A stretch of DNA of 64,000 nt from a virus. The stretch spans positions 310,001-374,000 of IMG/VR virus record IMGVR_UViG_3300030673_000004; one strand, 5' to 3'. Below, one piece after another: positions 1 to 64,000 of this stretch. Every line of letters begins with the position of its first letter. Within the stretch, counting starts at the first letter, position 1. A program made the position numbers and the translations under genes. Below the pieces are notes generated by a model. That model was not told the origin of the DNA, did no database searches, and worked only from the letters and a program-made list of their open reading frames with translations.

Positions 1-1
1 C

Positions 2-862
2 ATAGGTGAGTACTCATCCTTCACAGAATATACAGCATTTTTACGTAAGCTGTACACTAAACTAAATGCTACAGCCAATTCAGCTAATAACAAAGCAGAT
101 AAAAATAGTGCTGTTAATCAGATTGTAGATGTCTTAAGTGATATGCTTGATCTAGCAGGTCAATCAGGTGACACAGCCGTAGCCTCCGCATCATCAGCAG
201 CATTTATAGAAAAGATCTTTGCGCCACTAATCAAAGTACCACTCACTACTCGTGAGAAAACAATTCTACCAAAGACCTACCCGGACTATGTTGAAATTGC
301 TCGCTATGTTCATAGCAGAGCAGAACAGGCAGAATTTAATACCTGGCTATTAAATAAGTTAAATGGTATTGTGAAATGTGGACTAGAGCGGTTAGCCGAC
401 CAAAAGAATATCATGGAAGAAACCCGTGATACATTAGGACCCAAAGACTACCTAGTTGAGCTTCAGAAGTATCTAATGGACAACGAATGGATTGGATACA
501 GCAAAAATGAAGTAAAAGAAGCTATAGCAGCCACAAAAGAAATCACACGTGCTGGTTATACCACAAATGTTGATATAGCCAAAGGAAAACAAGTAATACA
601 GCTAGACATTGATGCACTCAAGAGCCATGCATACTTGTATCTAGGTGCCACGCTTGACTCCGAGCTACGTAAAGCCATTTATCGGCTTGCTGACAGTGTC
701 AACAAGAACTACAATATTGAGGGCGGTGCCGCTGGTATGGATGTGCTTATGGCAGCTTCCGCTGTCTATATTCAGGATTTCGCTCGCCAGTGGCTCACAA
801 AGCTGATCAAGGTGTTCAACGACATTGATTTTGATGCTGAAAAGACAAGCAAGAAGCCTTGA
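2..862 (+). CDS. Hypothetical protein, 5'-truncated by window edge
   Basis: The reading frame is open from base 2 with no stop, so the gene enters from the left and the first in-window ATG (143) is probably internal. About 286 residues are visible. The product is mostly helical and charged, with alternating Lys/Glu-rich stretches and no motif I recognise. It ends 99 bp before the next gene, and its last codons overlap the -35 box of a plus-strand promoter at 859. Position just upstream of the GGCT-amidoligase genes and baseplate genes makes a virion or tail-associated role possible, but this is inference from context only. Confidence 0.6.
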   Translation: MGEYSSFTEYTAFLRKLYTKLNATANSANNKADKNSAVNQIVDVLSDMLDLAGQSGDTAVASASSAAFIEKIFAPLIKVPLTTREKTILPKTYPDYVEIARYVHSRAEQAEFNTWLLNKLNGIVKCGLERLADQKNIMEETRDTLGPKDYLVELQKYLMDNEWIGYSKNEVKEAIAATKEITRAGYTTNVDIAKGKQVIQLDIDALKSHAYLYLGATLDSELRKAIYRLADSVNKNYNIEGGAAGMDVLMAASAVYIQDFARQWLTKLIKVFNDIDFDAEKTSKKP

Positions 863-887
863 CATAAGCACAAAAATAAACTATATT
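859..887 (+). promoter_or_regulatory. Sigma70-type promoter (TTGACA-N17-TATATT)
   Basis: Consensus -35 TTGACA at 859-864, a 17-bp spacer and -10 TATATT at 882-887. The same hexamers and spacing recur at three minus-strand sites in this window. The predicted start is near 894. An intrinsic terminator follows only about 30 bp later (924-947), so the promoter either makes a ~54-nt RNA or feeds the 961-3930 gene by read-through. Confidence 0.7.
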
Positions 888-893
888 GTATCA

Positions 894-947
894 ACCTGCC
901 TATTTTAGGACGGTTGACCATCCAAGGGCACCGAAAGGTGCCTTTTT
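894..947 (+). ncRNA. Candidate 54-nt short RNA or attenuated leader
   Basis: This is the segment between the predicted start of the 859-887 promoter and the terminator at 924-947. Before the terminator a second hairpin can form at 908-923 (GGA-c-GG, UUGA loop, CC-a-UCC). The element AGGACGGTT...CATCC (907-923) is shared with the minus-strand ncRNA at 45103-45261. There is no start codon with a ribosome site inside it. It could be an independent small RNA or an attenuator controlling the GGCT-domain gene at 961. Confidence 0.4.
924..947 (+). terminator. Intrinsic terminator
   Basis: GGCACC (927-932), a GAAA tetraloop and GGTGCC (937-942) form a perfect stem, extended by A-T and G-T pairs and followed by five T (943-947). 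It lies between a promoter and the start codon at 961, so a start upstream of it (for example 886) is unlikely. Confidence 0.8.
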
Positions 948-960
948 GTTGAAAGGATTT

Positions 961-3930
961 ATGGACAGCAACGACCAAAATAGTAAGGATCTGGATAAGG
1001 TTGGCTCTTCTGTGCGCACAGTAGACGGTATTGTATCTGTTACTAACCAAAGTGCAGCAGCAGCAGCCGATCCAACCCTGGCATCGCTCCGGAATAAGAT
1101 CAAGCAGGTATTAGACGCAAACGTACCCGGCGAAAAAGACATGACAGACGAGCAAAAACAAGCCTTTGATGCCCTGTTGGAAAAACCGCAGTATCGTATG
1201 CTCAGCCTCAAAGGTGACGGCCTGTATGTAACCATTGCTACTTTAATCTACGGGAAGTATGCCAAGCTTTCAGGTACGCAGGAATCCGGACTATTCGTAC
1301 ACCTGCTGTGTCTCCCATACGTCTCCGGCTCTACGGCTAACAGCACTATCAAGAGTATCACCAGTATGGCAGATATGCTTGAAGCCGACCTCAAGCCTGC
1401 ACTCCCAAAGTCCCGTTTTAAGATTATCGACACGATCTGCACGTTACTTCGTGATGGCGCAACAGACCTGTCAAGCCTTCTCACAGATCAAGAAATTGCT
1501 ACCGAGATCCAGAAGGAACTGAATCGGAAGACCTCGTCCCTCGCCAATCCACTAAAAAACACATGGGCATTTAGTGCATACACCGTTTTGACAGAACTAC
1601 TGGAAACTAAAATGGGTGTTGACGAGAAGTTTCAGAAAGCCGTCACTGCATTTGTACGGGGTATCGTTACTTTCTACACACAACTGCAGCGAGCCATTTC
1701 GGCTATTGACTTCCCGGATGCCAGTGACAATGACTTTACCTATGAAACAACGGAGTTGTTCAGCGCTGTTAATGAACTAAACGCACAGATCACTACAAAC
1801 CCGGACGAATCAAAGGTCACAGCAACTCTCGCATCTGCTATTCTAGAGCACCGCAAAACAATTAAGGGACTCTGGGCAGATCAAGAATGGCTGCAAATTC
1901 CTTTTCTGGTACCTACACAAGTTGCTGCGTTCAAGACGCAGTACACTAAAGATCTTCTTGCCATGCAGCAAGAGTGTCTGCGTATTTCTGCCTCAGACAC
2001 TGATGAAGTCGCAAAGCGCACCAACTACACAAAGAATCTAGCAGCTTTACATGATCGCATTTCCGTACTTGTGAATCGGTATGGCGGCTGTCTTTCTGTA
2101 TATAAAGCTGCTGGATCAGAGCTTCGGTATTACACGAGTCTAGCTGAGAAGTTCCTGGCATCCAGTGCGCGTATTCTAGCAAACCCAGAAGACACGGTTG
2201 ATGCTAAAGAGAAGCACAATATTGGAGCGCAGCTTCAAGATCTCCGTTCGGAGATTAAAGCAATCATTGAAATGGTTGCTGATAGCAACGTAGAACCAAC
2301 CCGACTCTATGGTGAAGGTGATGATGCGGCTGTTGCCATTGTATCGTACTACGTAGACATGCACAGGTGTCTCTGGTCATTCCTGCACAATGAACCAGTA
2401 CCGGAACTAAGTAAGAAGTTTTCAAATGCCATGGGCTATATCTCCTGGTTAAAGAGTCTGTATGAGCTAAACCACAAGTTCACACAGAACGTACCTAGTT
2501 CCCTATTCACTGAACATACGACGGAGGAAGAAGAACTAGGAGAAGATGATCAGGAAATCCTTGATTTATCGGACCCCGGTAGCGATCCGGAGTATGGTCC
2601 CAAACCAGACTTGGGTGGATTGCCCCCAAGGGGCAAAGTGTACACAAGTCCTCTTACCATGTACCAGGAAGATGCTGCGTTTCACAAGTTCTATGATGAA
2701 TGGGCAGATGCCTATGACAACATTGCGGATGCTTTTGAATTCTATATGGAAGACAAGGATGTTCAACAGGACTACGAGGATTTGGTAGCAGAAGAAACAG
2801 CACCTAGTACTTCAACGACAACAGAAGTAAGTACAGATGAGCAGCAATCAAGTACTACAACGCCGAGCATATCAACAAATGCGCCACCGGATCGTATGAG
2901 TGGACAATCATCTGCCAGCCTTAGCGTCAAGCAGGTTTTAGATAACTTCAAGGGCAATGTTGCTGTTGTTGTAAAGCACCATGCAAATGCACCTAAGTAC
3001 TGGGCAGCAAACTGGGCAGCCTATTGGAATGAATACGAAAGGAACCTAAAGAAGAACTACGGAAAGAAGCCAGCTCGCGCTGCTCGTAGGCAGGAAGAGG
3101 ATATTGTTGGCATCATGCAGTACAAGAGAGCATACAATGATCTCCCTGCTACGATGTTTTTTCGCTCCTATAGCAAACCTAGTACGCACACCACAACAGT
3201 AACCGCTATTCAACCGAAGGATGAAGATTACAAGCACTACTATTTTGCCTATGGCAGCAATTTAGACACAGAGCAGATTGCCAAGCGCACACCATATGCA
3301 AAATTCGTTGGTAGAGTAGCCCTAAAGAACTACAAACTGACCTTTGTGACATACAATTACACATGGAAAGGTGGCGTTGCGAACATTGAACCGTCTGAGG
3401 GCGACGTAGTTTATGGTATCTTATGGCACTTCACTGATGATATGCTCACAAAAATGGATCGCTATGAAGGCCATCCGCACAAGTATGTGCGACACGATGT
3501 CCAAGTACAGAATCTATCCAGTAATACCAACGGACTTCCGCAAGAACTGACAGCGGCTGCTTATGAAATCCAGAACAAATGGGATGTTCATAAGTTTTAC
3601 CCCTCGGGTGAAAATTACTATGAACAGATTAAAGCGGGATACGAGAAGTATCAGTTCCCGCTAGTTCTCCTGGAAGAAGCCCAAAAGTACAGCACAGAGC
3701 ATAAGGTAGACAGGACTAGCGCCTACTACACAGGTGGGTATAACTACGGCGGTAGCCGCTATGCTAACTCGTACTATGGACAAGATGACGACTACTGGGA
3801 CAAGCAATACCCACGTACTGCAACAGGATCGTCTGTGGGCGTAACAAGGTCTCGGGACAGTTCTATCTTCAGTCCTGCTCGCTGGTATCTGGACATGACA
3901 AAGAACTGGTGGGAAGCCTCTGAAGTCTGA
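961..3930 (+). CDS. Large protein with C-terminal gamma-glutamylcyclotransferase-like domain
   Basis: The product is 989 aa from ATG 961, which has a GAAAGGA ribosome site; an ATT/ATG-less extension back to 886 would cross the terminator. Residues 1-650 are mostly helical and unrecognised. An acidic, Ser/Thr-rich linker follows near 520-660. Residues about 760-850 carry a GGCT/AIG2-type domain: the signature YGSNL at 764-768 and a Glu at 836 in MDRYEG, which matches the catalytic acid of this family. The last 100 residues are Tyr/Gly/Ser-rich. GGCT enzymes cyclise gamma-glutamyl amines to release 5-oxoproline. The next gene is an amidoligase, and families of this kind are known to be encoded side by side. 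The roles of the large N-terminal part and of a virion location are unknown. Confidence 0.8.
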   Translation: MDSNDQNSKDLDKVGSSVRTVDGIVSVTNQSAAAAADPTLASLRNKIKQVLDANVPGEKDMTDEQKQAFDALLEKPQYRMLSLKGDGLYVTIATLIYGKYAKLSGTQESGLFVHLLCLPYVSGSTANSTIKSITSMADMLEADLKPALPKSRFKIIDTICTLLRDGATDLSSLLTDQEIATEIQKELNRKTSSLANPLKNTWAFSAYTVLTELLETKMGVDEKFQKAVTAFVRGIVTFYTQLQRAISAIDFPDASDNDFTYETTELFSAVNELNAQITTNPDESKVTATLASAILEHRKTIKGLWADQEWLQIPFLVPTQVAAFKTQYTKDLLAMQQECLRISASDTDEVAKRTNYTKNLAALHDRISVLVNRYGGCLSVYKAAGSELRYYTSLAEKFLASSARILANPEDTVDAKEKHNIGAQLQDLRSEIKAIIEMVADSNVEPTRLYGEGDDAAVAIVSYYVDMHRCLWSFLHNEPVPELSKKFSNAMGYISWLKSLYELNHKFTQNVPSSLFTEHTTEEEELGEDDQEILDLSDPGSDPEYGPKPDLGGLPPRGKVYTSPLTMYQEDAAFHKFYDEWADAYDNIADAFEFYMEDKDVQQDYEDLVAEETAPSTSTTTEVSTDEQQSSTTTPSISTNAPPDRMSGQSSASLSVKQVLDNFKGNVAVVVKHHANAPKYWAANWAAYWNEYERNLKKNYGKKPARAARRQEEDIVGIMQYKRAYNDLPATMFFRSYSKPSTHTTTVTAIQPKDEDYKHYYFAYGSNLDTEQIAKRTPYAKFVGRVALKNYKLTFVTYNYTWKGGVANIEPSEGDVVYGILWHFTDDMLTKMDRYEGHPHKYVRHDVQVQNLSSNTNGLPQELTAAAYEIQNKWDVHKFYPSGENYYEQIKAGYEKYQFPLVLLEEAQKYSTEHKVDRTSAYYTGGYNYGGSRYANSYYGQDDDYWDKQYPRTATGSSVGVTRSRDSSIFSPARWYLDMTKNWWEASEV

Positions 3931-3931
3931 T

Positions 3932-3990
3932 AGTTCTGGCCGCTGCGTAACTTCTTTTCAGAATGTCAATCGCAGTGGCCAGAACTTTTT
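3932..3990 (+). terminator. Long hairpin with T-tract overlapping a start codon
   Basis: A 16-nt left arm (3932-3947) pairs with 3971-3986 with a single G-U wobble. The 23-nt loop (3948-3970) holds the ATG of the amidoligase gene at 3963. TTTTT follows (3986-3990). It has the form of an intrinsic terminator but its right arm is the coding start of the next gene, so it could act as a terminator, an RNA processing or stability element, or a translation switch. Confidence 0.65.
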
Positions 3991-5579
3991 CTGATAGTGA
4001 CGCTTTTTCCAGCGCAAACGACTCACGTATAAAATGCGGGTTTGAGTTGGAGTGTGCCTCTGAATACAGTATAGAGGATTTCCAACAAAAACTATTACAT
4101 GGTGGGTTTGGGTTCACCAACTGGAATGATAGACCAGAAGGTAATCTACGAGCTTCAGACCACTATGGCCATGGGTACTCTAGCCTATGGAATATTGAAA
4201 AAGACGGCTCTATTCCAACAATGGGGCGGTACTCGCATCAAGTAGAGTTCAAATCTCCACCGCTACCCCTAAAAGAAACACTTGACTGGATAGAGAAGCT
4301 CTTTCCATTCATAAGCGAGTTTGCAATAGCGGCAAATAAAACCGCAGGATTTCATACCTCATACAGTATTGAAGGTGTAGATCTATATAGACAAACCAAC
4401 TTCATTAAGCTACTAATGATGCTTGGTGAGCCTCATATAGCAGAAGAGTTAGATCGTGGTGGGAACTACTATGCGGCACAACTTCTAGATGTTATAAAGA
4501 ATAAAATACAAGAGAACTATAAATCTCGTATGTCCGAAGCTGCAAAGGCTCAGTACTTTAGAGATTTATTAGATAACAACATACGATGGGATTCATATTT
4601 CTCAACAACTGAGAGATATTTTTCTATTAATCTACTACACGCACGTGATAACTATGTGGAATTTCGTCTTCTTGGTGGAAAAGACTACTTAAAAAAAGTA
4701 CCGCAAATCAAGCGCATGATAGCTCGGTTTGCCTATGCACTTAAAGTAGCTACCGATCCCAGAGCGTACAGAGATGAGTATTCAGCACTACTGTACACTA
4801 TGCTGCACGGTGAAGATGAAGACACGTCTATACAGTATTCAGAGCTACGCTGGCGTATAGAAACAGCGCAAAGTAGAATAGTTATATACCATAAAGAATC
4901 AAACAAAGCATATATAGCTCTATTCTATCGCAATAACATACAGGATAAAATCATCTATGACTATACTTGGTTAGATCAAACATTAGCAGAAGCAGATAAA
5001 GAACTAATTCGTAGGCGGGTAACATCTTTAATTAGCCGCCCAACAGTATGCTCAGGTATAGAATTACCACTCATATATACCAAAGATTTACTAGGCGAGT
5101 TCACGTACCAAAAAATAGATCAAATAGCCGCGAATAACCCCGGCACATATGAATGGGCGCTTAAGGCATTTGATTCTTTGGAGGTACTGCCATCACGAGT
5201 GGTAGCGTCTAATATATTACAAAGTGAAAATTACAAAGCAATACGAGAGTTTGTCCGACTAGCACTTCGATCCTCTGAAGATACACTAATACGAGCTCTT
5301 ACACATAAGATACTAAATGATCCTGAATTATACAGTCATTTTGTCAATACTCATGGCGAACTCATAGATAGAGAAAGTTACTGGGAACACTTAGGTGTAA
5401 CACAGTATCAAAAATTCGCACCGTTTGAGCATGAACTTCTTAACAGATTCAAAGACTCTGACGATCTAGGTCTAGAAGACTTGGGCACCCAAGAGATTGA
5501 GGATGTTCATTTTGAGCCCACCACCGCCCCAGTAAGAAGGAGGCGCAGGAGGCATACTCCCGATGAGGCGGAAGACTAA
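3963..5579 (+). CDS. Amidoligase-family enzyme
   Basis: The 538-aa product matches the amidoligase (glutamine-synthetase/COOH-NH2 ligase fold) pattern: GFELE at 26-30, a WNIEKDGSI block at 76-84, VEFKSPPLP at 94-102, and GFHTSYSI near 129-136 in place of the usual CGLHVHV. Such enzymes use ATP to join amino groups to carboxylates and often pair with GGCT domains, one of which ends the preceding gene. The His-x-Ser version of the last motif is divergent, so activity is not certain. The C-terminus (about 515-530) is an Arg-rich tail. The start lacks a clear ribosome site and lies in the loop of a stable hairpin. The stop overlaps the next start by one base (TAATG). The substrate is unknown; modification of virion or host cell-wall peptides is possible. 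Confidence 0.75.
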   Translation: MSIAVARTFSDSDAFSSANDSRIKCGFELECASEYSIEDFQQKLLHGGFGFTNWNDRPEGNLRASDHYGHGYSSLWNIEKDGSIPTMGRYSHQVEFKSPPLPLKETLDWIEKLFPFISEFAIAANKTAGFHTSYSIEGVDLYRQTNFIKLLMMLGEPHIAEELDRGGNYYAAQLLDVIKNKIQENYKSRMSEAAKAQYFRDLLDNNIRWDSYFSTTERYFSINLLHARDNYVEFRLLGGKDYLKKVPQIKRMIARFAYALKVATDPRAYRDEYSALLYTMLHGEDEDTSIQYSELRWRIETAQSRIVIYHKESNKAYIALFYRNNIQDKIIYDYTWLDQTLAEADKELIRRRVTSLISRPTVCSGIELPLIYTKDLLGEFTYQKIDQIAANNPGTYEWALKAFDSLEVLPSRVVASNILQSENYKAIREFVRLALRSSEDTLIRALTHKILNDPELYSHFVNTHGELIDRESYWEHLGVTQYQKFAPFEHELLNRFKDSDDLGLEDLGTQEIEDVHFEPTTAPVRRRRRRHTPDEAED

Positions 5580-6970
5580 TGAGTTCAAGCGAAATTCAAA
5601 ATAGGTTAGTAAAGTACATAGCAAATTTGGATCCTGACGCGGACACTGTACAAGGTCCTATCTATGATCTAATGCTACAACCCATACCATCAGAAATTGA
5701 CCTAGCAGCTACTAACGCGGCACAGCTTCTTTCTCTATATGGAAGAATTAATAATGCGTCTCAACTAACTACAGACGAACTAGAAGCTGTTGGGTTGAAC
5801 TTACGGGTATCCCGTGTTGCTGGATCTAAAGCTACCGTTGACCTTAAATTTGTGCTCTCAAGCAAGCCAACGACAACAGTATCTATCCCAACAGGTACAG
5901 CAGTAGCGACATCTGATTATAAATATGTATTTGTAACCAATTATGGTGTAACAATCACACCAGCAGCCGCATATGCCTTCTACAATAATACAACAGGTAA
6001 ATACGAAGCCTATGTTTCAGCTACTGCGCAAAACGTAGGATCCGGATATAACTTACCACTAAACAAAATAACAACATTAGTAAGTTCCCTGACCAGTGTG
6101 CAAACAGTCACCAATACAGTAGCAGCTTCTGGTGGAACAGATGCCAGTGATAATCTCTCATATTACACTAGAGTTCAAACAGCACTCAACGGTATGGACC
6201 CATCAAGCCTATCCGCATACTTTAATGCAATTTCACGAGATACTACATATCGAGATTACACATTATTTGTATCAGCAGCAGACAGAACAAAGTTCAAACG
6301 TCGCATGGTAGGGAATGCCTTTGATGTGTATTTAGGAACACCTAGCTATGCTACATATGTAGACGAATTTACATATACAAGCGGTGCTCAAGTATTTACG
6401 CTCGGAACTGGCCCTGTATATGCTGTTCAATATGTTACAGTCAATAGCGAAGTCCTGAGTACAGATTATTGGAAACTTTCCCTGGATACAAGTGTAGAAT
6501 ATACCAAGTCAACCGCAGGAAACAACACAGTTACATTAACAAATACACTAGCATCTAATGATACAGTAAGCATATATTACACTGTTAATAAAAACTGCCT
6601 AGATGTGCAAACAGCACTAAATACATTAAATCCGCAAAATGTAACATTTCTAGTTCGAGAAATGACAAAAGTACCTGTACAAATAGCTATCTCATTAGTT
6701 GCCACACAAGTAACATCATCTACGATAGACTCAGTTACAACACTTGTATCTAGTTTGTGCAATGACCAACAAACAGACACACTTACAGTATACGATGTCC
6801 AAAACGTAATAACAGCAGCACTACCCTCCATAAGATTAGCCACAATTACCAAACTACGAAGAAGCGCTAATTCTGCAGGGGATGCTATTCAAAATATCAG
6901 TTTAGCCTTCAATGAGATGCTAAGTCTAGATGTAGATAATGGCGATCTTGTAATTACGGCATCAACCTAA
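5579..6970 (+). CDS. Baseplate J-like protein
   Basis: The 463-aa product has the organisation of the baseplate J/gp47 family: an N-terminal helical part with YDLMLQPIPSEID, a central 'GTAV...SGYNLP...GGTDASDN...YYTRVQTAL' block (about 100-205) and a C-terminal beta domain. In contractile phages this protein forms the baseplate wedge around the hub. Residues about 255-340 hold a beta-rich insertion not typical of short family members. TAATG overlaps join it to the genes on both sides, which suggests translational coupling and a common baseplate operon. Confidence 0.85.
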   Translation: MSSSEIQNRLVKYIANLDPDADTVQGPIYDLMLQPIPSEIDLAATNAAQLLSLYGRINNASQLTTDELEAVGLNLRVSRVAGSKATVDLKFVLSSKPTTTVSIPTGTAVATSDYKYVFVTNYGVTITPAAAYAFYNNTTGKYEAYVSATAQNVGSGYNLPLNKITTLVSSLTSVQTVTNTVAASGGTDASDNLSYYTRVQTALNGMDPSSLSAYFNAISRDTTYRDYTLFVSAADRTKFKRRMVGNAFDVYLGTPSYATYVDEFTYTSGAQVFTLGTGPVYAVQYVTVNSEVLSTDYWKLSLDTSVEYTKSTAGNNTVTLTNTLASNDTVSIYYTVNKNCLDVQTALNTLNPQNVTFLVREMTKVPVQIAISLVATQVTSSTIDSVTTLVSSLCNDQQTDTLTVYDVQNVITAALPSIRLATITKLRRSANSAGDAIQNISLAFNEMLSLDVDNGDLVITAST

Positions 6971-8616
6971 TGGGAACATCAACATACACAGTTGCATCGT
7001 CAGCAGCATCCTTAAGTGTAGACTTTGGCCCCGAACGCTATGTCTACGAACGATTACTTTTTGGGTCCAATGTGACCCCAGGAATGCCACAAGGAGATTT
7101 CTATGACATGCGTGGCTACCCGGTACCCCATACACCGTATGATGTTACTAGTATATCACTGCAGCTACCGAAGGGCTCCGCTCTAGTTGGAACTAATCTT
7201 AAGATTGAAATCATTAGAGATAGCCCGCAGAAGTACGCATCCTTTGAAATCGTCAATTTTGTACCGACTAGCGAAGAAACAAACTTTGGGGTTAGACTAG
7301 ACAAAGGACTAAACTGGCTAAAAGTCAGTGACAGCTCTAATAATGTAATCGGTTCTTTTGCACTATCTGCTTCTAGATTTGCTACTTTTCTGTATGCAAT
7401 AGCTGTAGATATCTATAAAAAATTATGGGAACCTATTGATGCAACAGCATCAGAAGTATTCAAAACATATTCAGGACTCTTTACTAATCTAATTAGCTTT
7501 AACGATCTTCTGCCGCAAGCAGGTAGCAGGCATATTCTCTCTATCTACTTAACAATGCGAGCACTTGTTCCGAAGGTAGGAACAGAAGAGGGACTCACAC
7601 TCCTATCTCAAGCTATTCTTGATCAGACGCCCATATTTAGATCTATCACGGAAAATGACCGGCTAGCACCTTGGCTTAGTCCAGACCCATCGACAGCATT
7701 ATCACAAGTCGGAAGAGAAGTGCATATTTGGTCCTATGATGATACAGCTACACAAATTATGCAATTTGGTAGAATATGTAAAAACATCGGTAACAATGTA
7801 ACGCAACATGATAAGTATGGTGCATTAGTTGATGGGTTACAGTATGATTGGAGACATTACTTAGACAGTACCGTTAAATCCGCTAGTCTGCGAACAATGC
7901 CCCGGTATGATGGTCATGTAACATCTATCAAAACTGTAGTAGACACAAAGTTCTCCTGGACAGAAGGCCGACGTTCTATAGTACAATTCCCCGGACTATG
8001 GGACGGAAATGTTCCCTACTTAGACCAAGGTGTTCTATACGACCAGGGTCTATTATTTGATAAAGCTGATACAACAGGTCCTATGGGATATCACGGCTGG
8101 GTCGGCGTGCCTATAATGCCAGCACCTAAATTCAGTGAAGCTGCTAGTGAAGGACGCCCAAACATGTCCATCCTAATAGCAGTAGAATCGACATCAGAAC
8201 TTCAAAATTCTCTTAATTATAAATCCTTGGATGTAGCAACATCATATGATTGGGGAACCGCTACATCGTTCACAGAAACGGTAGCAAATCTAAATACCTT
8301 ATCTAGCGCAGACTGGACAGATACAACTACAACAATTGCAGCAGATGCTACTGTCGATAACTTATCTGTGATATCAGTAACACTTACAGAAACATCCCAA
8401 GTTGCACATATCCACACAGTACGACTTATTACTGTAGGTGAATGGAAAGCTATCTTGGGAGGGACACCCTTAACAGTTCAATCTAATCTAAATACTAATG
8501 GCGATCACTACCACCAAATAACGATAGCCTACAGCAATAACAGGATACAAGTAAGCGTAGCAAACAATCATGGGCATCTAATAAAAATAGATATTCCTAC
8601 AGGATTAGGATTATGA
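6970..8616 (+). CDS. Putative baseplate/tail protein with His-rich C-terminus
   Basis: 548 aa, directly after the baseplate J gene with a one-base TAATG overlap. This position is typical of a P2 gpI-like tail protein that links the wedge to the fibres, but I cannot confirm that fold by eye. Residues about 135-260 are helical; the C-terminal 100 residues are beta-rich with clustered His pairs (HIH, HYH, HGH), which could bind metal as trimeric fibre tips do. Ends four bases into the next gene. Confidence 0.65.
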   Translation: MGTSTYTVASSAASLSVDFGPERYVYERLLFGSNVTPGMPQGDFYDMRGYPVPHTPYDVTSISLQLPKGSALVGTNLKIEIIRDSPQKYASFEIVNFVPTSEETNFGVRLDKGLNWLKVSDSSNNVIGSFALSASRFATFLYAIAVDIYKKLWEPIDATASEVFKTYSGLFTNLISFNDLLPQAGSRHILSIYLTMRALVPKVGTEEGLTLLSQAILDQTPIFRSITENDRLAPWLSPDPSTALSQVGREVHIWSYDDTATQIMQFGRICKNIGNNVTQHDKYGALVDGLQYDWRHYLDSTVKSASLRTMPRYDGHVTSIKTVVDTKFSWTEGRRSIVQFPGLWDGNVPYLDQGVLYDQGLLFDKADTTGPMGYHGWVGVPIMPAPKFSEAASEGRPNMSILIAVESTSELQNSLNYKSLDVATSYDWGTATSFTETVANLNTLSSADWTDTTTTIAADATVDNLSVISVTLTETSQVAHIHTVRLITVGEWKAILGGTPLTVQSNLNTNGDHYHQITIAYSNNRIQVSVANNHGHLIKIDIPTGLGL

Positions 8617-9089
8617 AAGTAATTCATTTTACAGATTCAAAAATTGGTGGCGTAATCCAAATAAATGCAGATCTTAGTTTTAATAACAGTGATTCAATAC
8701 AGTTTGATGTCATACGCACACCCACGAGTACACTAACTAACACATTAGGATTATCTGTAAAAGTAACCCAAAATGGATCTGTATCTGTCTCGGCACTAGT
8801 AGACAACGTCTGGGTTCTTCTCAAACAAACACATGTTAATACACCAGCACATATAAATATAGTTAGATCCGATGTATTTATATGGTCTGTAGTTGTAGCA
8901 TCACAATTAGATCAAGCCTTGAATAAAACAATAGTTATAGACCACCAAGATGATTTCTTAGCCGAACTTCTAAGTAGTGCTACGCTAGTACAAGAGCGAG
9001 CAAGCCAGGTAACGGTAGATTTGTACACAACAAGTTTAACCTGTCTTACAAATTTAGTCATAGAAGCGGATAGGAATGTCTGGAACTAA
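8613..9089 (+). CDS. Hypothetical tail-region protein
   Basis: 158 aa, starting with an ATGA overlap of the previous stop and ending inside the next gene. The sequence alternates polar and hydrophobic residues, consistent with a small beta-sandwich, followed by a helical C-terminus. No family is recognised. Its place between baseplate genes suggests a minor baseplate or fibre-attachment component. Confidence 0.65.
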   Translation: MKVIHFTDSKIGGVIQINADLSFNNSDSIQFDVIRTPTSTLTNTLGLSVKVTQNGSVSVSALVDNVWVLLKQTHVNTPAHINIVRSDVFIWSVVVASQLDQALNKTIVIDHQDDFLAELLSSATLVQERASQVTVDLYTTSLTCLTNLVIEADRNVWN

Positions 9090-9609
9090 CGAAACACTGA
9101 TAGCAGAGGGCGTAAGCATCCAAGAAGCTGCGCAGTTATGTGAGACTGTACTAGCTACCAATCAAGCTATCCCCTGTGTTACACCACTTGATGAAAACAG
9201 CTATACAGTCACGGCACGACCCTACAGTGGTGGCTTCCGTCCCTACACACGTTGGCCAATACGTATAGTGGATCATAACATTCGCTTCAAAGTAACAAAG
9301 CCTTACAGGCAACCGGAAGTTCTACCTTTTGTTTATCCAACAGATGTCAAGGACTATAGCGAACTTCTCCAAAATAAAGCAGAAGACTCCCTACTAGAGT
9401 TACAACGAGAAGCTGCTGAGAGAGAACAAGAACACGAAGATGCCTATGTGCGCACGCAGCAACACATAGCTGAAAAACTTGGACTTGTAGATGAAGTTCA
9501 GCTAATCAATAAAAATGCCGTTCCAGAAAAAGCGGTACGGGATACTATTGACAGCATACTTCGCAGAGGATTTTTCATAGACCCAGGTAAAGAAGAAGAG
9601 GATACTTAA
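9076..9609 (+). CDS. Hypothetical tail-region protein
   Basis: 177 aa. The N-terminal 100 residues are mixed, with a Tyr/Pro/Arg-rich part (about 45-85); residues 100-145 are a Glu/Gln-rich helix likely to form a coiled coil. It overlaps the upstream gene by 14 bases and is followed two bases later by the next gene. No recognised domain; a tail assembly or baseplate role is inferred from position. Confidence 0.65.
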   Translation: MSGTNETLIAEGVSIQEAAQLCETVLATNQAIPCVTPLDENSYTVTARPYSGGFRPYTRWPIRIVDHNIRFKVTKPYRQPEVLPFVYPTDVKDYSELLQNKAEDSLLELQREAAEREQEHEDAYVRTQQHIAEKLGLVDEVQLINKNAVPEKAVRDTIDSILRRGFFIDPGKEEEDT

Positions 9610-9611
9610 TT

Positions 9612-9944
9612 ATGGCTGGACATACATTCAAGCGTCGTGGCAAGATTACTGAAGAAGATCAAGAGAGCTCCTACAACCAGCTAGTAAGAAACCAAAGTCC
9701 AAAAGCTATACAAGATTTTATTGTAGAGAATTTCAAAGGACAGGGAAACACAGATATTCGACCAGACATAGCAGACATCAATAATATCAGATATCTACTA
9801 GCACTAAGTCTCGGTGGGTCTGCGACACCGGTAGGAGAATTCTTTGGTGCGTGCTTTGAATATTTCCAAAGACATAATGCGCATTATAAAGAAAAACTTA
9901 TGCAGCTTGAAGTAGCTGCCAAGAATAAACTCGTCACAGAGTAG
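9612..9944 (+). CDS. Small hypothetical tail-region protein
   Basis: 110 aa, basic N-terminus (FKRRGK) and helical throughout, with a hydrophobic central helix around residues 55-85. It sits two bases after the previous stop. No family is recognised. A 41-bp gap follows that holds an AACTTCT motif (9957-9963), which recurs before several genes in the window. Confidence 0.6.
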   Translation: MAGHTFKRRGKITEEDQESSYNQLVRNQSPKAIQDFIVENFKGQGNTDIRPDIADINNIRYLLALSLGGSATPVGEFFGACFEYFQRHNAHYKEKLMQLEVAAKNKLVTE

Positions 9945-9985
9945 CTAATAAGAAGCAACTTCTCTTAGACACGAGGATACTTTCT

Positions 9986-10408
9986 ATGGCACTACCACAG
10001 TTTCAAAAAACCAGTTATGGCATCCGTATGATGAATCAACGCTTGTATGATGGTACAAGCTTTCAGATTACGCACTACCAAATAGGTGCTGGTGGGCATG
10101 ATGCTACCACAAACCAGCCTATCCCCGTAGACACAGCACTACTTGAGTTACCATCAGCTACAACAGGAACTATCGCACTGACTGCTGGAAGTGTAATTCA
10201 AACGGCCTACGATACCCTGCAATTCACACTAACACTGGGAAAAGGTGTTGGCACAGGAGCGGTATCAAACGTTGGTTTATGGGCATCCTCCGGCGTTAAT
10301 TCAGATGGAACCCTAATATCACCATTTCTCTTTGCCATAGCTAATCTAGGATACAGAACAAAGCTAGCAAATGAGACACACGAATACGTTATTGAACTAG
10401 TAAGCTGA
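9986..10408 (+). CDS. Putative tail fibre N-terminal/collar-type protein
   Basis: 140 aa. It begins with a conserved-looking FQKTSYGIRMMN segment and is followed by a beta-rich, Gly/Thr-rich body (about 30-135), resembling short fibre-attachment or tail-collar proteins. GAGG upstream of ATG 9986 is a fair ribosome site. It is 11 bp from the large fibre gene downstream, so it probably connects that fibre to the baseplate. Assignment is by composition and context. Confidence 0.6.
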   Translation: MALPQFQKTSYGIRMMNQRLYDGTSFQITHYQIGAGGHDATTNQPIPVDTALLELPSATTGTIALTAGSVIQTAYDTLQFTLTLGKGVGTGAVSNVGLWASSGVNSDGTLISPFLFAIANLGYRTKLANETHEYVIELVS

Positions 10409-10419
10409 GGATTAATACA

Positions 10420-13400
10420 ATGACAATGAAGGCTGTTTTCTCCTATTCGAATCCCGATGCTACCACAGATATGAATGCACACTTCCGCATTCTATTTAAG
10501 AAGGGTATTGTATCTGGTGGATTAATTACACCTGTTGGTGGAACATACCAAGTTACAGTCAGCGCCTTCACTGCAGTCTCTTACGATGGCATGGTTGTAG
10601 AACAGGATGCTGCAACTACATTAACCATACCGAGCAGCACTAAAGGGACAACGTATTATGTAGTCCTGGTTGCTCAATACAATGCACCAGCATCGCCAAC
10701 ACTACAATTACAGGTAATGTCCAGCACGACATATGCAGCAAGTCCTACAGACTACTTCATTATTCTCGGCAGTGTTACATTAGCCTCAACCAGTACGTCA
10801 GTACTAAATAACAATATCTCTTACGTAGCTAGAGATGTTACCACTAAAGTTGGGTATCTAAACATTCAGGGAAGCATTTCCATGAATGATACGCCACCTA
10901 ATACAGGGAATCGCTCTGGTGACCTCTATGTAATCTATGATAGCACACCACCATACTTCATTGTATGGAACGGAGCAGAGTGGACAAAGTTCACGGACTA
11001 TTCGAGCCTCGCTGAAGAGTATGAAGTTCACGTAACGGATAATGGTGACTTCACAGGCACAACAGCAATGACCGATGCTAGACATGTCACCAAATCAATT
11101 AAGGCAGCATTGGTTGGTACGACAGGTACACCAAGTGCAACTAATCTGTTTGTTACTCAGACAGATACCGCACTGCTCAGCCCGGATGAGCAAGCAGCAC
11201 TGAGCAACGCTGTTGGCGGAACACTAACAGCAAGTAACCCGGTCGTTGCCAAAAACTTAGCAACACTTGAAGAGCGTGTTGTTGCATACACAGCATCGGT
11301 TGGGGGCCAGACATCAGCACAGATTGCGGCTACAATCAGTGGCTCAATCGTATCTGTATTTGTTGGCACACGTGGGATTGAATCTGATCTCAGCGGTAAC
11401 AGCGTCTCTACAGCACGACAGTTCTTTCGAGTAGAGGACGCTTTTGGAAAAGGTCTTGTATTAAACAGTGTAGCTACCTACATCACAGATGTGACAATGA
11501 ATAGCTCCTCATTTGATACACAAGGAGCCGCTAACGTAGGAGAATCTGGCTTTTGGGATGGAACAGGAACACTGAGTGTTAAATTCAACACAACCATTCC
11601 GGCAGGTACCGTATTTTATGTCAGATACAATATTCAAGGAACAATAGCATCACTGTCTCCGGCCAATAGAGCCACAGGTGCTAGTGGCCGGTATGCCATA
11701 CCAGCAACGGGATATCGTAATGACATAAACTCCTATATTGAATCCTACTCAATACAGACAAACACAATAACAACGACAGCAATTAATATAAAAGGGCAAT
11801 CTTTCGCAGCCAAAGGAACACCGAGCGCCCCAAGTTATACTTTTACAGCAGACAATACGACAGGATTTTTCTACGTAGGAACAACAACAGAGAACCACCT
11901 AACAGATTATCAAGGGTTAGGTTTTGCTATTGGTGGTCAAACACTACTAGTAATGGGAAAAGCGACAGCTACTTTGGATATGAGTGGTGCCTACCATATG
12001 CTAGAGGCAGATGTAGATACTAATGGCTATCCATACCACAAATGGGCGCTCGTAACTTCAACTGCTGGGGGTTCCGGAACAACAGGCTCCTTCATGTTTG
12101 GGACAGCCAACTACTTGTCTGATTTTACACCGGCATTTGGAATCCTATGGCAGCCCTCTAGGGCACAAACATTTAATAAGTCTCAACCTTATGTAAGCAT
12201 TCAACGAGATGTTGCTATTGAAGCTCTCGGATCAACAGACACATACCAACTAAGTGTTATGGGCGGTACTGCAAGTGCCCCAGGTATCACATTTAACCGA
12301 AGTCAGAGCGGATTTTACTACTTTGATGATATGGGTGATGCTAAACACTCCCTGTACAAGGGTATTGCCGTAGCCATTAACGGATCTCCTTTAGTTGTTA
12401 TGGGTAACAACAGTGCCTCCATATCAGGATCTGCCTATGCCACTCAGTACCTCATGATTGAAAAGAGTGACAACAGTGATGTTCGTTTAGGTATGTTTGG
12501 ATATCAAACAGCAGGAGCACTGAGATTAGGATACTCGTACTATCTAGATGATTGGGTTGATCAAATTGTTCTCGGTGACGACATTCGTGTATATGATGAT
12601 TTAGTTTCTACCCGAAACATAACATGTACGACAGTAACTAGTACCACAGCCACAAGAGCACCTATGCACATCGCAACAACCGATGGTACTACGAGTGCGC
12701 CTGCGTACAGCTTTGCCAGTAACCCTAGCTGGGGTATGTATTTAGCAGGAAGTATTCAAAATAGTGATCTATACTTAGGTACAAGACTTACGCTAGCTGT
12801 TAACGGATACGATCATTTAGCACTAGGACGAGATACTTGGCTAGGCTATTCAAGTGCGCCTATTGCCCCTCTAGAGATAAATTCCTACGCACAAGGGTCT
12901 AATGCTGAATTTGGTTACAACATAGCAATACCATTTACAGTCAGCAATGGGGGCACACATAAAATAAAATTCGGTACCTCTTACTACAACAGTGATTTTG
13001 ATGAAGAATTTACTCTGATTACTTACGGAAGTGGTGCATCATCCGAGTTGCATGCATACTGTCAATTCCACATCGAGTCAGGATCTTCCTTCTACATGCA
13101 CACAGGAGTAGGTACAGGACATGATGATCTTATCTCAAGGGTTGACTGCTTGTACTCCACACCCCTCAATGATAGGTATTTCACAGTTAATAGCTGCATG
13201 TCTGTTAGCAACGGGCTATACGTAACAGCCTTTGGCACAACAACAGCAGCTCAATTAGTTCTTGGGTCAGGAACTATGAATACTACATGGACAAGAGCTA
13301 ACAGTACTACAGTTAAGGATTGGTTTCAAACAAAGGTTAATAATCTTTCAAGTATACTAGATGTAAGTGGTGCTTGGAATGGAACATCAACGGGCACCCC

Positions 13401-13512
13401 GTCGCTGAGCAGTGTAGCGACAGCTTTGCAGAATTTAATTGCTATGCTTGGATATAATACTACAAATGCGGCAGAGAGTACATTACACACCTTGTTCACA
13501 TACACACACTGA
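10420..13512 (+). CDS. Tail fibre protein
   Basis: 1030 aa, Gly/Ser/Thr-rich and low in Cys. After an N-terminal virion-binding region (1-270), the C-terminal two thirds carry irregular repeats built around 'G-T-x-SAP-x-Y-T/S-F ... G-F/M-Y' near residues 465, 615, 755 and 805, a pattern common in trimeric long tail fibres. Between repeats are AVNG/LVVMG motifs typical of fibre shaft and tip segments. It probably reads host surface receptors. A strong bidirectional-looking terminator follows directly. Confidence 0.8.
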   Translation: MTMKAVFSYSNPDATTDMNAHFRILFKKGIVSGGLITPVGGTYQVTVSAFTAVSYDGMVVEQDAATTLTIPSSTKGTTYYVVLVAQYNAPASPTLQLQVMSSTTYAASPTDYFIILGSVTLASTSTSVLNNNISYVARDVTTKVGYLNIQGSISMNDTPPNTGNRSGDLYVIYDSTPPYFIVWNGAEWTKFTDYSSLAEEYEVHVTDNGDFTGTTAMTDARHVTKSIKAALVGTTGTPSATNLFVTQTDTALLSPDEQAALSNAVGGTLTASNPVVAKNLATLEERVVAYTASVGGQTSAQIAATISGSIVSVFVGTRGIESDLSGNSVSTARQFFRVEDAFGKGLVLNSVATYITDVTMNSSSFDTQGAANVGESGFWDGTGTLSVKFNTTIPAGTVFYVRYNIQGTIASLSPANRATGASGRYAIPATGYRNDINSYIESYSIQTNTITTTAINIKGQSFAAKGTPSAPSYTFTADNTTGFFYVGTTTENHLTDYQGLGFAIGGQTLLVMGKATATLDMSGAYHMLEADVDTNGYPYHKWALVTSTAGGSGTTGSFMFGTANYLSDFTPAFGILWQPSRAQTFNKSQPYVSIQRDVAIEALGSTDTYQLSVMGGTASAPGITFNRSQSGFYYFDDMGDAKHSLYKGIAVAINGSPLVVMGNNSASISGSAYATQYLMIEKSDNSDVRLGMFGYQTAGALRLGYSYYLDDWVDQIVLGDDIRVYDDLVSTRNITCTTVTSTTATRAPMHIATTDGTTSAPAYSFASNPSWGMYLAGSIQNSDLYLGTRLTLAVNGYDHLALGRDTWLGYSSAPIAPLEINSYAQGSNAEFGYNIAIPFTVSNGGTHKIKFGTSYYNSDFDEEFTLITYGSGASSELHAYCQFHIESGSSFYMHTGVGTGHDDLISRVDCLYSTPLNDRYFTVNSCMSVSNGLYVTAFGTTTAAQLVLGSGTMNTTWTRANSTTVKDWFQTKVNNLSSILDVSGAWNGTSTGTPSLSSVATALQNLIAMLGYNTTNAAESTLHTLFTYTH

Positions 13513-13530
13513 TAACCAAACTACACATAT

Positions 13531-13565
13531 AAACAAAAAAAGAGCTGTTACGCTCTTTTTTTTGT
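13531..13565 (+). terminator. Intrinsic terminator, probably bidirectional
   Basis: An A-rich arm ending in GAGC (13535-13545), a 6-nt loop and GCTC followed by eight T (13552-13563). The A and T runs make it usable in both directions. It closes the tail fibre transcription unit. Confidence 0.85.
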
Positions 13566-13581
13566 TTATTATAAGTTAAGA

Positions 13582-13591
13582 ACATATATGT
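13582..13591. promoter_or_regulatory. 10-bp perfect palindrome upstream of glycosyltransferase
   Basis: ACATATATGT lies 11 bp before the ATG at 13603, just after the fibre terminator. It could be an operator or part of a phage promoter; A/T composition here makes chance possible. Confidence 0.25.
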
Positions 13592-13602
13592 AAATAAAAA
13601 AG

Positions 13603-15780
13603 ATGATAGCATTAATTATATTGGTACATAATCAAAGCCAGTACCTATTAGACTTAGAGCAGGCGCTGCTACAACAGACGCGACAGCCAGATAAGATAGT
13701 TTTTGTGGTTGATCGGTGCTTGGCCGATTTCCAAGCAGCAACAAGCATAGCAGAAAAACACACAAACTGGTTAGCGCTTCATGTTAACCTGGACCAACTA
13801 GAGACCAGTTCCTGCTTAATAGGTAAATCCAGAGATGCAGCACTTAAACTTGTACCAGACTACAATGTAATATTTACAGACGCCGATTGTACACCAAGCC
13901 CACGCTTGATTGAGCATCACGCAAAATACTTAGAGAACGATTCTGAAATTATTGCTACTGCAGGTGTACGCATATCAATTAATCAGGATGGATCTCAAAG
14001 CGGTGACATCAGATTAACAGAGATGCCGTTTAGAAGAACATCCTTTAATCCAGATGTCGATAGAATAGCTTTAAGTGAGCAAGCTGACAACCCTATGGTT
14101 TTATTTGGATGTAATTTTGGATTAAACCTAAGAGCAATAGAGTGTATAAAACAAATACATAAAAATATCTTTAATGAAGATAGAGTATTTTCATCCGTGT
14201 TTGACTCAGCTTGGGGATATGAAGAATCATCTCTAGGACCGTTACTATATAATCAGGGGGGGAAACTAATACTGCTAGCGACAGAACAAAGTAACGTCAC
14301 GCACCACTGGCACAACAGTCGCAAAACAGATACACAAGCAAGAACAGCAAGTCAGTATATAAACAAAACCTGCTTATGTCCTGTAACAATAACTAAAAAT
14401 AGCTATAATTGCTATAACGCAGTCAGTAACTTACCGCAATGGCTAACGAGTATACTTAAAGAATACACACAAAGAGAACAAGCTGAAATTGCAGACTGCT
14501 TATATCAGCGTGCTACAAAAGTAGCAGGTACGGAAAAAACAGACCCAAATAACATAAATAAGGTTACCCAGTTCTTAAACAAGCATCGTTTCTATGTTGA
14601 AGTGCCTAATGATGGTACACAAATAGAAAAGACCGAATCTTGCCGTGTCCTACCGAAAACAGCATATACAAGCTGTGACGCAACTGTTGTGCTACCTATG
14701 CACAACCAGGAAAACAATGTTGACCGTATCCTCACAGCGCTAAGCCAACAATCAAAACTACCAAAAGAACTAATCATAGTTGCCGATAGATGCACCGATG
14801 GAACAACAGCTAAAATTAGAAATATCCAAAGTACACTACCATTTGAAACAACACTACGAATACGGTGTCCTACGGAAGAGGGCTTCAGAGCAGGCCAGGT
14901 TAGAAATGACGGAATAGATCAAGCAAAAGCTACCAACATTCTTATGCTAGATGGTGACTGCGTGCCTGCACCACGGTGGGTTGAAGCGCACATGGACATT
15001 CTAGAAAAAGCAACTGTACCCTGTGCTACATTTGGAATACGACACGACCAGATAGAGGAAGCATCACCCAATACTCGTTCGGACACACGCACATACCGAA
15101 CAACAATACCTATTTTTGCAAGAACAGAAGCAAGAGTAACCACGTTCAAAGGTGTGATCTATGGGGGCATGGGTACATGGTCGTGTAACCTAGGATTAAA
15201 TAAAGCAGCGGTAATGTTACTGAAGCAATTGAATAATGGCTCAGTATTCTCAAACCAATTAACACAAGGTGTCTGGGGTGGTGAAGATACATACCTAGGA
15301 ATGCAGCTCTGGGATAATTGGGCAATGTGTGTAGCAACAAACCCAGAAAAAGGCAGCGTATATCATATCTGGCATAGCCGATACTCAGGTAAAGTCGGTA
15401 CAGATCATATGCTTAGACTAAAGCATAGCCAGATCCCAACAATGTTTTATAGAAATAAAACACGACTAACAAACATTGCAGACACTGAAATACAACTACT
15501 TGCAACACACACTATAAAAGATCTACCTGGTGTATATAAACTATACATAGACAATGCACTTAAATATAGCCCAGATGAAGTAACGACACAAAAAGCATTA
15601 GCGTACTACTTAGCGAGAACAGTCGTGTTTGAAGAATGTCCAAAGGGTACTCAAGAACAGCTACAGACAGATGCCATGTATAAAGAACTCTGTCGCATTC
15701 GCGATCTAGTTGCAATGACTAAAATTGATATGCTAGACTACCAAGAAGCCCTCAAGGATAAAATAACACTACAATTTTAG
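13603..15780 (+). CDS. Tandem two-domain family 2 glycosyltransferase
   Basis: 725 aa with two GT-A fold domains. Domain 1 (about 1-245) starts ALIILVHNQSQYL and has DAD at 93-95. Domain 2 (about 365-610) starts ATVVLPMHNQENN and has DGD at 450-452. Both then show the WGGED/WGYEESS and H-x-W-H-x-S-R blocks seen in GT2-type enzymes. DXD residues bind the metal-sugar nucleotide. Two active sites suggest polymerisation or successive transfer of two sugars. Sitting between the fibre and Dps genes, it may decorate virion proteins or alter host glycans. It is a lone gene between two short gaps. A weak, A-rich ribosome site precedes the ATG. Confidence 0.85.
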   Translation: MIALIILVHNQSQYLLDLEQALLQQTRQPDKIVFVVDRCLADFQAATSIAEKHTNWLALHVNLDQLETSSCLIGKSRDAALKLVPDYNVIFTDADCTPSPRLIEHHAKYLENDSEIIATAGVRISINQDGSQSGDIRLTEMPFRRTSFNPDVDRIALSEQADNPMVLFGCNFGLNLRAIECIKQIHKNIFNEDRVFSSVFDSAWGYEESSLGPLLYNQGGKLILLATEQSNVTHHWHNSRKTDTQARTASQYINKTCLCPVTITKNSYNCYNAVSNLPQWLTSILKEYTQREQAEIADCLYQRATKVAGTEKTDPNNINKVTQFLNKHRFYVEVPNDGTQIEKTESCRVLPKTAYTSCDATVVLPMHNQENNVDRILTALSQQSKLPKELIIVADRCTDGTTAKIRNIQSTLPFETTLRIRCPTEEGFRAGQVRNDGIDQAKATNILMLDGDCVPAPRWVEAHMDILEKATVPCATFGIRHDQIEEASPNTRSDTRTYRTTIPIFARTEARVTTFKGVIYGGMGTWSCNLGLNKAAVMLLKQLNNGSVFSNQLTQGVWGGEDTYLGMQLWDNWAMCVATNPEKGSVYHIWHSRYSGKVGTDHMLRLKHSQIPTMFYRNKTRLTNIADTEIQLLATHTIKDLPGVYKLYIDNALKYSPDEVTTQKALAYYLARTVVFEECPKGTQEQLQTDAMYKELCRIRDLVAMTKIDMLDYQEALKDKITLQF

Positions 15781-15804
15781 TAAAAGTAGCAACTTCTTTG
15801 TACC

Positions 15805-16287
15805 ATGGAACAAGAAAAAGAAGCTATACTGCAAACGAGCATTGAAGTATCTACTACATGTGATTTGTGGCTAGACAGTCTTGCTCTAATCTATCACACA
15901 TACTACTGTGCTCATGTTGGTCATTGGAACATCAAGGGAGAATCATTCTCAGCTTGGCATAAGTTCCTGAATGACGCTTATGAATTCTGGCATGATCTAG
16001 CCGATACTGTAGCAGAACATATCCGGGCCACGTTCAAAGAAGACATCCCCAATAATTTCCAAGTACTCCTTCGTAGGATACAAGGTGACCCAACAGCAGA
16101 CATAGAGCCCGATGGGCTAGGCTACTTCCAGGCTCTTTTAGTCTACCAGGAAGCGGCTGCTACTGTATTTGATATGCTCGCGAAGAAAGCAGATGCTGAA
16201 AGTGACCAAGCATCCTTAGATCTTGCAGCATCGACACTCCGCGAGATCAAAAAGTATATCTGGCAAACACGAAGCCACTTGGACTAA
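15805..16287 (+). CDS. Dps/ferritin-like protein
   Basis: 160 aa, the normal Dps length. The signature HWNIKG-x2-F-x3-H ... D-x3-E aligns with the E. coli Dps ferroxidase site at the exact spacing: H40, H52, D67 and E71 match H51, H63, D78 and E82, while D67 of E. coli is replaced by N56 (with D57 next to it). Dps proteins form 12-mers that oxidise and store iron and protect or compact DNA. The lysine-rich N-terminal tail of E. coli Dps is missing, so DNA binding may need another factor; a lysine-rich protein is encoded two genes downstream. An AACTTCT motif (15791-15797) lies just before the start. Confidence 0.85.
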   Translation: MEQEKEAILQTSIEVSTTCDLWLDSLALIYHTYYCAHVGHWNIKGESFSAWHKFLNDAYEFWHDLADTVAEHIRATFKEDIPNNFQVLLRRIQGDPTADIEPDGLGYFQALLVYQEAAATVFDMLAKKADAESDQASLDLAASTLREIKKYIWQTRSHLD

Positions 16288-16295
16288 TCTAAGAT

Positions 16296-16703
16296 ATGTC
16301 GTCAGATATGCTAAAGAATACACTACGCATAGGACACAAGGCAGTAGCCTCGCGTGTATCCATTATGGAATTAACACAGTCGTTAACAGACCGAGGTATT
16401 CGCCATATTATTGCTCCCGATGGATCTGTCTTAGTCCCAAAAGGAACTAAAACAAATGAAGATCTATCGTCTAAGGTACAAGAAATAATAAAAATACTCC
16501 AACGAGACCCAAGTAATTCAATGAAAGTAGCCATTGAATTAAACACCAATGTGCCAGATAACAAAAGAACAGTAACAATTAAGAATAACTCTATGATAGA
16601 GGGATCCTGGATTCTTACCACCAAGGAACTCGCGGAGTTGTTCGATCACAAGGACTACTTCCCTGTAGAACTTCAACTCACAACCGAGGAAACATCAGAA
16701 TGA
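16296..16703 (+). CDS. Hypothetical protein
   Basis: 135 aa with no recognised domain. The product is alpha/beta in character, with a short basic patch near residues 5-20 and a beta-rich middle. It starts eight bases after the Dps-like gene and overlaps the next start through ATGA, so the three genes 15805-17362 are probably co-translated. Confidence 0.6.
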   Translation: MSSDMLKNTLRIGHKAVASRVSIMELTQSLTDRGIRHIIAPDGSVLVPKGTKTNEDLSSKVQEIIKILQRDPSNSMKVAIELNTNVPDNKRTVTIKNNSMIEGSWILTTKELAELFDHKDYFPVELQLTTEETSE

Positions 16704-17362
16704 ACACAGAAAACGTAACTAAGATGACACAGGCTCTTGCTGCACGTGGCCACGAGAGCATCATTACAGCCTCAGGTGAGATCCTGATTGCAACGTCTAA
16801 GGCGAAGTTGCACGCGGCTGAAAAGGTACGTACTATTCTTCCATCAACAGCAAAGTTTGATGGTGAAAAGTGGGCTACCACATACGAAGGCCAGTACATC
16901 ACAGATCCGGCAGAATTGGCTCGGTTGCGTGAAGAAGCTAAGTCCAATGAAGAGACAGCTTTGCGCTTGGGCAAGATCTCCGGTAAGGGTGATAAGCAAG
17001 AAGCCTTTCTAAAGTCCGGCCCTGTTGTTGAACTGGATAAAAAAGCTATTTCTGAGTACATGAAGGGTCTGGACAAGACAACTAAGGCTCGCAAGGATCA
17101 GGCTACACAACCAGAAAAGCCTAAGGCACCGGCAGTAAAGCAGAATGAAGGCGAAGCTGGCAAGAAGACTGAAAAGACTGTTGCTAAGCGTAAGACTGCT
17201 TCTGTAAAAACAGAAGAGAGTGAAGCTGGCAAGAAGACCGAGTCTATTGTAGCCAAGCGCAAAAATGCTAAAGCTGATGAAGGCAAGAACTTCCAACAAG
17301 AAGCTCCTAAGCCAGCAGCAGTACCGAAGACAGGTAATGGATCTAAGCCTGCTAAAAAGTAA
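16700..17362 (+). CDS. Lysine/alanine-rich protein with histone-like tail
   Basis: 220 aa. Residues 1-130 form a mixed domain. The C-terminal 90 residues are Lys/Ala/Glu/Pro-rich and contain two copies of 'EAGKKTE-x-T/S-I/V-VAKRK' (near 150 and 175), similar in style to histone H1-like or AlgP-like tails. Codon choice is more C/G-ending than in the adhesin genes, which suggests high expression. Next to a Dps-like protein this suggests a DNA-binding or DNA-condensing role, possibly inside the virion. Function is inference. A strong terminator follows. Confidence 0.6.
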   Translation: MNTENVTKMTQALAARGHESIITASGEILIATSKAKLHAAEKVRTILPSTAKFDGEKWATTYEGQYITDPAELARLREEAKSNEETALRLGKISGKGDKQEAFLKSGPVVELDKKAISEYMKGLDKTTKARKDQATQPEKPKAPAVKQNEGEAGKKTEKTVAKRKTASVKTEESEAGKKTESIVAKRKNAKADEGKNFQQEAPKPAAVPKTGNGSKPAKK

Positions 17363-17385
17363 GCATAGATAACTTGGTGGTAAAT

Positions 17386-17427
17386 AGATTAGGCCAGGGT
17401 AATACTATCCTGGCCTAATCTCTTTTT
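17386..17427 (+). terminator. Strong intrinsic terminator
   Basis: A 16-bp stem (17386-17401 with 17406-17421; one G-U) with an ATAC loop, followed by CTTTTT. The AAGGA ribosome site of the next gene directly follows the T-tract. Confidence 0.85.
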
Positions 17428-17437
17428 AAGGAAACAT

Positions 17438-17755
17438 ATGGCCAAGCAACGCATAGAACCACCGACACAGCCAGCAGAACCATCCACCGAGATGCAACGG
17501 TTATCAGCTATTGTAGGGGAAGATGCACTAGGGCAGAAATCTGATGACGGGATTCCACACCCACCCTATGATCAAGTTCCCTATCTCAATAATGAGATAA
17601 CATTCAAGGACCGTGAAGCTGAGCTAGCGCTTATGATTCAGCTACTGGATTTCCGCAAGAAGAAAGCAGTAGAAGAACTGTACTATGTACAGAACTGCAG
17701 AGATCATAGGTACTATCCAGATATTGTTCACCAGGACCCAGATAAGGCCCAATAA
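17438..17755 (+). CDS. Small hypothetical structural-module protein
   Basis: 105 aa, acidic and Pro-rich at the N-terminus (residues 1-50), helical after that. ATG 17438 has an AAGGA site 8 bases upstream. It is followed nine bases later by the large beta-helix gene and may be its assembly partner. No family recognised. Confidence 0.6.
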   Translation: MAKQRIEPPTQPAEPSTEMQRLSAIVGEDALGQKSDDGIPHPPYDQVPYLNNEITFKDREAELALMIQLLDFRKKKAVEELYYVQNCRDHRYYPDIVHQDPDKAQ

Positions 17756-17764
17756 GGATTTAGC

Positions 17765-20700
17765 ATGGCGAACTTACAAACATATTATGTAGATCTCTCT
17801 TTAAGCAATTCTGTTGTTGGGGAAGGCACAGCAACAAATAAATACTCATGGGGAGATGTACTACGTTGGTTCGCTACTCTAAATGCGTCACCGTTTGATA
17901 CACCGAACGCTCTTGATGAGGGCATTCCCTTTGATATGACAGGTGTGAGTGTTGAATTTAGAATGACAGGCAAAAAGACAATGCTAGTAACTGATGTACT
18001 AGCATTGTCTAATCTTGAATTCTTCTTAGATGCATTCATTCGTTTCACAAGCGATGATCCTGCTACCAACGGTGTACCTGTCTGGCAGTTCGCGTCAAAC
18101 ACAACACTAGATACGTTCATATCTCTAACTCTAGGCTCCGCAGCCAACATTAAGATACAGGGTGTCTTTCTTGACATAGAAGGCTCCGTAGGAACCTTAA
18201 TATCCAATACTAGTGACAACGGAAAAACAACACTAGAGAACAACATAATCGTAGCTCGAAATAAGACCACAGTAATAAACTCAACAGCTACTTATGGTGC
18301 AATAACATTCGCAGGGAATACCGTTCTCGTTGGATCTATCGCAAGTGGTCAGCATGTTCTTGTTTCTAGTACAGGAGCTAATACATCAATTGCCGTATCC
18401 CACAACATTGTAGGACAACACGTAGACTCAGGCTCAGCCATGGTTGCCTTCTCAGCAGACAGCACAAACACAATCACAGCATCTGGAAATGTCTGGGCAA
18501 TCAGAGCGAATGGTAGTGCCTACACAGGCGTGTACCCAAGTGCAGGCAATGGTGCCCCAGATGTATTTGGACAAGTTCTAACCGATGTAGTCTACGGGGA
18601 TACAACCCTAGGTGGAACTACGGTAGACTTCACAACAATCTTAAATACTGACACGGATATGGCACGAGGTTGTTCTGAATTTACTATGGGATTCGCTAGA
18701 GCAAATCCCGCAGGACCGGCAACACAAATAATGTCAAGCCAAGCGGTTACAGTAACAGCTACAGATGCTGTAGGCTATCTAGACATTAATGGCAAATACC
18801 GTTCCAGTACTATTGATGCCGGAGCTATCCAAAAGAGTGGCCTGACAACAGCGAGCACAACTCATGTGGATTTAGGTTTGAGTGCTACTCGCTCAAATCG
18901 CATAGGAACAGTTGATGATCCAATCACGCGAACAGACTGGCTATTAGATTTAGTCCAGAGAGCCCCTGTAGATAACGAAATACAGTATGCTATTCGTGGC
19001 AGCATGGCTTCTGGATCAGCAACCCTTGATATCATACTTGGTACAGGATCCAACTATACAGGATCTGGGACTATTAACATAATAGGTTGGAAGACCTTTA
19101 ATAGAACATTACCTAAACTACGAATCAATTCTGTCTACTGGAATCAGACTATCAATACAACATTCCAAAAGATACAAGTGGAGTGGACAGGCACACAAGA
19201 TCTATTAACATGTCCTGCATCAGGATTAAATGCGAATGCTACAACATGCTCGCTACTTAATCTAACAGTACGAAGCAACGTAGCAAACACGGGTAGATTC
19301 CTTGCGCTACCTACAACCAGCCCTATTGTACAATTGGGTGGTGTTAGCGCGGCATTTAAGCACACAAGTGCAACAACGCAAGCTAAAGGTTATATAGCTA
19401 TTGATTCAGACCTGGCTCATAGTGTTACGCTATCAGCATTTGAACTAGCAAACCAAACAGCGCTAATGACTGTTCCGGCGCAAACAAGTGTGATCGGTAT
19501 CTATGCGCACACACCGGCAGGAACTGCGGTCGTAACAGGACCAACCGCAACATTTGCCACATTGAATGGTATAGAACCTTTTAATGATACAACGTCAGAT
19601 ACTGCGGACTTCACGCTGGTATCAACAACAAGCGCTGTTGGTATCTTAGCAGATTCCACATATCTACCAACTTCAGTGAAAACATATCTCGTGCGGGACT
19701 GTCGAGATCTAGAACGCTCAGCATACCCCTATGGCACAACAGCGCTAGATGCTGGAGCATATGAGTATGGATATAAGATATACCCGGAAATCCATCTCTA
19801 TGCAGATCTAAGCAAGACCTCTACAGGACACATCGGAACCATCATTGATAAATTCTCGTATGCTGATTTAGTAGCTTGGATTGCTACGGCAAAGACAGCA
19901 ACACTAACAAAAAAATATATTGTTCATTTGCTTCGTAGCCTAGAAGCAGACACAACAATCTTAGATTTATCAAACATTGAAGGTAACCCGTACACGGGTA
20001 GCATCACGTTTGTCACTGATAATGGTAAAAGTGCAGCAACACTCATTAGTGCGCAAGCACCTGCAGTTACAGCATATAACACACAGGGATTGAATCTTGA
20101 GTTAAACAAGATAATTCTTGGCAGTTCCTCTGGATATGGGCCTATTGCACTATCAGGAGAGAGCACCACAAAAAATACACTAACAGTTGATAACTCTATC
20201 TTAAGTTGGATTCATAGCCAAGTTGGATTCATCGTATCTCGAACAGGTACGCTATCAGGCACAGATAGTATAACAGTCAACACAGTAGTATTTGCACAAA
20301 CACAAACAACATCAGATAGTGGTAAAGATTTTGACGCGCTACTAGCTTCTATACAAAACGACAGCACCATCGGTGATCTGGTGATTGTAACAGAAGTTAC
20401 ACAAGGAACAACATACCGCATATCACCAGCCACATCTGTTGACATCACAGTAAATACGTCAACGAACATAACAAATGCACGCTGTGTTAGCCTAATTGAT
20501 GGAGATACCAATTGGACCGCACGCATTGGTGCCTGTAGCATAGCAGATAGCTTCACTAAAGACTTATCAATCCAAACAAATGTGGTAGGCTCAACACCTG
20601 TAGATTTTGCTGCAACTGCAATACAAAGTGTTGCTAGCGGAACGTCACATCTGGGAACTATCGCTACAACTGTAAACAATGTCTATGGGCTCGTCTACTC

Positions 20701-21826
20701 AGCAGCGGCTACTCTAGGTACAGTTTCTGGCACAACGATAAATGCCAAAACTACATCTAATGCGATCTTTGCTAATGCAGCAGATGCAGATTTCAGTGAA
20801 GATTCATTTAAGTTAACAGGCAATGTAGACTCTCTGAGTATCCTAAACGGTTCCCAATTACCTGCATGGGCAAGTACACTAAACGTTGACATGGTTGGCG
20901 CTCTACGCTTCTCTACGACTTCTGAAGCAATGGATGCGGGTGCTATTGAATACAATGGAATAGCATCTACAGGTACTTATGACTCAGACACGTCATCACC
21001 TGTTGTAACCAGAACAAATCTGGGCCAGGTCGCCTTCATGCGTGCTGAGACAGAAGGGCCTCTCTCTGTATTAAACCCATATACATCGGGTACCCGTTCG
21101 GTTAATCCTTTTGCGTACAAGATTGTTGGCTACCAACTACTAAATGCTGGTTATGTCTATTGGCAACCGACGCAACCAACAGATATTCAAGACTTCTCAG
21201 GAACACAAGCATCGGCTACTATTACAATTGCTAATGGTAACTCTTTTGATGCAACAACCCGTATTTCTGTTACCTATTTAGGACACACCTGCGCACTAAC
21301 ATATACAGCGGCCACTGGCAGCACAGGGATATTCGCTGCGGGCGCTACAGCTAGTGATACAGCACAAAATATAGCAAGTCTCCTGAGAAGCACAAGCGTT
21401 GCAGGGATACCCTTAGAATCTGTACTATGGGTATCTGTAGCAGCTAATGTAATTACGCTAACAGCCAAGTTACTGGGATCCTACGGAAATCTAATAACGG
21501 TTACAACAACAGGAATAGGTGTAAACAATACGGTGATGGCTAATGGTACTGATGCTACGACACCAAGTAGTTTGGTTTATCCTGCCAACGGGTGGATAGC
21601 TTTTGATAAAACAGAGATACCGGATCCCTACTCAGTGAGTTTCTTGCTGAAATTAGGAGTAAGTGATGCTAATGTTGCCTTTGGCGCCATCGTCGTCATG
21701 GCTGAAATTATCTCATCCCCACTACCATCTGAAGTAGGAACAGTAATTCCTTTTGCTATAGCACGCATGCCGCTAGAATCAAAACACGAAAGAAAAACCA
21801 TCTCTTGTAGGGTGCTGTTCACTTAA
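17765..21826 (+). CDS. Large beta-helix spike-like protein, three internal modules
   Basis: 1353 aa. Three modules each open with a 'Y/H-x-DLS...GT...W' block (near 7, 367 and 678) and close with DAGA (351-354, 662-665, 1057-1060), a motif common at the end of parallel beta-helix domains. The bodies alternate short strands with Asn, Thr and Ile ladders, as right-handed beta-helices do. The C-terminal 275 residues hold another beta-rich domain. This fits a tailspike or a virion surface protein, possibly a depolymerase; I see no clear catalytic residues. AAGGA precedes ATG 17765. It is one of the largest genes in the window. Confidence 0.7.
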   Translation: MANLQTYYVDLSLSNSVVGEGTATNKYSWGDVLRWFATLNASPFDTPNALDEGIPFDMTGVSVEFRMTGKKTMLVTDVLALSNLEFFLDAFIRFTSDDPATNGVPVWQFASNTTLDTFISLTLGSAANIKIQGVFLDIEGSVGTLISNTSDNGKTTLENNIIVARNKTTVINSTATYGAITFAGNTVLVGSIASGQHVLVSSTGANTSIAVSHNIVGQHVDSGSAMVAFSADSTNTITASGNVWAIRANGSAYTGVYPSAGNGAPDVFGQVLTDVVYGDTTLGGTTVDFTTILNTDTDMARGCSEFTMGFARANPAGPATQIMSSQAVTVTATDAVGYLDINGKYRSSTIDAGAIQKSGLTTASTTHVDLGLSATRSNRIGTVDDPITRTDWLLDLVQRAPVDNEIQYAIRGSMASGSATLDIILGTGSNYTGSGTINIIGWKTFNRTLPKLRINSVYWNQTINTTFQKIQVEWTGTQDLLTCPASGLNANATTCSLLNLTVRSNVANTGRFLALPTTSPIVQLGGVSAAFKHTSATTQAKGYIAIDSDLAHSVTLSAFELANQTALMTVPAQTSVIGIYAHTPAGTAVVTGPTATFATLNGIEPFNDTTSDTADFTLVSTTSAVGILADSTYLPTSVKTYLVRDCRDLERSAYPYGTTALDAGAYEYGYKIYPEIHLYADLSKTSTGHIGTIIDKFSYADLVAWIATAKTATLTKKYIVHLLRSLEADTTILDLSNIEGNPYTGSITFVTDNGKSAATLISAQAPAVTAYNTQGLNLELNKIILGSSSGYGPIALSGESTTKNTLTVDNSILSWIHSQVGFIVSRTGTLSGTDSITVNTVVFAQTQTTSDSGKDFDALLASIQNDSTIGDLVIVTEVTQGTTYRISPATSVDITVNTSTNITNARCVSLIDGDTNWTARIGACSIADSFTKDLSIQTNVVGSTPVDFAATAIQSVASGTSHLGTIATTVNNVYGLVYSAAATLGTVSGTTINAKTTSNAIFANAADADFSEDSFKLTGNVDSLSILNGSQLPAWASTLNVDMVGALRFSTTSEAMDAGAIEYNGIASTGTYDSDTSSPVVTRTNLGQVAFMRAETEGPLSVLNPYTSGTRSVNPFAYKIVGYQLLNAGYVYWQPTQPTDIQDFSGTQASATITIANGNSFDATTRISVTYLGHTCALTYTAATGSTGIFAAGATASDTAQNIASLLRSTSVAGIPLESVLWVSVAANVITLTAKLLGSYGNLITVTTTGIGVNNTVMANGTDATTPSSLVYPANGWIAFDKTEIPDPYSVSFLLKLGVSDANVAFGAIVVMAEIISSPLPSEVGTVIPFAIARMPLESKHERKTISCRVLFT

Positions 21827-21839
21827 CAAGGATTTACCG

Positions 21840-22433
21840 ATGGCTTATCAAATGATTTTAGAAGGAGGGGTACTTAAAACAGTACCTCTCCAGGAAAAAC
21901 CTATTGTATTCCAAGGTGAAGTGCATTACAACGCAAAAGCTATGGGCTCGTTTTACCCGCATCGTGGTGGTGCCTCTGTTGAAGTAGTCTCCCAAAACTA
22001 CAGAGCCCCAACAACAAATACTCCGATTATTGAACAACCAGCAGAAGAACAAAAGATAATTCTACCCAAAGCTCATATTGAACCTCCAGTAGTTATATCG
22101 GCATTTGCGGAAGCTACTATTGCATTTGATGAACCTGATGAGGCCCCGTCAAGTACAGAACAAGCATCCGATATTGTATCGGTTGAAGATGTAGCACAAA
22201 GCCTAGCGTATGAAGATGTTCGTGGCGTGGGTATGACTCTAAAGGAGTTCAATGCTTATCAACTCAAGGGTGCCCAAGTACGTAAAGTATACCAGAAAGT
22301 CATAAATGCAGATGCCTCTGAGATGGGCATTAGCAAAATGACACAAGCTATTCTGAATGAGACCGGAAAGTGTGTTGAGCGTCAAGGCGAGATTCTGAGT
22401 ATCATCTTAGATATTAAGCGAGGGGCTCTGTGA
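21840..22433 (+). CDS. Hypothetical protein
   Basis: 197 aa. An N-terminal beta-rich 45 residues is followed by a Pro/Glu-rich linker (about 60-110) and a helical C-terminus (115-197). This looks like a two-part adaptor with a flexible middle, possibly a connector or chaperone for the neighbouring surface proteins. AAGGA ribosome site. Its stop overlaps the GTG start of the next gene. Confidence 0.6.
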   Translation: MAYQMILEGGVLKTVPLQEKPIVFQGEVHYNAKAMGSFYPHRGGASVEVVSQNYRAPTTNTPIIEQPAEEQKIILPKAHIEPPVVISAFAEATIAFDEPDEAPSSTEQASDIVSVEDVAQSLAYEDVRGVGMTLKEFNAYQLKGAQVRKVYQKVINADASEMGISKMTQAILNETGKCVERQGEILSIILDIKRGAL

Positions 22434-23779
22434 GCATAGCCACAGCAGTCAGGACCCTACGCGAATATGTCAGCACACAACTGCCGTTAGAGCCCTATAT
22501 GCACGGCTCGTTTCGGTCTGTAGATCCTATGCTCAGTGGAACAACACGCTTTGGTAAAAAGATAGGGACCAATGAGGTCATTCTGTTAGAAGATACAGAT
22601 ATGGTACTAGCGAGTAACGCTGCTACAGGTAGTGCTACGGTGCAAACAGTAGCAAAAATCAATGATGTAATAACAGGATCCATTTTCAAATTACCTGATA
22701 CCTCGTTAATCCGTCTATACAATCCACAGCAGCATGTATCAAACACAGATACGTACTGGTCCTGGACTGTTGACTCAGAGACGCCCCTGCTCACAACGTA
22801 TACAGCAGGCAGTTCACTCTCAATCTATGGGCATCCTGTGACTGTATTGCCCGGTCTAACCAACGAGATACAAGTACGAAGTACGGTTCCTGTTATGCCC
22901 GGTGACCGATTGATTCCCATAGCAAGCACACCAATAGGACTTGTTGAAGGTCAGACTGTTGAAATCCTATCTATTGATACACATACTATAATACCTGGAG
23001 ACATACCGGTAAACTCGTACAAATGCACAGTATCAGCACAATTAAAACACCTAATTGTGAATACGGCATCGAGCATATATCTAAGAGCAGATACAGGTTA
23101 CGTATCTAATCTCATACCAGCTACAGATATCAATGGCGTCTTCCTATTAGACTGTGTTTCAGGTATAACACTTGGAGATAACTCGGAAGACGTTACTATC
23201 ACATTAAATACACATCAAGCAGACTATACAATAAGCACATCGTACCAAGATGTCCAAAAAAATACGCCGGTTATTCTAGGTGTTGTATCGGCTGCTGACT
23301 TTGTAACAGGGGCTGTTGATAGAGGCCGACTGGTACCAAATATAGATAAGTCGCTCTATTCAGTTAATGACGCTTACGGGTTATGCGGTTTTGGCTATGA
23401 CTTCTGTAAGACACTCAATCCAGGAATTAAACTAAAAGTATCCGGCCAAGAAGGCACAGAGATACGAGTGACTGTCGCCACAGGTACAACATTATATACC
23501 ATTGGTACAACAGATACAACAATTGATCTATCTACAAATCAAACCAATTATGTGTTATTCCGTATCACAGGTTCAACTAACGGAACACTGCTCTGGACAA
23601 GTTTACCACTCACAGAAGATAACTCGTTCATCTCCTACTCTATCGTAGCGCGAACAAACCAACAGGAAGAGTGGTCCGGTAGTGGATTAATACTCAAGCC
23701 AGTCATCACATCGGTTGAAGACAGCTATGCATTCTCCGATGGAGAAAACTTTGTGATCGGTGGAGGTACCTTCCTATGA
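22430..23779 (+). CDS. Putative virion structural protein
   Basis: 449 aa from a GTG start that overlaps the upstream TGA. Residues 1-60 are helical; the rest is Thr/Ser/Ile/Val-rich and beta-predicted, as in tail appendage proteins. No family recognised. Coupled by overlaps to both neighbours, so it probably assembles with them. Confidence 0.6.
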   Translation: MSIATAVRTLREYVSTQLPLEPYMHGSFRSVDPMLSGTTRFGKKIGTNEVILLEDTDMVLASNAATGSATVQTVAKINDVITGSIFKLPDTSLIRLYNPQQHVSNTDTYWSWTVDSETPLLTTYTAGSSLSIYGHPVTVLPGLTNEIQVRSTVPVMPGDRLIPIASTPIGLVEGQTVEILSIDTHTIIPGDIPVNSYKCTVSAQLKHLIVNTASSIYLRADTGYVSNLIPATDINGVFLLDCVSGITLGDNSEDVTITLNTHQADYTISTSYQDVQKNTPVILGVVSAADFVTGAVDRGRLVPNIDKSLYSVNDAYGLCGFGYDFCKTLNPGIKLKVSGQEGTEIRVTVATGTTLYTIGTTDTTIDLSTNQTNYVLFRITGSTNGTLLWTSLPLTEDNSFISYSIVARTNQQEEWSGSGLILKPVITSVEDSYAFSDGENFVIGGGTFL

Positions 23780-26367
23780 ACGTCCGAAGCATGTCTCGTG
23801 ATGTTGTAGCTGACGGTACAACACGCATGTATGGTAACATTGATAAACTGGCAGAGCTCGCAGCGCTATCCAGTTATGGTATCATAGGTGATCTTAGTAC
23901 AAAACTAAAAGTTACAGTATCTCAGGCTGCCACGTGTATGCAAATAACTGCAGGCAGCTTTCTAACCCCATCAGGTGTCATCGGAGCATTCACAGATATT
24001 ACAACAGGTGTATTTCCACACTCCTTTGAACCGGGAACATCAGGTGTAATACTTGCCACATTTGATGTAGCTGAAAAAACAAGTATAAATGAGTACGGAC
24101 AATCTGTTATAGAGAACACCAGCATAACATCAACTTATGCGTGCTTATCTATTGATCAGTATGGCGAAAACTACGTTGAGTGGTATCCTAAATCAGTAGT
24201 TCTTGCTGTCTATAACATTATTGATGGTGCTATTGAATTAGACGAAAGTAATACTGTTGTCGCTAACACACGACGAGCATCAGGTTCTTTTGATAATAAG
24301 CACATAAACTTAGGATACCCGCAGTATGCAACAGAGAGAAATGTGCATGGATTACAATTTGATGATCTCTATACAGGCAGCACATCTTTCTTGAAGCAAG
24401 CATTCAAGGAGGGTTTTCTTATTGGTGGTGCATCTAGTAGCCAAGGTACACCTGGAGACACAACGGAAGTAGAAATAAACGAGGATGCATGGCAAATTGA
24501 TTATCTAGGTAGATTAACAGGTACACCGGGCATCTATTACGTATATCTACCCTCAACACCAACATCAGTAGCTAACATTGTAGATGCTGTCTACACGAGT
24601 TCTCCTGTAGCTGTAAACTGGTTAGACAAACAGAACGTTCTAACATCCAGCATACCTGTGCATGTGTACGTGAGTTATACAGCGCTTAGCGACTTTGATT
24701 TAGCAACACCCAACCCAACAAGTGCGCTAAAGCTACGAAATAACCCAAATAAGATTATCGTATCGGATGGAAAGATAATCCATACCAAAGCAAGTAACAC
24801 AGTACGCTTAGGTTTTGATTCTTACGCAGATTTGGTCCTTGATAAGATATCAACATATGTATCTACCAGTGGATCACTCGTAGCAGCCCCAACAGTAGTA
24901 GAGACAGCAACAGTAAATACAACGCTGACCGGCACATCACTGACAAGCAAGGTAACCTTCCCAACACCCAGCCAAGTATCCTTCGCCGTGCGGGGACAAG
25001 GTCTACAATCAGTGCAGGAACCGCCCCAAGGTGTCTTAAAAGTAACTAACTCACGCTTCATTGGAACAAACAATCTAACATTTACTGTTTCTAATGATGA
25101 AGAGACTGTAGCGCTATCAGCTACCGTAGGAACTACAGTGGTTCTGACAGCCACAGAACCCCTACATCCGTGTGGCTATCTAACAAAAGACGGAGTACTT
25201 GTAACAAGCTCCAGTTGGTATCGTATTGATGATTATACAGTAGCGTTGAACCCTAATGCACACACCACCGACTCTAAATACCTATGGATCTTAGCTGCAG
25301 GAGAATCACCTCGCTACTTAGGAAGAAGCATTCAAGCAGTTGGTACAGGATCTGCCCCAGATACAGTAAAAGCTACTGGTTATATTCAAATAACAACTAT
25401 TCCTCTAAGTGGTGATGCGATCACCATAACTACAACGGATTACACAGCAACGTTCACCTATGGTGCTAACTGGGCTATAGATACAACGCTACAGAGAGTA
25501 GCATCTTCATTAGTCACGGCAATTAACCGCTCTGACGTATATGCGGATGTAACATCAACAATACTAAACGATCCTGCTGGTGTGTACTTAAAAGTTACAA
25601 GCAGATCAAGTTCTGCTGATTGCAACAATTGGACCATTGAGAGTAATGCCACAGCACCGTTTACCGTTAAGTCTTTTTATGCTGGTGGCACTTATGCACC
25701 ATACAGTAGCGACCTTCTAAACATGACGGTCTCTGTACTGTACCAGCAAACACCTTATGTAAAAAAACCTAAGATCAATATCTATGCAACTAAATCCATT
25801 GCAGCAGATACGACATCAGATGAGAGTAAAATTTATCATTTAATGTATACGTTTGATGCCAGCGATAAGAAAACAGAATGGCGTAGTCATACACTCATTC
25901 GCAGTGATTTGATCATGGCTGACTATAATGATAGAACTAGCTATGATACAACAACTATGTTCTCTTTAGGATTAACCGTGACTGGGTATGATGCAGCCGG
26001 TGCCTCTCTAAATGAAACTCTCTCCTTTGATGAAGTGGATGCCTGGAGTCCTACGACGGGGTATTCAGATCTAGCGTTCAAGTCAACAGCTAACATCTAC
26101 TCGTCTCTGTCATCTTGGATTGTGTCAACCACGCCACCGTCATCGGTAAGTGCAACACTGAGTGTACTATCCAATCTCTATGACGAACCTTTTGACATGT
26201 TCCCTGTCAGAACGTTCAAGTTAGAAGGTGGTAAAGCTTGGAACTTCAAAGATACACGTAGAATTCTTATGGGCAATGCTATTGCAGGAGAAGCATCGCA
26301 GCAAGAACAACTGCATCAAGCATTATCCATGCAAAATGATGTCCTCACGGTAAGTGGTCTATTATGA
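23776..26367 (+). CDS. Large virion structural protein
   Basis: 863 aa, beta-rich. It shares features with the 745-aa protein at 45347-47584: a 'VHGLQFDDLYTG' block here against 'PHGQSLADLQIG' there, then 'SFDE...SSWIVSTT' against 'EFKG...VSWEVITT', and a late RRIL motif. The two are probably distant paralogues with the same role in different appendages. ATGA overlaps on both ends. Role inferred from position and composition. Confidence 0.6.
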   Translation: MNVRSMSRDVVADGTTRMYGNIDKLAELAALSSYGIIGDLSTKLKVTVSQAATCMQITAGSFLTPSGVIGAFTDITTGVFPHSFEPGTSGVILATFDVAEKTSINEYGQSVIENTSITSTYACLSIDQYGENYVEWYPKSVVLAVYNIIDGAIELDESNTVVANTRRASGSFDNKHINLGYPQYATERNVHGLQFDDLYTGSTSFLKQAFKEGFLIGGASSSQGTPGDTTEVEINEDAWQIDYLGRLTGTPGIYYVYLPSTPTSVANIVDAVYTSSPVAVNWLDKQNVLTSSIPVHVYVSYTALSDFDLATPNPTSALKLRNNPNKIIVSDGKIIHTKASNTVRLGFDSYADLVLDKISTYVSTSGSLVAAPTVVETATVNTTLTGTSLTSKVTFPTPSQVSFAVRGQGLQSVQEPPQGVLKVTNSRFIGTNNLTFTVSNDEETVALSATVGTTVVLTATEPLHPCGYLTKDGVLVTSSSWYRIDDYTVALNPNAHTTDSKYLWILAAGESPRYLGRSIQAVGTGSAPDTVKATGYIQITTIPLSGDAITITTTDYTATFTYGANWAIDTTLQRVASSLVTAINRSDVYADVTSTILNDPAGVYLKVTSRSSSADCNNWTIESNATAPFTVKSFYAGGTYAPYSSDLLNMTVSVLYQQTPYVKKPKINIYATKSIAADTTSDESKIYHLMYTFDASDKKTEWRSHTLIRSDLIMADYNDRTSYDTTTMFSLGLTVTGYDAAGASLNETLSFDEVDAWSPTTGYSDLAFKSTANIYSSLSSWIVSTTPPSSVSATLSVLSNLYDEPFDMFPVRTFKLEGGKAWNFKDTRRILMGNAIAGEASQQEQLHQALSMQNDVLTVSGLL

Positions 26368-27218
26368 AACGTATATTCAGCGAATCTTTAATTAGCCCGC
26401 GATGGGTGGATTCATCCACAGTAAACTATCGTTTCCCTGTAGTATCATCTGGAAATGAAACTCTACCAACAAGAGCACGGAAAGATGGGTACAGATCAAA
26501 ACCGATTAGAATCACAAATAGCAGCAGCATTGAGATCATAGGAACATATCGAGATGCATCCAATAAATCAGGATGCTTAGCTATATATACATGGCTGAAC
26601 CCAACAGTAATAGCAGCTAAAACACACAACGAATCAACTGTGCAGCTAGAAACTGTTGGTAATATGTATTTTGGTGAGTTCCTTGCAGGGGCCGCTGTAA
26701 TAAATGGAACATCATTCAAATCTAGCTACACTTTTGATGAGACTGTAGAGTTTATTCAAATTTATACGACTATGGATCTAACAGCAATCACCATCAGTGA
26801 GAGTGACATATCAGGTGCTGCTGTATCCCTCGTAGCACCGACAGCAACTACAGATGATGTCACAATTGAAGATGACTTTGAACTGGCTGAAGTAACTATA
26901 CCTGTGTTGATTGAAGACCCCTTCAGTCTAGGACCCGATGCTGATCCCTTCCTTACTATAGCGCCACTTCCAGGAACATATGCAGAGCCGGTACTTGTAC
27001 AACTATCTGTTACAACACCGTCTACGGTGTATTACACAACAGATGGTACAACACCAACAACAAGTTCTTTGGTATATACAGCACCGTTCTACGTGTTCTC
27101 CAATATCACAATTACAGCCTTAGGTGTTCCTGCAGACAGAACAGCTTCAGAAATTGCTACTGCTGTATATACTGTAATTTATACACCCGCTATCAGTCCA
27201 GCTAGTGGTGTACGCTGA
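26364..27218 (+). CDS. CHB_HEX-type repeat adhesin, 5' part of a frameshifted gene
   Basis: 284 aa. Residues about 195-275 form a complete chitobiase/hexosaminidase C-terminal-like module (GTYAEP...YYTTDGTTPTTSS...Y...). The next module begins ('PAISPASG') and is then broken by a stop; the rest of it follows in another frame at 27208. A 2-base loss in a GTGTG run at 27207-27211 would explain it. Read as one protein with the next ORF it would be about 1030 aa. Could be a real split, an indel in the phage, a sequencing error, or a slippage site. Confidence 0.65.
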   Translation: MKRIFSESLISPRWVDSSTVNYRFPVVSSGNETLPTRARKDGYRSKPIRITNSSSIEIIGTYRDASNKSGCLAIYTWLNPTVIAAKTHNESTVQLETVGNMYFGEFLAGAAVINGTSFKSSYTFDETVEFIQIYTTMDLTAITISESDISGAAVSLVAPTATTDDVTIEDDFELAEVTIPVLIEDPFSLGPDADPFLTIAPLPGTYAEPVLVQLSVTTPSTVYYTTDGTTPTTSSLVYTAPFYVFSNITITALGVPADRTASEIATAVYTVIYTPAISPASGVR

Positions 27219-29448
27219 TTCTGTTGCTGTAACAATTGCATCTAATACAAACCTAAGAGCACAACGAGTACATACAGAAAGTTTACTCGGAGCAAGCAAC
27301 AAAACTATCCACTACACTACGGATACACGACCACCAACAACTGAGTCCTCTATATATACTGGATCATTAACTGTAACAGCTAATACAGTAGTACAAGCAA
27401 TTACATCTATTGATGGAATTACATCAGCGGCGGCTTCCGCTAATTACATTGTCGTAAGCACACCAACCATTAATCCGACAAGTGGTTCTTATGCGAACCC
27501 TCTATCTGTAACGCTGGCTTGTGAAAACGTACTTGCGGACATTCATTATACCCTCGATGGCACTACGCCAACTATAACATCGTCTATATACACTACACCC
27601 ATTGTTTTAACAGCATCTGCTCAAGTAAAATGCTTTGCAGCTATTGATGGTGTAACGTCATCTGCTGTTTCTGCAGATTATAGTCTACCACCTGTAATAT
27701 CACCTAATGCCGGTATTTATGAGTTCACACAGGCAATAACAATCACGGCGTCAACAGGTGCTACTATCTATTATACCATTGATGGCACTACGCCAACTAC
27801 AGGATCTGCAGTTTACTCATCAAGTATAACATTAGACCATTCAGCTCATGTTAAAGCTATATCGGTTAAAAATGGAACACCATCTACTGTAGCCCAGCAG
27901 CAATATGAAATTGTGTACCCAACACCGACAGAAACGTTAAGCTCCTTGTACTACGACGCTACAGCGCATCAATATGTATGGAAGAATAAATCTGTCGCGA
28001 AACCAACATTCTCCCTCGCGGAAGGGGCGTATAACACTACCCAAACTGTGAGTATTAGTGCAGCATCTGCCGCTACTGTATACTACACGCGGGATGGAAG
28101 CACACCAACAGAAGCATCAACAAAATACACAACACCACTTACGCTGTCGGCACCTACAAAATTAAGCGCTATAGCTATTAATGGTACTGCAACCTCGGCA
28201 ATAAACACAGCAACCTATGTAATCAATCTAAGCCCCTTAATTTCGGCAATGCACCCAAACGAAATACACGAAGGTGCAGCATACAGTAATGTTATTATAT
28301 CTGGATCAAATCTCTCACAGTTATCAAGCGTTACGCTTAATGGAGTTAGCTGTCCTGTAATAGCAGCAGCTAACGACTTTTCAAATATAACGATAAACAT
28401 ACCGGGAAATTCCGTATTGGCGTCGAACAATAATACATTACCAATATCAATCCGTGTGGTTAATGGCACAAATTCTAGTGAAACCGTTGTAGGTCAGGTT
28501 ATACCTAAATGGCTCCAGGGTAGAGCTAGAATGATCGGTGTCGATTACAGTTTGATTGGAGACCCCTCTTTTGGCATACACGCTAATGGCACGGGAAAGT
28601 CATCTAAAATTAGCATATCACCAACAGGCGGAATTTATACCAAAACACCCTATAAATGGTGGTACGTACCAGCCGTGTCTTTAGGTGGATGGGATTCAAA
28701 TATGGCAAACATCTGGTATTGTGGTACGGATGATTTGGATAGTGAATTTATAAACCCCGCCGCACGCTTAACAGATAACGCAACTAACTCAAATACAAAT
28801 GTTAAAAGTATGTGCTTTGATAGTAATTCTAATTTCTACTGGAGCCTTCCTGATGGTCTATACAAAGGAACACCGTCAAGCGCATCAACATTTACTTGGA
28901 TCAAGTTACTAGATAACATAGTGTTTGACTCACTGTGTTCTGCATCAACAGATAACCTATACGGCATCCAACTAAGTTCCGACTACAGCTATAGCATCGT
29001 CTACAGTATAAACCCAAATCTAAGAACGGCTAATAAATTAGTCACCCTGCCAACAACTAACTGTATTGGCTATAAACTCGGATGTAATCCAGTAACAAAT
29101 TATCTCTACGCAATACCAAACAATTGCAATGAACCACTTTCCATACTGATCAGCAAAGACAATGGCACTACTTGGATAAATTCTGGATCAGGCAGTGTTG
29201 GCCTGTTCACTCTCTTAAAAGAAGGACCTGCTTTTGGAGATAATTCATTATTCTTTGTATCGGGTACCTGCACATACAGAGCCAATCTAAATTTAGATGG
29301 ATCTATATCTGGCATACTAAAGATATCTTCAAATATGCTGGGCAATGAAACTGGAATTGCATATAAGTTCAATAAAAAACCAACCCTGTATATTACAACA
29401 GAAGATGAAGCATCCAGTAATATTCATACCCTAATTAGACAGTTCTAA
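27205..29448 (+). CDS. CHB_HEX-type repeat adhesin, 3' part of a frameshifted gene
   Basis: 747 aa in the new frame; the GTG at 27205 has no ribosome site, so translation probably depends on frameshifting or on a repaired gene. It contains the rest of the split module, then three full modules with 'Y-T-x-DGTTPT' cores (near residues 118, 192 and 297), an IPT/TIG-like segment (about 340-430) and a C-terminal beta-propeller-like part. CHB_HEX modules are beta-sandwiches that bind or space carbohydrate-binding parts in surface enzymes. Probably a tail-attached adhesin. Confidence 0.65.
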   Translation: MVYADSVAVTIASNTNLRAQRVHTESLLGASNKTIHYTTDTRPPTTESSIYTGSLTVTANTVVQAITSIDGITSAAASANYIVVSTPTINPTSGSYANPLSVTLACENVLADIHYTLDGTTPTITSSIYTTPIVLTASAQVKCFAAIDGVTSSAVSADYSLPPVISPNAGIYEFTQAITITASTGATIYYTIDGTTPTTGSAVYSSSITLDHSAHVKAISVKNGTPSTVAQQQYEIVYPTPTETLSSLYYDATAHQYVWKNKSVAKPTFSLAEGAYNTTQTVSISAASAATVYYTRDGSTPTEASTKYTTPLTLSAPTKLSAIAINGTATSAINTATYVINLSPLISAMHPNEIHEGAAYSNVIISGSNLSQLSSVTLNGVSCPVIAAANDFSNITINIPGNSVLASNNNTLPISIRVVNGTNSSETVVGQVIPKWLQGRARMIGVDYSLIGDPSFGIHANGTGKSSKISISPTGGIYTKTPYKWWYVPAVSLGGWDSNMANIWYCGTDDLDSEFINPAARLTDNATNSNTNVKSMCFDSNSNFYWSLPDGLYKGTPSSASTFTWIKLLDNIVFDSLCSASTDNLYGIQLSSDYSYSIVYSINPNLRTANKLVTLPTTNCIGYKLGCNPVTNYLYAIPNNCNEPLSILISKDNGTTWINSGSGSVGLFTLLKEGPAFGDNSLFFVSGTCTYRANLNLDGSISGILKISSNMLGNETGIAYKFNKKPTLYITTEDEASSNIHTLIRQF

Positions 29449-29458
29449 AGGTGACACA

Positions 29459-32068
29459 ATGGCATTAACTAATGAAGTCCAATATCCTGAACCATCTGCC
29501 TCTGGTTTTCTTTTCGCAAATAAAGCATCAGATGGAACCATAACCTATACATGGCAGACAGGCGGAGCATCCGATAAACCGGAAACGCCAACATTCTCTG
29601 TTGCAGCAGGAACATATGCACAAGGTCAAAATGTAACAATAACATCCGCCACAACCGATGCTGTTATCTATTACACGATAGATGGCTCAATACCATCAAC
29701 AACAGCTACCCAGTACACAGACCCGGTAAGCATTAAAAACTCCTGCACACTATCAGCAGTCGCAGTAGTGAGTGGTTATACGTATAGCACAGTAGCAACA
29801 GTAGCGTACTCTATTGTTCGTCGCATTGTCACAACAGCCCAAGACAGTTCAACATACATAGCGGTTGCATTAACGAGTGATGACTCTGGTAGTACGTGGT
29901 CCGGCTTAGCCCTTCATAACTCAAATACAGCCTCACGTATTGCATCATTATATGGAACAACAGTACTATCTAGCAATTACTTATTTGCTATCAGTACAGA
30001 CAGATGCACTACGTTTAACACAATACCAGCTTCAACAAACAACACATACTGGCCACCAACGTCTATTAAAGATGTCCATGCGGTAAATGGCATATTCCTA
30101 GGATATGTTGGATATATAAACAGCAATGGGTCATATTATGCATGTGTTGCAGTATCACACTCAGGTAATTACTTTAAGTTCCTAAGCATTCCTGTACCAA
30201 GCCAACCTAGCTATAGCTACGGAAGCAGCGCACATATAGCAAATGCAGCTTTTTACAATGGAATATATCTTATCTGGCTAGGTAACTATATGCTGAAAAG
30301 TACAGATAACTGTGCAAGTTTTACAGTTTTATCTAATATGCCATTTGCACAAGGAACAGATCTAAAGAGTACAGCATATGGATTTATTTTAGGTGCCTCC
30401 TCTGCTGTATATACGTCAACAGATGGAGAAACTTGGAGTCAAGCAACTATAACTACGTATAGTAATTACAATTACATTGTATGCACTCTCTCTACTAACG
30501 TAATTCTAATATATAGCAGTTCTAACACACAAGTTAGTTACGATGGTGGTCATACATTTAACAAATGTTTTAATGTTTCTGGAAATGAAATTTTAGACTA
30601 TGCGCAATCCGACGTAAGAACTGCAGAGGTTGGCTACCTTCAAAACAATGTCACAGTACAACAAAGACAACTTATGCAGCCATCAACAGCTACACCTGTT
30701 ACTCAATCACAAAATACAGGAAATAGGGTAACATGGAACGGAGATAAGTTTATAATAAAAGCAGGAGCCGAACTAGAACGAATAGGAAATGATCCAAGCA
30801 CCTCCGAAACACTAACTACTCTCAGTACTTATGGCTCAACTCATGGACTCTCAATAAGCTCAGACTCCTCTATCGCGCTAGGAACGGTTAGTGATACTGA
30901 AACAAACCTGATTCAAGACACACAACAAACAGTGCCAACACCCACAGTAACAAAACTAGCCTATACCCAAACATACTTAACGGATTCCGGAAATGACGCT
31001 TTTACTACTAGCTTTGACACATTAAACTGCGGTTGTTATAATCCAGCAACAGGGCTTCTCTATGTAGCCCCAAGTTCAGGAAACATCAAAACAATAAACA
31101 CCGCAACGGGTGTTTATTCTAATCTAACAACAGGTGGTTATAAAACCTACACAGGTCTTCTCTACTGTAGCACAGATGGCTTTTTATATGGTGGTATAAA
31201 CGGTGGTTATATCTACAAAATAGATTCCACAACAGGCGTAGAAACAGCGCTAACATCCGTATCTAGGTATTGGGCATATCTAACATACAACCAAACTAAT
31301 AGCTTACTCTATGGAGTTTGCAGAACTTCATCAAGTAGCTATGGCAATACATCACTATATAGCATATCCCTAACAGGCACAGAAACATTAATAACAGCAG
31401 CATCTTCTTACCAATCAATACAAGGAATAAGCTACGATAGTAATAATGTGCTTATAATGAACTATGATGGTTCAGTATTGCGCGTATCAACAAGTGATAT
31501 AATAACTACAGTTAATACATGCATAGATCATGGTACGCATTATGCAGCAACAAAACCTATAGTATTTAATTCTCAGTATATTGGAATAGCATCAAATACG
31601 CTTATAGGTATGGCTGCCGATGGTACTGTCATATATCTGCCAAACCCGACTAACACAACGCGATCCTATAAACTTCTCATTGTAGCAGGATCCAGCCTAT
31701 ATGCAATTGTTAATGAGTACATATCTGGAACAACCTACCCAAACAGACTACGCTTACTGGCAGTAAGCACAACAAGTACCAATTATGTTGATGCAACAGT
31801 AACGGGAGATAACAACCTATTCCCTATACTGTTCGGAACCACTGACGGTTCAGATCCAACACCATCAAGTCAGGTGCTAGCAGCAAACGGAAGCTTAACT
31901 ATCCAAAATGCTACAGGAACATTGCAAAATTTTACATACAGTTATGGTACCTATGGTGGGGATCTAAGCAATATAACAGTAGCAAAGTTGCTAGCAGGAA
32001 ATACACTAAAAGTATTTGCATACATACCTAATTATACTATTAGCACAATTGTAACTACACAACTATAG
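29459..32068 (+). CDS. Adhesin: CHB_HEX module plus Asp-box propeller
   Basis: 869 aa. One CHB_HEX-type module at about 38-120 (GTYAQG...YYTIDGSIPSTT). Residues about 125-400 carry Asp-box motifs (SDDSGSTW, STDNCASF, STDGETW, SYDGGHTF) of sialidase/BNR-type beta-propellers. A second propeller-like part (500-770) repeats 'G-x-LY...I-x-T/S-x-T-G'. The last 85 residues (FGTTDGSDPTPSS...) look like a worn CHB_HEX module. AAAGGTGA is a good ribosome site. Likely a tail appendage that recognises host surface sugars. Confidence 0.7.
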   Translation: MALTNEVQYPEPSASGFLFANKASDGTITYTWQTGGASDKPETPTFSVAAGTYAQGQNVTITSATTDAVIYYTIDGSIPSTTATQYTDPVSIKNSCTLSAVAVVSGYTYSTVATVAYSIVRRIVTTAQDSSTYIAVALTSDDSGSTWSGLALHNSNTASRIASLYGTTVLSSNYLFAISTDRCTTFNTIPASTNNTYWPPTSIKDVHAVNGIFLGYVGYINSNGSYYACVAVSHSGNYFKFLSIPVPSQPSYSYGSSAHIANAAFYNGIYLIWLGNYMLKSTDNCASFTVLSNMPFAQGTDLKSTAYGFILGASSAVYTSTDGETWSQATITTYSNYNYIVCTLSTNVILIYSSSNTQVSYDGGHTFNKCFNVSGNEILDYAQSDVRTAEVGYLQNNVTVQQRQLMQPSTATPVTQSQNTGNRVTWNGDKFIIKAGAELERIGNDPSTSETLTTLSTYGSTHGLSISSDSSIALGTVSDTETNLIQDTQQTVPTPTVTKLAYTQTYLTDSGNDAFTTSFDTLNCGCYNPATGLLYVAPSSGNIKTINTATGVYSNLTTGGYKTYTGLLYCSTDGFLYGGINGGYIYKIDSTTGVETALTSVSRYWAYLTYNQTNSLLYGVCRTSSSSYGNTSLYSISLTGTETLITAASSYQSIQGISYDSNNVLIMNYDGSVLRVSTSDIITTVNTCIDHGTHYAATKPIVFNSQYIGIASNTLIGMAADGTVIYLPNPTNTTRSYKLLIVAGSSLYAIVNEYISGTTYPNRLRLLAVSTTSTNYVDATVTGDNNLFPILFGTTDGSDPTPSSQVLAANGSLTIQNATGTLQNFTYSYGTYGGDLSNITVAKLLAGNTLKVFAYIPNYTISTIVTTQL

Positions 32069-32076
32069 GAGACATC

Positions 32077-32361
32077 ATGAACACATCAATCTTCGCAGAC
32101 TTAGAGATAGGTACTAAGATATGGAACTCGGCATGGCCTGCAACAACATACTTAGTAATCACGGAACTGAACAACAAAGCAGAAGCTAGAGCATTACAAC
32201 AAGATGGTAATCACCCACCGTACTTAAAGGAACCAACAGTACGTAAAATCATATTACACCAAGAGTTTGGTGAAACCACCCAAGAAGAGAATTGGATAAC
32301 AAATCAGACCGCGCTGTTAGATCAAAACTGGACACTCACGGAACCAAAAGCAGACGCATAA
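32077..32361 (+). CDS. Small hypothetical protein in adhesin array
   Basis: 94 aa, with Trp-rich ends (WNSAWP near residue 14, NWITNQ near 74) and a mixed alpha/beta middle. Good ATAGGAGA ribosome site. It separates two adhesin groups and is followed by a long hairpin. Could be an adhesin chaperone; no family recognised. Confidence 0.6.
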   Translation: MNTSIFADLEIGTKIWNSAWPATTYLVITELNNKAEARALQQDGNHPPYLKEPTVRKIILHQEFGETTQEENWITNQTALLDQNWTLTEPKADA

Positions 32362-32379
32362 AAGTCTTTGACATACAGA

Positions 32380-32414
32380 AGAAACAGCAGACCAACTAAC
32401 AGTCTGCTGTTTCT
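32380..32414 (+). terminator. 13-bp perfect hairpin between adhesin genes
   Basis: AGAAACAGCAGAC (32380-32392) pairs exactly with 32402-32414 around a 9-nt loop. Only a weak T-rich run (ATTTA) follows, so it may be a weak terminator or an RNA stability/processing hairpin. Confidence 0.5.
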
Positions 32415-32457
32415 ATTTAGTACCATCCTATGCAAGAACCTTTTATTAGAGGTCGGT

Positions 32458-33138
32458 ATGATAAAGCGTGCGGACAGTGAAAATATAGTCACAGACGGTC
32501 TGAGTAATGCTCAAACCTTCTGGACAGGTATTTCTACTGTACCTACCGTTCGTAATTCATACAATGAAGATATGTACACAGGTACGTTTGATGTCATTGA
32601 CACAGTAAACGACCCTATGTTTGATGGTTACTGTTTCCTACAAATGATGCAGGCAGAGAGCTTACAAGGATCGTCTAACTATCACTACCTGTCCTTGAGA
32701 GAGACCGGCTACCAGTTACCTATATTTAGAGCAGAAGATTCTAAAGTCTACATGCCTATATCGGTAGTCTTTGGCTGGAATGGTGATACTGACTCCTACA
32801 TTACGCTAGACACCTTTGACTCTAGTACGCCAAACAGCTTATACATAAAAACGATCTTTACTGATATGAAAGCATCTGTCTTCATAAATGGTGTGGAAAA
32901 GATTAGTCCTGATGTATCAGCGTGCTTTTCAAGTGTGGATAACACAAGAAAACTCTTGTATAGGATACTAACACAAAATGTAACAGGCTATTCTAGTGGA
33001 AGTTCCTTAATACAAGGAACTATTCAAGTATCACTAACAGACACAACAACTCAAAAAATCTATGTGCTACATCAAGGGTCTTATACAGTAGATCCTTCTC
33101 GTACCTATCAAGTTGAAACACGAATATCACACAGTTAA
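32458..33138 (+). CDS. Virion protein, paralogue of 38973-39659
   Basis: 226 aa from ATG 32458, which has AGAGGT upstream; a longer frame from 32368 would start inside the hairpin. Along its whole length it resembles the product of 38973-39659: shared 'FWTGIST-x-P', 'LRETGY-x-LP-x-F', 'PIS-x-VF-x-W-x-GD', 'INGV', 'ILTQN', 'TVDPS-x-x-YQ-x-E' and a final HS. Beta-sandwich-like. Each copy precedes a different adhesin group, so it may be an attachment unit. Function unknown. Confidence 0.7.
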   Translation: MIKRADSENIVTDGLSNAQTFWTGISTVPTVRNSYNEDMYTGTFDVIDTVNDPMFDGYCFLQMMQAESLQGSSNYHYLSLRETGYQLPIFRAEDSKVYMPISVVFGWNGDTDSYITLDTFDSSTPNSLYIKTIFTDMKASVFINGVEKISPDVSACFSSVDNTRKLLYRILTQNVTGYSSGSSLIQGTIQVSLTDTTTQKIYVLHQGSYTVDPSRTYQVETRISHS

Positions 33139-33149
33139 AAGGAATCCGC

Positions 33150-34670
33150 ATGTCAGCAATCATAGCAACATACACAACAGGCCAAGCCCTTTTAGAGGGA
33201 TTACATTCTTTCTTAATGCTAGGCCACACCCTACCTCCAATCTATACATCAGCTAACTCGCTGACTACATTTACCCCTGGAACTGGATGGACTGGAAGTA
33301 ACACCACAGGCTATGTTCATGCAACTGGAAATACTGCTGCATTCACTGAGTCAACGGCTTTAATAGTTGGAAGAACATACACACTTACCATCAATGTGAC
33401 TGCTTATACATCCGGGTCTATTGGCTATTCTGTTGGTGGCTTCTCTTCGAGCACAATAACGTCAACATACACTCGAACATTCATAGCTACAGCTACGACA
33501 GCCTTGACTATTACACCTACATCTGATTTCGTAGGTACGATCACAACCAGCTTGATCGTAACGCCTGTAAGTGACTGCTACATTGATGATGCCATAGGGA
33601 CTGCTTCTAGTGTCTATGAGCTATTCACAATTATCTTTACGAGTGCAACCGCATTTACAGTAGTTGGATCTGTTAATGGATCACTGGGAACTGGTGTGGT
33701 TGGAACCACGTTCACCTCAACCTACGTGAACTTTACGATTGTAGCTGGAAGCACCGCAAATGTCGTAGGTGATGTTATTCAACTACAAATGACTGCACCT
33801 TGGACTGCTTTGGTACATTCACAAGCTGCTCAATATACATGGCAAACTCCTGGTAATGACAATAATGGCGGTGCCACGGTTGGGCTCTTATGTTCTTCAA
33901 ATGCCACAACAAACTACTTTGATGCTCAAGTTGTTATGTATCCTGTATGGCAACCTGCACTTGCCGAAGCATCACAATGGAAGCGATATGCTGGAGCTTA
34001 CTGGACACTAGGACCAGCGGCAGGTCAAGCATGTACGCTGTATGCTGTAGCTGATGGTAGATTCTGTTATGCTTGTTGTTTAGTGGGTTCTACGTACTCT
34101 TCAGCTTGTTTTGGCTGGATGGATGCAACAAATACAATTGACCAGCACCCACAACCTCTGTTGATCGGAGGGAACGCAACTACTGCTGTACAATGGTCTA
34201 ATTCGGCTTGCAGATCCCCCGTATATGCAAGTGCCACTAGTGTGTGGAGTCCCGCAGGAAACGGCGGTGGGATAATTACAACTGTATTTTTGCATGCATA
34301 TTTGCCTTCAGGTAGAATCTGTGGACTACATGGGATAGATAGTGCAATAGATGAATCCTCTGGCGACTGTACGTCTGTTCAAGTGAACAGAGAGGGTAGT
34401 AGACTACAACTTAATTTGGATGATACCGTTCCATTGTATCAAATTAAAATACAATCTTTGAGTGGATATGCAGTTGCATATCCAGGATCAGTCTTAGGAA
34501 TTTGGGGCATATTACCGTTTGTAAGGATAATTCCATGCTATAAAGCTGATGGCTCTTTAATTGGCGGTGGTGTTATCTTTAGAAACATTGTCAATAGGCG
34601 TAAATATATAACACTTCAGACTGGGTATATAACAGACGCCTCGAACACCTATGCATTGGAGATGGCATAA
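33150..34670 (+). CDS. Putative tail surface protein
   Basis: 506 aa. Residues 30-220 are Thr/Ser/Gly-rich beta repeats resembling a carbohydrate-binding jelly-roll (GWTGSNTTGYVHATGN...). Residues 240-500 hold a Cys-containing domain (WQTPGNDNNGG, FCYACCLVG, AGNGGG). AAAAGGA ribosome site. TAATG overlap with the next gene. Similar in texture to 34670-35716, with which it is coupled; no enzyme motif seen. Confidence 0.6.
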   Translation: MSAIIATYTTGQALLEGLHSFLMLGHTLPPIYTSANSLTTFTPGTGWTGSNTTGYVHATGNTAAFTESTALIVGRTYTLTINVTAYTSGSIGYSVGGFSSSTITSTYTRTFIATATTALTITPTSDFVGTITTSLIVTPVSDCYIDDAIGTASSVYELFTIIFTSATAFTVVGSVNGSLGTGVVGTTFTSTYVNFTIVAGSTANVVGDVIQLQMTAPWTALVHSQAAQYTWQTPGNDNNGGATVGLLCSSNATTNYFDAQVVMYPVWQPALAEASQWKRYAGAYWTLGPAAGQACTLYAVADGRFCYACCLVGSTYSSACFGWMDATNTIDQHPQPLLIGGNATTAVQWSNSACRSPVYASATSVWSPAGNGGGIITTVFLHAYLPSGRICGLHGIDSAIDESSGDCTSVQVNREGSRLQLNLDDTVPLYQIKIQSLSGYAVAYPGSVLGIWGILPFVRIIPCYKADGSLIGGGVIFRNIVNRRKYITLQTGYITDASNTYALEMA

Positions 34671-35716
34671 TGCCCGCACCTAAATATCTAGTTACAACAT
34701 ACACATCTGCATATAATGCCTTAACTACTATAGACACTTGGCTAGTAAATACAATGGGCTATACCAGAAACTTAGCTCCAACTGCTGATACTGTTACATA
34801 TACTGGATACAAAGCTCATTATCAGTTCACATTTGTTACAGGTGAAACGATTTACCTTAACTTTCATACTGATACAACAAATTCTAAACTATATTTAACC
34901 ACATCGCGAGCATATGTATCAGGAACTGCTTGGAATGCTCAAACAGGAACTGCTAATGTGCTGTCAAATGCAATAATCTATGGTTGGGTTAATGTGCCAA
35001 CAAGCAGTTCAAACAATGCATTATATCTATTTGGGGATTCTGCTGGAAACTGTCAAGTATTTATTCAACGTGGAATAGATATTGCTGCTAGTGATATGTT
35101 ACAGTGGGGACTTCTTAATAAGGGTGGATTTGGTAGCTGGAGTGGTGGGTTGTTTTTTGATTCCTGGCAAATACGTAGTACCACATTAGATAGTACTGCT
35201 AGTGCTCCTTCTATAATTAACGCAAGCAACTATGAAACTCCAGTAGGAGCCATTGACATAACATGCGATTCTATCACATGTTGGGCTGGTATTAAAACAT
35301 TCTCAGGGCGCAACTCATCACAAACTTATGAACCTGATTCCACAATAGGGACTACATCATCTTATTGGAGTAGCATTATTGTAGGATCAACTATAGGTCG
35401 TATGCTAAATTCATTTCTGTCACAAAACAGTGATAATAGTGGCGCATTTCCATCTAGTAAAGCGAATGTAAGTGAAGATATGCCTACAGGTTACGTAAAC
35501 ATGATAACAGGAAAGGTATCATTAGGCCCAAATCCAACTATATATGTACGTCATGAATCCACACAAAGATTATCGCCTATAGGTAGAATACCTTTTGGTT
35601 ATCAATGCCCTATCGCTGGGTTCTATAGACATGTAGCCCCGGGAACCCAGTTAGTGCAAGACGGGCGCACATTTATCATGATGGGAAACATTGCTGCGGA
35701 GATGGTAAGTGTCTAA
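34670..35716 (+). CDS. Putative tail surface protein
   Basis: 348 aa, Thr/Ser/Asn-rich and beta-predicted. It begins with a helical 20 residues and 'WLVNTMGYTRN', and shows GFGSWSGG near 155-165. The C-terminus (PIAGFYRHVAPGTQLVQDGRTFIMM) resembles part of the end of the preceding protein in style. One-base overlap upstream and eight-base overlap downstream suggest tight co-expression. Confidence 0.6.
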   Translation: MPAPKYLVTTYTSAYNALTTIDTWLVNTMGYTRNLAPTADTVTYTGYKAHYQFTFVTGETIYLNFHTDTTNSKLYLTTSRAYVSGTAWNAQTGTANVLSNAIIYGWVNVPTSSSNNALYLFGDSAGNCQVFIQRGIDIAASDMLQWGLLNKGGFGSWSGGLFFDSWQIRSTTLDSTASAPSIINASNYETPVGAIDITCDSITCWAGIKTFSGRNSSQTYEPDSTIGTTSSYWSSIIVGSTIGRMLNSFLSQNSDNSGAFPSSKANVSEDMPTGYVNMITGKVSLGPNPTIYVRHESTQRLSPIGRIPFGYQCPIAGFYRHVAPGTQLVQDGRTFIMMGNIAAEMVSV

Positions 35717-38700
35717 TCCATTAGTGGCAATTGCTCCTAAATTTGGCCCACTTAGTTTACAGCTATCTAAGCATTACTTAGCAGCTTCAGTAACTAATGC
35801 CAGCTTTGTTGGATATCTGCCGGATGGCCCAAAAGTAAGTGTATCAGGTGGTGGCGGTGTAATGCCTCTTGGTCCGTCTTTTGGACCTGCGGTATCTGAT
35901 AACTCAATTTTGCAGCTTCAGCCACAAGTTAATTTAACGAACACCCATAATAGATCAGGTACGCTTACATTCAAGATACCCGGACCTGCCACAGGCGTAC
36001 CCACAGTAACAGTACAAAATAAAGCACAAGCAGTAACAATAAAACAAGCTACTGCTAATACAGCACCTTTATCTTTAAGAAAATCAACAAAATACAGCTA
36101 CACGTGGAATACAGCAAATACCACGCATGATGTAGACACAACAGTAACAGCTAGTACAAATACACAAGGGTCACTTCCCGTATCGTATCGTATTTATGGT
36201 GGAACTAATTCAGCTTCTACGGTTACATGGGTAACAGCATCTCAAAATGTCTACATCAATGATACACAACCTATTATATTCACACTAGCCGATGTAGACA
36301 AGGATCCAATAACATACTATTTATACGATAACTTAGGCTTAATAAAAACAGATACAGTATCGAGTAATCAAACAATATCGGTACCTTATACAAATGCAAC
36401 GATAGGAACACATAGCTTCAGTTTGAAGCTGATTGATGACGCTCAAGCAGAGACAGATAGTACAGGACCTACACTAAATGTCTTCCCCCAGGCAGATGCC
36501 CCGACAGCATCAGAGCCTTCTGGAACGTACCTAGGATCAGCGACCGTTACACTGGCATCGGACCAATCTGGTAGTATCTACTACACACTTGATGGAACTA
36601 CGCCAACAAGTGCATCAGCATTATACTCCACTGCCATAGTAATAACAACATCATGCACACTTAATGCTGTCAGTATCGTACCTAATTATAAAGTATCTCC
36701 GGTTTTAACAGTTACGTACAACATTAAAACAAGTACGCCAGTAATACAAACAGCTTCCGGAACATATACATCGGCTCAGTCTGTTTCTATTACATGTGAT
36801 ACAAATAATTCAACCATCATCTATACCGAGGATGGTACAGATCCTGCCATAAATACAAATCCGCAAATAGCTGCAACTACAACAAGTCAGCTATGGCGAA
36901 CAGGGTGTGTCAGTTCTAATGATATTCTGTATGCGGCTGTCTACGGCGGGTACATATATAAATCCCTTAATCGCGGTCTAAATTGGATTCAGCTATCAGC
37001 ACCTCAGCTCAATTGGAGCACATCCTGTATTGGTGCTGACGGATCTTTATATTTCGGTGCTTATGGAAACTACATATATAAAAGTACAGATAACGGTACT
37101 ACTTGGGCACCGGTAGTCAGCGAAGGCACTCGTAGCTGGAACACAAGTTGCGCAGGCACTGACGGATCTTTATACTTCGGAATCGACAACGGATATCTTC
37201 ACGTATCTAACGATAACGGTAATACATGGACATCGAAAACAAGCCTAGGGATGAAGACATGGGCTACCTGCTGCGTAGCAAGTAATGGAACAATATACTT
37301 TGCAGCATCTAATGAATCCGTCTATGCCTCATTAGATAAAGGTACTACATGGACACCAAATGCTATCCTGGGAACGCAACAATGGACAACATCATGTGTA
37401 GGACTTGATCATGCCCTATACCTCGGTGCCTCTAACGGATCTATCTATAAGTCTACGGATCAAGGAACATCATGGGCAGCGCTGTCAGCAGCAGGTACAG
37501 CCAATTGGGTTGCTTCTACTGTGGGAACAGATGGATCCTTATATTTTGCAGCATCAGGCACAGCTAATATAAAGAAGTCAACAGATGCTGGAGCCACCTG
37601 GACAGATATAGTTATTGCTAGCCAAGGTACATGGGACTTCTTACTAACAGGAACAGACGGGTCTATCTATGCTTCAGATGCAAGCACAGAAGCTGGTGGT
37701 TACATCTACAAAATCCCGGCAGGAACCTGGGAAGTAGCTAACGGATACATCTACTCAGCACCTGTTACTGTAACACGGACAGAAACACTTAAAGCTATCA
37801 GTACGGTTAGTGGGCAAGTTGCTAGTGACGTAGCATCTACTAGCTACCAATTGAAAGCAAGTATTCCCACATTTGATCCTATTGCTGGAAATTATACAAG
37901 ATACATTACAGTTACTCTAGCTTCAAGTCTCTCGGGATCTACCACATACTATACATTAGATGGGACAGATCCGACTACAGAATCACCTGTATATAACACA
38001 GGCATCCGGCTAACTCAGCCTACAACAATAAAAGCGCTTACAGCATATGCAACGTGGGAAAATAGTGACATTGCAACCGCTGTTTATAACGTCACTACAC
38101 CGCAAGTTCCTACTTTCTCTGTACCTGCAGGTACCTATAATACAGCGCAGACAGTCGCCTTAGCCTGCTCAACAACTGGCGCTTCTATCTACTATACCCT
38201 GGATGGAACAGACCCTTCTCCAGATGCTACAGAGTCGCCTACATCTATTCTATACACAACATCAATTGCTGTTGATGTATCAAAAACAATTAAAGCCCTT
38301 GCTACGACCGAGGGTGATGCCCGCAGTGATATCGTAACGGCTACCTACGAATTAAAAGCCGTATCTCCAGTCTTCTCTGCGGCAACCGGGACATTTACAG
38401 ATAATTTTGTTACAAGCATAGCCACAACAACATCCAATGCTAAGATCTATTACACAATAGATGGTACCACACCAACGATAGATAGCTATTTATACAGTTC
38501 TCCGTTGGACATATTCTCAACGATAACTCTTAAAGCTATTGCCATCTTCGCGGGATGGACATCTAGTGATGTTACAACTGTTACATATACATTTATTCCT
38601 AAGACATCTGTTGCACCGACATTCTCTTTACCAACAGGCACGTATACAGAAGCAATAGCTGTATCTTTGGCATCTCCGACACCGAATAAAATAATAAGAT

Positions 38701-38960
38701 ACACACTAGATGGTACCGACCCCAGTGTGACATCATCTATATATCTAGGTGTTCTTACTATAAGTCAAACGACTACAATAAAAGCTTATGTCACATCCCC
38801 AGGCTATAATGATAGTACGATAGCCATAGTCACCTATACAATAAACATACCAGTACCAGTACCAGAAGGACATGTTGTCCCTGTATACAGCAACCTATAT
38901 GTATACGACTTCAAAATGGGATTACGTGAAGTATGTGCTTTCTTGACAGCGTCAACCTGA
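35709..38960 (+). CDS. Multi-module adhesin with propeller nested in a CHB_HEX module
   Basis: 1083 aa from GTG 35709 (GGAG site). N-terminal 260 residues: virion-binding and Ig-like parts. Then six CHB_HEX-type modules, each with a 'YYTLDGT-x-PT'-like core. The second module (from about 345) is interrupted after 'TEDGTDP' by seven repeats of about 41 residues (about 384-668) of the form 'W-x-TSC-x-G-x-DGSLYF...IYKSTD-x-G-x-TW', which fits a seven-bladed Asp-box propeller. The module then resumes (GYIYSAPVTV...). Four more modules follow. The C-terminus ends in YDFKMGLREV, shared with 43723-44586. Confidence 0.75.
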   Translation: MSNPLVAIAPKFGPLSLQLSKHYLAASVTNASFVGYLPDGPKVSVSGGGGVMPLGPSFGPAVSDNSILQLQPQVNLTNTHNRSGTLTFKIPGPATGVPTVTVQNKAQAVTIKQATANTAPLSLRKSTKYSYTWNTANTTHDVDTTVTASTNTQGSLPVSYRIYGGTNSASTVTWVTASQNVYINDTQPIIFTLADVDKDPITYYLYDNLGLIKTDTVSSNQTISVPYTNATIGTHSFSLKLIDDAQAETDSTGPTLNVFPQADAPTASEPSGTYLGSATVTLASDQSGSIYYTLDGTTPTSASALYSTAIVITTSCTLNAVSIVPNYKVSPVLTVTYNIKTSTPVIQTASGTYTSAQSVSITCDTNNSTIIYTEDGTDPAINTNPQIAATTTSQLWRTGCVSSNDILYAAVYGGYIYKSLNRGLNWIQLSAPQLNWSTSCIGADGSLYFGAYGNYIYKSTDNGTTWAPVVSEGTRSWNTSCAGTDGSLYFGIDNGYLHVSNDNGNTWTSKTSLGMKTWATCCVASNGTIYFAASNESVYASLDKGTTWTPNAILGTQQWTTSCVGLDHALYLGASNGSIYKSTDQGTSWAALSAAGTANWVASTVGTDGSLYFAASGTANIKKSTDAGATWTDIVIASQGTWDFLLTGTDGSIYASDASTEAGGYIYKIPAGTWEVANGYIYSAPVTVTRTETLKAISTVSGQVASDVASTSYQLKASIPTFDPIAGNYTRYITVTLASSLSGSTTYYTLDGTDPTTESPVYNTGIRLTQPTTIKALTAYATWENSDIATAVYNVTTPQVPTFSVPAGTYNTAQTVALACSTTGASIYYTLDGTDPSPDATESPTSILYTTSIAVDVSKTIKALATTEGDARSDIVTATYELKAVSPVFSAATGTFTDNFVTSIATTTSNAKIYYTIDGTTPTIDSYLYSSPLDIFSTITLKAIAIFAGWTSSDVTTVTYTFIPKTSVAPTFSLPTGTYTEAIAVSLASPTPNKIIRYTLDGTDPSVTSSIYLGVLTISQTTTIKAYVTSPGYNDSTIAIVTYTINIPVPVPEGHVVPVYSNLYVYDFKMGLREVCAFLTAST

Positions 38961-38972
38961 TAAAAATCAAAT

Positions 38973-39659
38973 ATGAGCAATACACTAACAGCAAATGAAG
39001 TAGTTGTAACGGCAGGTTTAGAAACTGCTAAACCCTTCTGGACAGGCATATCTACAATACCAGATACAACTACTACCAGTGGAGATCATCTGTATATTGG
39101 TACATTTGCTGTAGTTGATAATACATCATCTGTATCCTATGATGGCTTTTGTCAACTCACTATGACACAACGTACTGAATTAGCGGGTATCTCATGCCCG
39201 CAGTACTTAGCACTACGCGAAACCGGATATGCCTTACCGCTATTCAAAGCATCAAATGCTGATGTATATGAACCGATATCTATTGTTTTTGATTGGACAG
39301 GGGACATTGATTCACAAGCTGAATTCTTAATATACAGTAAAAAGAATCCAGCAACTAGATATATAAAATTAGTATTCACAGGAACAAGCGCTGACATAAT
39401 AATAAACGGTGTAACACAAACAACACCAAGTATAGCATCATTCTTTACAGATGATAGAATTATCCGCAAAGTAACCTTAGCTATTTTGACACAAAATACA
39501 GCTAAGAATACAGTAACAACAGCATCAAACGTAGCTGGGCGTATACAAATTTTACTAACAGACTATCAAACAGGCATCAATCGCATTCTATGGGATAATA
39601 TAACAACAGTAGACCCATCAGAACTATACCAGTTTGAAGCACGTCTAATACATAGCTAA
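38973..39659 (+). CDS. Virion protein, paralogue of 32458-33138
   Basis: 228 aa, full-length relative of the 226-aa protein at 32458 (see the shared blocks there). It sits 12 bases after one adhesin and 11 bases before the next. Two copies each placed before a large repeat protein suggest a subunit that links or caps adhesins on the tail. No catalytic motif. Confidence 0.7.
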   Translation: MSNTLTANEVVVTAGLETAKPFWTGISTIPDTTTTSGDHLYIGTFAVVDNTSSVSYDGFCQLTMTQRTELAGISCPQYLALRETGYALPLFKASNADVYEPISIVFDWTGDIDSQAEFLIYSKKNPATRYIKLVFTGTSADIIINGVTQTTPSIASFFTDDRIIRKVTLAILTQNTAKNTVTTASNVAGRIQILLTDYQTGINRILWDNITTVDPSELYQFEARLIHS

Positions 39660-39670
39660 AAGAGATACAA

Positions 39671-42600
39671 ATGACTTTGATCAACAACTGGACAAACTCA
39701 ACAGGAACGTTATCACCAACAACGGCTGCCTACGTTTCGGCTATTGGACAAGACAATTATATTCTGACGACAGGCACACAAGGAGACTCCCCCTATTACT
39801 CCAATGATGGCGGAAGTACATGGACAGCAGCAACTGTTAATGATACTTGGGCGGGCAAGACTACTATGTGTCTAGCTACGGTTTCAAGCGATAGTCGCAT
39901 ATACCTAATAAACCAAGCGATTCCCAAACTTTATGTGTCTGTTGACCATGGTGCTACTTATTCTGTAGCCTCATCGGGAAACCAGTATACATGTCTAACA
40001 TGTGTGGGATCAACACTGTTTGCTACTTTAGAAACAGGTACTACACTATATAAAAGTACTGATCATGGTGTAACTTTTACTGCTATAGCAACACCTGATA
40101 CTACGGCCACAGCCATCTTCGTAGCAGCTAACTCTACTTGTTTGTTTTTATGCAGTACCGACACAAATACACATTTAATCAATATGTACAGAAGTCAAGA
40201 TTCGGGAACCTCTTGGACTCAGATTCTGACAAATTATACCATAGGTTTTATAGGCGAACTGTTTCACACAACAAATAGCACATACCTAAGCATTTATGAT
40301 GTCCCATCAAATTCTATTTTATTGCTAAAATCTGACGATAATTTCAGCACCAGCACACCTATAACGGCACTATCGGCAATAATGCCCGCTCCCATAGTTT
40401 TGGGAGGTGCTGACAGCTCTAATGACATCTATGTCGTTAGTTTCTATACGTCTGGTGTGCTTGCTACTAGCAATGATAGCGGGACTTCGTTTGTGAATGA
40501 AGCCCCTGATAGTAACGGGCAAGTAACGCTTGCAATAGGCGATACAAGTATTGTTGCCATTACAAACTCACCTTCGTCGGGTATTACTGCGGTATACAGT
40601 GGAATGCTTCCTGGGGGCATAGTTAAACCCAATAAGCCTACGATTAGTCCAGCAACAATAACAAATGCAAGTCCACTCACAGTAACACTAGAAACAGCTA
40701 CAACAGGCGCAGCACTATACTACACCCTAGACGGAACAGATCCAACAGAATCTTCTACACTGTATACGTCTCCGTTTACACTAACCTACGCTGTACCCAC
40801 AATATGCACAGTGAAAGCTATCGCAGTAGCTAACTCCATATCAAGTACAGTAGCCACACAGGTATACCATATCGGCAACCAGGTAAGCGCACCTGTCATC
40901 ACAGGTACCCTAAATACCTATGGTGCCAACATGACAATCACCATCACAGATACTACGGATGGTGCTCTTATCTACTATACGGATGATGGAACTACCCCAA
41001 CAACAACATCTGCAGCATATACAGAGCCATTTTTAACGTTTGAATCCTCTATTGATATTAAAGCAATCGCAGTCAAATCGGGATACTTTGATAGTAGTAT
41101 TGCAGAGTCACTAATTAATACAGGAATCGCAGTCTCCACGTATCCCACACTGGGACCCTATCTTAATACGTACAATTGCAACCCTGTTGCTTCTGCTACT
41201 AGAAAATTTACAATAGGTACTACAGCACACATTGAAATGCTAAGTACTACAGATGGTGTACATGACCAAGCACCCATCTATTACACACTTGACGGATCCA
41301 CACCAACAATAGCAAGTACACAATATGCAGCTCCGCTAAGTATTACAGAATCCTGTGTAGTCAAAGCGGTTTCTATTAAAGGTGTGAAGACACCCACAAT
41401 TGGACCTGTTGCAACTATCACGTACACGTTTACGGCTGGAGTACTTGCAAAACCAACAGCCTACACATTAGGTGCTGAATATGTAGATCTTACAACAGGT
41501 ACGCATACAACAACTACAAGTGATCCTGGTTATGTGTTAACGGCTGTATTTATCCCCGACTACAATAACGGGATAGGAGCTTTAGCTACAGCAGAAGGAA
41601 CTCTAGGAAATGTTACCCCAAGCTACATTTACTTGTGTGATCCAATTACGTATGAACCCTTCAAGAGACTCACACAACTCGATAACGGCGATAATATCCG
41701 AGCCTTGGCTTACTCAACAGACACAGGCACATTATATGCAGCTACAGAAAACAAAAACCTCTACAGTATTGATCTTAACACAGAAACGATAACAACACTT
41801 AGTGTACTATTACCAAACCCAATATACTATTATTTAATATATAACAACGTAGATCAGTGCTTGTATGGATACTGCTCGGGGTCCATCAATTCACTTGTAA
41901 AATACAATACAGTAACAAGCACGCTTTCGACAATAACTTCTAATGCACTTTACCATGTTGATTTTTGTGATCCTATAACAGGAACTCTTTATGGGCACTC
42001 AGGCACAGGTAACAATCCTGGTCTTTTTACCATAGACCCAAACACAGGAGTAGCTACAGAAGTAATCACAACTACAACATCCTATGATAAGGTACTTCAT
42101 GATAACATAAGTGGTAATACATATGCGCTTACATACCCGGGCAACGCTGCAGTTACTGCATACACATTAGACTTAGCAGCACGAACTGAAACATTAAAAT
42201 TTACAGCAGCACTTACGCAGGGAGTCCAGGACACGACTATTGCCAGTACAGCTACAGTACCAGCACCCCTATTCTCTGTTGCGGGCGGATCATACAACAT
42301 AGCACAAACCGTAGCAATAACAAATAGACTTACAGGGATAAATATCTATTATACGCTTGATGGAACAGCACCAACAGCTAACTCTACATTATACACAGAA
42401 CCTCTACTCGTAGAGTATCCTCTAACGCTAAAAGCAATTGCAACTAAATCCGGATTTGCACAAAGTTATGCCACAGTAGCAACATACAATATAAGCTATA
42501 CAAAAGTACCTAAACCTATATTATCTGTAGCATCTGGAAGCTTTACAAACGACCAAACTGTAACATTATCAGATACAAAAGAAGGTGTAACATTCTACTA

Positions 42601-43723
42601 CACAATAGATGGAACAACACCAACAACAACATCTTTGCTCTACACAGGTCCAATCACTATTTCAGGAAATACAACACTTCAAGCTATTGGTATATTTGAA
42701 GGTTTAACAAACAGTGACATAGTATCTGCTACATACACATTCTCATGCATAACACCTACAGCATCCATCCCGGCAGGAACATGGGGTGCTACAAAAATAA
42801 TTACGCTTTCTTCTGAAACAAATAATACAAAAATCTACTACACCACAGATGGTACAGCACCAACCCAAAATTCTGCTATTTATAGTACGCCAATACATTT
42901 AGTAACGACAGCAACATTAGCGTTCGTAGCAACAAAACATGGATATGCTTCCACGTCAGTAGTCACAAACGTGTATACAATCATTCGAGGGGACCTATAC
43001 TATGGAAGCTATAATGTAAAAGTTGTCAATACAACAAATAATGTTTCTGCTAAGCTAAACTCGTTCTATGACGGCAACATGTGTGCCGTAGCTGCTGACG
43101 GTCAGTCTCTTTATGCCTTAGGCACAGCGGGCCTAACAACAATAAACCCTCACACAGGAGAGTACACAACAGTTGCACTTTCAATAACAGATACTATTGA
43201 GGGTGATTCATTCGTATCAGCAACATATTACGATAATGCAATATATGCATGCGTATCCAGTGGTGGTTCAGATAGTGGCGTTTATAAAATAGACCCAAAA
43301 ACATACAGTGTGACATTAGTACGTAAACACAATTATGTACAAGGCATAACTGTATATAATGAAAAGATCTATTTTTGCACTCCCTATGAAGCTATAAAGT
43401 ATATGAATCTTGATGGGTCCAATGAGACAGTACTGAACTCATCCACATCATATATGTGGGGAAGCCTAATCGTCTTTAATGACTATTTATATGCAGGAAG
43501 TTATGAATATACTAATACGTCATTAACAAAAGTACCTGGCGGGATTTACAAAATAGATCTAACAACAGGAAGCATCGTTAGTATAATAAATCAAGAGCTA
43601 GATCGCTACTGGGTAGGTCTTGCTGCCGGTACGGATCAGCTCTATGCTAGAGATAGCTTAACAGGCATATATAGAGTTAATGTACACAACAATACAGTAA
43701 CTCAGATTGTGAGTGAATTCTAA
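39671..43723 (+). CDS. Giant adhesin with propellers and six CHB_HEX modules
   Basis: 1350 aa. Residues 1-320: Asp-box propeller (SNDGGSTW, SVDHGATY, STDHGVTF, SQDSGTSW). Residues about 325-590: three CHB_HEX modules. Residues 590-855: a second propeller-like part without Asp boxes (GTLYAATENKNLYSIDL). Residues 860-1105: three more modules. Residues 1110-1350: a third propeller-like part (LYALGTAGLTTINP, GVYKIDPKTYSVTLV). This ordered alternation of propellers and beta-sandwich spacers suggests a long flexible receptor-binding arm. No terminator separates it from its neighbours. Confidence 0.75.
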   Translation: MTLINNWTNSTGTLSPTTAAYVSAIGQDNYILTTGTQGDSPYYSNDGGSTWTAATVNDTWAGKTTMCLATVSSDSRIYLINQAIPKLYVSVDHGATYSVASSGNQYTCLTCVGSTLFATLETGTTLYKSTDHGVTFTAIATPDTTATAIFVAANSTCLFLCSTDTNTHLINMYRSQDSGTSWTQILTNYTIGFIGELFHTTNSTYLSIYDVPSNSILLLKSDDNFSTSTPITALSAIMPAPIVLGGADSSNDIYVVSFYTSGVLATSNDSGTSFVNEAPDSNGQVTLAIGDTSIVAITNSPSSGITAVYSGMLPGGIVKPNKPTISPATITNASPLTVTLETATTGAALYYTLDGTDPTESSTLYTSPFTLTYAVPTICTVKAIAVANSISSTVATQVYHIGNQVSAPVITGTLNTYGANMTITITDTTDGALIYYTDDGTTPTTTSAAYTEPFLTFESSIDIKAIAVKSGYFDSSIAESLINTGIAVSTYPTLGPYLNTYNCNPVASATRKFTIGTTAHIEMLSTTDGVHDQAPIYYTLDGSTPTIASTQYAAPLSITESCVVKAVSIKGVKTPTIGPVATITYTFTAGVLAKPTAYTLGAEYVDLTTGTHTTTTSDPGYVLTAVFIPDYNNGIGALATAEGTLGNVTPSYIYLCDPITYEPFKRLTQLDNGDNIRALAYSTDTGTLYAATENKNLYSIDLNTETITTLSVLLPNPIYYYLIYNNVDQCLYGYCSGSINSLVKYNTVTSTLSTITSNALYHVDFCDPITGTLYGHSGTGNNPGLFTIDPNTGVATEVITTTTSYDKVLHDNISGNTYALTYPGNAAVTAYTLDLAARTETLKFTAALTQGVQDTTIASTATVPAPLFSVAGGSYNIAQTVAITNRLTGINIYYTLDGTAPTANSTLYTEPLLVEYPLTLKAIATKSGFAQSYATVATYNISYTKVPKPILSVASGSFTNDQTVTLSDTKEGVTFYYTIDGTTPTTTSLLYTGPITISGNTTLQAIGIFEGLTNSDIVSATYTFSCITPTASIPAGTWGATKIITLSSETNNTKIYYTTDGTAPTQNSAIYSTPIHLVTTATLAFVATKHGYASTSVVTNVYTIIRGDLYYGSYNVKVVNTTNNVSAKLNSFYDGNMCAVAADGQSLYALGTAGLTTINPHTGEYTTVALSITDTIEGDSFVSATYYDNAIYACVSSGGSDSGVYKIDPKTYSVTLVRKHNYVQGITVYNEKIYFCTPYEAIKYMNLDGSNETVLNSSTSYMWGSLIVFNDYLYAGSYEYTNTSLTKVPGGIYKIDLTTGSIVSIINQELDRYWVGLAAGTDQLYARDSLTGIYRVNVHNNTVTQIVSEF

Positions 43724-44586
43724 TGAGTGCTGCTAATCTAACGTATTACGTATTCCTAGTAAGTTCTCCCGTAATAACACCAGCATCCGGTTACTATAGT
43801 GCAAACCAAAACATGCAAGTAACAATAACCAACCAAACAGATGGCGCTGTAGTTTTTTACACAACAGATGGAAGTGATCCTACAACAGCATCACAGGCAT
43901 ACTCAGGACAATTTAATATAACAGCACCAGCTACAATAAAGGCTATTGCGGTTGGAACCACTACAAGCAGTATTGTTGAAGAAAACTTTAGTGTTCATGA
44001 GCGAGCACAACCCCCTACAATACTACCAGCACCAGGAACATACCAAGGCTCCATTACAGCTACAATTACAACGACCACAGTTGGTGCTTCTATATATTAC
44101 TCAACTAATGGAACTAACCCAACAGCCACGTCTGGGATACTTTACTCCGGCCCCATTACAGTAAGTAAAACAGAAAAGATTAAAGCTATTGCCGTCTCAT
44201 CAAATTATGACAATAGTAATATCACAGCCGCATCATACACAATAACTGAGTTACCAATAGCACCAGCACCATCTATAACACCAAAAACAGGACAATATAC
44301 AACATCAACAGTTGTTACTCTCCAAACAGCACTAGCTTCTGGGGTTATCTATTACACAGTAGATGGAACTATCCCGACAGTTCATTCTACACATTATACA
44401 AATCCAATTACAGTGACTGAAGATACTACAATAAACGCTATTGTTATTGCAGATAACTATAAAAACAGTGCTATAACATCATCAGTGTATAGCCTTGTAG
44501 CCCCGCAACAAAGCTATCTAAACATATATGACTTCAAAATGGGATTACGAAAAGTAGACTCTTTTGCAACGGACAAAGACATATGA
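43723..44586 (+). CDS. Short adhesin: three CHB_HEX modules and shared C-terminal tag
   Basis: 287 aa, TAATG-coupled to the giant adhesin. Three modules (about 12-90, 95-175, 180-262) with YTTDGSDPTT, YSTNGTNPTA and YTVDGTIPTV cores. The C-terminus (YDFKMGLRKVDSF) matches the end of the 1083-aa adhesin at 35709. Lacks a propeller, so it may be a stalk or anchor unit. Confidence 0.7.
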   Translation: MSAANLTYYVFLVSSPVITPASGYYSANQNMQVTITNQTDGAVVFYTTDGSDPTTASQAYSGQFNITAPATIKAIAVGTTTSSIVEENFSVHERAQPPTILPAPGTYQGSITATITTTTVGASIYYSTNGTNPTATSGILYSGPITVSKTEKIKAIAVSSNYDNSNITAASYTITELPIAPAPSITPKTGQYTTSTVVTLQTALASGVIYYTVDGTIPTVHSTHYTNPITVTEDTTINAIVIADNYKNSAITSSVYSLVAPQQSYLNIYDFKMGLRKVDSFATDKDI

Positions 44587-45104
44587 CAACGAGACAACCG
44601 CAAAACTACCCATGGTACATTGAATTAAGAAAACACCTAATAGATCCTTTCTTCAAATCACAGAAAACGGGATCCATAGGACGCATGTTCTCTACAGTAA
44701 CATTTGGCATCTGCTGTTATTACTGGTTAAGCAGAACAGGCTCATCTAATCATGAAGCACCGGCATCCCTGCTTCAAGTGTTCTTCTGGACTACGGGTTA
44801 TGTGTTCGCCAATAAGGTAGTACATACTACATCAAAACACATAGCATCTTACCAGAACGCCGCCGTGCCAGCGATACCTTCAATTAATAGCTTCGGTCAC
44901 GGCACCACACAGGTACAGCCAACTACACCCCCAGTACCTACGGTAAAGCAAGCTGCAGCAAAAGGAACCAAGACATCAAAAAAGACAGCACCTGTAATCC
45001 CTACAGAAGATTCACAGGAACCTGAGGATTCATCTGATCAAACCACAGATGACAATGCAACGCAAGCGTCGGGTGATACTGTCATAGATAGTGATGCAGG
45101 ATAA
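44583..45104 (+). CDS. Two-TM protein with acidic tail, holin-like
   Basis: 173 aa. Two hydrophobic segments (about 35-50 and 62-78) separated by a short loop, then a Lys-rich patch (about 125-140) and an acidic Ser/Asp/Glu tail. This arrangement fits a small membrane protein such as a holin, but the long tail is unusual and no lysis enzyme lies next to it. ATGA overlap with the preceding adhesin. A holin role is a guess from topology. Confidence 0.55.
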   Translation: MTTRQPQNYPWYIELRKHLIDPFFKSQKTGSIGRMFSTVTFGICCYYWLSRTGSSNHEAPASLLQVFFWTTGYVFANKVVHTTSKHIASYQNAAVPAIPSINSFGHGTTQVQPTTPPVPTVKQAAAKGTKTSKKTAPVIPTEDSQEPEDSSDQTTDDNATQASGDTVIDSDAG

Positions 45105-45144
45105 ATAAAAAGAGGACCCAGGGCATGCACACCCGAGGTCCTCT
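45103..45144 (-). terminator. Intrinsic terminator of the minus-strand ncRNA
   Basis: On minus, AGAGGACC (45144-45137) pairs with GGTCCTCT (45118-45111), with inner GGG/CCC pairs, followed by TTTTTATTT. On plus there is no T-tract after the stem, so the hairpin terminates leftward transcripts. Confidence 0.75.
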
Positions 45145-45261
45145 CCCGGTAGTCAAAAGCTCTTCAGGAGCTTAGTGTCACCTCAACTAACTGTTGAGCT
45201 GATGACTACAGGCTACGTTTCGAGCCGAAGCCCGTAAGGATGTCTCTGAAGAACCGTCCTC
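45103..45261 (-). ncRNA. Candidate structured small RNA, antisense-oriented
   Basis: About 160 nt of minus-strand sequence between a consensus promoter (45268-45296) and an intrinsic terminator. Predicted elements from 5' to 3': AGGA/TCCT hairpin; TACGGGCT/AGCCTGTA hairpin with a 14-nt loop; outer helix GTAGTCA/TGACTAC enclosing two hairpins (CTCAAC/GTTGAG and AAGCTC/GAGCTT); then the terminator. No gene-sized frame with a ribosome site lies inside it. At 45187-45176 it carries GTTGAGGTGACA, the exact complement of the predicted 5' ends of the two early mRNAs at 61651 and 62614. I infer a regulatory RNA. I do not recognise a known family. Confidence 0.65.
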
Positions 45262-45267
45262 AATCAA

Positions 45268-45296
45268 AATATAACATACTACCTAGTGATTGTCAA
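45268..45296 (-). promoter_or_regulatory. Sigma70-type promoter (TTGACA-N17-TATATT) for ncRNA
   Basis: On minus, -35 TTGACA at 45296-45291, 17-bp spacer and -10 TATATT at 45273-45268. Hexamers and spacing are identical to the three other promoters in the window, but the leader after it differs. The predicted start is near 45261. It overlaps no plus-strand gene if the next gene starts at 45347. Confidence 0.75.
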
Positions 45297-45346
45297 GGTC
45301 TAATAACTTCTTCGTAGAAGATATTGGCAAAAGGTACCTATTACTC

Positions 45347-47584
45347 ATGGCTAACACATCTAGAACTCGTCCAGACTTTAGCAATGCCTTGATGGCACCG
45401 GACATGCTAGCAACAGCCTTTGATACGGCTGATAATGATCTAAAGAATGTTCTCCAAGCTGTCACAGCTAATACGGGAACAGGTATCGTTTCAACCATCG
45501 ACCCAACAGCAGAGAACTCTCCCCTATGGGTTTTGGCAGTAACAGATAAAACGATGTACTGGGATGTGTACCCAGGAACAGCCGTTACAGCCTCGGGGAA
45601 ATTTCTAACAACTACAAGCACAACACGAGTTCCCCTAGTGGATATAAGTGACGGTGCCGAGAATTTGATCATAATAAAAGCTGTTACAACACCATTAGAA
45701 CACTATGTACTTAATAGTGTAGGTGATGTTGTAGATGCCGGTGACATGGAGTCATGTGAGATTGGCTGCATGACGTACAGCGAATATCTAAATCTGCAAG
45801 CAACGGCTACGACAGATACATATGATACGCTAAACATAGACGACATTGTTGTTCTTGGGGTTGTAGCATGGGATGCATCTGCCGGGCCAACGTTATACAC
45901 AGCAGCAACAACACGCTACTCTTGGCTGCGCCCATGGTTCACAGCCGTGGATGTAGAACATCGCTCCAAAATTGGTACGGGGACAGTATCAGATACTAAC
46001 CCGCATGGACAAAGCTTAGCAGATCTACAGATAGGTGGTACAACCATCTATGAACATCTGACCAGCTCAGGTATGATCTACAGCAAAGACTACAGCACTA
46101 TTGGCATACCCGGTGTTTATTGCTATCAGAGATTTCTTTCAGATGCCATACAATTAGATACTACAGGCGAAGTAACAAGCGACTCCCCCTATGGTGGGTT
46201 GAATGCACAATATGTAGTACTGTCTAATTTCCCAAACACAATCACGTCCGTTCGCAAGGTAAGCAGTAAGCGTGAGATGTGCGGTGGCATGGTCCCACGA
46301 AGCAACATTTTTGTTTTCTCCCGGCAGGAAACCATAGATGATACCATAGATATTTGGTACTTCAAAACAGATAGCTTAACCGTATCTTCTGTTGCATCCA
46401 CGTCACTCACACTGACAACAATGCAAAACAGTGATTTGGCTATTACAGGTGGACAAGCGTTATCCTCTGTAGGGAACACGACATTACAATTCCGTAGATA
46501 TGGAAGTATTCCACGGTCACTAACAGCTTTAATCTCAACAACAGGAAAGCTGTTCCCAGACCCTTACGTTCTTGTGCAGAGTACTCTCGTAACGGATGTA
46601 TCAGGGGACAGTCAAACAAATGAGATTGAACTATATGCACCGGCCCTACTAGGTGTCGGCGTAAGTTCTTTTGCAGCCACACAGAGTGCCTATCTAGCTG
46701 TTCGACTCTACGGTACGGATACAAATGGGGCTGCTATCAAAGAAACTCTAGAGTTCAAAGGCTCTGCCGTTACTGAAGCACCTGTTGGATCAACAGTTGA
46801 AAGCGCCACACAAGTTCTGTTCACACAACAGACATTCTACTCCCTCGTATCTTGGGAAGTCATTACAACAGCATCAATGGCACCAGCAAACCTAAATTTT
46901 GGTTGCGCTATCACGATTTATGCGAAAACAGATCTTGCCAGTTCTAAGCTAGCATCGGCAGTATCCGCTCACTGGACAGGCAGTTCTATCATAAATGCAC
47001 GAGACTCCCGCCGAATCTTACCTATAGTAACGGACGGCGAATACGGGTTAACACCGATAACGCAGGCGGCTGAGAGCATAGGTTTAGCTAGCCAGATAAA
47101 CTCCGTTACATTAGGTAGAGTGCCCGCACAACTTATATGCGCCGAAGACTTCAGACAGCCTAAATACATCAACATAACTAAATGTGCTTGGCGTGGAAAT
47201 AAGCTCCAATCTCCTAGCATAACAAGCATTCACGCCACATCTACAAATGTTGTAGAGTGCTATAAATCTCGGTTCATACCGACACTCATGAGTGAAACAT
47301 ACACATTTCAAGTATGTGTTGTTTTATTCGGCAATGATGTTCTAGCTGATACAGGAAGCGTTCGCTGCATTATTCGTGATTGGTCTGATGTAGAATATGA
47401 GACGATACTAAAACCCTATAGCGGTGATGCTAACAAGCGTACATATCTCTGCTACTCCACTATACCAGCACGGGCAGTAGCTTTCACTATTTCAGGCACA
47501 GCTAATGGATTTGCTGCATATCTAATGCAAAACTCTAATCCAGATGCTGCCTACTACACCACATTGACACTAACAGGTATCTAA
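45347..47584 (+). CDS. Large virion structural protein, relative of 23776-26367
   Basis: 745 aa from ATG 45347 with AAAAGG upstream. A frame reaching back to 45290 would overlap the ncRNA promoter and is not favoured. N-terminal 110 residues are mixed; a 'NPHGQSLADLQIG' block lies near 220-235 and the remainder is beta-rich, ending in a Cys-containing domain. Shared blocks with the 863-aa protein at 23776 suggest common descent. An AACTTCT motif (45305-45311) lies upstream. Probably part of a tail appendage or baseplate periphery. Confidence 0.65.
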   Translation: MANTSRTRPDFSNALMAPDMLATAFDTADNDLKNVLQAVTANTGTGIVSTIDPTAENSPLWVLAVTDKTMYWDVYPGTAVTASGKFLTTTSTTRVPLVDISDGAENLIIIKAVTTPLEHYVLNSVGDVVDAGDMESCEIGCMTYSEYLNLQATATTDTYDTLNIDDIVVLGVVAWDASAGPTLYTAATTRYSWLRPWFTAVDVEHRSKIGTGTVSDTNPHGQSLADLQIGGTTIYEHLTSSGMIYSKDYSTIGIPGVYCYQRFLSDAIQLDTTGEVTSDSPYGGLNAQYVVLSNFPNTITSVRKVSSKREMCGGMVPRSNIFVFSRQETIDDTIDIWYFKTDSLTVSSVASTSLTLTTMQNSDLAITGGQALSSVGNTTLQFRRYGSIPRSLTALISTTGKLFPDPYVLVQSTLVTDVSGDSQTNEIELYAPALLGVGVSSFAATQSAYLAVRLYGTDTNGAAIKETLEFKGSAVTEAPVGSTVESATQVLFTQQTFYSLVSWEVITTASMAPANLNFGCAITIYAKTDLASSKLASAVSAHWTGSSIINARDSRRILPIVTDGEYGLTPITQAAESIGLASQINSVTLGRVPAQLICAEDFRQPKYINITKCAWRGNKLQSPSITSIHATSTNVVECYKSRFIPTLMSETYTFQVCVVLFGNDVLADTGSVRCIIRDWSDVEYETILKPYSGDANKRTYLCYSTIPARAVAFTISGTANGFAAYLMQNSNPDAAYYTTLTLTGI

Positions 47585-47586
47585 CA

Positions 47587-48465
47587 ATGGTTAATGCATT
47601 CTTCTTGGCAGGACTAAGTAAGCTACACTACACAGTAATGAATAAAGTAATTGCTGCTGGAAAAACACCAGGATTGTTATCAGATAATGTCTCTTTAACC
47701 ATATCAAATGATATACTAACTGTCGGTGCTCATGAAGTTTTATTCCCCTGTGGATTATATGCCAACATAGATGCATCTTACGACATAGCTCTGTCGGAAT
47801 ACAGTTTAGCTAAGTCAGCGACGAAATCATCTTGGACTATTTATTGGTTAGCGGATTCAAATCTAGTATCATCACCGCAAATAGCCCTAAAGCGTGGTAT
47901 CATTACACAGGACGCAGCTACTGATTATCAGTGTGTCATTGGTTGGTTGATCTACCCAGGAAATAACATAGACCTAAGCAACTCTGTTACTGTTGCAACA
48001 ATAAAAGAAGAAAAGACATTACTCAAAACGTGTCGTCCTTATATAGATCTAGTTCATACATCTATACCACCAAGCATAACAGCATCTGAAGTTGTTAATG
48101 ATTATACAACAGCTATTAAGTTAGTAAATAGCTCAGCGTCCTCTATCACCGTGGAGCTAACAGCCTACGGTCTAACAGATGATCAGGTACCAGGTGAGCT
48201 TATCTTCAGATCAGCCACATCCGATTCTGGATTCACACTCTCTGCTGAGATAGCAACATCAGCAGGTACCGGCATTTCTGCAGGCAATACAGCAACACTT
48301 GCGTCCGGAAGCAGCATAGTAAAGTTTCCTTTAGCATATCAGCAAGAATACTTTACTACTTGGTCACCATTTGCAATAAACCTCTATGTAAAGATCCCAG
48401 CACTGGGAACTATTAGTATCAATAGCTTAATTGTAACAAATAGCCCACGTTTATCCGTAGGCTAA
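47587..48465 (+). CDS. Putative virion structural protein
   Basis: 292 aa starting two bases after the preceding stop. Residues 1-60 include a helix, residues 60-150 an alpha/beta part and 150-290 a Ser/Thr-rich beta-sandwich-like domain. No family recognised. Coupling to 45347-47584 suggests that the two proteins assemble together. Confidence 0.6.
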   Translation: MVNAFFLAGLSKLHYTVMNKVIAAGKTPGLLSDNVSLTISNDILTVGAHEVLFPCGLYANIDASYDIALSEYSLAKSATKSSWTIYWLADSNLVSSPQIALKRGIITQDAATDYQCVIGWLIYPGNNIDLSNSVTVATIKEEKTLLKTCRPYIDLVHTSIPPSITASEVVNDYTTAIKLVNSSASSITVELTAYGLTDDQVPGELIFRSATSDSGFTLSAEIATSAGTGISAGNTATLASGSSIVKFPLAYQQEYFTTWSPFAINLYVKIPALGTISINSLIVTNSPRLSVG

Positions 48466-48491
48466 TCACCATTTACAGATAGAGGCACATC

Positions 48492-49040
48492 ATGGTTGAC
48501 AACGACTTTATTACTGGACGCTACTCAATTGTTAAATTCAGGTTAAATCCTGATCGTCGTAGTCATAACCGGCTAATTACCTCTACCCTCGGTAAGTATG
48601 GCGTTGTGAATAGTGACTGGGCCAATGAGCAAGCCGACAATGAGACCAGAGCACCTAGCCCCAATGAATTTTGGCTGGTTCGATGCGATGGTGAAATCAA
48701 AGCTAGGTGCCGTGAGGGTCTGTTGATCTTGTCACCGATTCAGTATATACCACGTAAATACGTGCTAACACTACTTGATGGCATGTTCACTGAGTTCACC
48801 GAGTCAGGCGTCCGATACATCGAACCCAAGTGGAAGGATCGCTACTGGATTCTACCGCTAGAATACCGCAGACAAATACCCAAGGAGGAAGCTCATGCTG
48901 TTATCGTGCTCAACTATCCGCATGCCATCGGCCCTGTAGGAGAAGACTACCCAGAAGATGCACAAGAGCTAGTTCAGAAGCCAGATGCTATCTGGAGTCA
49001 GGCTCAGATCATAACAACACCTGAAAATACTGAGGCATAA
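48492..49040 (+). CDS. Hypothetical protein
   Basis: 182 aa, rich in Arg, Tyr, Trp and Pro, with 'WLVRCDGEIKARCREG' near 55-75 and 'YWILPLEYRRQIP' near 118-130. AGAGG precedes the ATG. Charged and probably globular. No recognised family; neighbours are structural genes and the large helicase. Confidence 0.6.
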   Translation: MVDNDFITGRYSIVKFRLNPDRRSHNRLITSTLGKYGVVNSDWANEQADNETRAPSPNEFWLVRCDGEIKARCREGLLILSPIQYIPRKYVLTLLDGMFTEFTESGVRYIEPKWKDRYWILPLEYRRQIPKEEAHAVIVLNYPHAIGPVGEDYPEDAQELVQKPDAIWSQAQIITTPENTEA

Positions 49041-49044
49041 GTCC

Positions 49045-49449
49045 ATGCCTGCTGTAGATCTCTTTCCAGACATCAAGTCAGTTAAAGCACTCCAGCAGGC
49101 ATTGTTCTCATACCCACCGAATGAGATTGAAAAGTACGACTTAGCATCTAGACAGCTCATCTTAAGCACTTTGATTGCAAAAGCAGAAGCTGTCTCACAT
49201 AAACTACCAGACTACTATTATAGCACGCATACGCATCCTGAATTGATTGATGCGTACCAAGCCAAAATAGGTTATGTGCCCATGTCACTGCTCGATCAAG
49301 TAAATGAAGCCTGGGCTGGTAACTTTGAAACACTTGAACAATACTACGAATTCATCTCTGTGTACAAAAAAGCAAATATCCAAAGTTCGTACATAGCGCC
49401 ACAGCAAGATGCACAAGAGGCTGCTGTCGTAGATCCGGTACAGTACTAA
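49045..49449 (+). CDS. Hypothetical protein
   Basis: 134 aa, helical, Tyr- and Gln-rich. It starts four bases after the preceding stop and overlaps the helicase start through TAATG, so it is probably translated with the helicase and may be its partner. No family recognised. Confidence 0.6.
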   Translation: MPAVDLFPDIKSVKALQQALFSYPPNEIEKYDLASRQLILSTLIAKAEAVSHKLPDYYYSTHTHPELIDAYQAKIGYVPMSLLDQVNEAWAGNFETLEQYYEFISVYKKANIQSSYIAPQQDAQEAAVVDPVQY

Positions 49450-52400
49450 TGCCACGTACATCTAAATTTGATAAATACACGCAGGGCCGTCTACGCATCC
49501 TACAAAATGCAGATTTGGATGAACGAGAAGCCCTGCAAAGAACAGTTGATCTAGTAAACGCTAGGTACAATAAAGCTATTCTGCTTGCTCGTGGCATGGC
49601 AGAGAGACAAGAGAGTGCCTTCAGAGGACAAGCGGAATTGCATGGTGGGATTGTTGCACAACTAGCAGCACATACCAGTATGATGCCACCGAGCAACTTG
49701 GAAGGAACTAGTTGGGTATCACGAGGTAAAGGACAAGGTGCTGCGCCTAGTCATCCCTCAAGAGCTAATGAAGCAGCACAAGAAGCTGCAGAGACACCGC
49801 CGAGTACTCCAGCAGAAGCTACATCAGCACTTACACCGATAGTAGCTACAGAGATCGCCACAGATCCAATATCACTATCAGATGATACTGATGACAGTTA
49901 CACGTCACCACAACCGGAACGCCGTCGTAAAGGCTTTACAGCTACTGAGATGCATGCTGTTCATGACGCTACAACAGAGCCTGGCACGGCAGGCATGTCT
50001 TCTGAACTACTCGCATCAACACCCTTGAATAATATCCTAGGTGATCCTGGTGAAAAGTTCGTTGCTCTTGGCTTTCAAGCCGGTAGAGCACCGTACTTCG
50101 GTGGCTATGGACCGGGCACAGGTGATCAGCTAGGATTCTACATAGGAAACCAGTTCACAGATGGAAACTCTACTGTAACAGGTATCACAGAAGAAGATAG
50201 ACAAGCACTAAAATTCGTAATACGAAAAATAGTTGGCGCAGGCTGCATCCGTATTGACGGTCTAACACAGCATCTGTTACCAAACAACATAGTTCAGCAA
50301 GCCCGCGATCTTGAGGCAGATAGAACCGTTACATGGGTACTTCCACTAAGTATCTATGGTACTGTACATGACGGGGCAGGATACGCTGCTGGTATTTATG
50401 TTGGATGCTACACTAAACTAATTGGAACACAACAAACACATACCTTTGAAACACAGTGGATTATTGGTTTCTGGGGTGCTGTTGGGATGTCTGCCCAAGA
50501 AATTGATGTAGCAAGCATGAAGCAGTTCGATCTATCATCTGATAGTATCCTCACTGCAATTGGCTATTCTTGTTTGAGGAACCTAATTAATCACCAAAAT
50601 CCTACAATAGAATTACGCGAGTTATCCTTACGAACAGGTATTCATGACGCATCTCATCCAAATGAGATGATCAAGACACCTACCGGAAACTTCATTGTAG
50701 TCAAAAGCACTGATCGTAGAAATGAATTTCCTGGGTATGCAACTACAGGTGTTCTCCCTGATGACTTAAAGGATGTACCACAGCCTACACGAACAAACAT
50801 GCGAGGACGCATTGTCTTTGTAGACTGGTCACGCAAGATGATCCACTACTATACAGAGAGTGGAAAACTACATGTAAAGCTATTTGGTACTGGAACAGAA
50901 GTCAGCAACTACGACTACGAACAACTGTACCAACACCCAGTAAGATTATTCAAGAGTGATATTGAAGCAGCTATTCAGCTTGTTTCCGATCTACGCAGAT
51001 TAGGTAAGCCAGTACCACCAGAAGCACGAACGGCCTTCCTAAACCACCCATGGGATGAACACCTTGATGGATTCACTTCTGCAATCCATGGTGGAGGTCT
51101 TACACCTAGAACACAGTACGATGAATTAGCTGCAGAGCTCGCACCGCTAGCGGAAGACCCCGTACTCTGTCTTACGTTAGAAAACCTTGTAGCCAGTTAC
51201 AAAGGTGATCAAACTCTCTACAATTTAGCTCAGAGCTACTATGATGTAGTCTCCTTTGATATGGCGCATGCCCTTGTAAATGGTTACTCGTTCACAGGTA
51301 CTAATAGCGATACAGCATCATTTGATGATGTAGCAGATCCACGCTCAAATGAACAACGCATGCGCACGCCTTTACTAGGTGTACTTTTACATCTAGTAAA
51401 CAAGCCGAGCTTGCCTACAATGGAACAAGTTCAACAGCGCTTCAAAGAAGAGCACGAGCGTATGCAGAACCCTGACATGAATTTCATTATTCATGGTATA
51501 GGTAAGTATTTGAACCAAGCGGGCATTGCCGAGATATATAAACTCAAGCCTCACCAGGTCCGTGTCTTAGGCATGCTTCTACCACTTGATAAAGGTATCA
51601 TTGACGTAGATATGGGTGGTGGAAAGTCTATCATCGCGATCCTTAAGATCATCAGCATGATAGAAAAACTGAAGGCTGAAGGAAAGAGACCACGACCTGT
51701 CGTAGTTGTACCAAATGCCCTGGTACCAACATTCTATCGTGAAATCAAAAAATTCACACGCACAGATCCATCAGACGCATCGTCGGCTACAACACTGAAT
51801 GTAGTCACACTGCAGAATAGCTCAACGTTGAAGCGCATGAACCGCGATGCTATGATCGCAGCAGCACAGCATGCCCCAGATAATACCATATTCATTGCTT
51901 CCTACTCCTGGCTAGCTGGTGACCGCACATCTATCCACACAGGTGAATACATCACAGGAGCTCGTGGAAAGAAAGAACCTAGAGTAGAATATAGATTCAA
52001 TAGAGTAGAAGACTTGCTTGATCGTATCGGCATCAACATAGTATTCTTAGACGAGTGTCATAAGATCAAAGCCAATGGTCGTATGAATGGTGACTTTATT
52101 CATAAAGCTGCCATGGCACTCTCTAGAGCCCCGCATAGATTTGAAATGACAGGCACATTCATATCCAGAACACCTTTTGATATCTTCAACCAAGTCAAAT
52201 TTATTGATCCAACTATTCTAGGATCCCTTCAGCAGTTCAAGGATGAGTTCACAGAGAATGATGGTCGCACCTGGGATAGCGATAGTCTAAAAAGACTCAG
52301 AAGCCATCTGATCAACCGAGGTATCATCACAGTCAGACGTGAAGAGTGGTTGTACCTCATGCCTGAAAAGCGTGAGCACTTCCATTTTGTAGACTTCCAG

Positions 52401-55064
52401 CGGGAGGCTCCTATTGTGTACAAACTGTACACAAGCCTCTGGACATCAACCTTGTCTGAATTTCCGCAAGAGCTAAATCAGCTTCTTGAGGGGGGTACAC
52501 TCCTGGGTGGTACTGATAGTGACAGCGATCTTGAAGTAAATAGCGACATAATAAATCTCAATGATGCGGAAACAGAAGAACAAGAAAGCAACGCTCTTAC
52601 AGCATTAGAGCAGGCCCAACATGTTGCTGCGGATCAAATCAGGACAGTGCGCAATAGTAAAGTAGCCGGTAGAATGATGGCACTTCGGGCGCTCATATCA
52701 GCACCTGAGAAGTTTCCCATGTTTACAGCTATTGCTGATAAGATGCGTAACGTTGTTGACTTTAATATCGCTGACCTAAAAAAGGGTCCTAAAGATAGCA
52801 CTGTTCTCAAAATCATTGAAGAGCACTTCAGAGCTACAGGCGGTACTTATGTAAAACCATCGGAACAAGTAGGCCCGGAAGAAGACAAAGTTGGCAAAAT
52901 AATCATTTTCTCAGACAGAGCACTGATCGCACGACACTTTGAAAATCTGCTCAGAGAACATTATGGCAACGGTGTCTGCTATTATGATAGCGCTCATAGA
53001 CAGTACCTAGATGACTTCTCAGATCCAGACAAAGAAGAACCCTTTATCCTTTGTGCTGTAGAGAACTCAATCAAAGAAGGCGTCAATCTCCAGTCTGCCA
53101 GCAGAATCATCCGCCTGACAGTGCCTTGGACTACCGGCGACTACGATCAATCGTGCGCCCGTGCTTTCCGAACAGGCCAGAAGAAGCGTGTTGATATTGA
53201 TAATGTTATCTGTGAAATGAGCTTTGAGCCTGCTATGCTAGCTCGCCTTATCACACGAGAGAATACAAATAAAAAAGTATCATCAAACTACAATAATTCG
53301 TTTGACATACCTGAAATAACAGTCAACCTCAAAACAGCAAGTCCCGAGGGTGAAGAATCTATCATGTCCAAGCGGGATCTGGAAAACTTCCATGGATCCG
53401 CAGCCAGTGACAGAATCAACCTACTGAACATACATGATAGCATATACACCTACGAGAAACAAGAATCGCGCTTGTGGAAAGTGGCTTATCTTACCAAGTT
53501 GACAGACAATGAAGAGCTTGCGCACAGCCAACCAGATAAGTACATAACAAGAGAAACGGATAGAACAAATCTTGTGTATAAAACCATAGGTGTTAGAGCA
53601 GTACCTGAGGGTACTACTGCTGATAGACTACCTGTGAATGTACCAGCTATCGCTAACATGCATATTCTAGGTGTACCCCTTAAAGTTATCACAAGAGGTA
53701 CACAGTTACGTGCTGTCCTATACACGCCAGACCCAAATAAACCAGGACAACTGGCACTAAGCACTACTCCAATGTACCAGCTAGATGAGTCTAATGATAG
53801 ACTAGCTGAAGGATCCGTTGCAGACAGCACAAAATCATATGAACCTTGGCCTACTACAGGCATACGTCCGGATGAGATGGCTAAAACATCGGACATTGAA
53901 ACAGAGGATGACGAGAGCACAGAGGATCTCTTAACACCAGAAGAGAAGATGGAGAAGCGTATCGGTACAGCTATTGATGAAGCAGCAGATCTAAATCTAG
54001 ATCCAAGATTCACCAAGAGCCTAAAAGATTCCCCCAATGCAAAAGCCATCAAAACAAACCTGGTAAAAGTTGTTAAGAAAGCAGCACTCAACGGAGAATC
54101 TAATCCCCTCTTCCATAAATCCAAAGCCATGGGACATCTATTCCAAGCAGCCACCGGCTTGAATTTAGATCAAAAGAGACCTGCCAACATTGTAGATGCT
54201 CAAATAAAACAAGCATCTCGGTTCGTTCGTCATAACATGGCCATGGAGCATGCTGAGTATAGCATTAAGCATCCAGAAGTAGCTGAAGGTAGACCACCGA
54301 AGTCACCAGCTATCACAGAAGTACCCAGTTCGCCGGATGCGGCGGATAGACAATCCCTGCGTGTTGCTCTAGGAATGAGTACACAGCAAAATACTGAAGT
54401 AGCTGTGCTTGCCGTTGACTTTGGCGTAAGTAATCCCCTAGCTAATGACTTCTATAAAGTAGCGCAAACAGGGCGCTTCGGACGTTGGTCCTTGATGAAC
54501 CGTACAATCTACAGACAAATAAAGTCTACCCAGGACTTAGCTAATCTGCAAGAGAGTATGGAGGATCGTGGGATGAAGTTCAACTTTGATGATGCCGCCC
54601 GCAATCGTAATACTTTACAACAACTACTGAACACATTACCATTTGAAGAAGCAGACGACGATGCGGTTGGACTACTAAATAGCCATGCATATGCGTCTGT
54701 TGATGATGACGATACAGACAATGAAGAAGAAAACATAGAAAGTATTAATGACTGGGCGTACATGGCTTTGGATCGCAAAGTCATACTGTATGTCATGGAT
54801 ACCCCTGCAACAGCACAGTTCATTAGACCCTTACTTGGGTTAGGCTTCAAGCGTGCTGCCCGGCTACTTCTGCATTTCACAAGTAAAACAGACCTACCAC
54901 GGGTCATACGTAAGATAGAAGAATCCGGATTTGATCTTCGTAGTAGAGATGCCTTGAATGCACGAGCCATGAGAATACTAAAAACAAGACTAGAAGATCC
55001 ATACCACAGCGAACTTCCTGAAGAGCAGATAGCAGAGACAGGAGACGAAGCAACCTCTGAGTAG
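49449..55064 (+). CDS. Giant SNF2-type superfamily 2 helicase/ATPase
   Basis: 1871 aa. The helicase core spans about 695-1260: Walker A MGGGKS at 722-727, DECH at 868-871, a TGTF-type motif III near 901, and motif VI QSCARAFRTGQ at 1234-1244, whose R-x-x-R-x-GQ form is typical of SNF2/Rad54-like ATPases. Residues 1-690 have a low-complexity linker (about 85-150) and unrecognised domains; the 600-residue C-terminus is helical with acidic stretches. SNF2 ATPases move along duplex DNA and remodel bound proteins. Its place inside the structural block suggests it may be packaged and injected, as large antirestriction proteins such as P1 DarB are, but this is inference. No methylase motif seen. Confidence 0.85.
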   Translation: MPRTSKFDKYTQGRLRILQNADLDEREALQRTVDLVNARYNKAILLARGMAERQESAFRGQAELHGGIVAQLAAHTSMMPPSNLEGTSWVSRGKGQGAAPSHPSRANEAAQEAAETPPSTPAEATSALTPIVATEIATDPISLSDDTDDSYTSPQPERRRKGFTATEMHAVHDATTEPGTAGMSSELLASTPLNNILGDPGEKFVALGFQAGRAPYFGGYGPGTGDQLGFYIGNQFTDGNSTVTGITEEDRQALKFVIRKIVGAGCIRIDGLTQHLLPNNIVQQARDLEADRTVTWVLPLSIYGTVHDGAGYAAGIYVGCYTKLIGTQQTHTFETQWIIGFWGAVGMSAQEIDVASMKQFDLSSDSILTAIGYSCLRNLINHQNPTIELRELSLRTGIHDASHPNEMIKTPTGNFIVVKSTDRRNEFPGYATTGVLPDDLKDVPQPTRTNMRGRIVFVDWSRKMIHYYTESGKLHVKLFGTGTEVSNYDYEQLYQHPVRLFKSDIEAAIQLVSDLRRLGKPVPPEARTAFLNHPWDEHLDGFTSAIHGGGLTPRTQYDELAAELAPLAEDPVLCLTLENLVASYKGDQTLYNLAQSYYDVVSFDMAHALVNGYSFTGTNSDTASFDDVADPRSNEQRMRTPLLGVLLHLVNKPSLPTMEQVQQRFKEEHERMQNPDMNFIIHGIGKYLNQAGIAEIYKLKPHQVRVLGMLLPLDKGIIDVDMGGGKSIIAILKIISMIEKLKAEGKRPRPVVVVPNALVPTFYREIKKFTRTDPSDASSATTLNVVTLQNSSTLKRMNRDAMIAAAQHAPDNTIFIASYSWLAGDRTSIHTGEYITGARGKKEPRVEYRFNRVEDLLDRIGINIVFLDECHKIKANGRMNGDFIHKAAMALSRAPHRFEMTGTFISRTPFDIFNQVKFIDPTILGSLQQFKDEFTENDGRTWDSDSLKRLRSHLINRGIITVRREEWLYLMPEKREHFHFVDFQREAPIVYKLYTSLWTSTLSEFPQELNQLLEGGTLLGGTDSDSDLEVNSDIINLNDAETEEQESNALTALEQAQHVAADQIRTVRNSKVAGRMMALRALISAPEKFPMFTAIADKMRNVVDFNIADLKKGPKDSTVLKIIEEHFRATGGTYVKPSEQVGPEEDKVGKIIIFSDRALIARHFENLLREHYGNGVCYYDSAHRQYLDDFSDPDKEEPFILCAVENSIKEGVNLQSASRIIRLTVPWTTGDYDQSCARAFRTGQKKRVDIDNVICEMSFEPAMLARLITRENTNKKVSSNYNNSFDIPEITVNLKTASPEGEESIMSKRDLENFHGSAASDRINLLNIHDSIYTYEKQESRLWKVAYLTKLTDNEELAHSQPDKYITRETDRTNLVYKTIGVRAVPEGTTADRLPVNVPAIANMHILGVPLKVITRGTQLRAVLYTPDPNKPGQLALSTTPMYQLDESNDRLAEGSVADSTKSYEPWPTTGIRPDEMAKTSDIETEDDESTEDLLTPEEKMEKRIGTAIDEAADLNLDPRFTKSLKDSPNAKAIKTNLVKVVKKAALNGESNPLFHKSKAMGHLFQAATGLNLDQKRPANIVDAQIKQASRFVRHNMAMEHAEYSIKHPEVAEGRPPKSPAITEVPSSPDAADRQSLRVALGMSTQQNTEVAVLAVDFGVSNPLANDFYKVAQTGRFGRWSLMNRTIYRQIKSTQDLANLQESMEDRGMKFNFDDAARNRNTLQQLLNTLPFEEADDDAVGLLNSHAYASVDDDDTDNEEENIESINDWAYMALDRKVILYVMDTPATAQFIRPLLGLGFKRAARLLLHFTSKTDLPRVIRKIEESGFDLRSRDALNARAMRILKTRLEDPYHSELPEEQIAETGDEATSE

Positions 55065-55079
55065 CATAGGAGGTTCTTC

Positions 55080-55514
55080 TTGAAGCCTGTCGGTATAACT
55101 GCCAAGATCATTCCAGATAAACGCACCAACCGATTCGCCCAAGAAATCTTTAATAAACAAATAGAACTAACTCCTATCCATGTTTCGTCTATTAGACAGA
55201 ACGATCTTTTGGAATTAGCAGTAGATCATTGGTTAGATTATAGAGCTACTTTACCAAAAGAACATCGAGAGCAGTGGAGTATTCAATCTGAATTTCAACA
55301 AAGAATACAGGTTAATTACTTACGCCACTGTAAGTCTAATTATGACAAGCTACGATATACTTTTGCAAATAAGCAATTACGTAAAGTAACTGTCAGAACA
55401 TTACATAGGATACTTAAAGAAACTGTATTAAAGAAAATTGAACAGCAGTACCCGGAACTACGTGAAGAAGTTCATAGACAGCTTGTAGAAAATAAGAAAA
55501 AGAATAAACGATAA
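55080..55514 (+). CDS. Small basic protein with TTG start
   Basis: 144 aa, strongly basic and helical (RTLHRILKETVLKK, KKKNKR end). The start is TTG 55080 with a perfect AGGAGG six bases upstream, and no ATG nearby fits the frame. It follows the helicase by 15 bases. Basic helices suggest nucleic acid or helicase binding. No family recognised. Confidence 0.65.
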   Translation: MKPVGITAKIIPDKRTNRFAQEIFNKQIELTPIHVSSIRQNDLLELAVDHWLDYRATLPKEHREQWSIQSEFQQRIQVNYLRHCKSNYDKLRYTFANKQLRKVTVRTLHRILKETVLKKIEQQYPELREEVHRQLVENKKKNKR

Positions 55515-55588
55515 GCACAACTTCTCTATGGCGAAAGCCTTTACTTAACCGTACTTAACGACTTCACAGCAAAATCAAGGACTTAACC

Positions 55589-56428
55589 ATGGCTACTCGT
55601 AAGAAAACCGCAGCTACTACTGTTGCCGTAGATACTGAAACATCAGTTATCGCAGCAGAACCTAAAGTAAGAAAAGCAGCACCGCGTGCTCGCGTATCTC
55701 GTGCCGAGAAGAAGCGTGCTGAATTCAGTGACAAGATCGAAGCTCGCAATCTCGCTATTGACTTCTTAGAACAGAATCCATCAAGCTTGTCTTTTGACTT
55801 CCTTGTCGAGAATCAACTTCCGATGTATGTCAAGAACAATCTGAAGGTACCGGGCAAGATTGTATTCACTATTAAGAACAGCGATGGCAAGTATGTCAAG
55901 CTTGAAATTGCAAACTGTTCTATTCCACAGCGTTTGGATGACTTACTCACCTGGGGTGCTTTGGCTAACGCCCACTCGCTGAAGGACTCCCTACGTCAAG
56001 GTATCATCCTACTGTGTTCGCCTAAGGATGCAGAGCGTGAACTTCAGTCCGACTACGCAAAGCGCAAGACGGCAGAACTTAATCGTTCTAAGTTTGCCAA
56101 CTTAGGTGGTAGCTTTAACAGCATGATGGAGACAAACATATCAGGTGCTCAAGGCATTGATGATGCTCTGTCCACATATGCCATCAAGAAGATGGATGTT
56201 ACTGCCGTTAATGCAAGCACAGCTACAAATAAGATGGAAGCTATTGTCAATCGCTTCTTGGATGGATCCCATACTGAAGAAGATACCATCACGGAAGTCT
56301 TGGATAATTCGCGTATCTTTGCCCCCTCGGACTGGCATCTCCTAATCAGCAAGGTTCAGGGCAAGTCTCAGAGCTTGGTGAACTTGGCGAAACAGCAACT
56401 CACTGTTGCCAGCAGCATCAACAGCTAA
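55589..56428 (+). CDS. Abundant-type protein with basic N-terminal tail
   Basis: 279 aa. Residues 1-50 are Lys/Arg/Ala-rich (MATRKKTAATT..., RVSRAEKKRAEF), like a histone-style tail. Residues 55-280 are alpha/beta. Codon choice is more C-ending than in the adhesins, and there is a good AAGGA site and a strong terminator behind it, which together suggest high expression. Might be a virion or DNA-binding protein. The 74-bp leader holds an AACTTCT motif and a 6-codon ORF (MAKAFT). Confidence 0.6.
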   Translation: MATRKKTAATTVAVDTETSVIAAEPKVRKAAPRARVSRAEKKRAEFSDKIEARNLAIDFLEQNPSSLSFDFLVENQLPMYVKNNLKVPGKIVFTIKNSDGKYVKLEIANCSIPQRLDDLLTWGALANAHSLKDSLRQGIILLCSPKDAERELQSDYAKRKTAELNRSKFANLGGSFNSMMETNISGAQGIDDALSTYAIKKMDVTAVNASTATNKMEAIVNRFLDGSHTEEDTITEVLDNSRIFAPSDWHLLISKVQGKSQSLVNLAKQQLTVASSINS

Positions 56429-56460
56429 GATAACCAGACTTAACTTAACTAAACACGACT

Positions 56461-56495
56461 AGTGGCAAGAGTACCCCGCTCTTGCCACTTCTTTT
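56461..56495 (+). terminator. Intrinsic terminator
   Basis: AGTGGCAAGAG (56461-56471) pairs with 56479-56489 around a 7-nt loop, followed by TCTTTTT. As at 17386, the ribosome site of the next gene follows immediately. Confidence 0.85.
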
Positions 56496-56505
56496 TAGGT
56501 AAACT

Positions 56506-57477
56506 ATGGGACTACTAAACTACAACACATACTTTGATGATACATCATTATCAAACAGCACAGCAGTCCTAGGCGAACGCTATGATGGCTGGGTCATCAC
56601 GTGTGAATTATGGGAATCCTTAGGCATTGGCATCGTATTACCGATTAACCCAGAACACTTGAATATCAATATACCTATCCGAGGCCACGCATATGAAGCA
56701 GCTTTTGGAAAAGCTATAGCTTACAGTTTGAATAAACGACGTAATACATATTATGATCCGTTTAACTTACAACTAACATTCAATACCGGATACATTATAC
56801 CTAAATGGTCTACTTCAGCAGTAGCTGTTCAAGAAACAGCGTCATCCTCGTCCACGCTAAATAAAGATGGCACGATAACACAAACTAAAAGTCAATCTGT
56901 TTGGGAAGCTACAGCAAACAAAAGAGTAGTACCCCAGAGTTCAGCACAAAACGTTACCAATAGTGCTTATGCTGCAAGTCGCCAAAACGATATAATGACA
57001 TATTTCACAGGCATAAACTCTAAGACACGGGTGACGCCTAAAGATCTAGGTGTGCCCTTAGATTTGTATGATACGTATGTTCCGATTGGAACTCAGAATC
57101 TCTATGCTTTAATGTCTCTGCTAGATGGAGCTAAAACGTGGCGACCTAATTTGGATTATACTGAAGAATTCGCTATGGCAGCACCAAACAGGATTAAAGT
57201 ATATGCTAATAGCTTAGTGTTTCCAGCCATGACTTTCTACTGCCAAGCACAGGAACAAGGTATAAGCTGGGCAGAATCCGCTGAGACGCCAACATGTTTT
57301 GATGTAACTCTAAATCTACTCTGCACCCTAACTGATCCTCAAATCGGACGAGGTCAATTAGACTCACTGATCAGTCAGTATAAAAAGAACTTTACAATTG
57401 GTACTCTTGCTAGGTTCTCAGCTAAGAACAAGACAAGTACCGGAAGTGGAACAATAGCTGATGGCACAGAGTTCTAG
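56506..57477 (+). CDS. Virion protein, paralogue of the next gene
   Basis: 323 aa. The N-terminus shares 'W-V-ITC-x2-W-x2-LG-x2-IVLPINP ... NIP' with the protein at 57461, and both have a later 'LGxQNxY...SLLD-x-x-KT' and 'SW-x-ES-x-E-x-P-x-x-FDVT' block. Tandem duplication of a structural protein, perhaps of baseplate or tube-end type. It overlaps the next gene by 17 bases. Confidence 0.65.
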   Translation: MGLLNYNTYFDDTSLSNSTAVLGERYDGWVITCELWESLGIGIVLPINPEHLNINIPIRGHAYEAAFGKAIAYSLNKRRNTYYDPFNLQLTFNTGYIIPKWSTSAVAVQETASSSSTLNKDGTITQTKSQSVWEATANKRVVPQSSAQNVTNSAYAASRQNDIMTYFTGINSKTRVTPKDLGVPLDLYDTYVPIGTQNLYALMSLLDGAKTWRPNLDYTEEFAMAAPNRIKVYANSLVFPAMTFYCQAQEQGISWAESAETPTCFDVTLNLLCTLTDPQIGRGQLDSLISQYKKNFTIGTLARFSAKNKTSTGSGTIADGTEF

Positions 57478-59008
57478 TACAAATTCAGATAAAATTGATG
57501 TAGCACAATCAATAACAAGCTCAAACAACTTTGAAACTAGATATAATCCTTGGGTTATAACATGCTCCCGCTGGCATGACCTAGGTTTCTATATTGTATT
57601 ACCCATCAACCCCGCAGATATATCATGGAATATACCGTTAAAGATCGCCACAGAACAAACAAAGCATACAACCGTATCGTATATATGGCGTAACAACTAT
57701 ATAAATGTATCAAGCGATGGTAGTATGCTCTCAGAAGAATCACTGCTACAAGACTTTAATATAACTCTAGCGTTTAACTCCGCAGATATCGCACCAAGAG
57801 TCACAGCAGACACGATTAAAGGATGGAAAAACGGAACAGACCCGAATGCAGCTAATAACTATGTAATTGACCCAGACAGCAAAGCAAGTGATCTTATTAC
57901 ATTTAATAAGTATGGTGCTATGGACAATCCTGTTGCAGCACTGCAAGCTAATCATTGGGATTCTCTTGGGTACGCATCAGACTATGATCTAACAGCGCCC
58001 TTGGGCATTCAGAATTTCTATAGGTTTCTATCACTATTAGATGAACCTAAAACATATGTAGCTAGGAATGACAACCCAAAAACATATCAAAATGCAATAC
58101 CTACAAGAACTAACAGAATAACACTTGTAGCTAATACACCAGCATTTCCAACACTATTACTCTATGGTAGTATTGAGCCCTCGGGTGTATCATGGGAAGA
58201 AAGTGTTGAGCATCCAAACTCCTTTGATGTAACCTTCACAATGGTTGTCACAGAAGTAGCACCTCGCATGGGTGTACGCAAATTCTCAGATATGCTAGCA
58301 TCCTACAAGACAGCAGCTAATACAACATGGGATACACGTAATCAGTTAGAACAAGCTTATTACAACGGCCTAATCAAAGTCAGCCTCACAGCAGTTACAG
58401 ATGACACAACAGGAAAGACAACAGATTTGTCTACACCGTCAGCTACAGCAGGTAATGGGGCTACAGGAACAGCCGTAGCACAAACAGAAGCTGACCAAGC
58501 CACAGCAGAGGCAGCCAGTGCTGACGGTACAGAAGACGCAGCCACAGAAACAACGGAGCCAGATCTCACAAAATTCGACACATCGGGCATGACAGCAGCA
58601 GAATTAGCAGATTTGAAGAACGCAGTAGCTACAGGAGCTACTCCAACAACAGAAGCAGCACAAACAGCAATGGCTGAAGAAAATATAGCAGTAGCTAAAA
58701 CAGCAACAGCAGATGCCCTAGGGACTGATCTACTAACTACAGATACCGCCTATACTAAAGCGCAGCAAGCTAAAAACAATAGCTACACTACGGCACAACT
58801 CATGCAAATTGCATCCTACGCAACTGTATCAGGAACTGCTCTTCAAAACCAAGTAGCTCTTGCACTCGCTGAAAACCCGAATTTAACCAATAGCCAAAAA
58901 ATATCAGCTATATCAAATATTAGAAACACCATAAAATCGAGTAATACAACACAAACAGCATCAGCTAAGATCCCCGGTGCTACTCGTAAAGGATCTAAAT
59001 CATCATAG
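57461..59008 (+). CDS. Virion protein, paralogue of the preceding gene, with Ala/Thr-rich tail
   Basis: 515 aa. Residues 20-290 align with the 323-aa protein upstream. Residues 330-515 are an added Ala/Thr/Glu-rich, low-complexity helical tail. The longer copy could be an extended subunit at the same site in the virion. It ends directly against a minus-strand tRNA-like element. Confidence 0.65.
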   Translation: MAQSSSTNSDKIDVAQSITSSNNFETRYNPWVITCSRWHDLGFYIVLPINPADISWNIPLKIATEQTKHTTVSYIWRNNYINVSSDGSMLSEESLLQDFNITLAFNSADIAPRVTADTIKGWKNGTDPNAANNYVIDPDSKASDLITFNKYGAMDNPVAALQANHWDSLGYASDYDLTAPLGIQNFYRFLSLLDEPKTYVARNDNPKTYQNAIPTRTNRITLVANTPAFPTLLLYGSIEPSGVSWEESVEHPNSFDVTFTMVVTEVAPRMGVRKFSDMLASYKTAANTTWDTRNQLEQAYYNGLIKVSLTAVTDDTTGKTTDLSTPSATAGNGATGTAVAQTEADQATAEAASADGTEDAATETTEPDLTKFDTSGMTAAELADLKNAVATGATPTTEAAQTAMAEENIAVAKTATADALGTDLLTTDTAYTKAQQAKNNSYTTAQLMQIASYATVSGTALQNQVALALAENPNLTNSQKISAISNIRNTIKSSNTTQTASAKIPGATRKGSKSS

Positions 59009-59084
59009 TGGGCCAGGTGGGGGTCGAACCCACATGTTACCATTACCATTTCAGCGACGTATAAGATCGAGTGGATACTGGCCT
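59009..59084 (-). tRNA. tRNA-like element, incomplete cloverleaf
   Basis: On minus, AGGCCAG and CTGGCCC at the two ends pair at six of seven positions, 76 nt apart in total. A perfect T-arm is present (GTGGG, loop TTCGACC, CCCAC), directly followed by the acceptor strand. A possible anticodon arm CGAT-CTTATAC-GTCG would give anticodon UAU. Between acceptor and anticodon arm only about seven nt remain, so no normal D-arm forms, and 20 nt follow the anticodon arm. No encoded CCA. It may be a worn tRNA, a tRNA remnant, or a tRNA-like structure. Confidence 0.45.
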
Positions 59085-59134
59085 ACTCAGGAATTTACAC
59101 GAATATCGACGCAGATTCAAGGTAAATTTCTTCT

Positions 59135-60187
59135 ATGCCTGAAGATCCTCTAGACCAAGTCTTTGACCAGCTACGAGCACAGAGTCAAAAGACTAAATAC
59201 GTAAAGAGCTACTCGGAAAACGATGTACACGATATGCTCATGCTGCTACACCAGCATGGACTTACACACGAGTTCCGCACAGATGTTCAAGAAATCCGGT
59301 GCCCCTGCCCTTTCCACAAAAACCACGGCAGTCCTACTTTATGGATTAACTTTGGGACAGCGGAAGATCTACCATTCGGTGCGTTCAAATGCTTCAGTTG
59401 TGGTCAGTCCGGATTATGGAGTAAACTAGAACGTAAGATCACGGGCCAGAACTCCATAGGCACAACAAGTGTCTATGATGAAGCCGAGATGCTACCCAGC
59501 ATCCAACTACACAAAACTAAAGACATCTATAGACCACCACCAATCCTATTTGACCTAGAGGATGGTTTTGTATGGGAACACCCAGATGGAGATTTCTCGG
59601 GAGAGTTCTTATCAGGATTAGGATCAAAATTAGCTATGCGCACATGGGTTGAGCGATCCGTCCGACAACAGTTCTCAGAGCTCCGTCTATGGCTCCCTGT
59701 GTTTGATGGTGAGATGCTAGAGGGAGACATCATGGCAGCCTTAGAGAGGCCCGCAGAAGATGCAGAGGAGTTCATTAAAAAGGGATTCAAAAAGTATATA
59801 AATTCAGCGTCCCTAGAGGCCAAAGATACTTTGTGGCCTATGAGGGAAGTAGTTCGGCGCTTCGGAACTAGTTATGTTGTTCTCGTAGAGGGTCCAGCAG
59901 ACGCTTTACGTTTGATATTAAATGGAGTTCCTGCCCTAGCATGTTTAGGCACAGGCACGTGGTCTAAGTCAAAAGCGGAGCGCGTCTACTACGTCTTCGA
60001 TAAAATCATAACATGTTTTGATGGTGATGACGCAGGACGAACTCTAACAAAAACAGTGATTCAATCTCTATATAGTAGATTAGAAGAAAAGCTAATTCCA
60101 GTGTGGCTCCCTGATTCATTTGATCCAGGTAAATTCACATCGCAAGACTGCTCTTGGTTAGCTAAAAAAGCACAATTAACGACTTAA
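59135..60187 (+). CDS. DnaG-type primase (zinc finger plus Toprim)
   Basis: 350 aa. A CHC2-type zinc finger uses C58, H61 (CPFH) and C86, C89 (KCFSCG). The Toprim core has VEGPADALRL with the catalytic Glu at 252 and DGDD at 296-299. There is no helicase domain, so it is a stand-alone primase, shorter than bacterial DnaG and similar in plan to phage primases. It makes RNA primers for lagging-strand synthesis. It lies at the end of the plus-strand block next to two very small genes rather than with other replication genes. The ATG has only a distant AAGG. Confidence 0.85.
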   Translation: MPEDPLDQVFDQLRAQSQKTKYVKSYSENDVHDMLMLLHQHGLTHEFRTDVQEIRCPCPFHKNHGSPTLWINFGTAEDLPFGAFKCFSCGQSGLWSKLERKITGQNSIGTTSVYDEAEMLPSIQLHKTKDIYRPPPILFDLEDGFVWEHPDGDFSGEFLSGLGSKLAMRTWVERSVRQQFSELRLWLPVFDGEMLEGDIMAALERPAEDAEEFIKKGFKKYINSASLEAKDTLWPMREVVRRFGTSYVVLVEGPADALRLILNGVPALACLGTGTWSKSKAERVYYVFDKIITCFDGDDAGRTLTKTVIQSLYSRLEEKLIPVWLPDSFDPGKFTSQDCSWLAKKAQLTT

Positions 60188-60198
60188 AGGATAGAATC

Positions 60199-60360
60199 AT
60201 GGATCAGTTTAATGAAGTAGTAGGACAACCACTTGACTCTAAAGTTGTGATTGATCCTGAAGATATTGCCCGAAGACTACGCCAGGGTGCCCTTGAGAAC
60301 GAAGCAACGGCATCAACCATCATCTATGGTGATCCTGCTGAAGAAGAGAAAGCTATCTAG
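60199..60360 (+). CDS. Small acidic protein (53 aa)
   Basis: 53 codons from ATG 60199 with AAAGGA eight bases upstream, ending at TAG 60360. Acidic, starting MDQFNEVVGQPLD and ending EEEKAI, with a helical 'DPEDIARRLRQGALENEA' centre. It starts 11 bases after the primase stop, so it is in the same transcript. No family recognised. Confidence 0.6.
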   Translation: MDQFNEVVGQPLDSKVVIDPEDIARRLRQGALENEATASTIIYGDPAEEEKAI

Positions 60361-60375
60361 TCTAAGGAATTGAGC

Positions 60376-60597
60376 ATGAATGCTATAAAACAAATGCTCA
60401 CAGATCCGGACAACATAACCCATAATGTCCTCAAACATGGTGTGTTCTGGGGATTTATTGCTATTATTGGTATGCAAGTCTATTCTATCACACAAGGACA
60501 AGCATTTAACCCAATTTCTTTTGGGGTAGCTATTGGTGCCATTCTTGGTGGTGGTGGCTTAGGCATAGGTGCAGAGGCTAAAGGTATTCAAAAATAA
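60376..60597 (+). CDS. Small two-TM Gly-rich membrane protein
   Basis: 73 aa from ATG 60376 (AAGGA upstream; a TTG six bases earlier is less likely). Two hydrophobic segments, about 21-37 and 46-66; the second is Gly-rich (GAILGGGGLGIG), as in pore-forming or holin-type peptides. Last plus-strand gene before the convergent terminator. Could be a holin, but no endolysin is visible nearby. Confidence 0.6.
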   Translation: MNAIKQMLTDPDNITHNVLKHGVFWGFIAIIGMQVYSITQGQAFNPISFGVAIGAILGGGGLGIGAEAKGIQK

Positions 60598-60671
60598 AAA
60601 GCTGCTCAAACAAAGCATCTGTGGTCGAAATAAACAAAAACCACGTCAGCGCAAGAGAGTTTGAGCAGCTT
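60590..60671 (-). terminator. Long hairpin terminator for the leftward operon
   Basis: GTTTGAGCAGCTT (60659-60671) and its complement (60599-60611) form a perfect 13-bp stem around a 47-nt loop that contains a smaller GTGGT/ACCAC hairpin. On minus it is followed by TTTATTTTTG. It ends leftward transcripts where they meet the plus-strand genes. Confidence 0.7.
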
Positions 60672-60737
60672 GCATAGGCATAGATCCAGCAGGTAGCGTT
60701 CCCCAATGGTACCTGCATCTAATGGGATCCATGTATG

Positions 60738-61427
60738 CTAGTCTAGCAGATGCTGAAGATTACGACGCTGGATCTCAGGGATAATCTCCTGCTGAATTTC
60801 CTTCCGTGAGCAACTACGCCTATGAGCTGCGTAAACATTAACAAACTCGCGGTCCCGCCCAGTACGAGAAAAAGCAGAGTCATCAGATGGCAGAAAAGAA
60901 GAACCTGGATTGAAGGAAAGACGAAACCACAAGCCATTGCGCCTTTCCCATGCTTCGGGCAAAGATGCATGTGACCAGTCGGACTTAGGAACAGGAACCA
61001 GCGATATCCGGGACCGAACATCGGAATGATGATTTTCACAGGTGCGCATCTGCAATACACCGAAAGCATCAACATAGAAATCCCGCCGCCAAGGACTATG
61101 TTGGGTACGCTCAACATCGGATACAAACCAGTTCTTGTAAATCCGCTTCGCTTCATCCACCCAACGATCAGACAGCCCCGTGCAAAAGATATGCAGAAAC
61201 TCGGAGTAAACAGCATTCGCAGCATGACCAACATGGGCCACCAGAAACTGCTCCAGCTTGTTGTACAGCGTGACACATGCATCCTCATCCCAGCTATGGC
61301 GAGAAACCTTATGAAGGCTCTCACGCGACGGGAGTTCTTCTAACGTACCCTGATTGCGAAAAGTACGCTTCACCTTAACAGTGTCACGAAATTTCTTATG
61401 AGTTGTTTCAATCCAAGTATGGGACAT
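60738..61427 (-). CDS. Hypothetical early-region protein
   Basis: 229 aa from ATG 61427 with AAAAGGA upstream. Trp-, His- and Arg-rich, charged, probably globular, with an Arg/Glu-rich helical end. Fifteen bases after the 60-aa gene and in the same transcript from the promoter at 61658-61686. No recognised family; an overlapping 193-aa frame on the same strand looks spurious. Confidence 0.6.
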   Translation of the reverse strand: MSHTWIETTHKKFRDTVKVKRTFRNQGTLEELPSRESLHKVSRHSWDEDACVTLYNKLEQFLVAHVGHAANAVYSEFLHIFCTGLSDRWVDEAKRIYKNWFVSDVERTQHSPWRRDFYVDAFGVLQMRTCENHHSDVRSRISLVPVPKSDWSHASLPEAWERRNGLWFRLSFNPGSSFLPSDDSAFSRTGRDREFVNVYAAHRRSCSRKEIQQEIIPEIQRRNLQHLLD

Positions 61428-61442
61428 GGAAATTCCTTTTAT

Positions 61443-61625
61443 TTAGATATCGAAATTAAATTCAGACCTAAGCAAATCAAATGAATTAACAATATCATCC
61501 ATCCCGCACTCCCCGGTATAAATCTCCAAAGAAGCCCCATGATCAGCCAAGAACTGCTTGAAATCCTTGAAATCCTTTCGGAAATCTTCCTGTTCTTGAA
61601 GAATCTGTTTCTGATTCGTAGCCAT
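61443..61625 (-). CDS. Small early protein (60 aa)
   Basis: Start ATG 61625 with AAGGAG eight bases before; an upstream in-frame ATG is not preceded by a site and lies at the promoter. 60 aa, helical N-terminal half rich in Gln, Lys and Phe, acidic C-terminus. First gene after a strong early promoter; its 26-nt leader begins with the sequence complementary to the ncRNA at 45103-45261. Function unknown; small early phage proteins often bind host targets. Confidence 0.65.
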   Translation of the reverse strand: MATNQKQILQEQEDFRKDFKDFKQFLADHGASLEIYTGECGMDDIVNSFDLLRSEFNFDI

Positions 61626-61638
61626 TAGAGTAACTCCT

Positions 61639-61686
61639 TGTTGAGGTGACAAGAACAAATATACATTAATTTTGTACTCTTGTCAA
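61639..61686 (-). repeat. 48-bp promoter-leader repeat, copy 1
   Basis: Matches 62602-62649 at 46 of 48 positions; the two differences are in the spacer just after the -35 box. Covers the promoter and the first 13 nt of the leader. Conservation past the promoter argues for a function in the leader as well. Confidence 0.85.
61658..61686 (-). promoter_or_regulatory. Early promoter P1 (TTGACA-N17-TATATT)
   Basis: On minus, -35 TTGACA 61686-61681, spacer 17 and -10 TATATT 61663-61658. Predicted start 61651, giving an mRNA that begins UGUCACCUCAACA and reaches the ATG after 26 nt. Consensus hexamers suit host sigma70 RNA polymerase, so early expression is likely. Confidence 0.8.
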
Positions 61687-61692
61687 GGACAA

Positions 61693-61980
61693 TTAATAAC
61701 CGAGTTCTTCATTGGCAATAGCCAACTGCGCAGCTAGATGAGCCGACTTATATCCGTCAGCCAGCTTCACCAACTTACAGTGTGTTCCATCACGGAATAC
61801 AGTATGTTCACGCACGCCACTAACGACAACGCCATCGACAGGATGAACAGGATCAACAAGAACAAAGCCTGGCGTTTCCTTACTGTATCCGGACACGTCT
61901 GTAAGGATCTTGGACACTACACCAAGACGGCCATAGCACTCGGACCAAACCAAGTCACCTTCATTAATTTGTGCTAACAT
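61693..61980 (-). CDS. Hypothetical early protein with SH3/KOW-like start
   Basis: 95 aa. The N-terminus 'EGDLVWSECYGRLGVVSKI' resembles small SH3-like or KOW beta-barrels, which often bind nucleic acid or protein; the C-terminal 20 residues form an Ala-rich helix. ATG 61980 has AAAGGAA upstream. Second gene after promoter P2. The fold suggestion is weak. Confidence 0.6.
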   Translation of the reverse strand: MLAQINEGDLVWSECYGRLGVVSKILTDVSGYSKETPGFVLVDPVHPVDGVVVSGVREHTVFRDGTHCKLVKLADGYKSAHLAAQLAIANEELGY

Positions 61981-62006
61981 GATGTTCCTTTCTATTTAGC
62001 TTAAGA

Positions 62007-62588
62007 TTAAGCAGCCTTAGACACCGAAGAGCAACGCTTGTCCAAATTGCGGATGTACACCTCAATCATAGCAAGAAACTCTCGGCTGTAAATAGAATCA
62101 AATTCCAAGTGAAATGCCTCAATAGCACGCTCAAACAACTCACGATACTTATTAGCGGACATTCCCGCATACTTAGCCAGGTTACCAACCTGACCAACAA
62201 AATAGTTGCTCATACCATACTCACCAACAAGAATATTCGTGCTGAAATCACCCAAGTCACAATCTAAAGGATTGCGCTTCTGAGAGGCGTGCTGTACAAA
62301 AATGTCACGATCAGAACCCTGGGCATACACAGAAGCCACAGAATGTAAGTCAATCTGACAGTCAACACTACGACCCTCAGCATCAACCAAAAGCAGCATT
62401 GAGCTGATACGAGGTTCGGCCTTAATCACAGAAACGCGAGTCAGATCAAAGTAGATGCCGCCGTGCATATGGTTAATGTGAGACATCTTTACAAAGATAT
62501 GCTTATCGCCTGTAAGGCTCTCCCCATCACGAGTGCTCAAGGCGAAAATGTTCTTGCGATCCGTAGCAAAAAGAGTTCCTGCCTTCAT
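62007..62588 (-). CDS. Hypothetical early protein
   Basis: 193 aa from ATG 62588 with AAGGAT upstream. Residues 1-75 are beta-rich with His-Met clusters (HINHMHGG near 37-44); 110-185 are helical. First gene after promoter P2, with a 26-nt leader that starts with the ncRNA-complementary sequence. No family recognised. Confidence 0.65.
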   Translation of the reverse strand: MKAGTLFATDRKNIFALSTRDGESLTGDKHIFVKMSHINHMHGGIYFDLTRVSVIKAEPRISSMLLLVDAEGRSVDCQIDLHSVASVYAQGSDRDIFVQHASQKRNPLDCDLGDFSTNILVGEYGMSNYFVGQVGNLAKYAGMSANKYRELFERAIEAFHLEFDSIYSREFLAMIEVYIRNLDKRCSSVSKAA

Positions 62589-62601
62589 TAATGATCCTTA
62601 C

Positions 62602-62649
62602 TGTTGAGGTGACAAGAACAAATATACATTAATTTTGTATGCTTGTCAA
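62602..62649 (-). repeat. 48-bp promoter-leader repeat, copy 2
   Basis: Second copy of the 61639-61686 repeat (46/48 identical). Contains TGTCACCTCAAC at 62614-62603 on minus. Confidence 0.85.
62621..62649 (-). promoter_or_regulatory. Early promoter P2 (TTGACA-N17-TATATT)
   Basis: On minus, -35 TTGACA 62649-62644, spacer 17 and -10 TATATT 62626-62621. Predicted start 62614; leader 26 nt, the same length as P1. It lies in the short gap after the CYTH gene, so the downstream genes get their own strong promoter. Confidence 0.8.
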
Positions 62650-62664
62650 CAAGAAGATTCTAAA

Positions 62665-63144
62665 TTAAAACTTAGGTACCTTCTCAGCTAAATTGGAATT
62701 ATAGTAACGAGGATCTCCTGTCACCTCAGCACCTAGCCATGTGGGGATATTTACAAACGTATCTGCTGATGGTAGCTCCACTTCGGCAAGGACCAAACCA
62801 GCGAGATGCCCAAGAAACACATCAACTTCAAACAAATGTCCCTTATATTTAATACCATACCTATCTTTAATTATCAATCCGGAACAGTACCCGTTAAGCA
62901 TCTCCTGAGCGTCCCCCAAAGGGATCTCATACTCAAATTCGTGCCCAGACATACCGTCGAGCTTGGGTCCTTTAAGCGTGATATAAGCATGAGCTGTACT
63001 ATCAGCTAACTGGATAGTCCGAATACGTATAGTCATCTTATCAGAACTGCGATAAATGTATGCCTGTGTAATCCTCTCAGGTACGCAGTGAGACAGTACC
63101 TGGGTGTCTCCCATTAAGAACTTGCGCTCTGTTTCAATAGCCAT
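62665..63144 (-). CDS. CYTH-domain triphosphate tunnel metalloenzyme
   Basis: 159 aa from ATG 63144, which overlaps the preceding stop (TGATG); the start is supported by the N-terminal ETERKFL, the ExExK-type signature that begins this family. Later marks: RIRT, TLKGPK, HEFEYEIP, KDRYGIKY, EVDVFLG, LAEVELP and a C-terminal 'PTWLGAEVTGDPRYYNSNLAEK', all as in short bacterial TTM proteins such as NeuTTM, which hydrolyse inorganic tripolyphosphate. Related CYTH enzymes act on thiamine triphosphate or make cAMP. A phage copy may act on polyphosphate or nucleotide signals; substrate is not certain. Confidence 0.85.
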   Translation of the reverse strand: MAIETERKFLMGDTQVLSHCVPERITQAYIYRSSDKMTIRIRTIQLADSTAHAYITLKGPKLDGMSGHEFEYEIPLGDAQEMLNGYCSGLIIKDRYGIKYKGHLFEVDVFLGHLAGLVLAEVELPSADTFVNIPTWLGAEVTGDPRYYNSNLAEKVPKF

Positions 63145-63569
63145 CAATGCTGCCTCTGTGTTGGTTCTCGTGGTATATCGGCACGTAACGTATTCCAAAA
63201 GATGTCGCAGTTAATTACGTCATCCGCACCAATACCTGCAGGATGTTTCTTGCACGTATGAACTACGAAACCATTATCTCTTAGAATAGCACACAAAGTA
63301 TCACAAAAGACACCAGATTTAAGTTCTATGGTACTACGAGTTAAACCTATGCGAGCATTCTCCCTGATAGCTTCCCGAAGCGTACAGCTCCAGTACTGCT
63401 GAGCACGGCACTTTTCCTGACTTTGCCAAACAGCAACATCAGCAGCACACCGATCAGCAAAAGAACAGGTATCTTGTAAGCGAGCACGCTTACGAAGTAC
63501 GTGCGCTAAGTAAATGATAAAAAATACTGCAGCTATAGCACCAAGAACAGCAGATTGATTAGAAAGCAT
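63144..63569 (-). CDS. Small membrane-anchored protein
   Basis: 141 aa. An N-terminal TM helix (about 6-24) is followed by a basic stretch (RKRAR) and a Cys-rich soluble part (eight Cys), so it is probably anchored with the soluble part in the cytoplasm. AAGGA precedes the ATG. Coupled by TGATG to the CYTH gene, which suggests a joint role. No family recognised. Confidence 0.6.
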   Translation of the reverse strand: MLSNQSAVLGAIAAVFFIIYLAHVLRKRARLQDTCSFADRCAADVAVWQSQEKCRAQQYWSCTLREAIRENARIGLTRSTIELKSGVFCDTLCAILRDNGFVVHTCKKHPAGIGADDVINCDIFWNTLRADIPREPTQRQH

Positions 63570-63579
63570 TTTAGTATCC

Positions 63580-63786
63580 TTAGCTTATGCGAGGCAGCAT
63601 TTCCCAAAAGGCCAGCCCATCAGATGTTTTGGAGAATGAAAAGTTCATAGGAGCTTCAAAGGATCGAGCATCTGATACATCCAAGCACCGTATGGTAAGC
63701 TCGTCAAAGTATGAAGGATCCGAAAACTTCTCCCAACGACGACCACGACCATCAATAGTGGTCTCTGGTGCATATTCTCTAGACAT
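63580..63786 (-). CDS. Small hypothetical protein (68 aa)
   Basis: ATG 63786 is favoured because AAGGAT lies upstream and the longer frame (to 63870) would overlap the neighbouring gene widely. 68 aa, mixed, Asp/Phe-rich. It overlaps the stop of the upstream gene by eight bases. No family recognised. Confidence 0.5.
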   Translation of the reverse strand: MSREYAPETTIDGRGRRWEKFSDPSYFDELTIRCLDVSDARSFEAPMNFSFSKTSDGLAFWEMLPRIS

Positions 63787-64000
63787 TAGGCGTAGCATCC
63801 TTCGCAAGAGTAGCTTCAATAACAGCCAACAAGTCTCCCAAGGTTTTGACCTTGATGGTAGTAGTATCAAAAGTTACATCTAGACTAGATTTACCCATAT
63901 CATTTTCCCAATGAAACCAATCAAGCCATTTACTATTGTCACCAACAAGCGTAGAAATACTTTCAGTATAGGCTACGAGTAAATCAGTTATTTTCTCATA
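63779..64000 (-). CDS. Hypothetical protein, truncated by right window edge
   Basis: An open frame of 73 residues runs in from the right edge to TAG 63781-63779. The visible C-terminus is rich in Thr, Asp, Trp and Leu (WLDWFHWEND; TFDTTTIKVKTLGDLLAVI), and looks like an alpha/beta protein. Overlap with the next gene by eight bases supports both as real. The start is outside the window. Confidence 0.6.
   Translation of the reverse strand, partial: YEKITDLLVAYTESISTLVGDNSKWLDWFHWENDMGKSSLDVTFDTTTIKVKTLGDLLAVIEATLAKDATPNV

Follow-up and report, generated by a model that had tools for sequence, protein, structure and literature searches.

A predicted small RNA of a jumbo phage complementary to a leader sequence shared by a set of its operons

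The CI RNA of phage P4 is a structured antisense RNA whose short complementary segments are aimed at a phage leader beside the ribosome site, and in phage T4 the proteins RegA and RegB act on the ribosome-site regions of many early mRNAs. The c4 RNA encoded by phages P1 and P7 likewise targets a phage leader in antisense through short complementary segments, and sar of P22 and OOP of lambda are antisense RNAs that block the translation or cause the decay of a phage mRNA (PMC12197685). The small RNAs VpdS of VP882 and PreS of lambda act in trans by base pairing (PMC12197685, citing original work). Most of the phage small RNAs described to date have as their target either a single phage gene, in cis, or host mRNAs. 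In addition, PAK_P4 has been reported to produce an RNA antisense to the endolysin gene (as15, PAK_P4as15; PMC12197685), and the jumbo phage phiR1-37 produces misc_4, a small RNA that derives from a stretch lying between two genes and for which host targets are predicted only (PMC4848604).

In this study, we report a candidate small RNA gene found in a window of 64,000 bp, bases 310001-374000 of a virus record with a total length of 375,537 bp. As in the phage small RNAs that act in trans, the predicted RNA presents a short complementarity to the 5' regions of mRNAs encoded elsewhere (12 nt, nine predicted mRNAs): its minus-strand locus, at 45 kb, is apart from the leaders, which are found at 61.6 and 62.6 kb and in the rest of the genome. 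On balance, we favour the interpretation that the minus-strand gene at 45103-45296 encodes a trans-acting antisense small RNA which pairs with nt 1-12 of about 11 operon mRNAs, reduced translation initiation being its likeliest effect.

The predicted small RNA gene and its surroundings

Judging from its baseplate-J-like, tail-type and jumbo-phage primase genes, the record is a tailed phage. The labels early and late are used here as deduced from promoter class, gene content and strand. The window contains a plus-strand array of 41 genes with a median gap of 8 bp, and the largest gap of this array holds the small RNA gene together with its promoter (Table 1). The window has five promoters with no more than one mismatch, and this is one of them; it belongs to the same near-consensus class as those of the cassette operons described below but lacks their spacer motif, ATACAAAATTAATGTAT. 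The terminator hairpin, a strong one, was missed by a simple terminator scan, probably because of its internal mismatch, and the tail UUUUUAUUU that follows it is compatible with Hfq binding through a U-rich terminator tail. The predicted RNA folds better than all 200 of its shuffles (z -4.0), its gene is present in a single copy in the genome, and it has no convincing ORF. The Rfam search of the window and the locus gave nothing at the gathering score, the best E-value (2.6) corresponding to a eukaryotic snoRNA.

Table 1. Coordinates of the features of the small RNA locus and of the two cassettes in the window
Feature	Position in window	Strand	Basis
Predicted small RNA, 159 nt; +1 at about 45261, 3' end in U tract near 45103-45107	45103-45261	-	Promoter, terminator, fold
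Small RNA promoter, TTGACA-17-TATATT	45268-45296	-	11/12 consensus bases
Terminator hairpin (12+4 bp) and U tract, then UUUUUAUUU	45103-45147	-	
Anti-leader segment GUUGAGGUGACA, 3' arm of hairpin with AGUUA loop	45176-45187	-	Complementary, without mismatch, to nt 1-12 of nine predicted mRNAs
Gap between plus-strand genes, 242 bp, holding the small RNA gene and promoter	45105-45346		
Leader nt 1-12 UGUCACCUCAAC, then AAGGAG; 60-aa ORF from 61625	61640-61651	-	
Cassette promoter TTGACAAGAGTACAAAATTAATGTATATT	61658-61686	-	
Leader nt 1-12 UGUCACCUCAAC, then AGUAAGGAUC; 193-aa ORF from 62588	62603-62614	-	
Cassette promoter TTGACAAGCATACAAAATTAATGTATATT	62621-62649	-	

Other parts of the window also present features of their own. 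A protein of 1871 aa (49449-55064) is of the SNF2 helicase type, and its helicase part alone matches known jumbo phages, with about 25% identity. CHB_HEX_C_1 / Fn3_assoc domains were found in three proteins of the structural region (26364-27218, 29459-32068 and 43723-44586), the last of which carries them three times. Within 886-5579, a gamma-glutamyl-cyclotransferase-like domain is located in the C-terminal part of a 1014-aa ORF, beside a putative amidoligase (3963-5579). At 859-947, another near-consensus promoter is followed by a leader of about 60 nt with a terminator-like hairpin (GGGCACCGAAAGGTGCCTTTTT) and then by an ORF (963-3930); this leader is possibly an attenuator or a small RNA.

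The leader and its promoter cassette

In the whole record, TGTCACCTCAAC has 10 exact copies, of which three are located in the window (45176-45187 on the plus strand, 61640-61651 and 62603-62614 on the minus strand). Nine of the 10 stand at the predicted +1 of a repeated cassette with the layout TTGACA-N17-TATATT-N6-TGTCACCTCAAC-(AAGGAG), AAGGAG being present in most of them, and the tenth is the reverse complement inside the predicted RNA. The +1 was placed after six bases counted from TATATT, that is, at 61651 and 62614, and the start codons of both window mRNAs begin at nt 27. A preliminary description of this DNA had given the three positions and their exact match, had identified the complement as nt 1-12 of two early mRNAs and had noted a promoter and a terminator for the minus-strand RNA, all of which was confirmed here.

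Two further cassettes have one base changed each (C12T at genome 143969 and T8C at genome 248757), and more distant cousin leaders at genome 112550 and 114575 keep 10 contiguous pairs with the RNA through G-U. Window 62603 and genome 143969 have another Shine-Dalgarno context yet retain nt 1-12 or 1-11, so what all the leaders have in common stops at approximately the end of the match; the common unit consists of about nt 1-13 plus the promoter. The operon at genome 3786 has an intact leader, although its promoter spacer shows drift at several positions and the sequence just before +1 is different. A total of 59 promoters of the TTGACA/TATATT class were collected, and most of them are without the leader. 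The first genes of the cassette set encode small proteins, the one exception with a Pfam match among those tested being a nucleotidyltransferase of the RlaP type.

With respect to other genomes, DNA and protein searches of INPHARED, IMG/VR and a bacterial genome set, from which near-identical records may have been withheld, found no close relatives and no relative that keeps the cassette or the RNA. The relatives found were distant jumbo phages only, with primase identities of about 31% at most, and the cassette was present in 0 of 29 distant jumbo-phage records, in which there was one chance 12-mer. Two bacterial MAG matches to the promoter-leader pattern lacked the TTGACA cassette and were judged to be due to chance.

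Some additional traits of the cassettes must be noted. The spacer motif ATACAAAATTAATGTAT, a palindrome (ATACA-N7-TGTAT), is common to many of the 59 promoters, including those at window 61658-61686 and 62621-62649, and exceeds what sigma-70 needs, and it may be an operator. The cassette-driven ORF downstream of G000:C1:8702 (L003) starts with MPFKILIIDDDAN, resembling a response-regulator receiver, and has no Pfam match. Finally, TGTCACCTCAGC occurs on the plus strand at window 62719-62730, where the minus-strand gene at 62665-63198 encodes GCTGAGGTGACA; it is an 11/12 complement of the leader located 105 bases downstream, which is probably a matter of chance.

Proposed pairing with the leader and alternative explanations

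The calculated energy of the duplex is -19.4 kcal/mol, and the opening costs are 7.3 kcal/mol for the 12 nt of the RNA and 1.4 kcal/mol for leader nt 1-12. In the predicted fold GUUGAG is paired, as had been described; GUGACA, which had been considered free and a possible seed, has its UGA mostly paired in a 3-bp stem extension, and opening it costs about 1.1 kcal/mol. From the comparison of duplex and opening energies, pairing is plausible, with entry at GUGACA even though this is not fully single-stranded. Since duplex-folding energies calculated over 40 nt did not discriminate among the targets when used for ranking, contiguous complementarity was used instead.

If the RNA acts by antisense pairing, the GUUGAGGUGACA segment would pair with the extreme 5' end (nt 1-12) of the mRNAs from about 11 cassette operons, possibly starting at the weakly held GUGACA and then spreading by opening the 6-bp hairpin. 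The duplex formed in this way would reach right up to the Shine-Dalgarno sequence, which in the AAGGAGUU leaders could be partly covered by five extra pairs suggested by co-folding (AGCUC of the RNA with GAGUU). Given that the duplex would abut AAGGAG and that these five further pairs with GAGUU could form, hindered ribosome loading is the likeliest effect. Because its promoter is of the early-like near-consensus class, the small RNA is expected as soon as infection begins, and it would then be a brake on the set of cassette operons. Late plus-strand transcription across 45103-45261 would generate an RNA complementary to the small RNA over its whole length, and this could eliminate the regulator; in this regard, the terminator scan found no terminator-like site in the plus direction within the 159 bp. 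The preliminary description had considered that the RNA might switch off the early genes when the late genes begin. This timing is not supported, as the small RNA and the early operons have near-consensus promoters of one class, and a better fit is an early brake that opposing late transcription silences afterwards. An antisense action on a shared mRNA 5' end is the best-supported reading, with its targets extended from two to about 11 operons.

Several observations on the sites bear on this interpretation. The match begins at the predicted +1 and is exactly 12 nt long, the leader at genome 3786 has been kept despite the drift of its promoter spacer, and the C12U change at genome 143969 retains a G-U pair with the RNA, all of which support it. 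The arrangement of the 10 genomic copies, the contiguous pairs kept by the two cousin leaders, the calculated energies and the predicted transcription unit in the largest gap also speak in its favour. Against it, the T8C change at genome 248757 creates an internal A-C mismatch with the RNA, and half of the anti-leader segment is buried in a stem. The promoter spacer is conserved as much as the leader among the cassettes; therefore, conservation of the leader alone does not point to pairing. Four of the six leader changes within the genome keep pairing through G-U, but such wobble-compatible changes were not more common among these six than under a transition-biased null, and we rejected them as evidence of selection since transitions alone give about as many.

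Among 20,000 dinucleotide shuffles of the RNA, 7 gave a 12-nt antisense match to the cassette leader and 166 gave one to at least one of 56 leaders; in a previous run with slightly different bounds, 4 of 20,000 shuffles matched the leader in antisense and 13 of 20,000 matched the whole cassette on either strand. It could nevertheless be argued that the RNA exists but serves some other function, such as a host target or a role in late mRNA processing, and that the 12-mer is a coincidence helped by the Shine-Dalgarno-like GAGGTGA. The figure for any leader and the selection of this finding among many are in line with that argument, as are the approximately 7 exact 12-mer matches of the RNA to the whole genome that are expected by arithmetic. 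What weakens it is the low figure for the cassette leader and the fact that the only match of at least 9 nt found among the 56 leaders compared is with the single leader present in 9-11 copies, in antisense and from +1. Considering that the match was singled out by a reader from much scanned sequence, we keep about one quarter of our expectation for coincidence. The notion that GAGGTGA is a ribosome-site mimic was rejected, there being no start codon at a useful distance from it.

The involvement of one protein that recognises both sites, for example a translational repressor of the T4 RegA kind, with the hairpin at about 45176-45210 serving on either strand as a decoy or autoregulatory copy, is in our opinion unlikely. 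It would be consistent with the leader being a repeated element adjoining the ribosome site, with the plus strand of the locus carrying the leader sequence itself within a CUCAAC-UAACU-GUUGAG hairpin and with the 5' arm of the RNA being also leader-like. However, the exact match is antisense on the minus strand, which is the one with the promoter and the terminator, while the sense-like arm fits at 9 of 12 positions and the copy at the locus is not followed by AAGGAG. This plus-strand copy at 45176 was also considered as a remnant cassette and rejected, as neither TATATT nor AAGGAG is present at its flanks. We regard as quite improbable that the RNA activates or stabilises its targets, either by shielding the 5' end from decay through pairing at nt 1-12 or by keeping the leader CCU from pairing with the Shine-Dalgarno AGG. 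The leader is indeed predicted to form a 3-bp CCU/AGG hairpin, and the duplex would leave most of AAGGAG free, but this leader structure is very weak, as indicated by the low cost of opening nt 1-12, and base pairing so close to a ribosome site more often results in inhibition.

Comparison with known systems

If antisense control of the cassette operons is true, the many operons whose common +1 tag is recognised by this small RNA would constitute a post-transcriptional regulon inside a phage. More tentatively, it is possible that this jumbo phage coordinates about 11, perhaps 13, scattered operons post-transcriptionally by means of one small RNA that reads a 12-nt 5' tag and is encoded antisense in the structural array, where late transcription would erase it. 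Since both the partner and the target sites are defined to the base, a role of small RNAs in the gene timing of jumbo phages is directly testable. No phage RNA matching a shared +1 tag on many of its own operons was described in the limited literature searched, which is not proof of absence.

Like c4 of P1/P7 and CI of P4, the predicted RNA would be a phage antisense within a structured RNA, acting through short segments on a leader that adjoins the ribosome site. They differ in that c4 is an immunity regulator acting in cis on a single operon, whereas here the targets would be about 11 operons over 375 kb of a jumbo phage, in the examined parts of whose genome no lysogeny genes were seen. Additionally, c4 and CI lie in the leader of the operon that they control, and the RNA predicted here does not. 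In contrast with sar and OOP, which are cis-encoded and have a long perfect overlap with a single target, this RNA is trans-encoded with a match of 12 nt. Trans-acting base pairing, here predicted from sequence, is shared with VpdS and PreS; these are Hfq-dependent RNAs of temperate phages with host or host-and-phage targets, while the candidate described here would read one leader repeated across the operons of its own phage. The RNAs misc_4 and PAK_P4as15 have been studied in lytic infection, and misc_4 comes from between genes, as in our case, but neither has been described as matching a repeated phage leader. Finally, as with RegA and RegB of T4, one phage factor would act on many early mRNAs, the candidate factor being in this phage an RNA instead of a protein.
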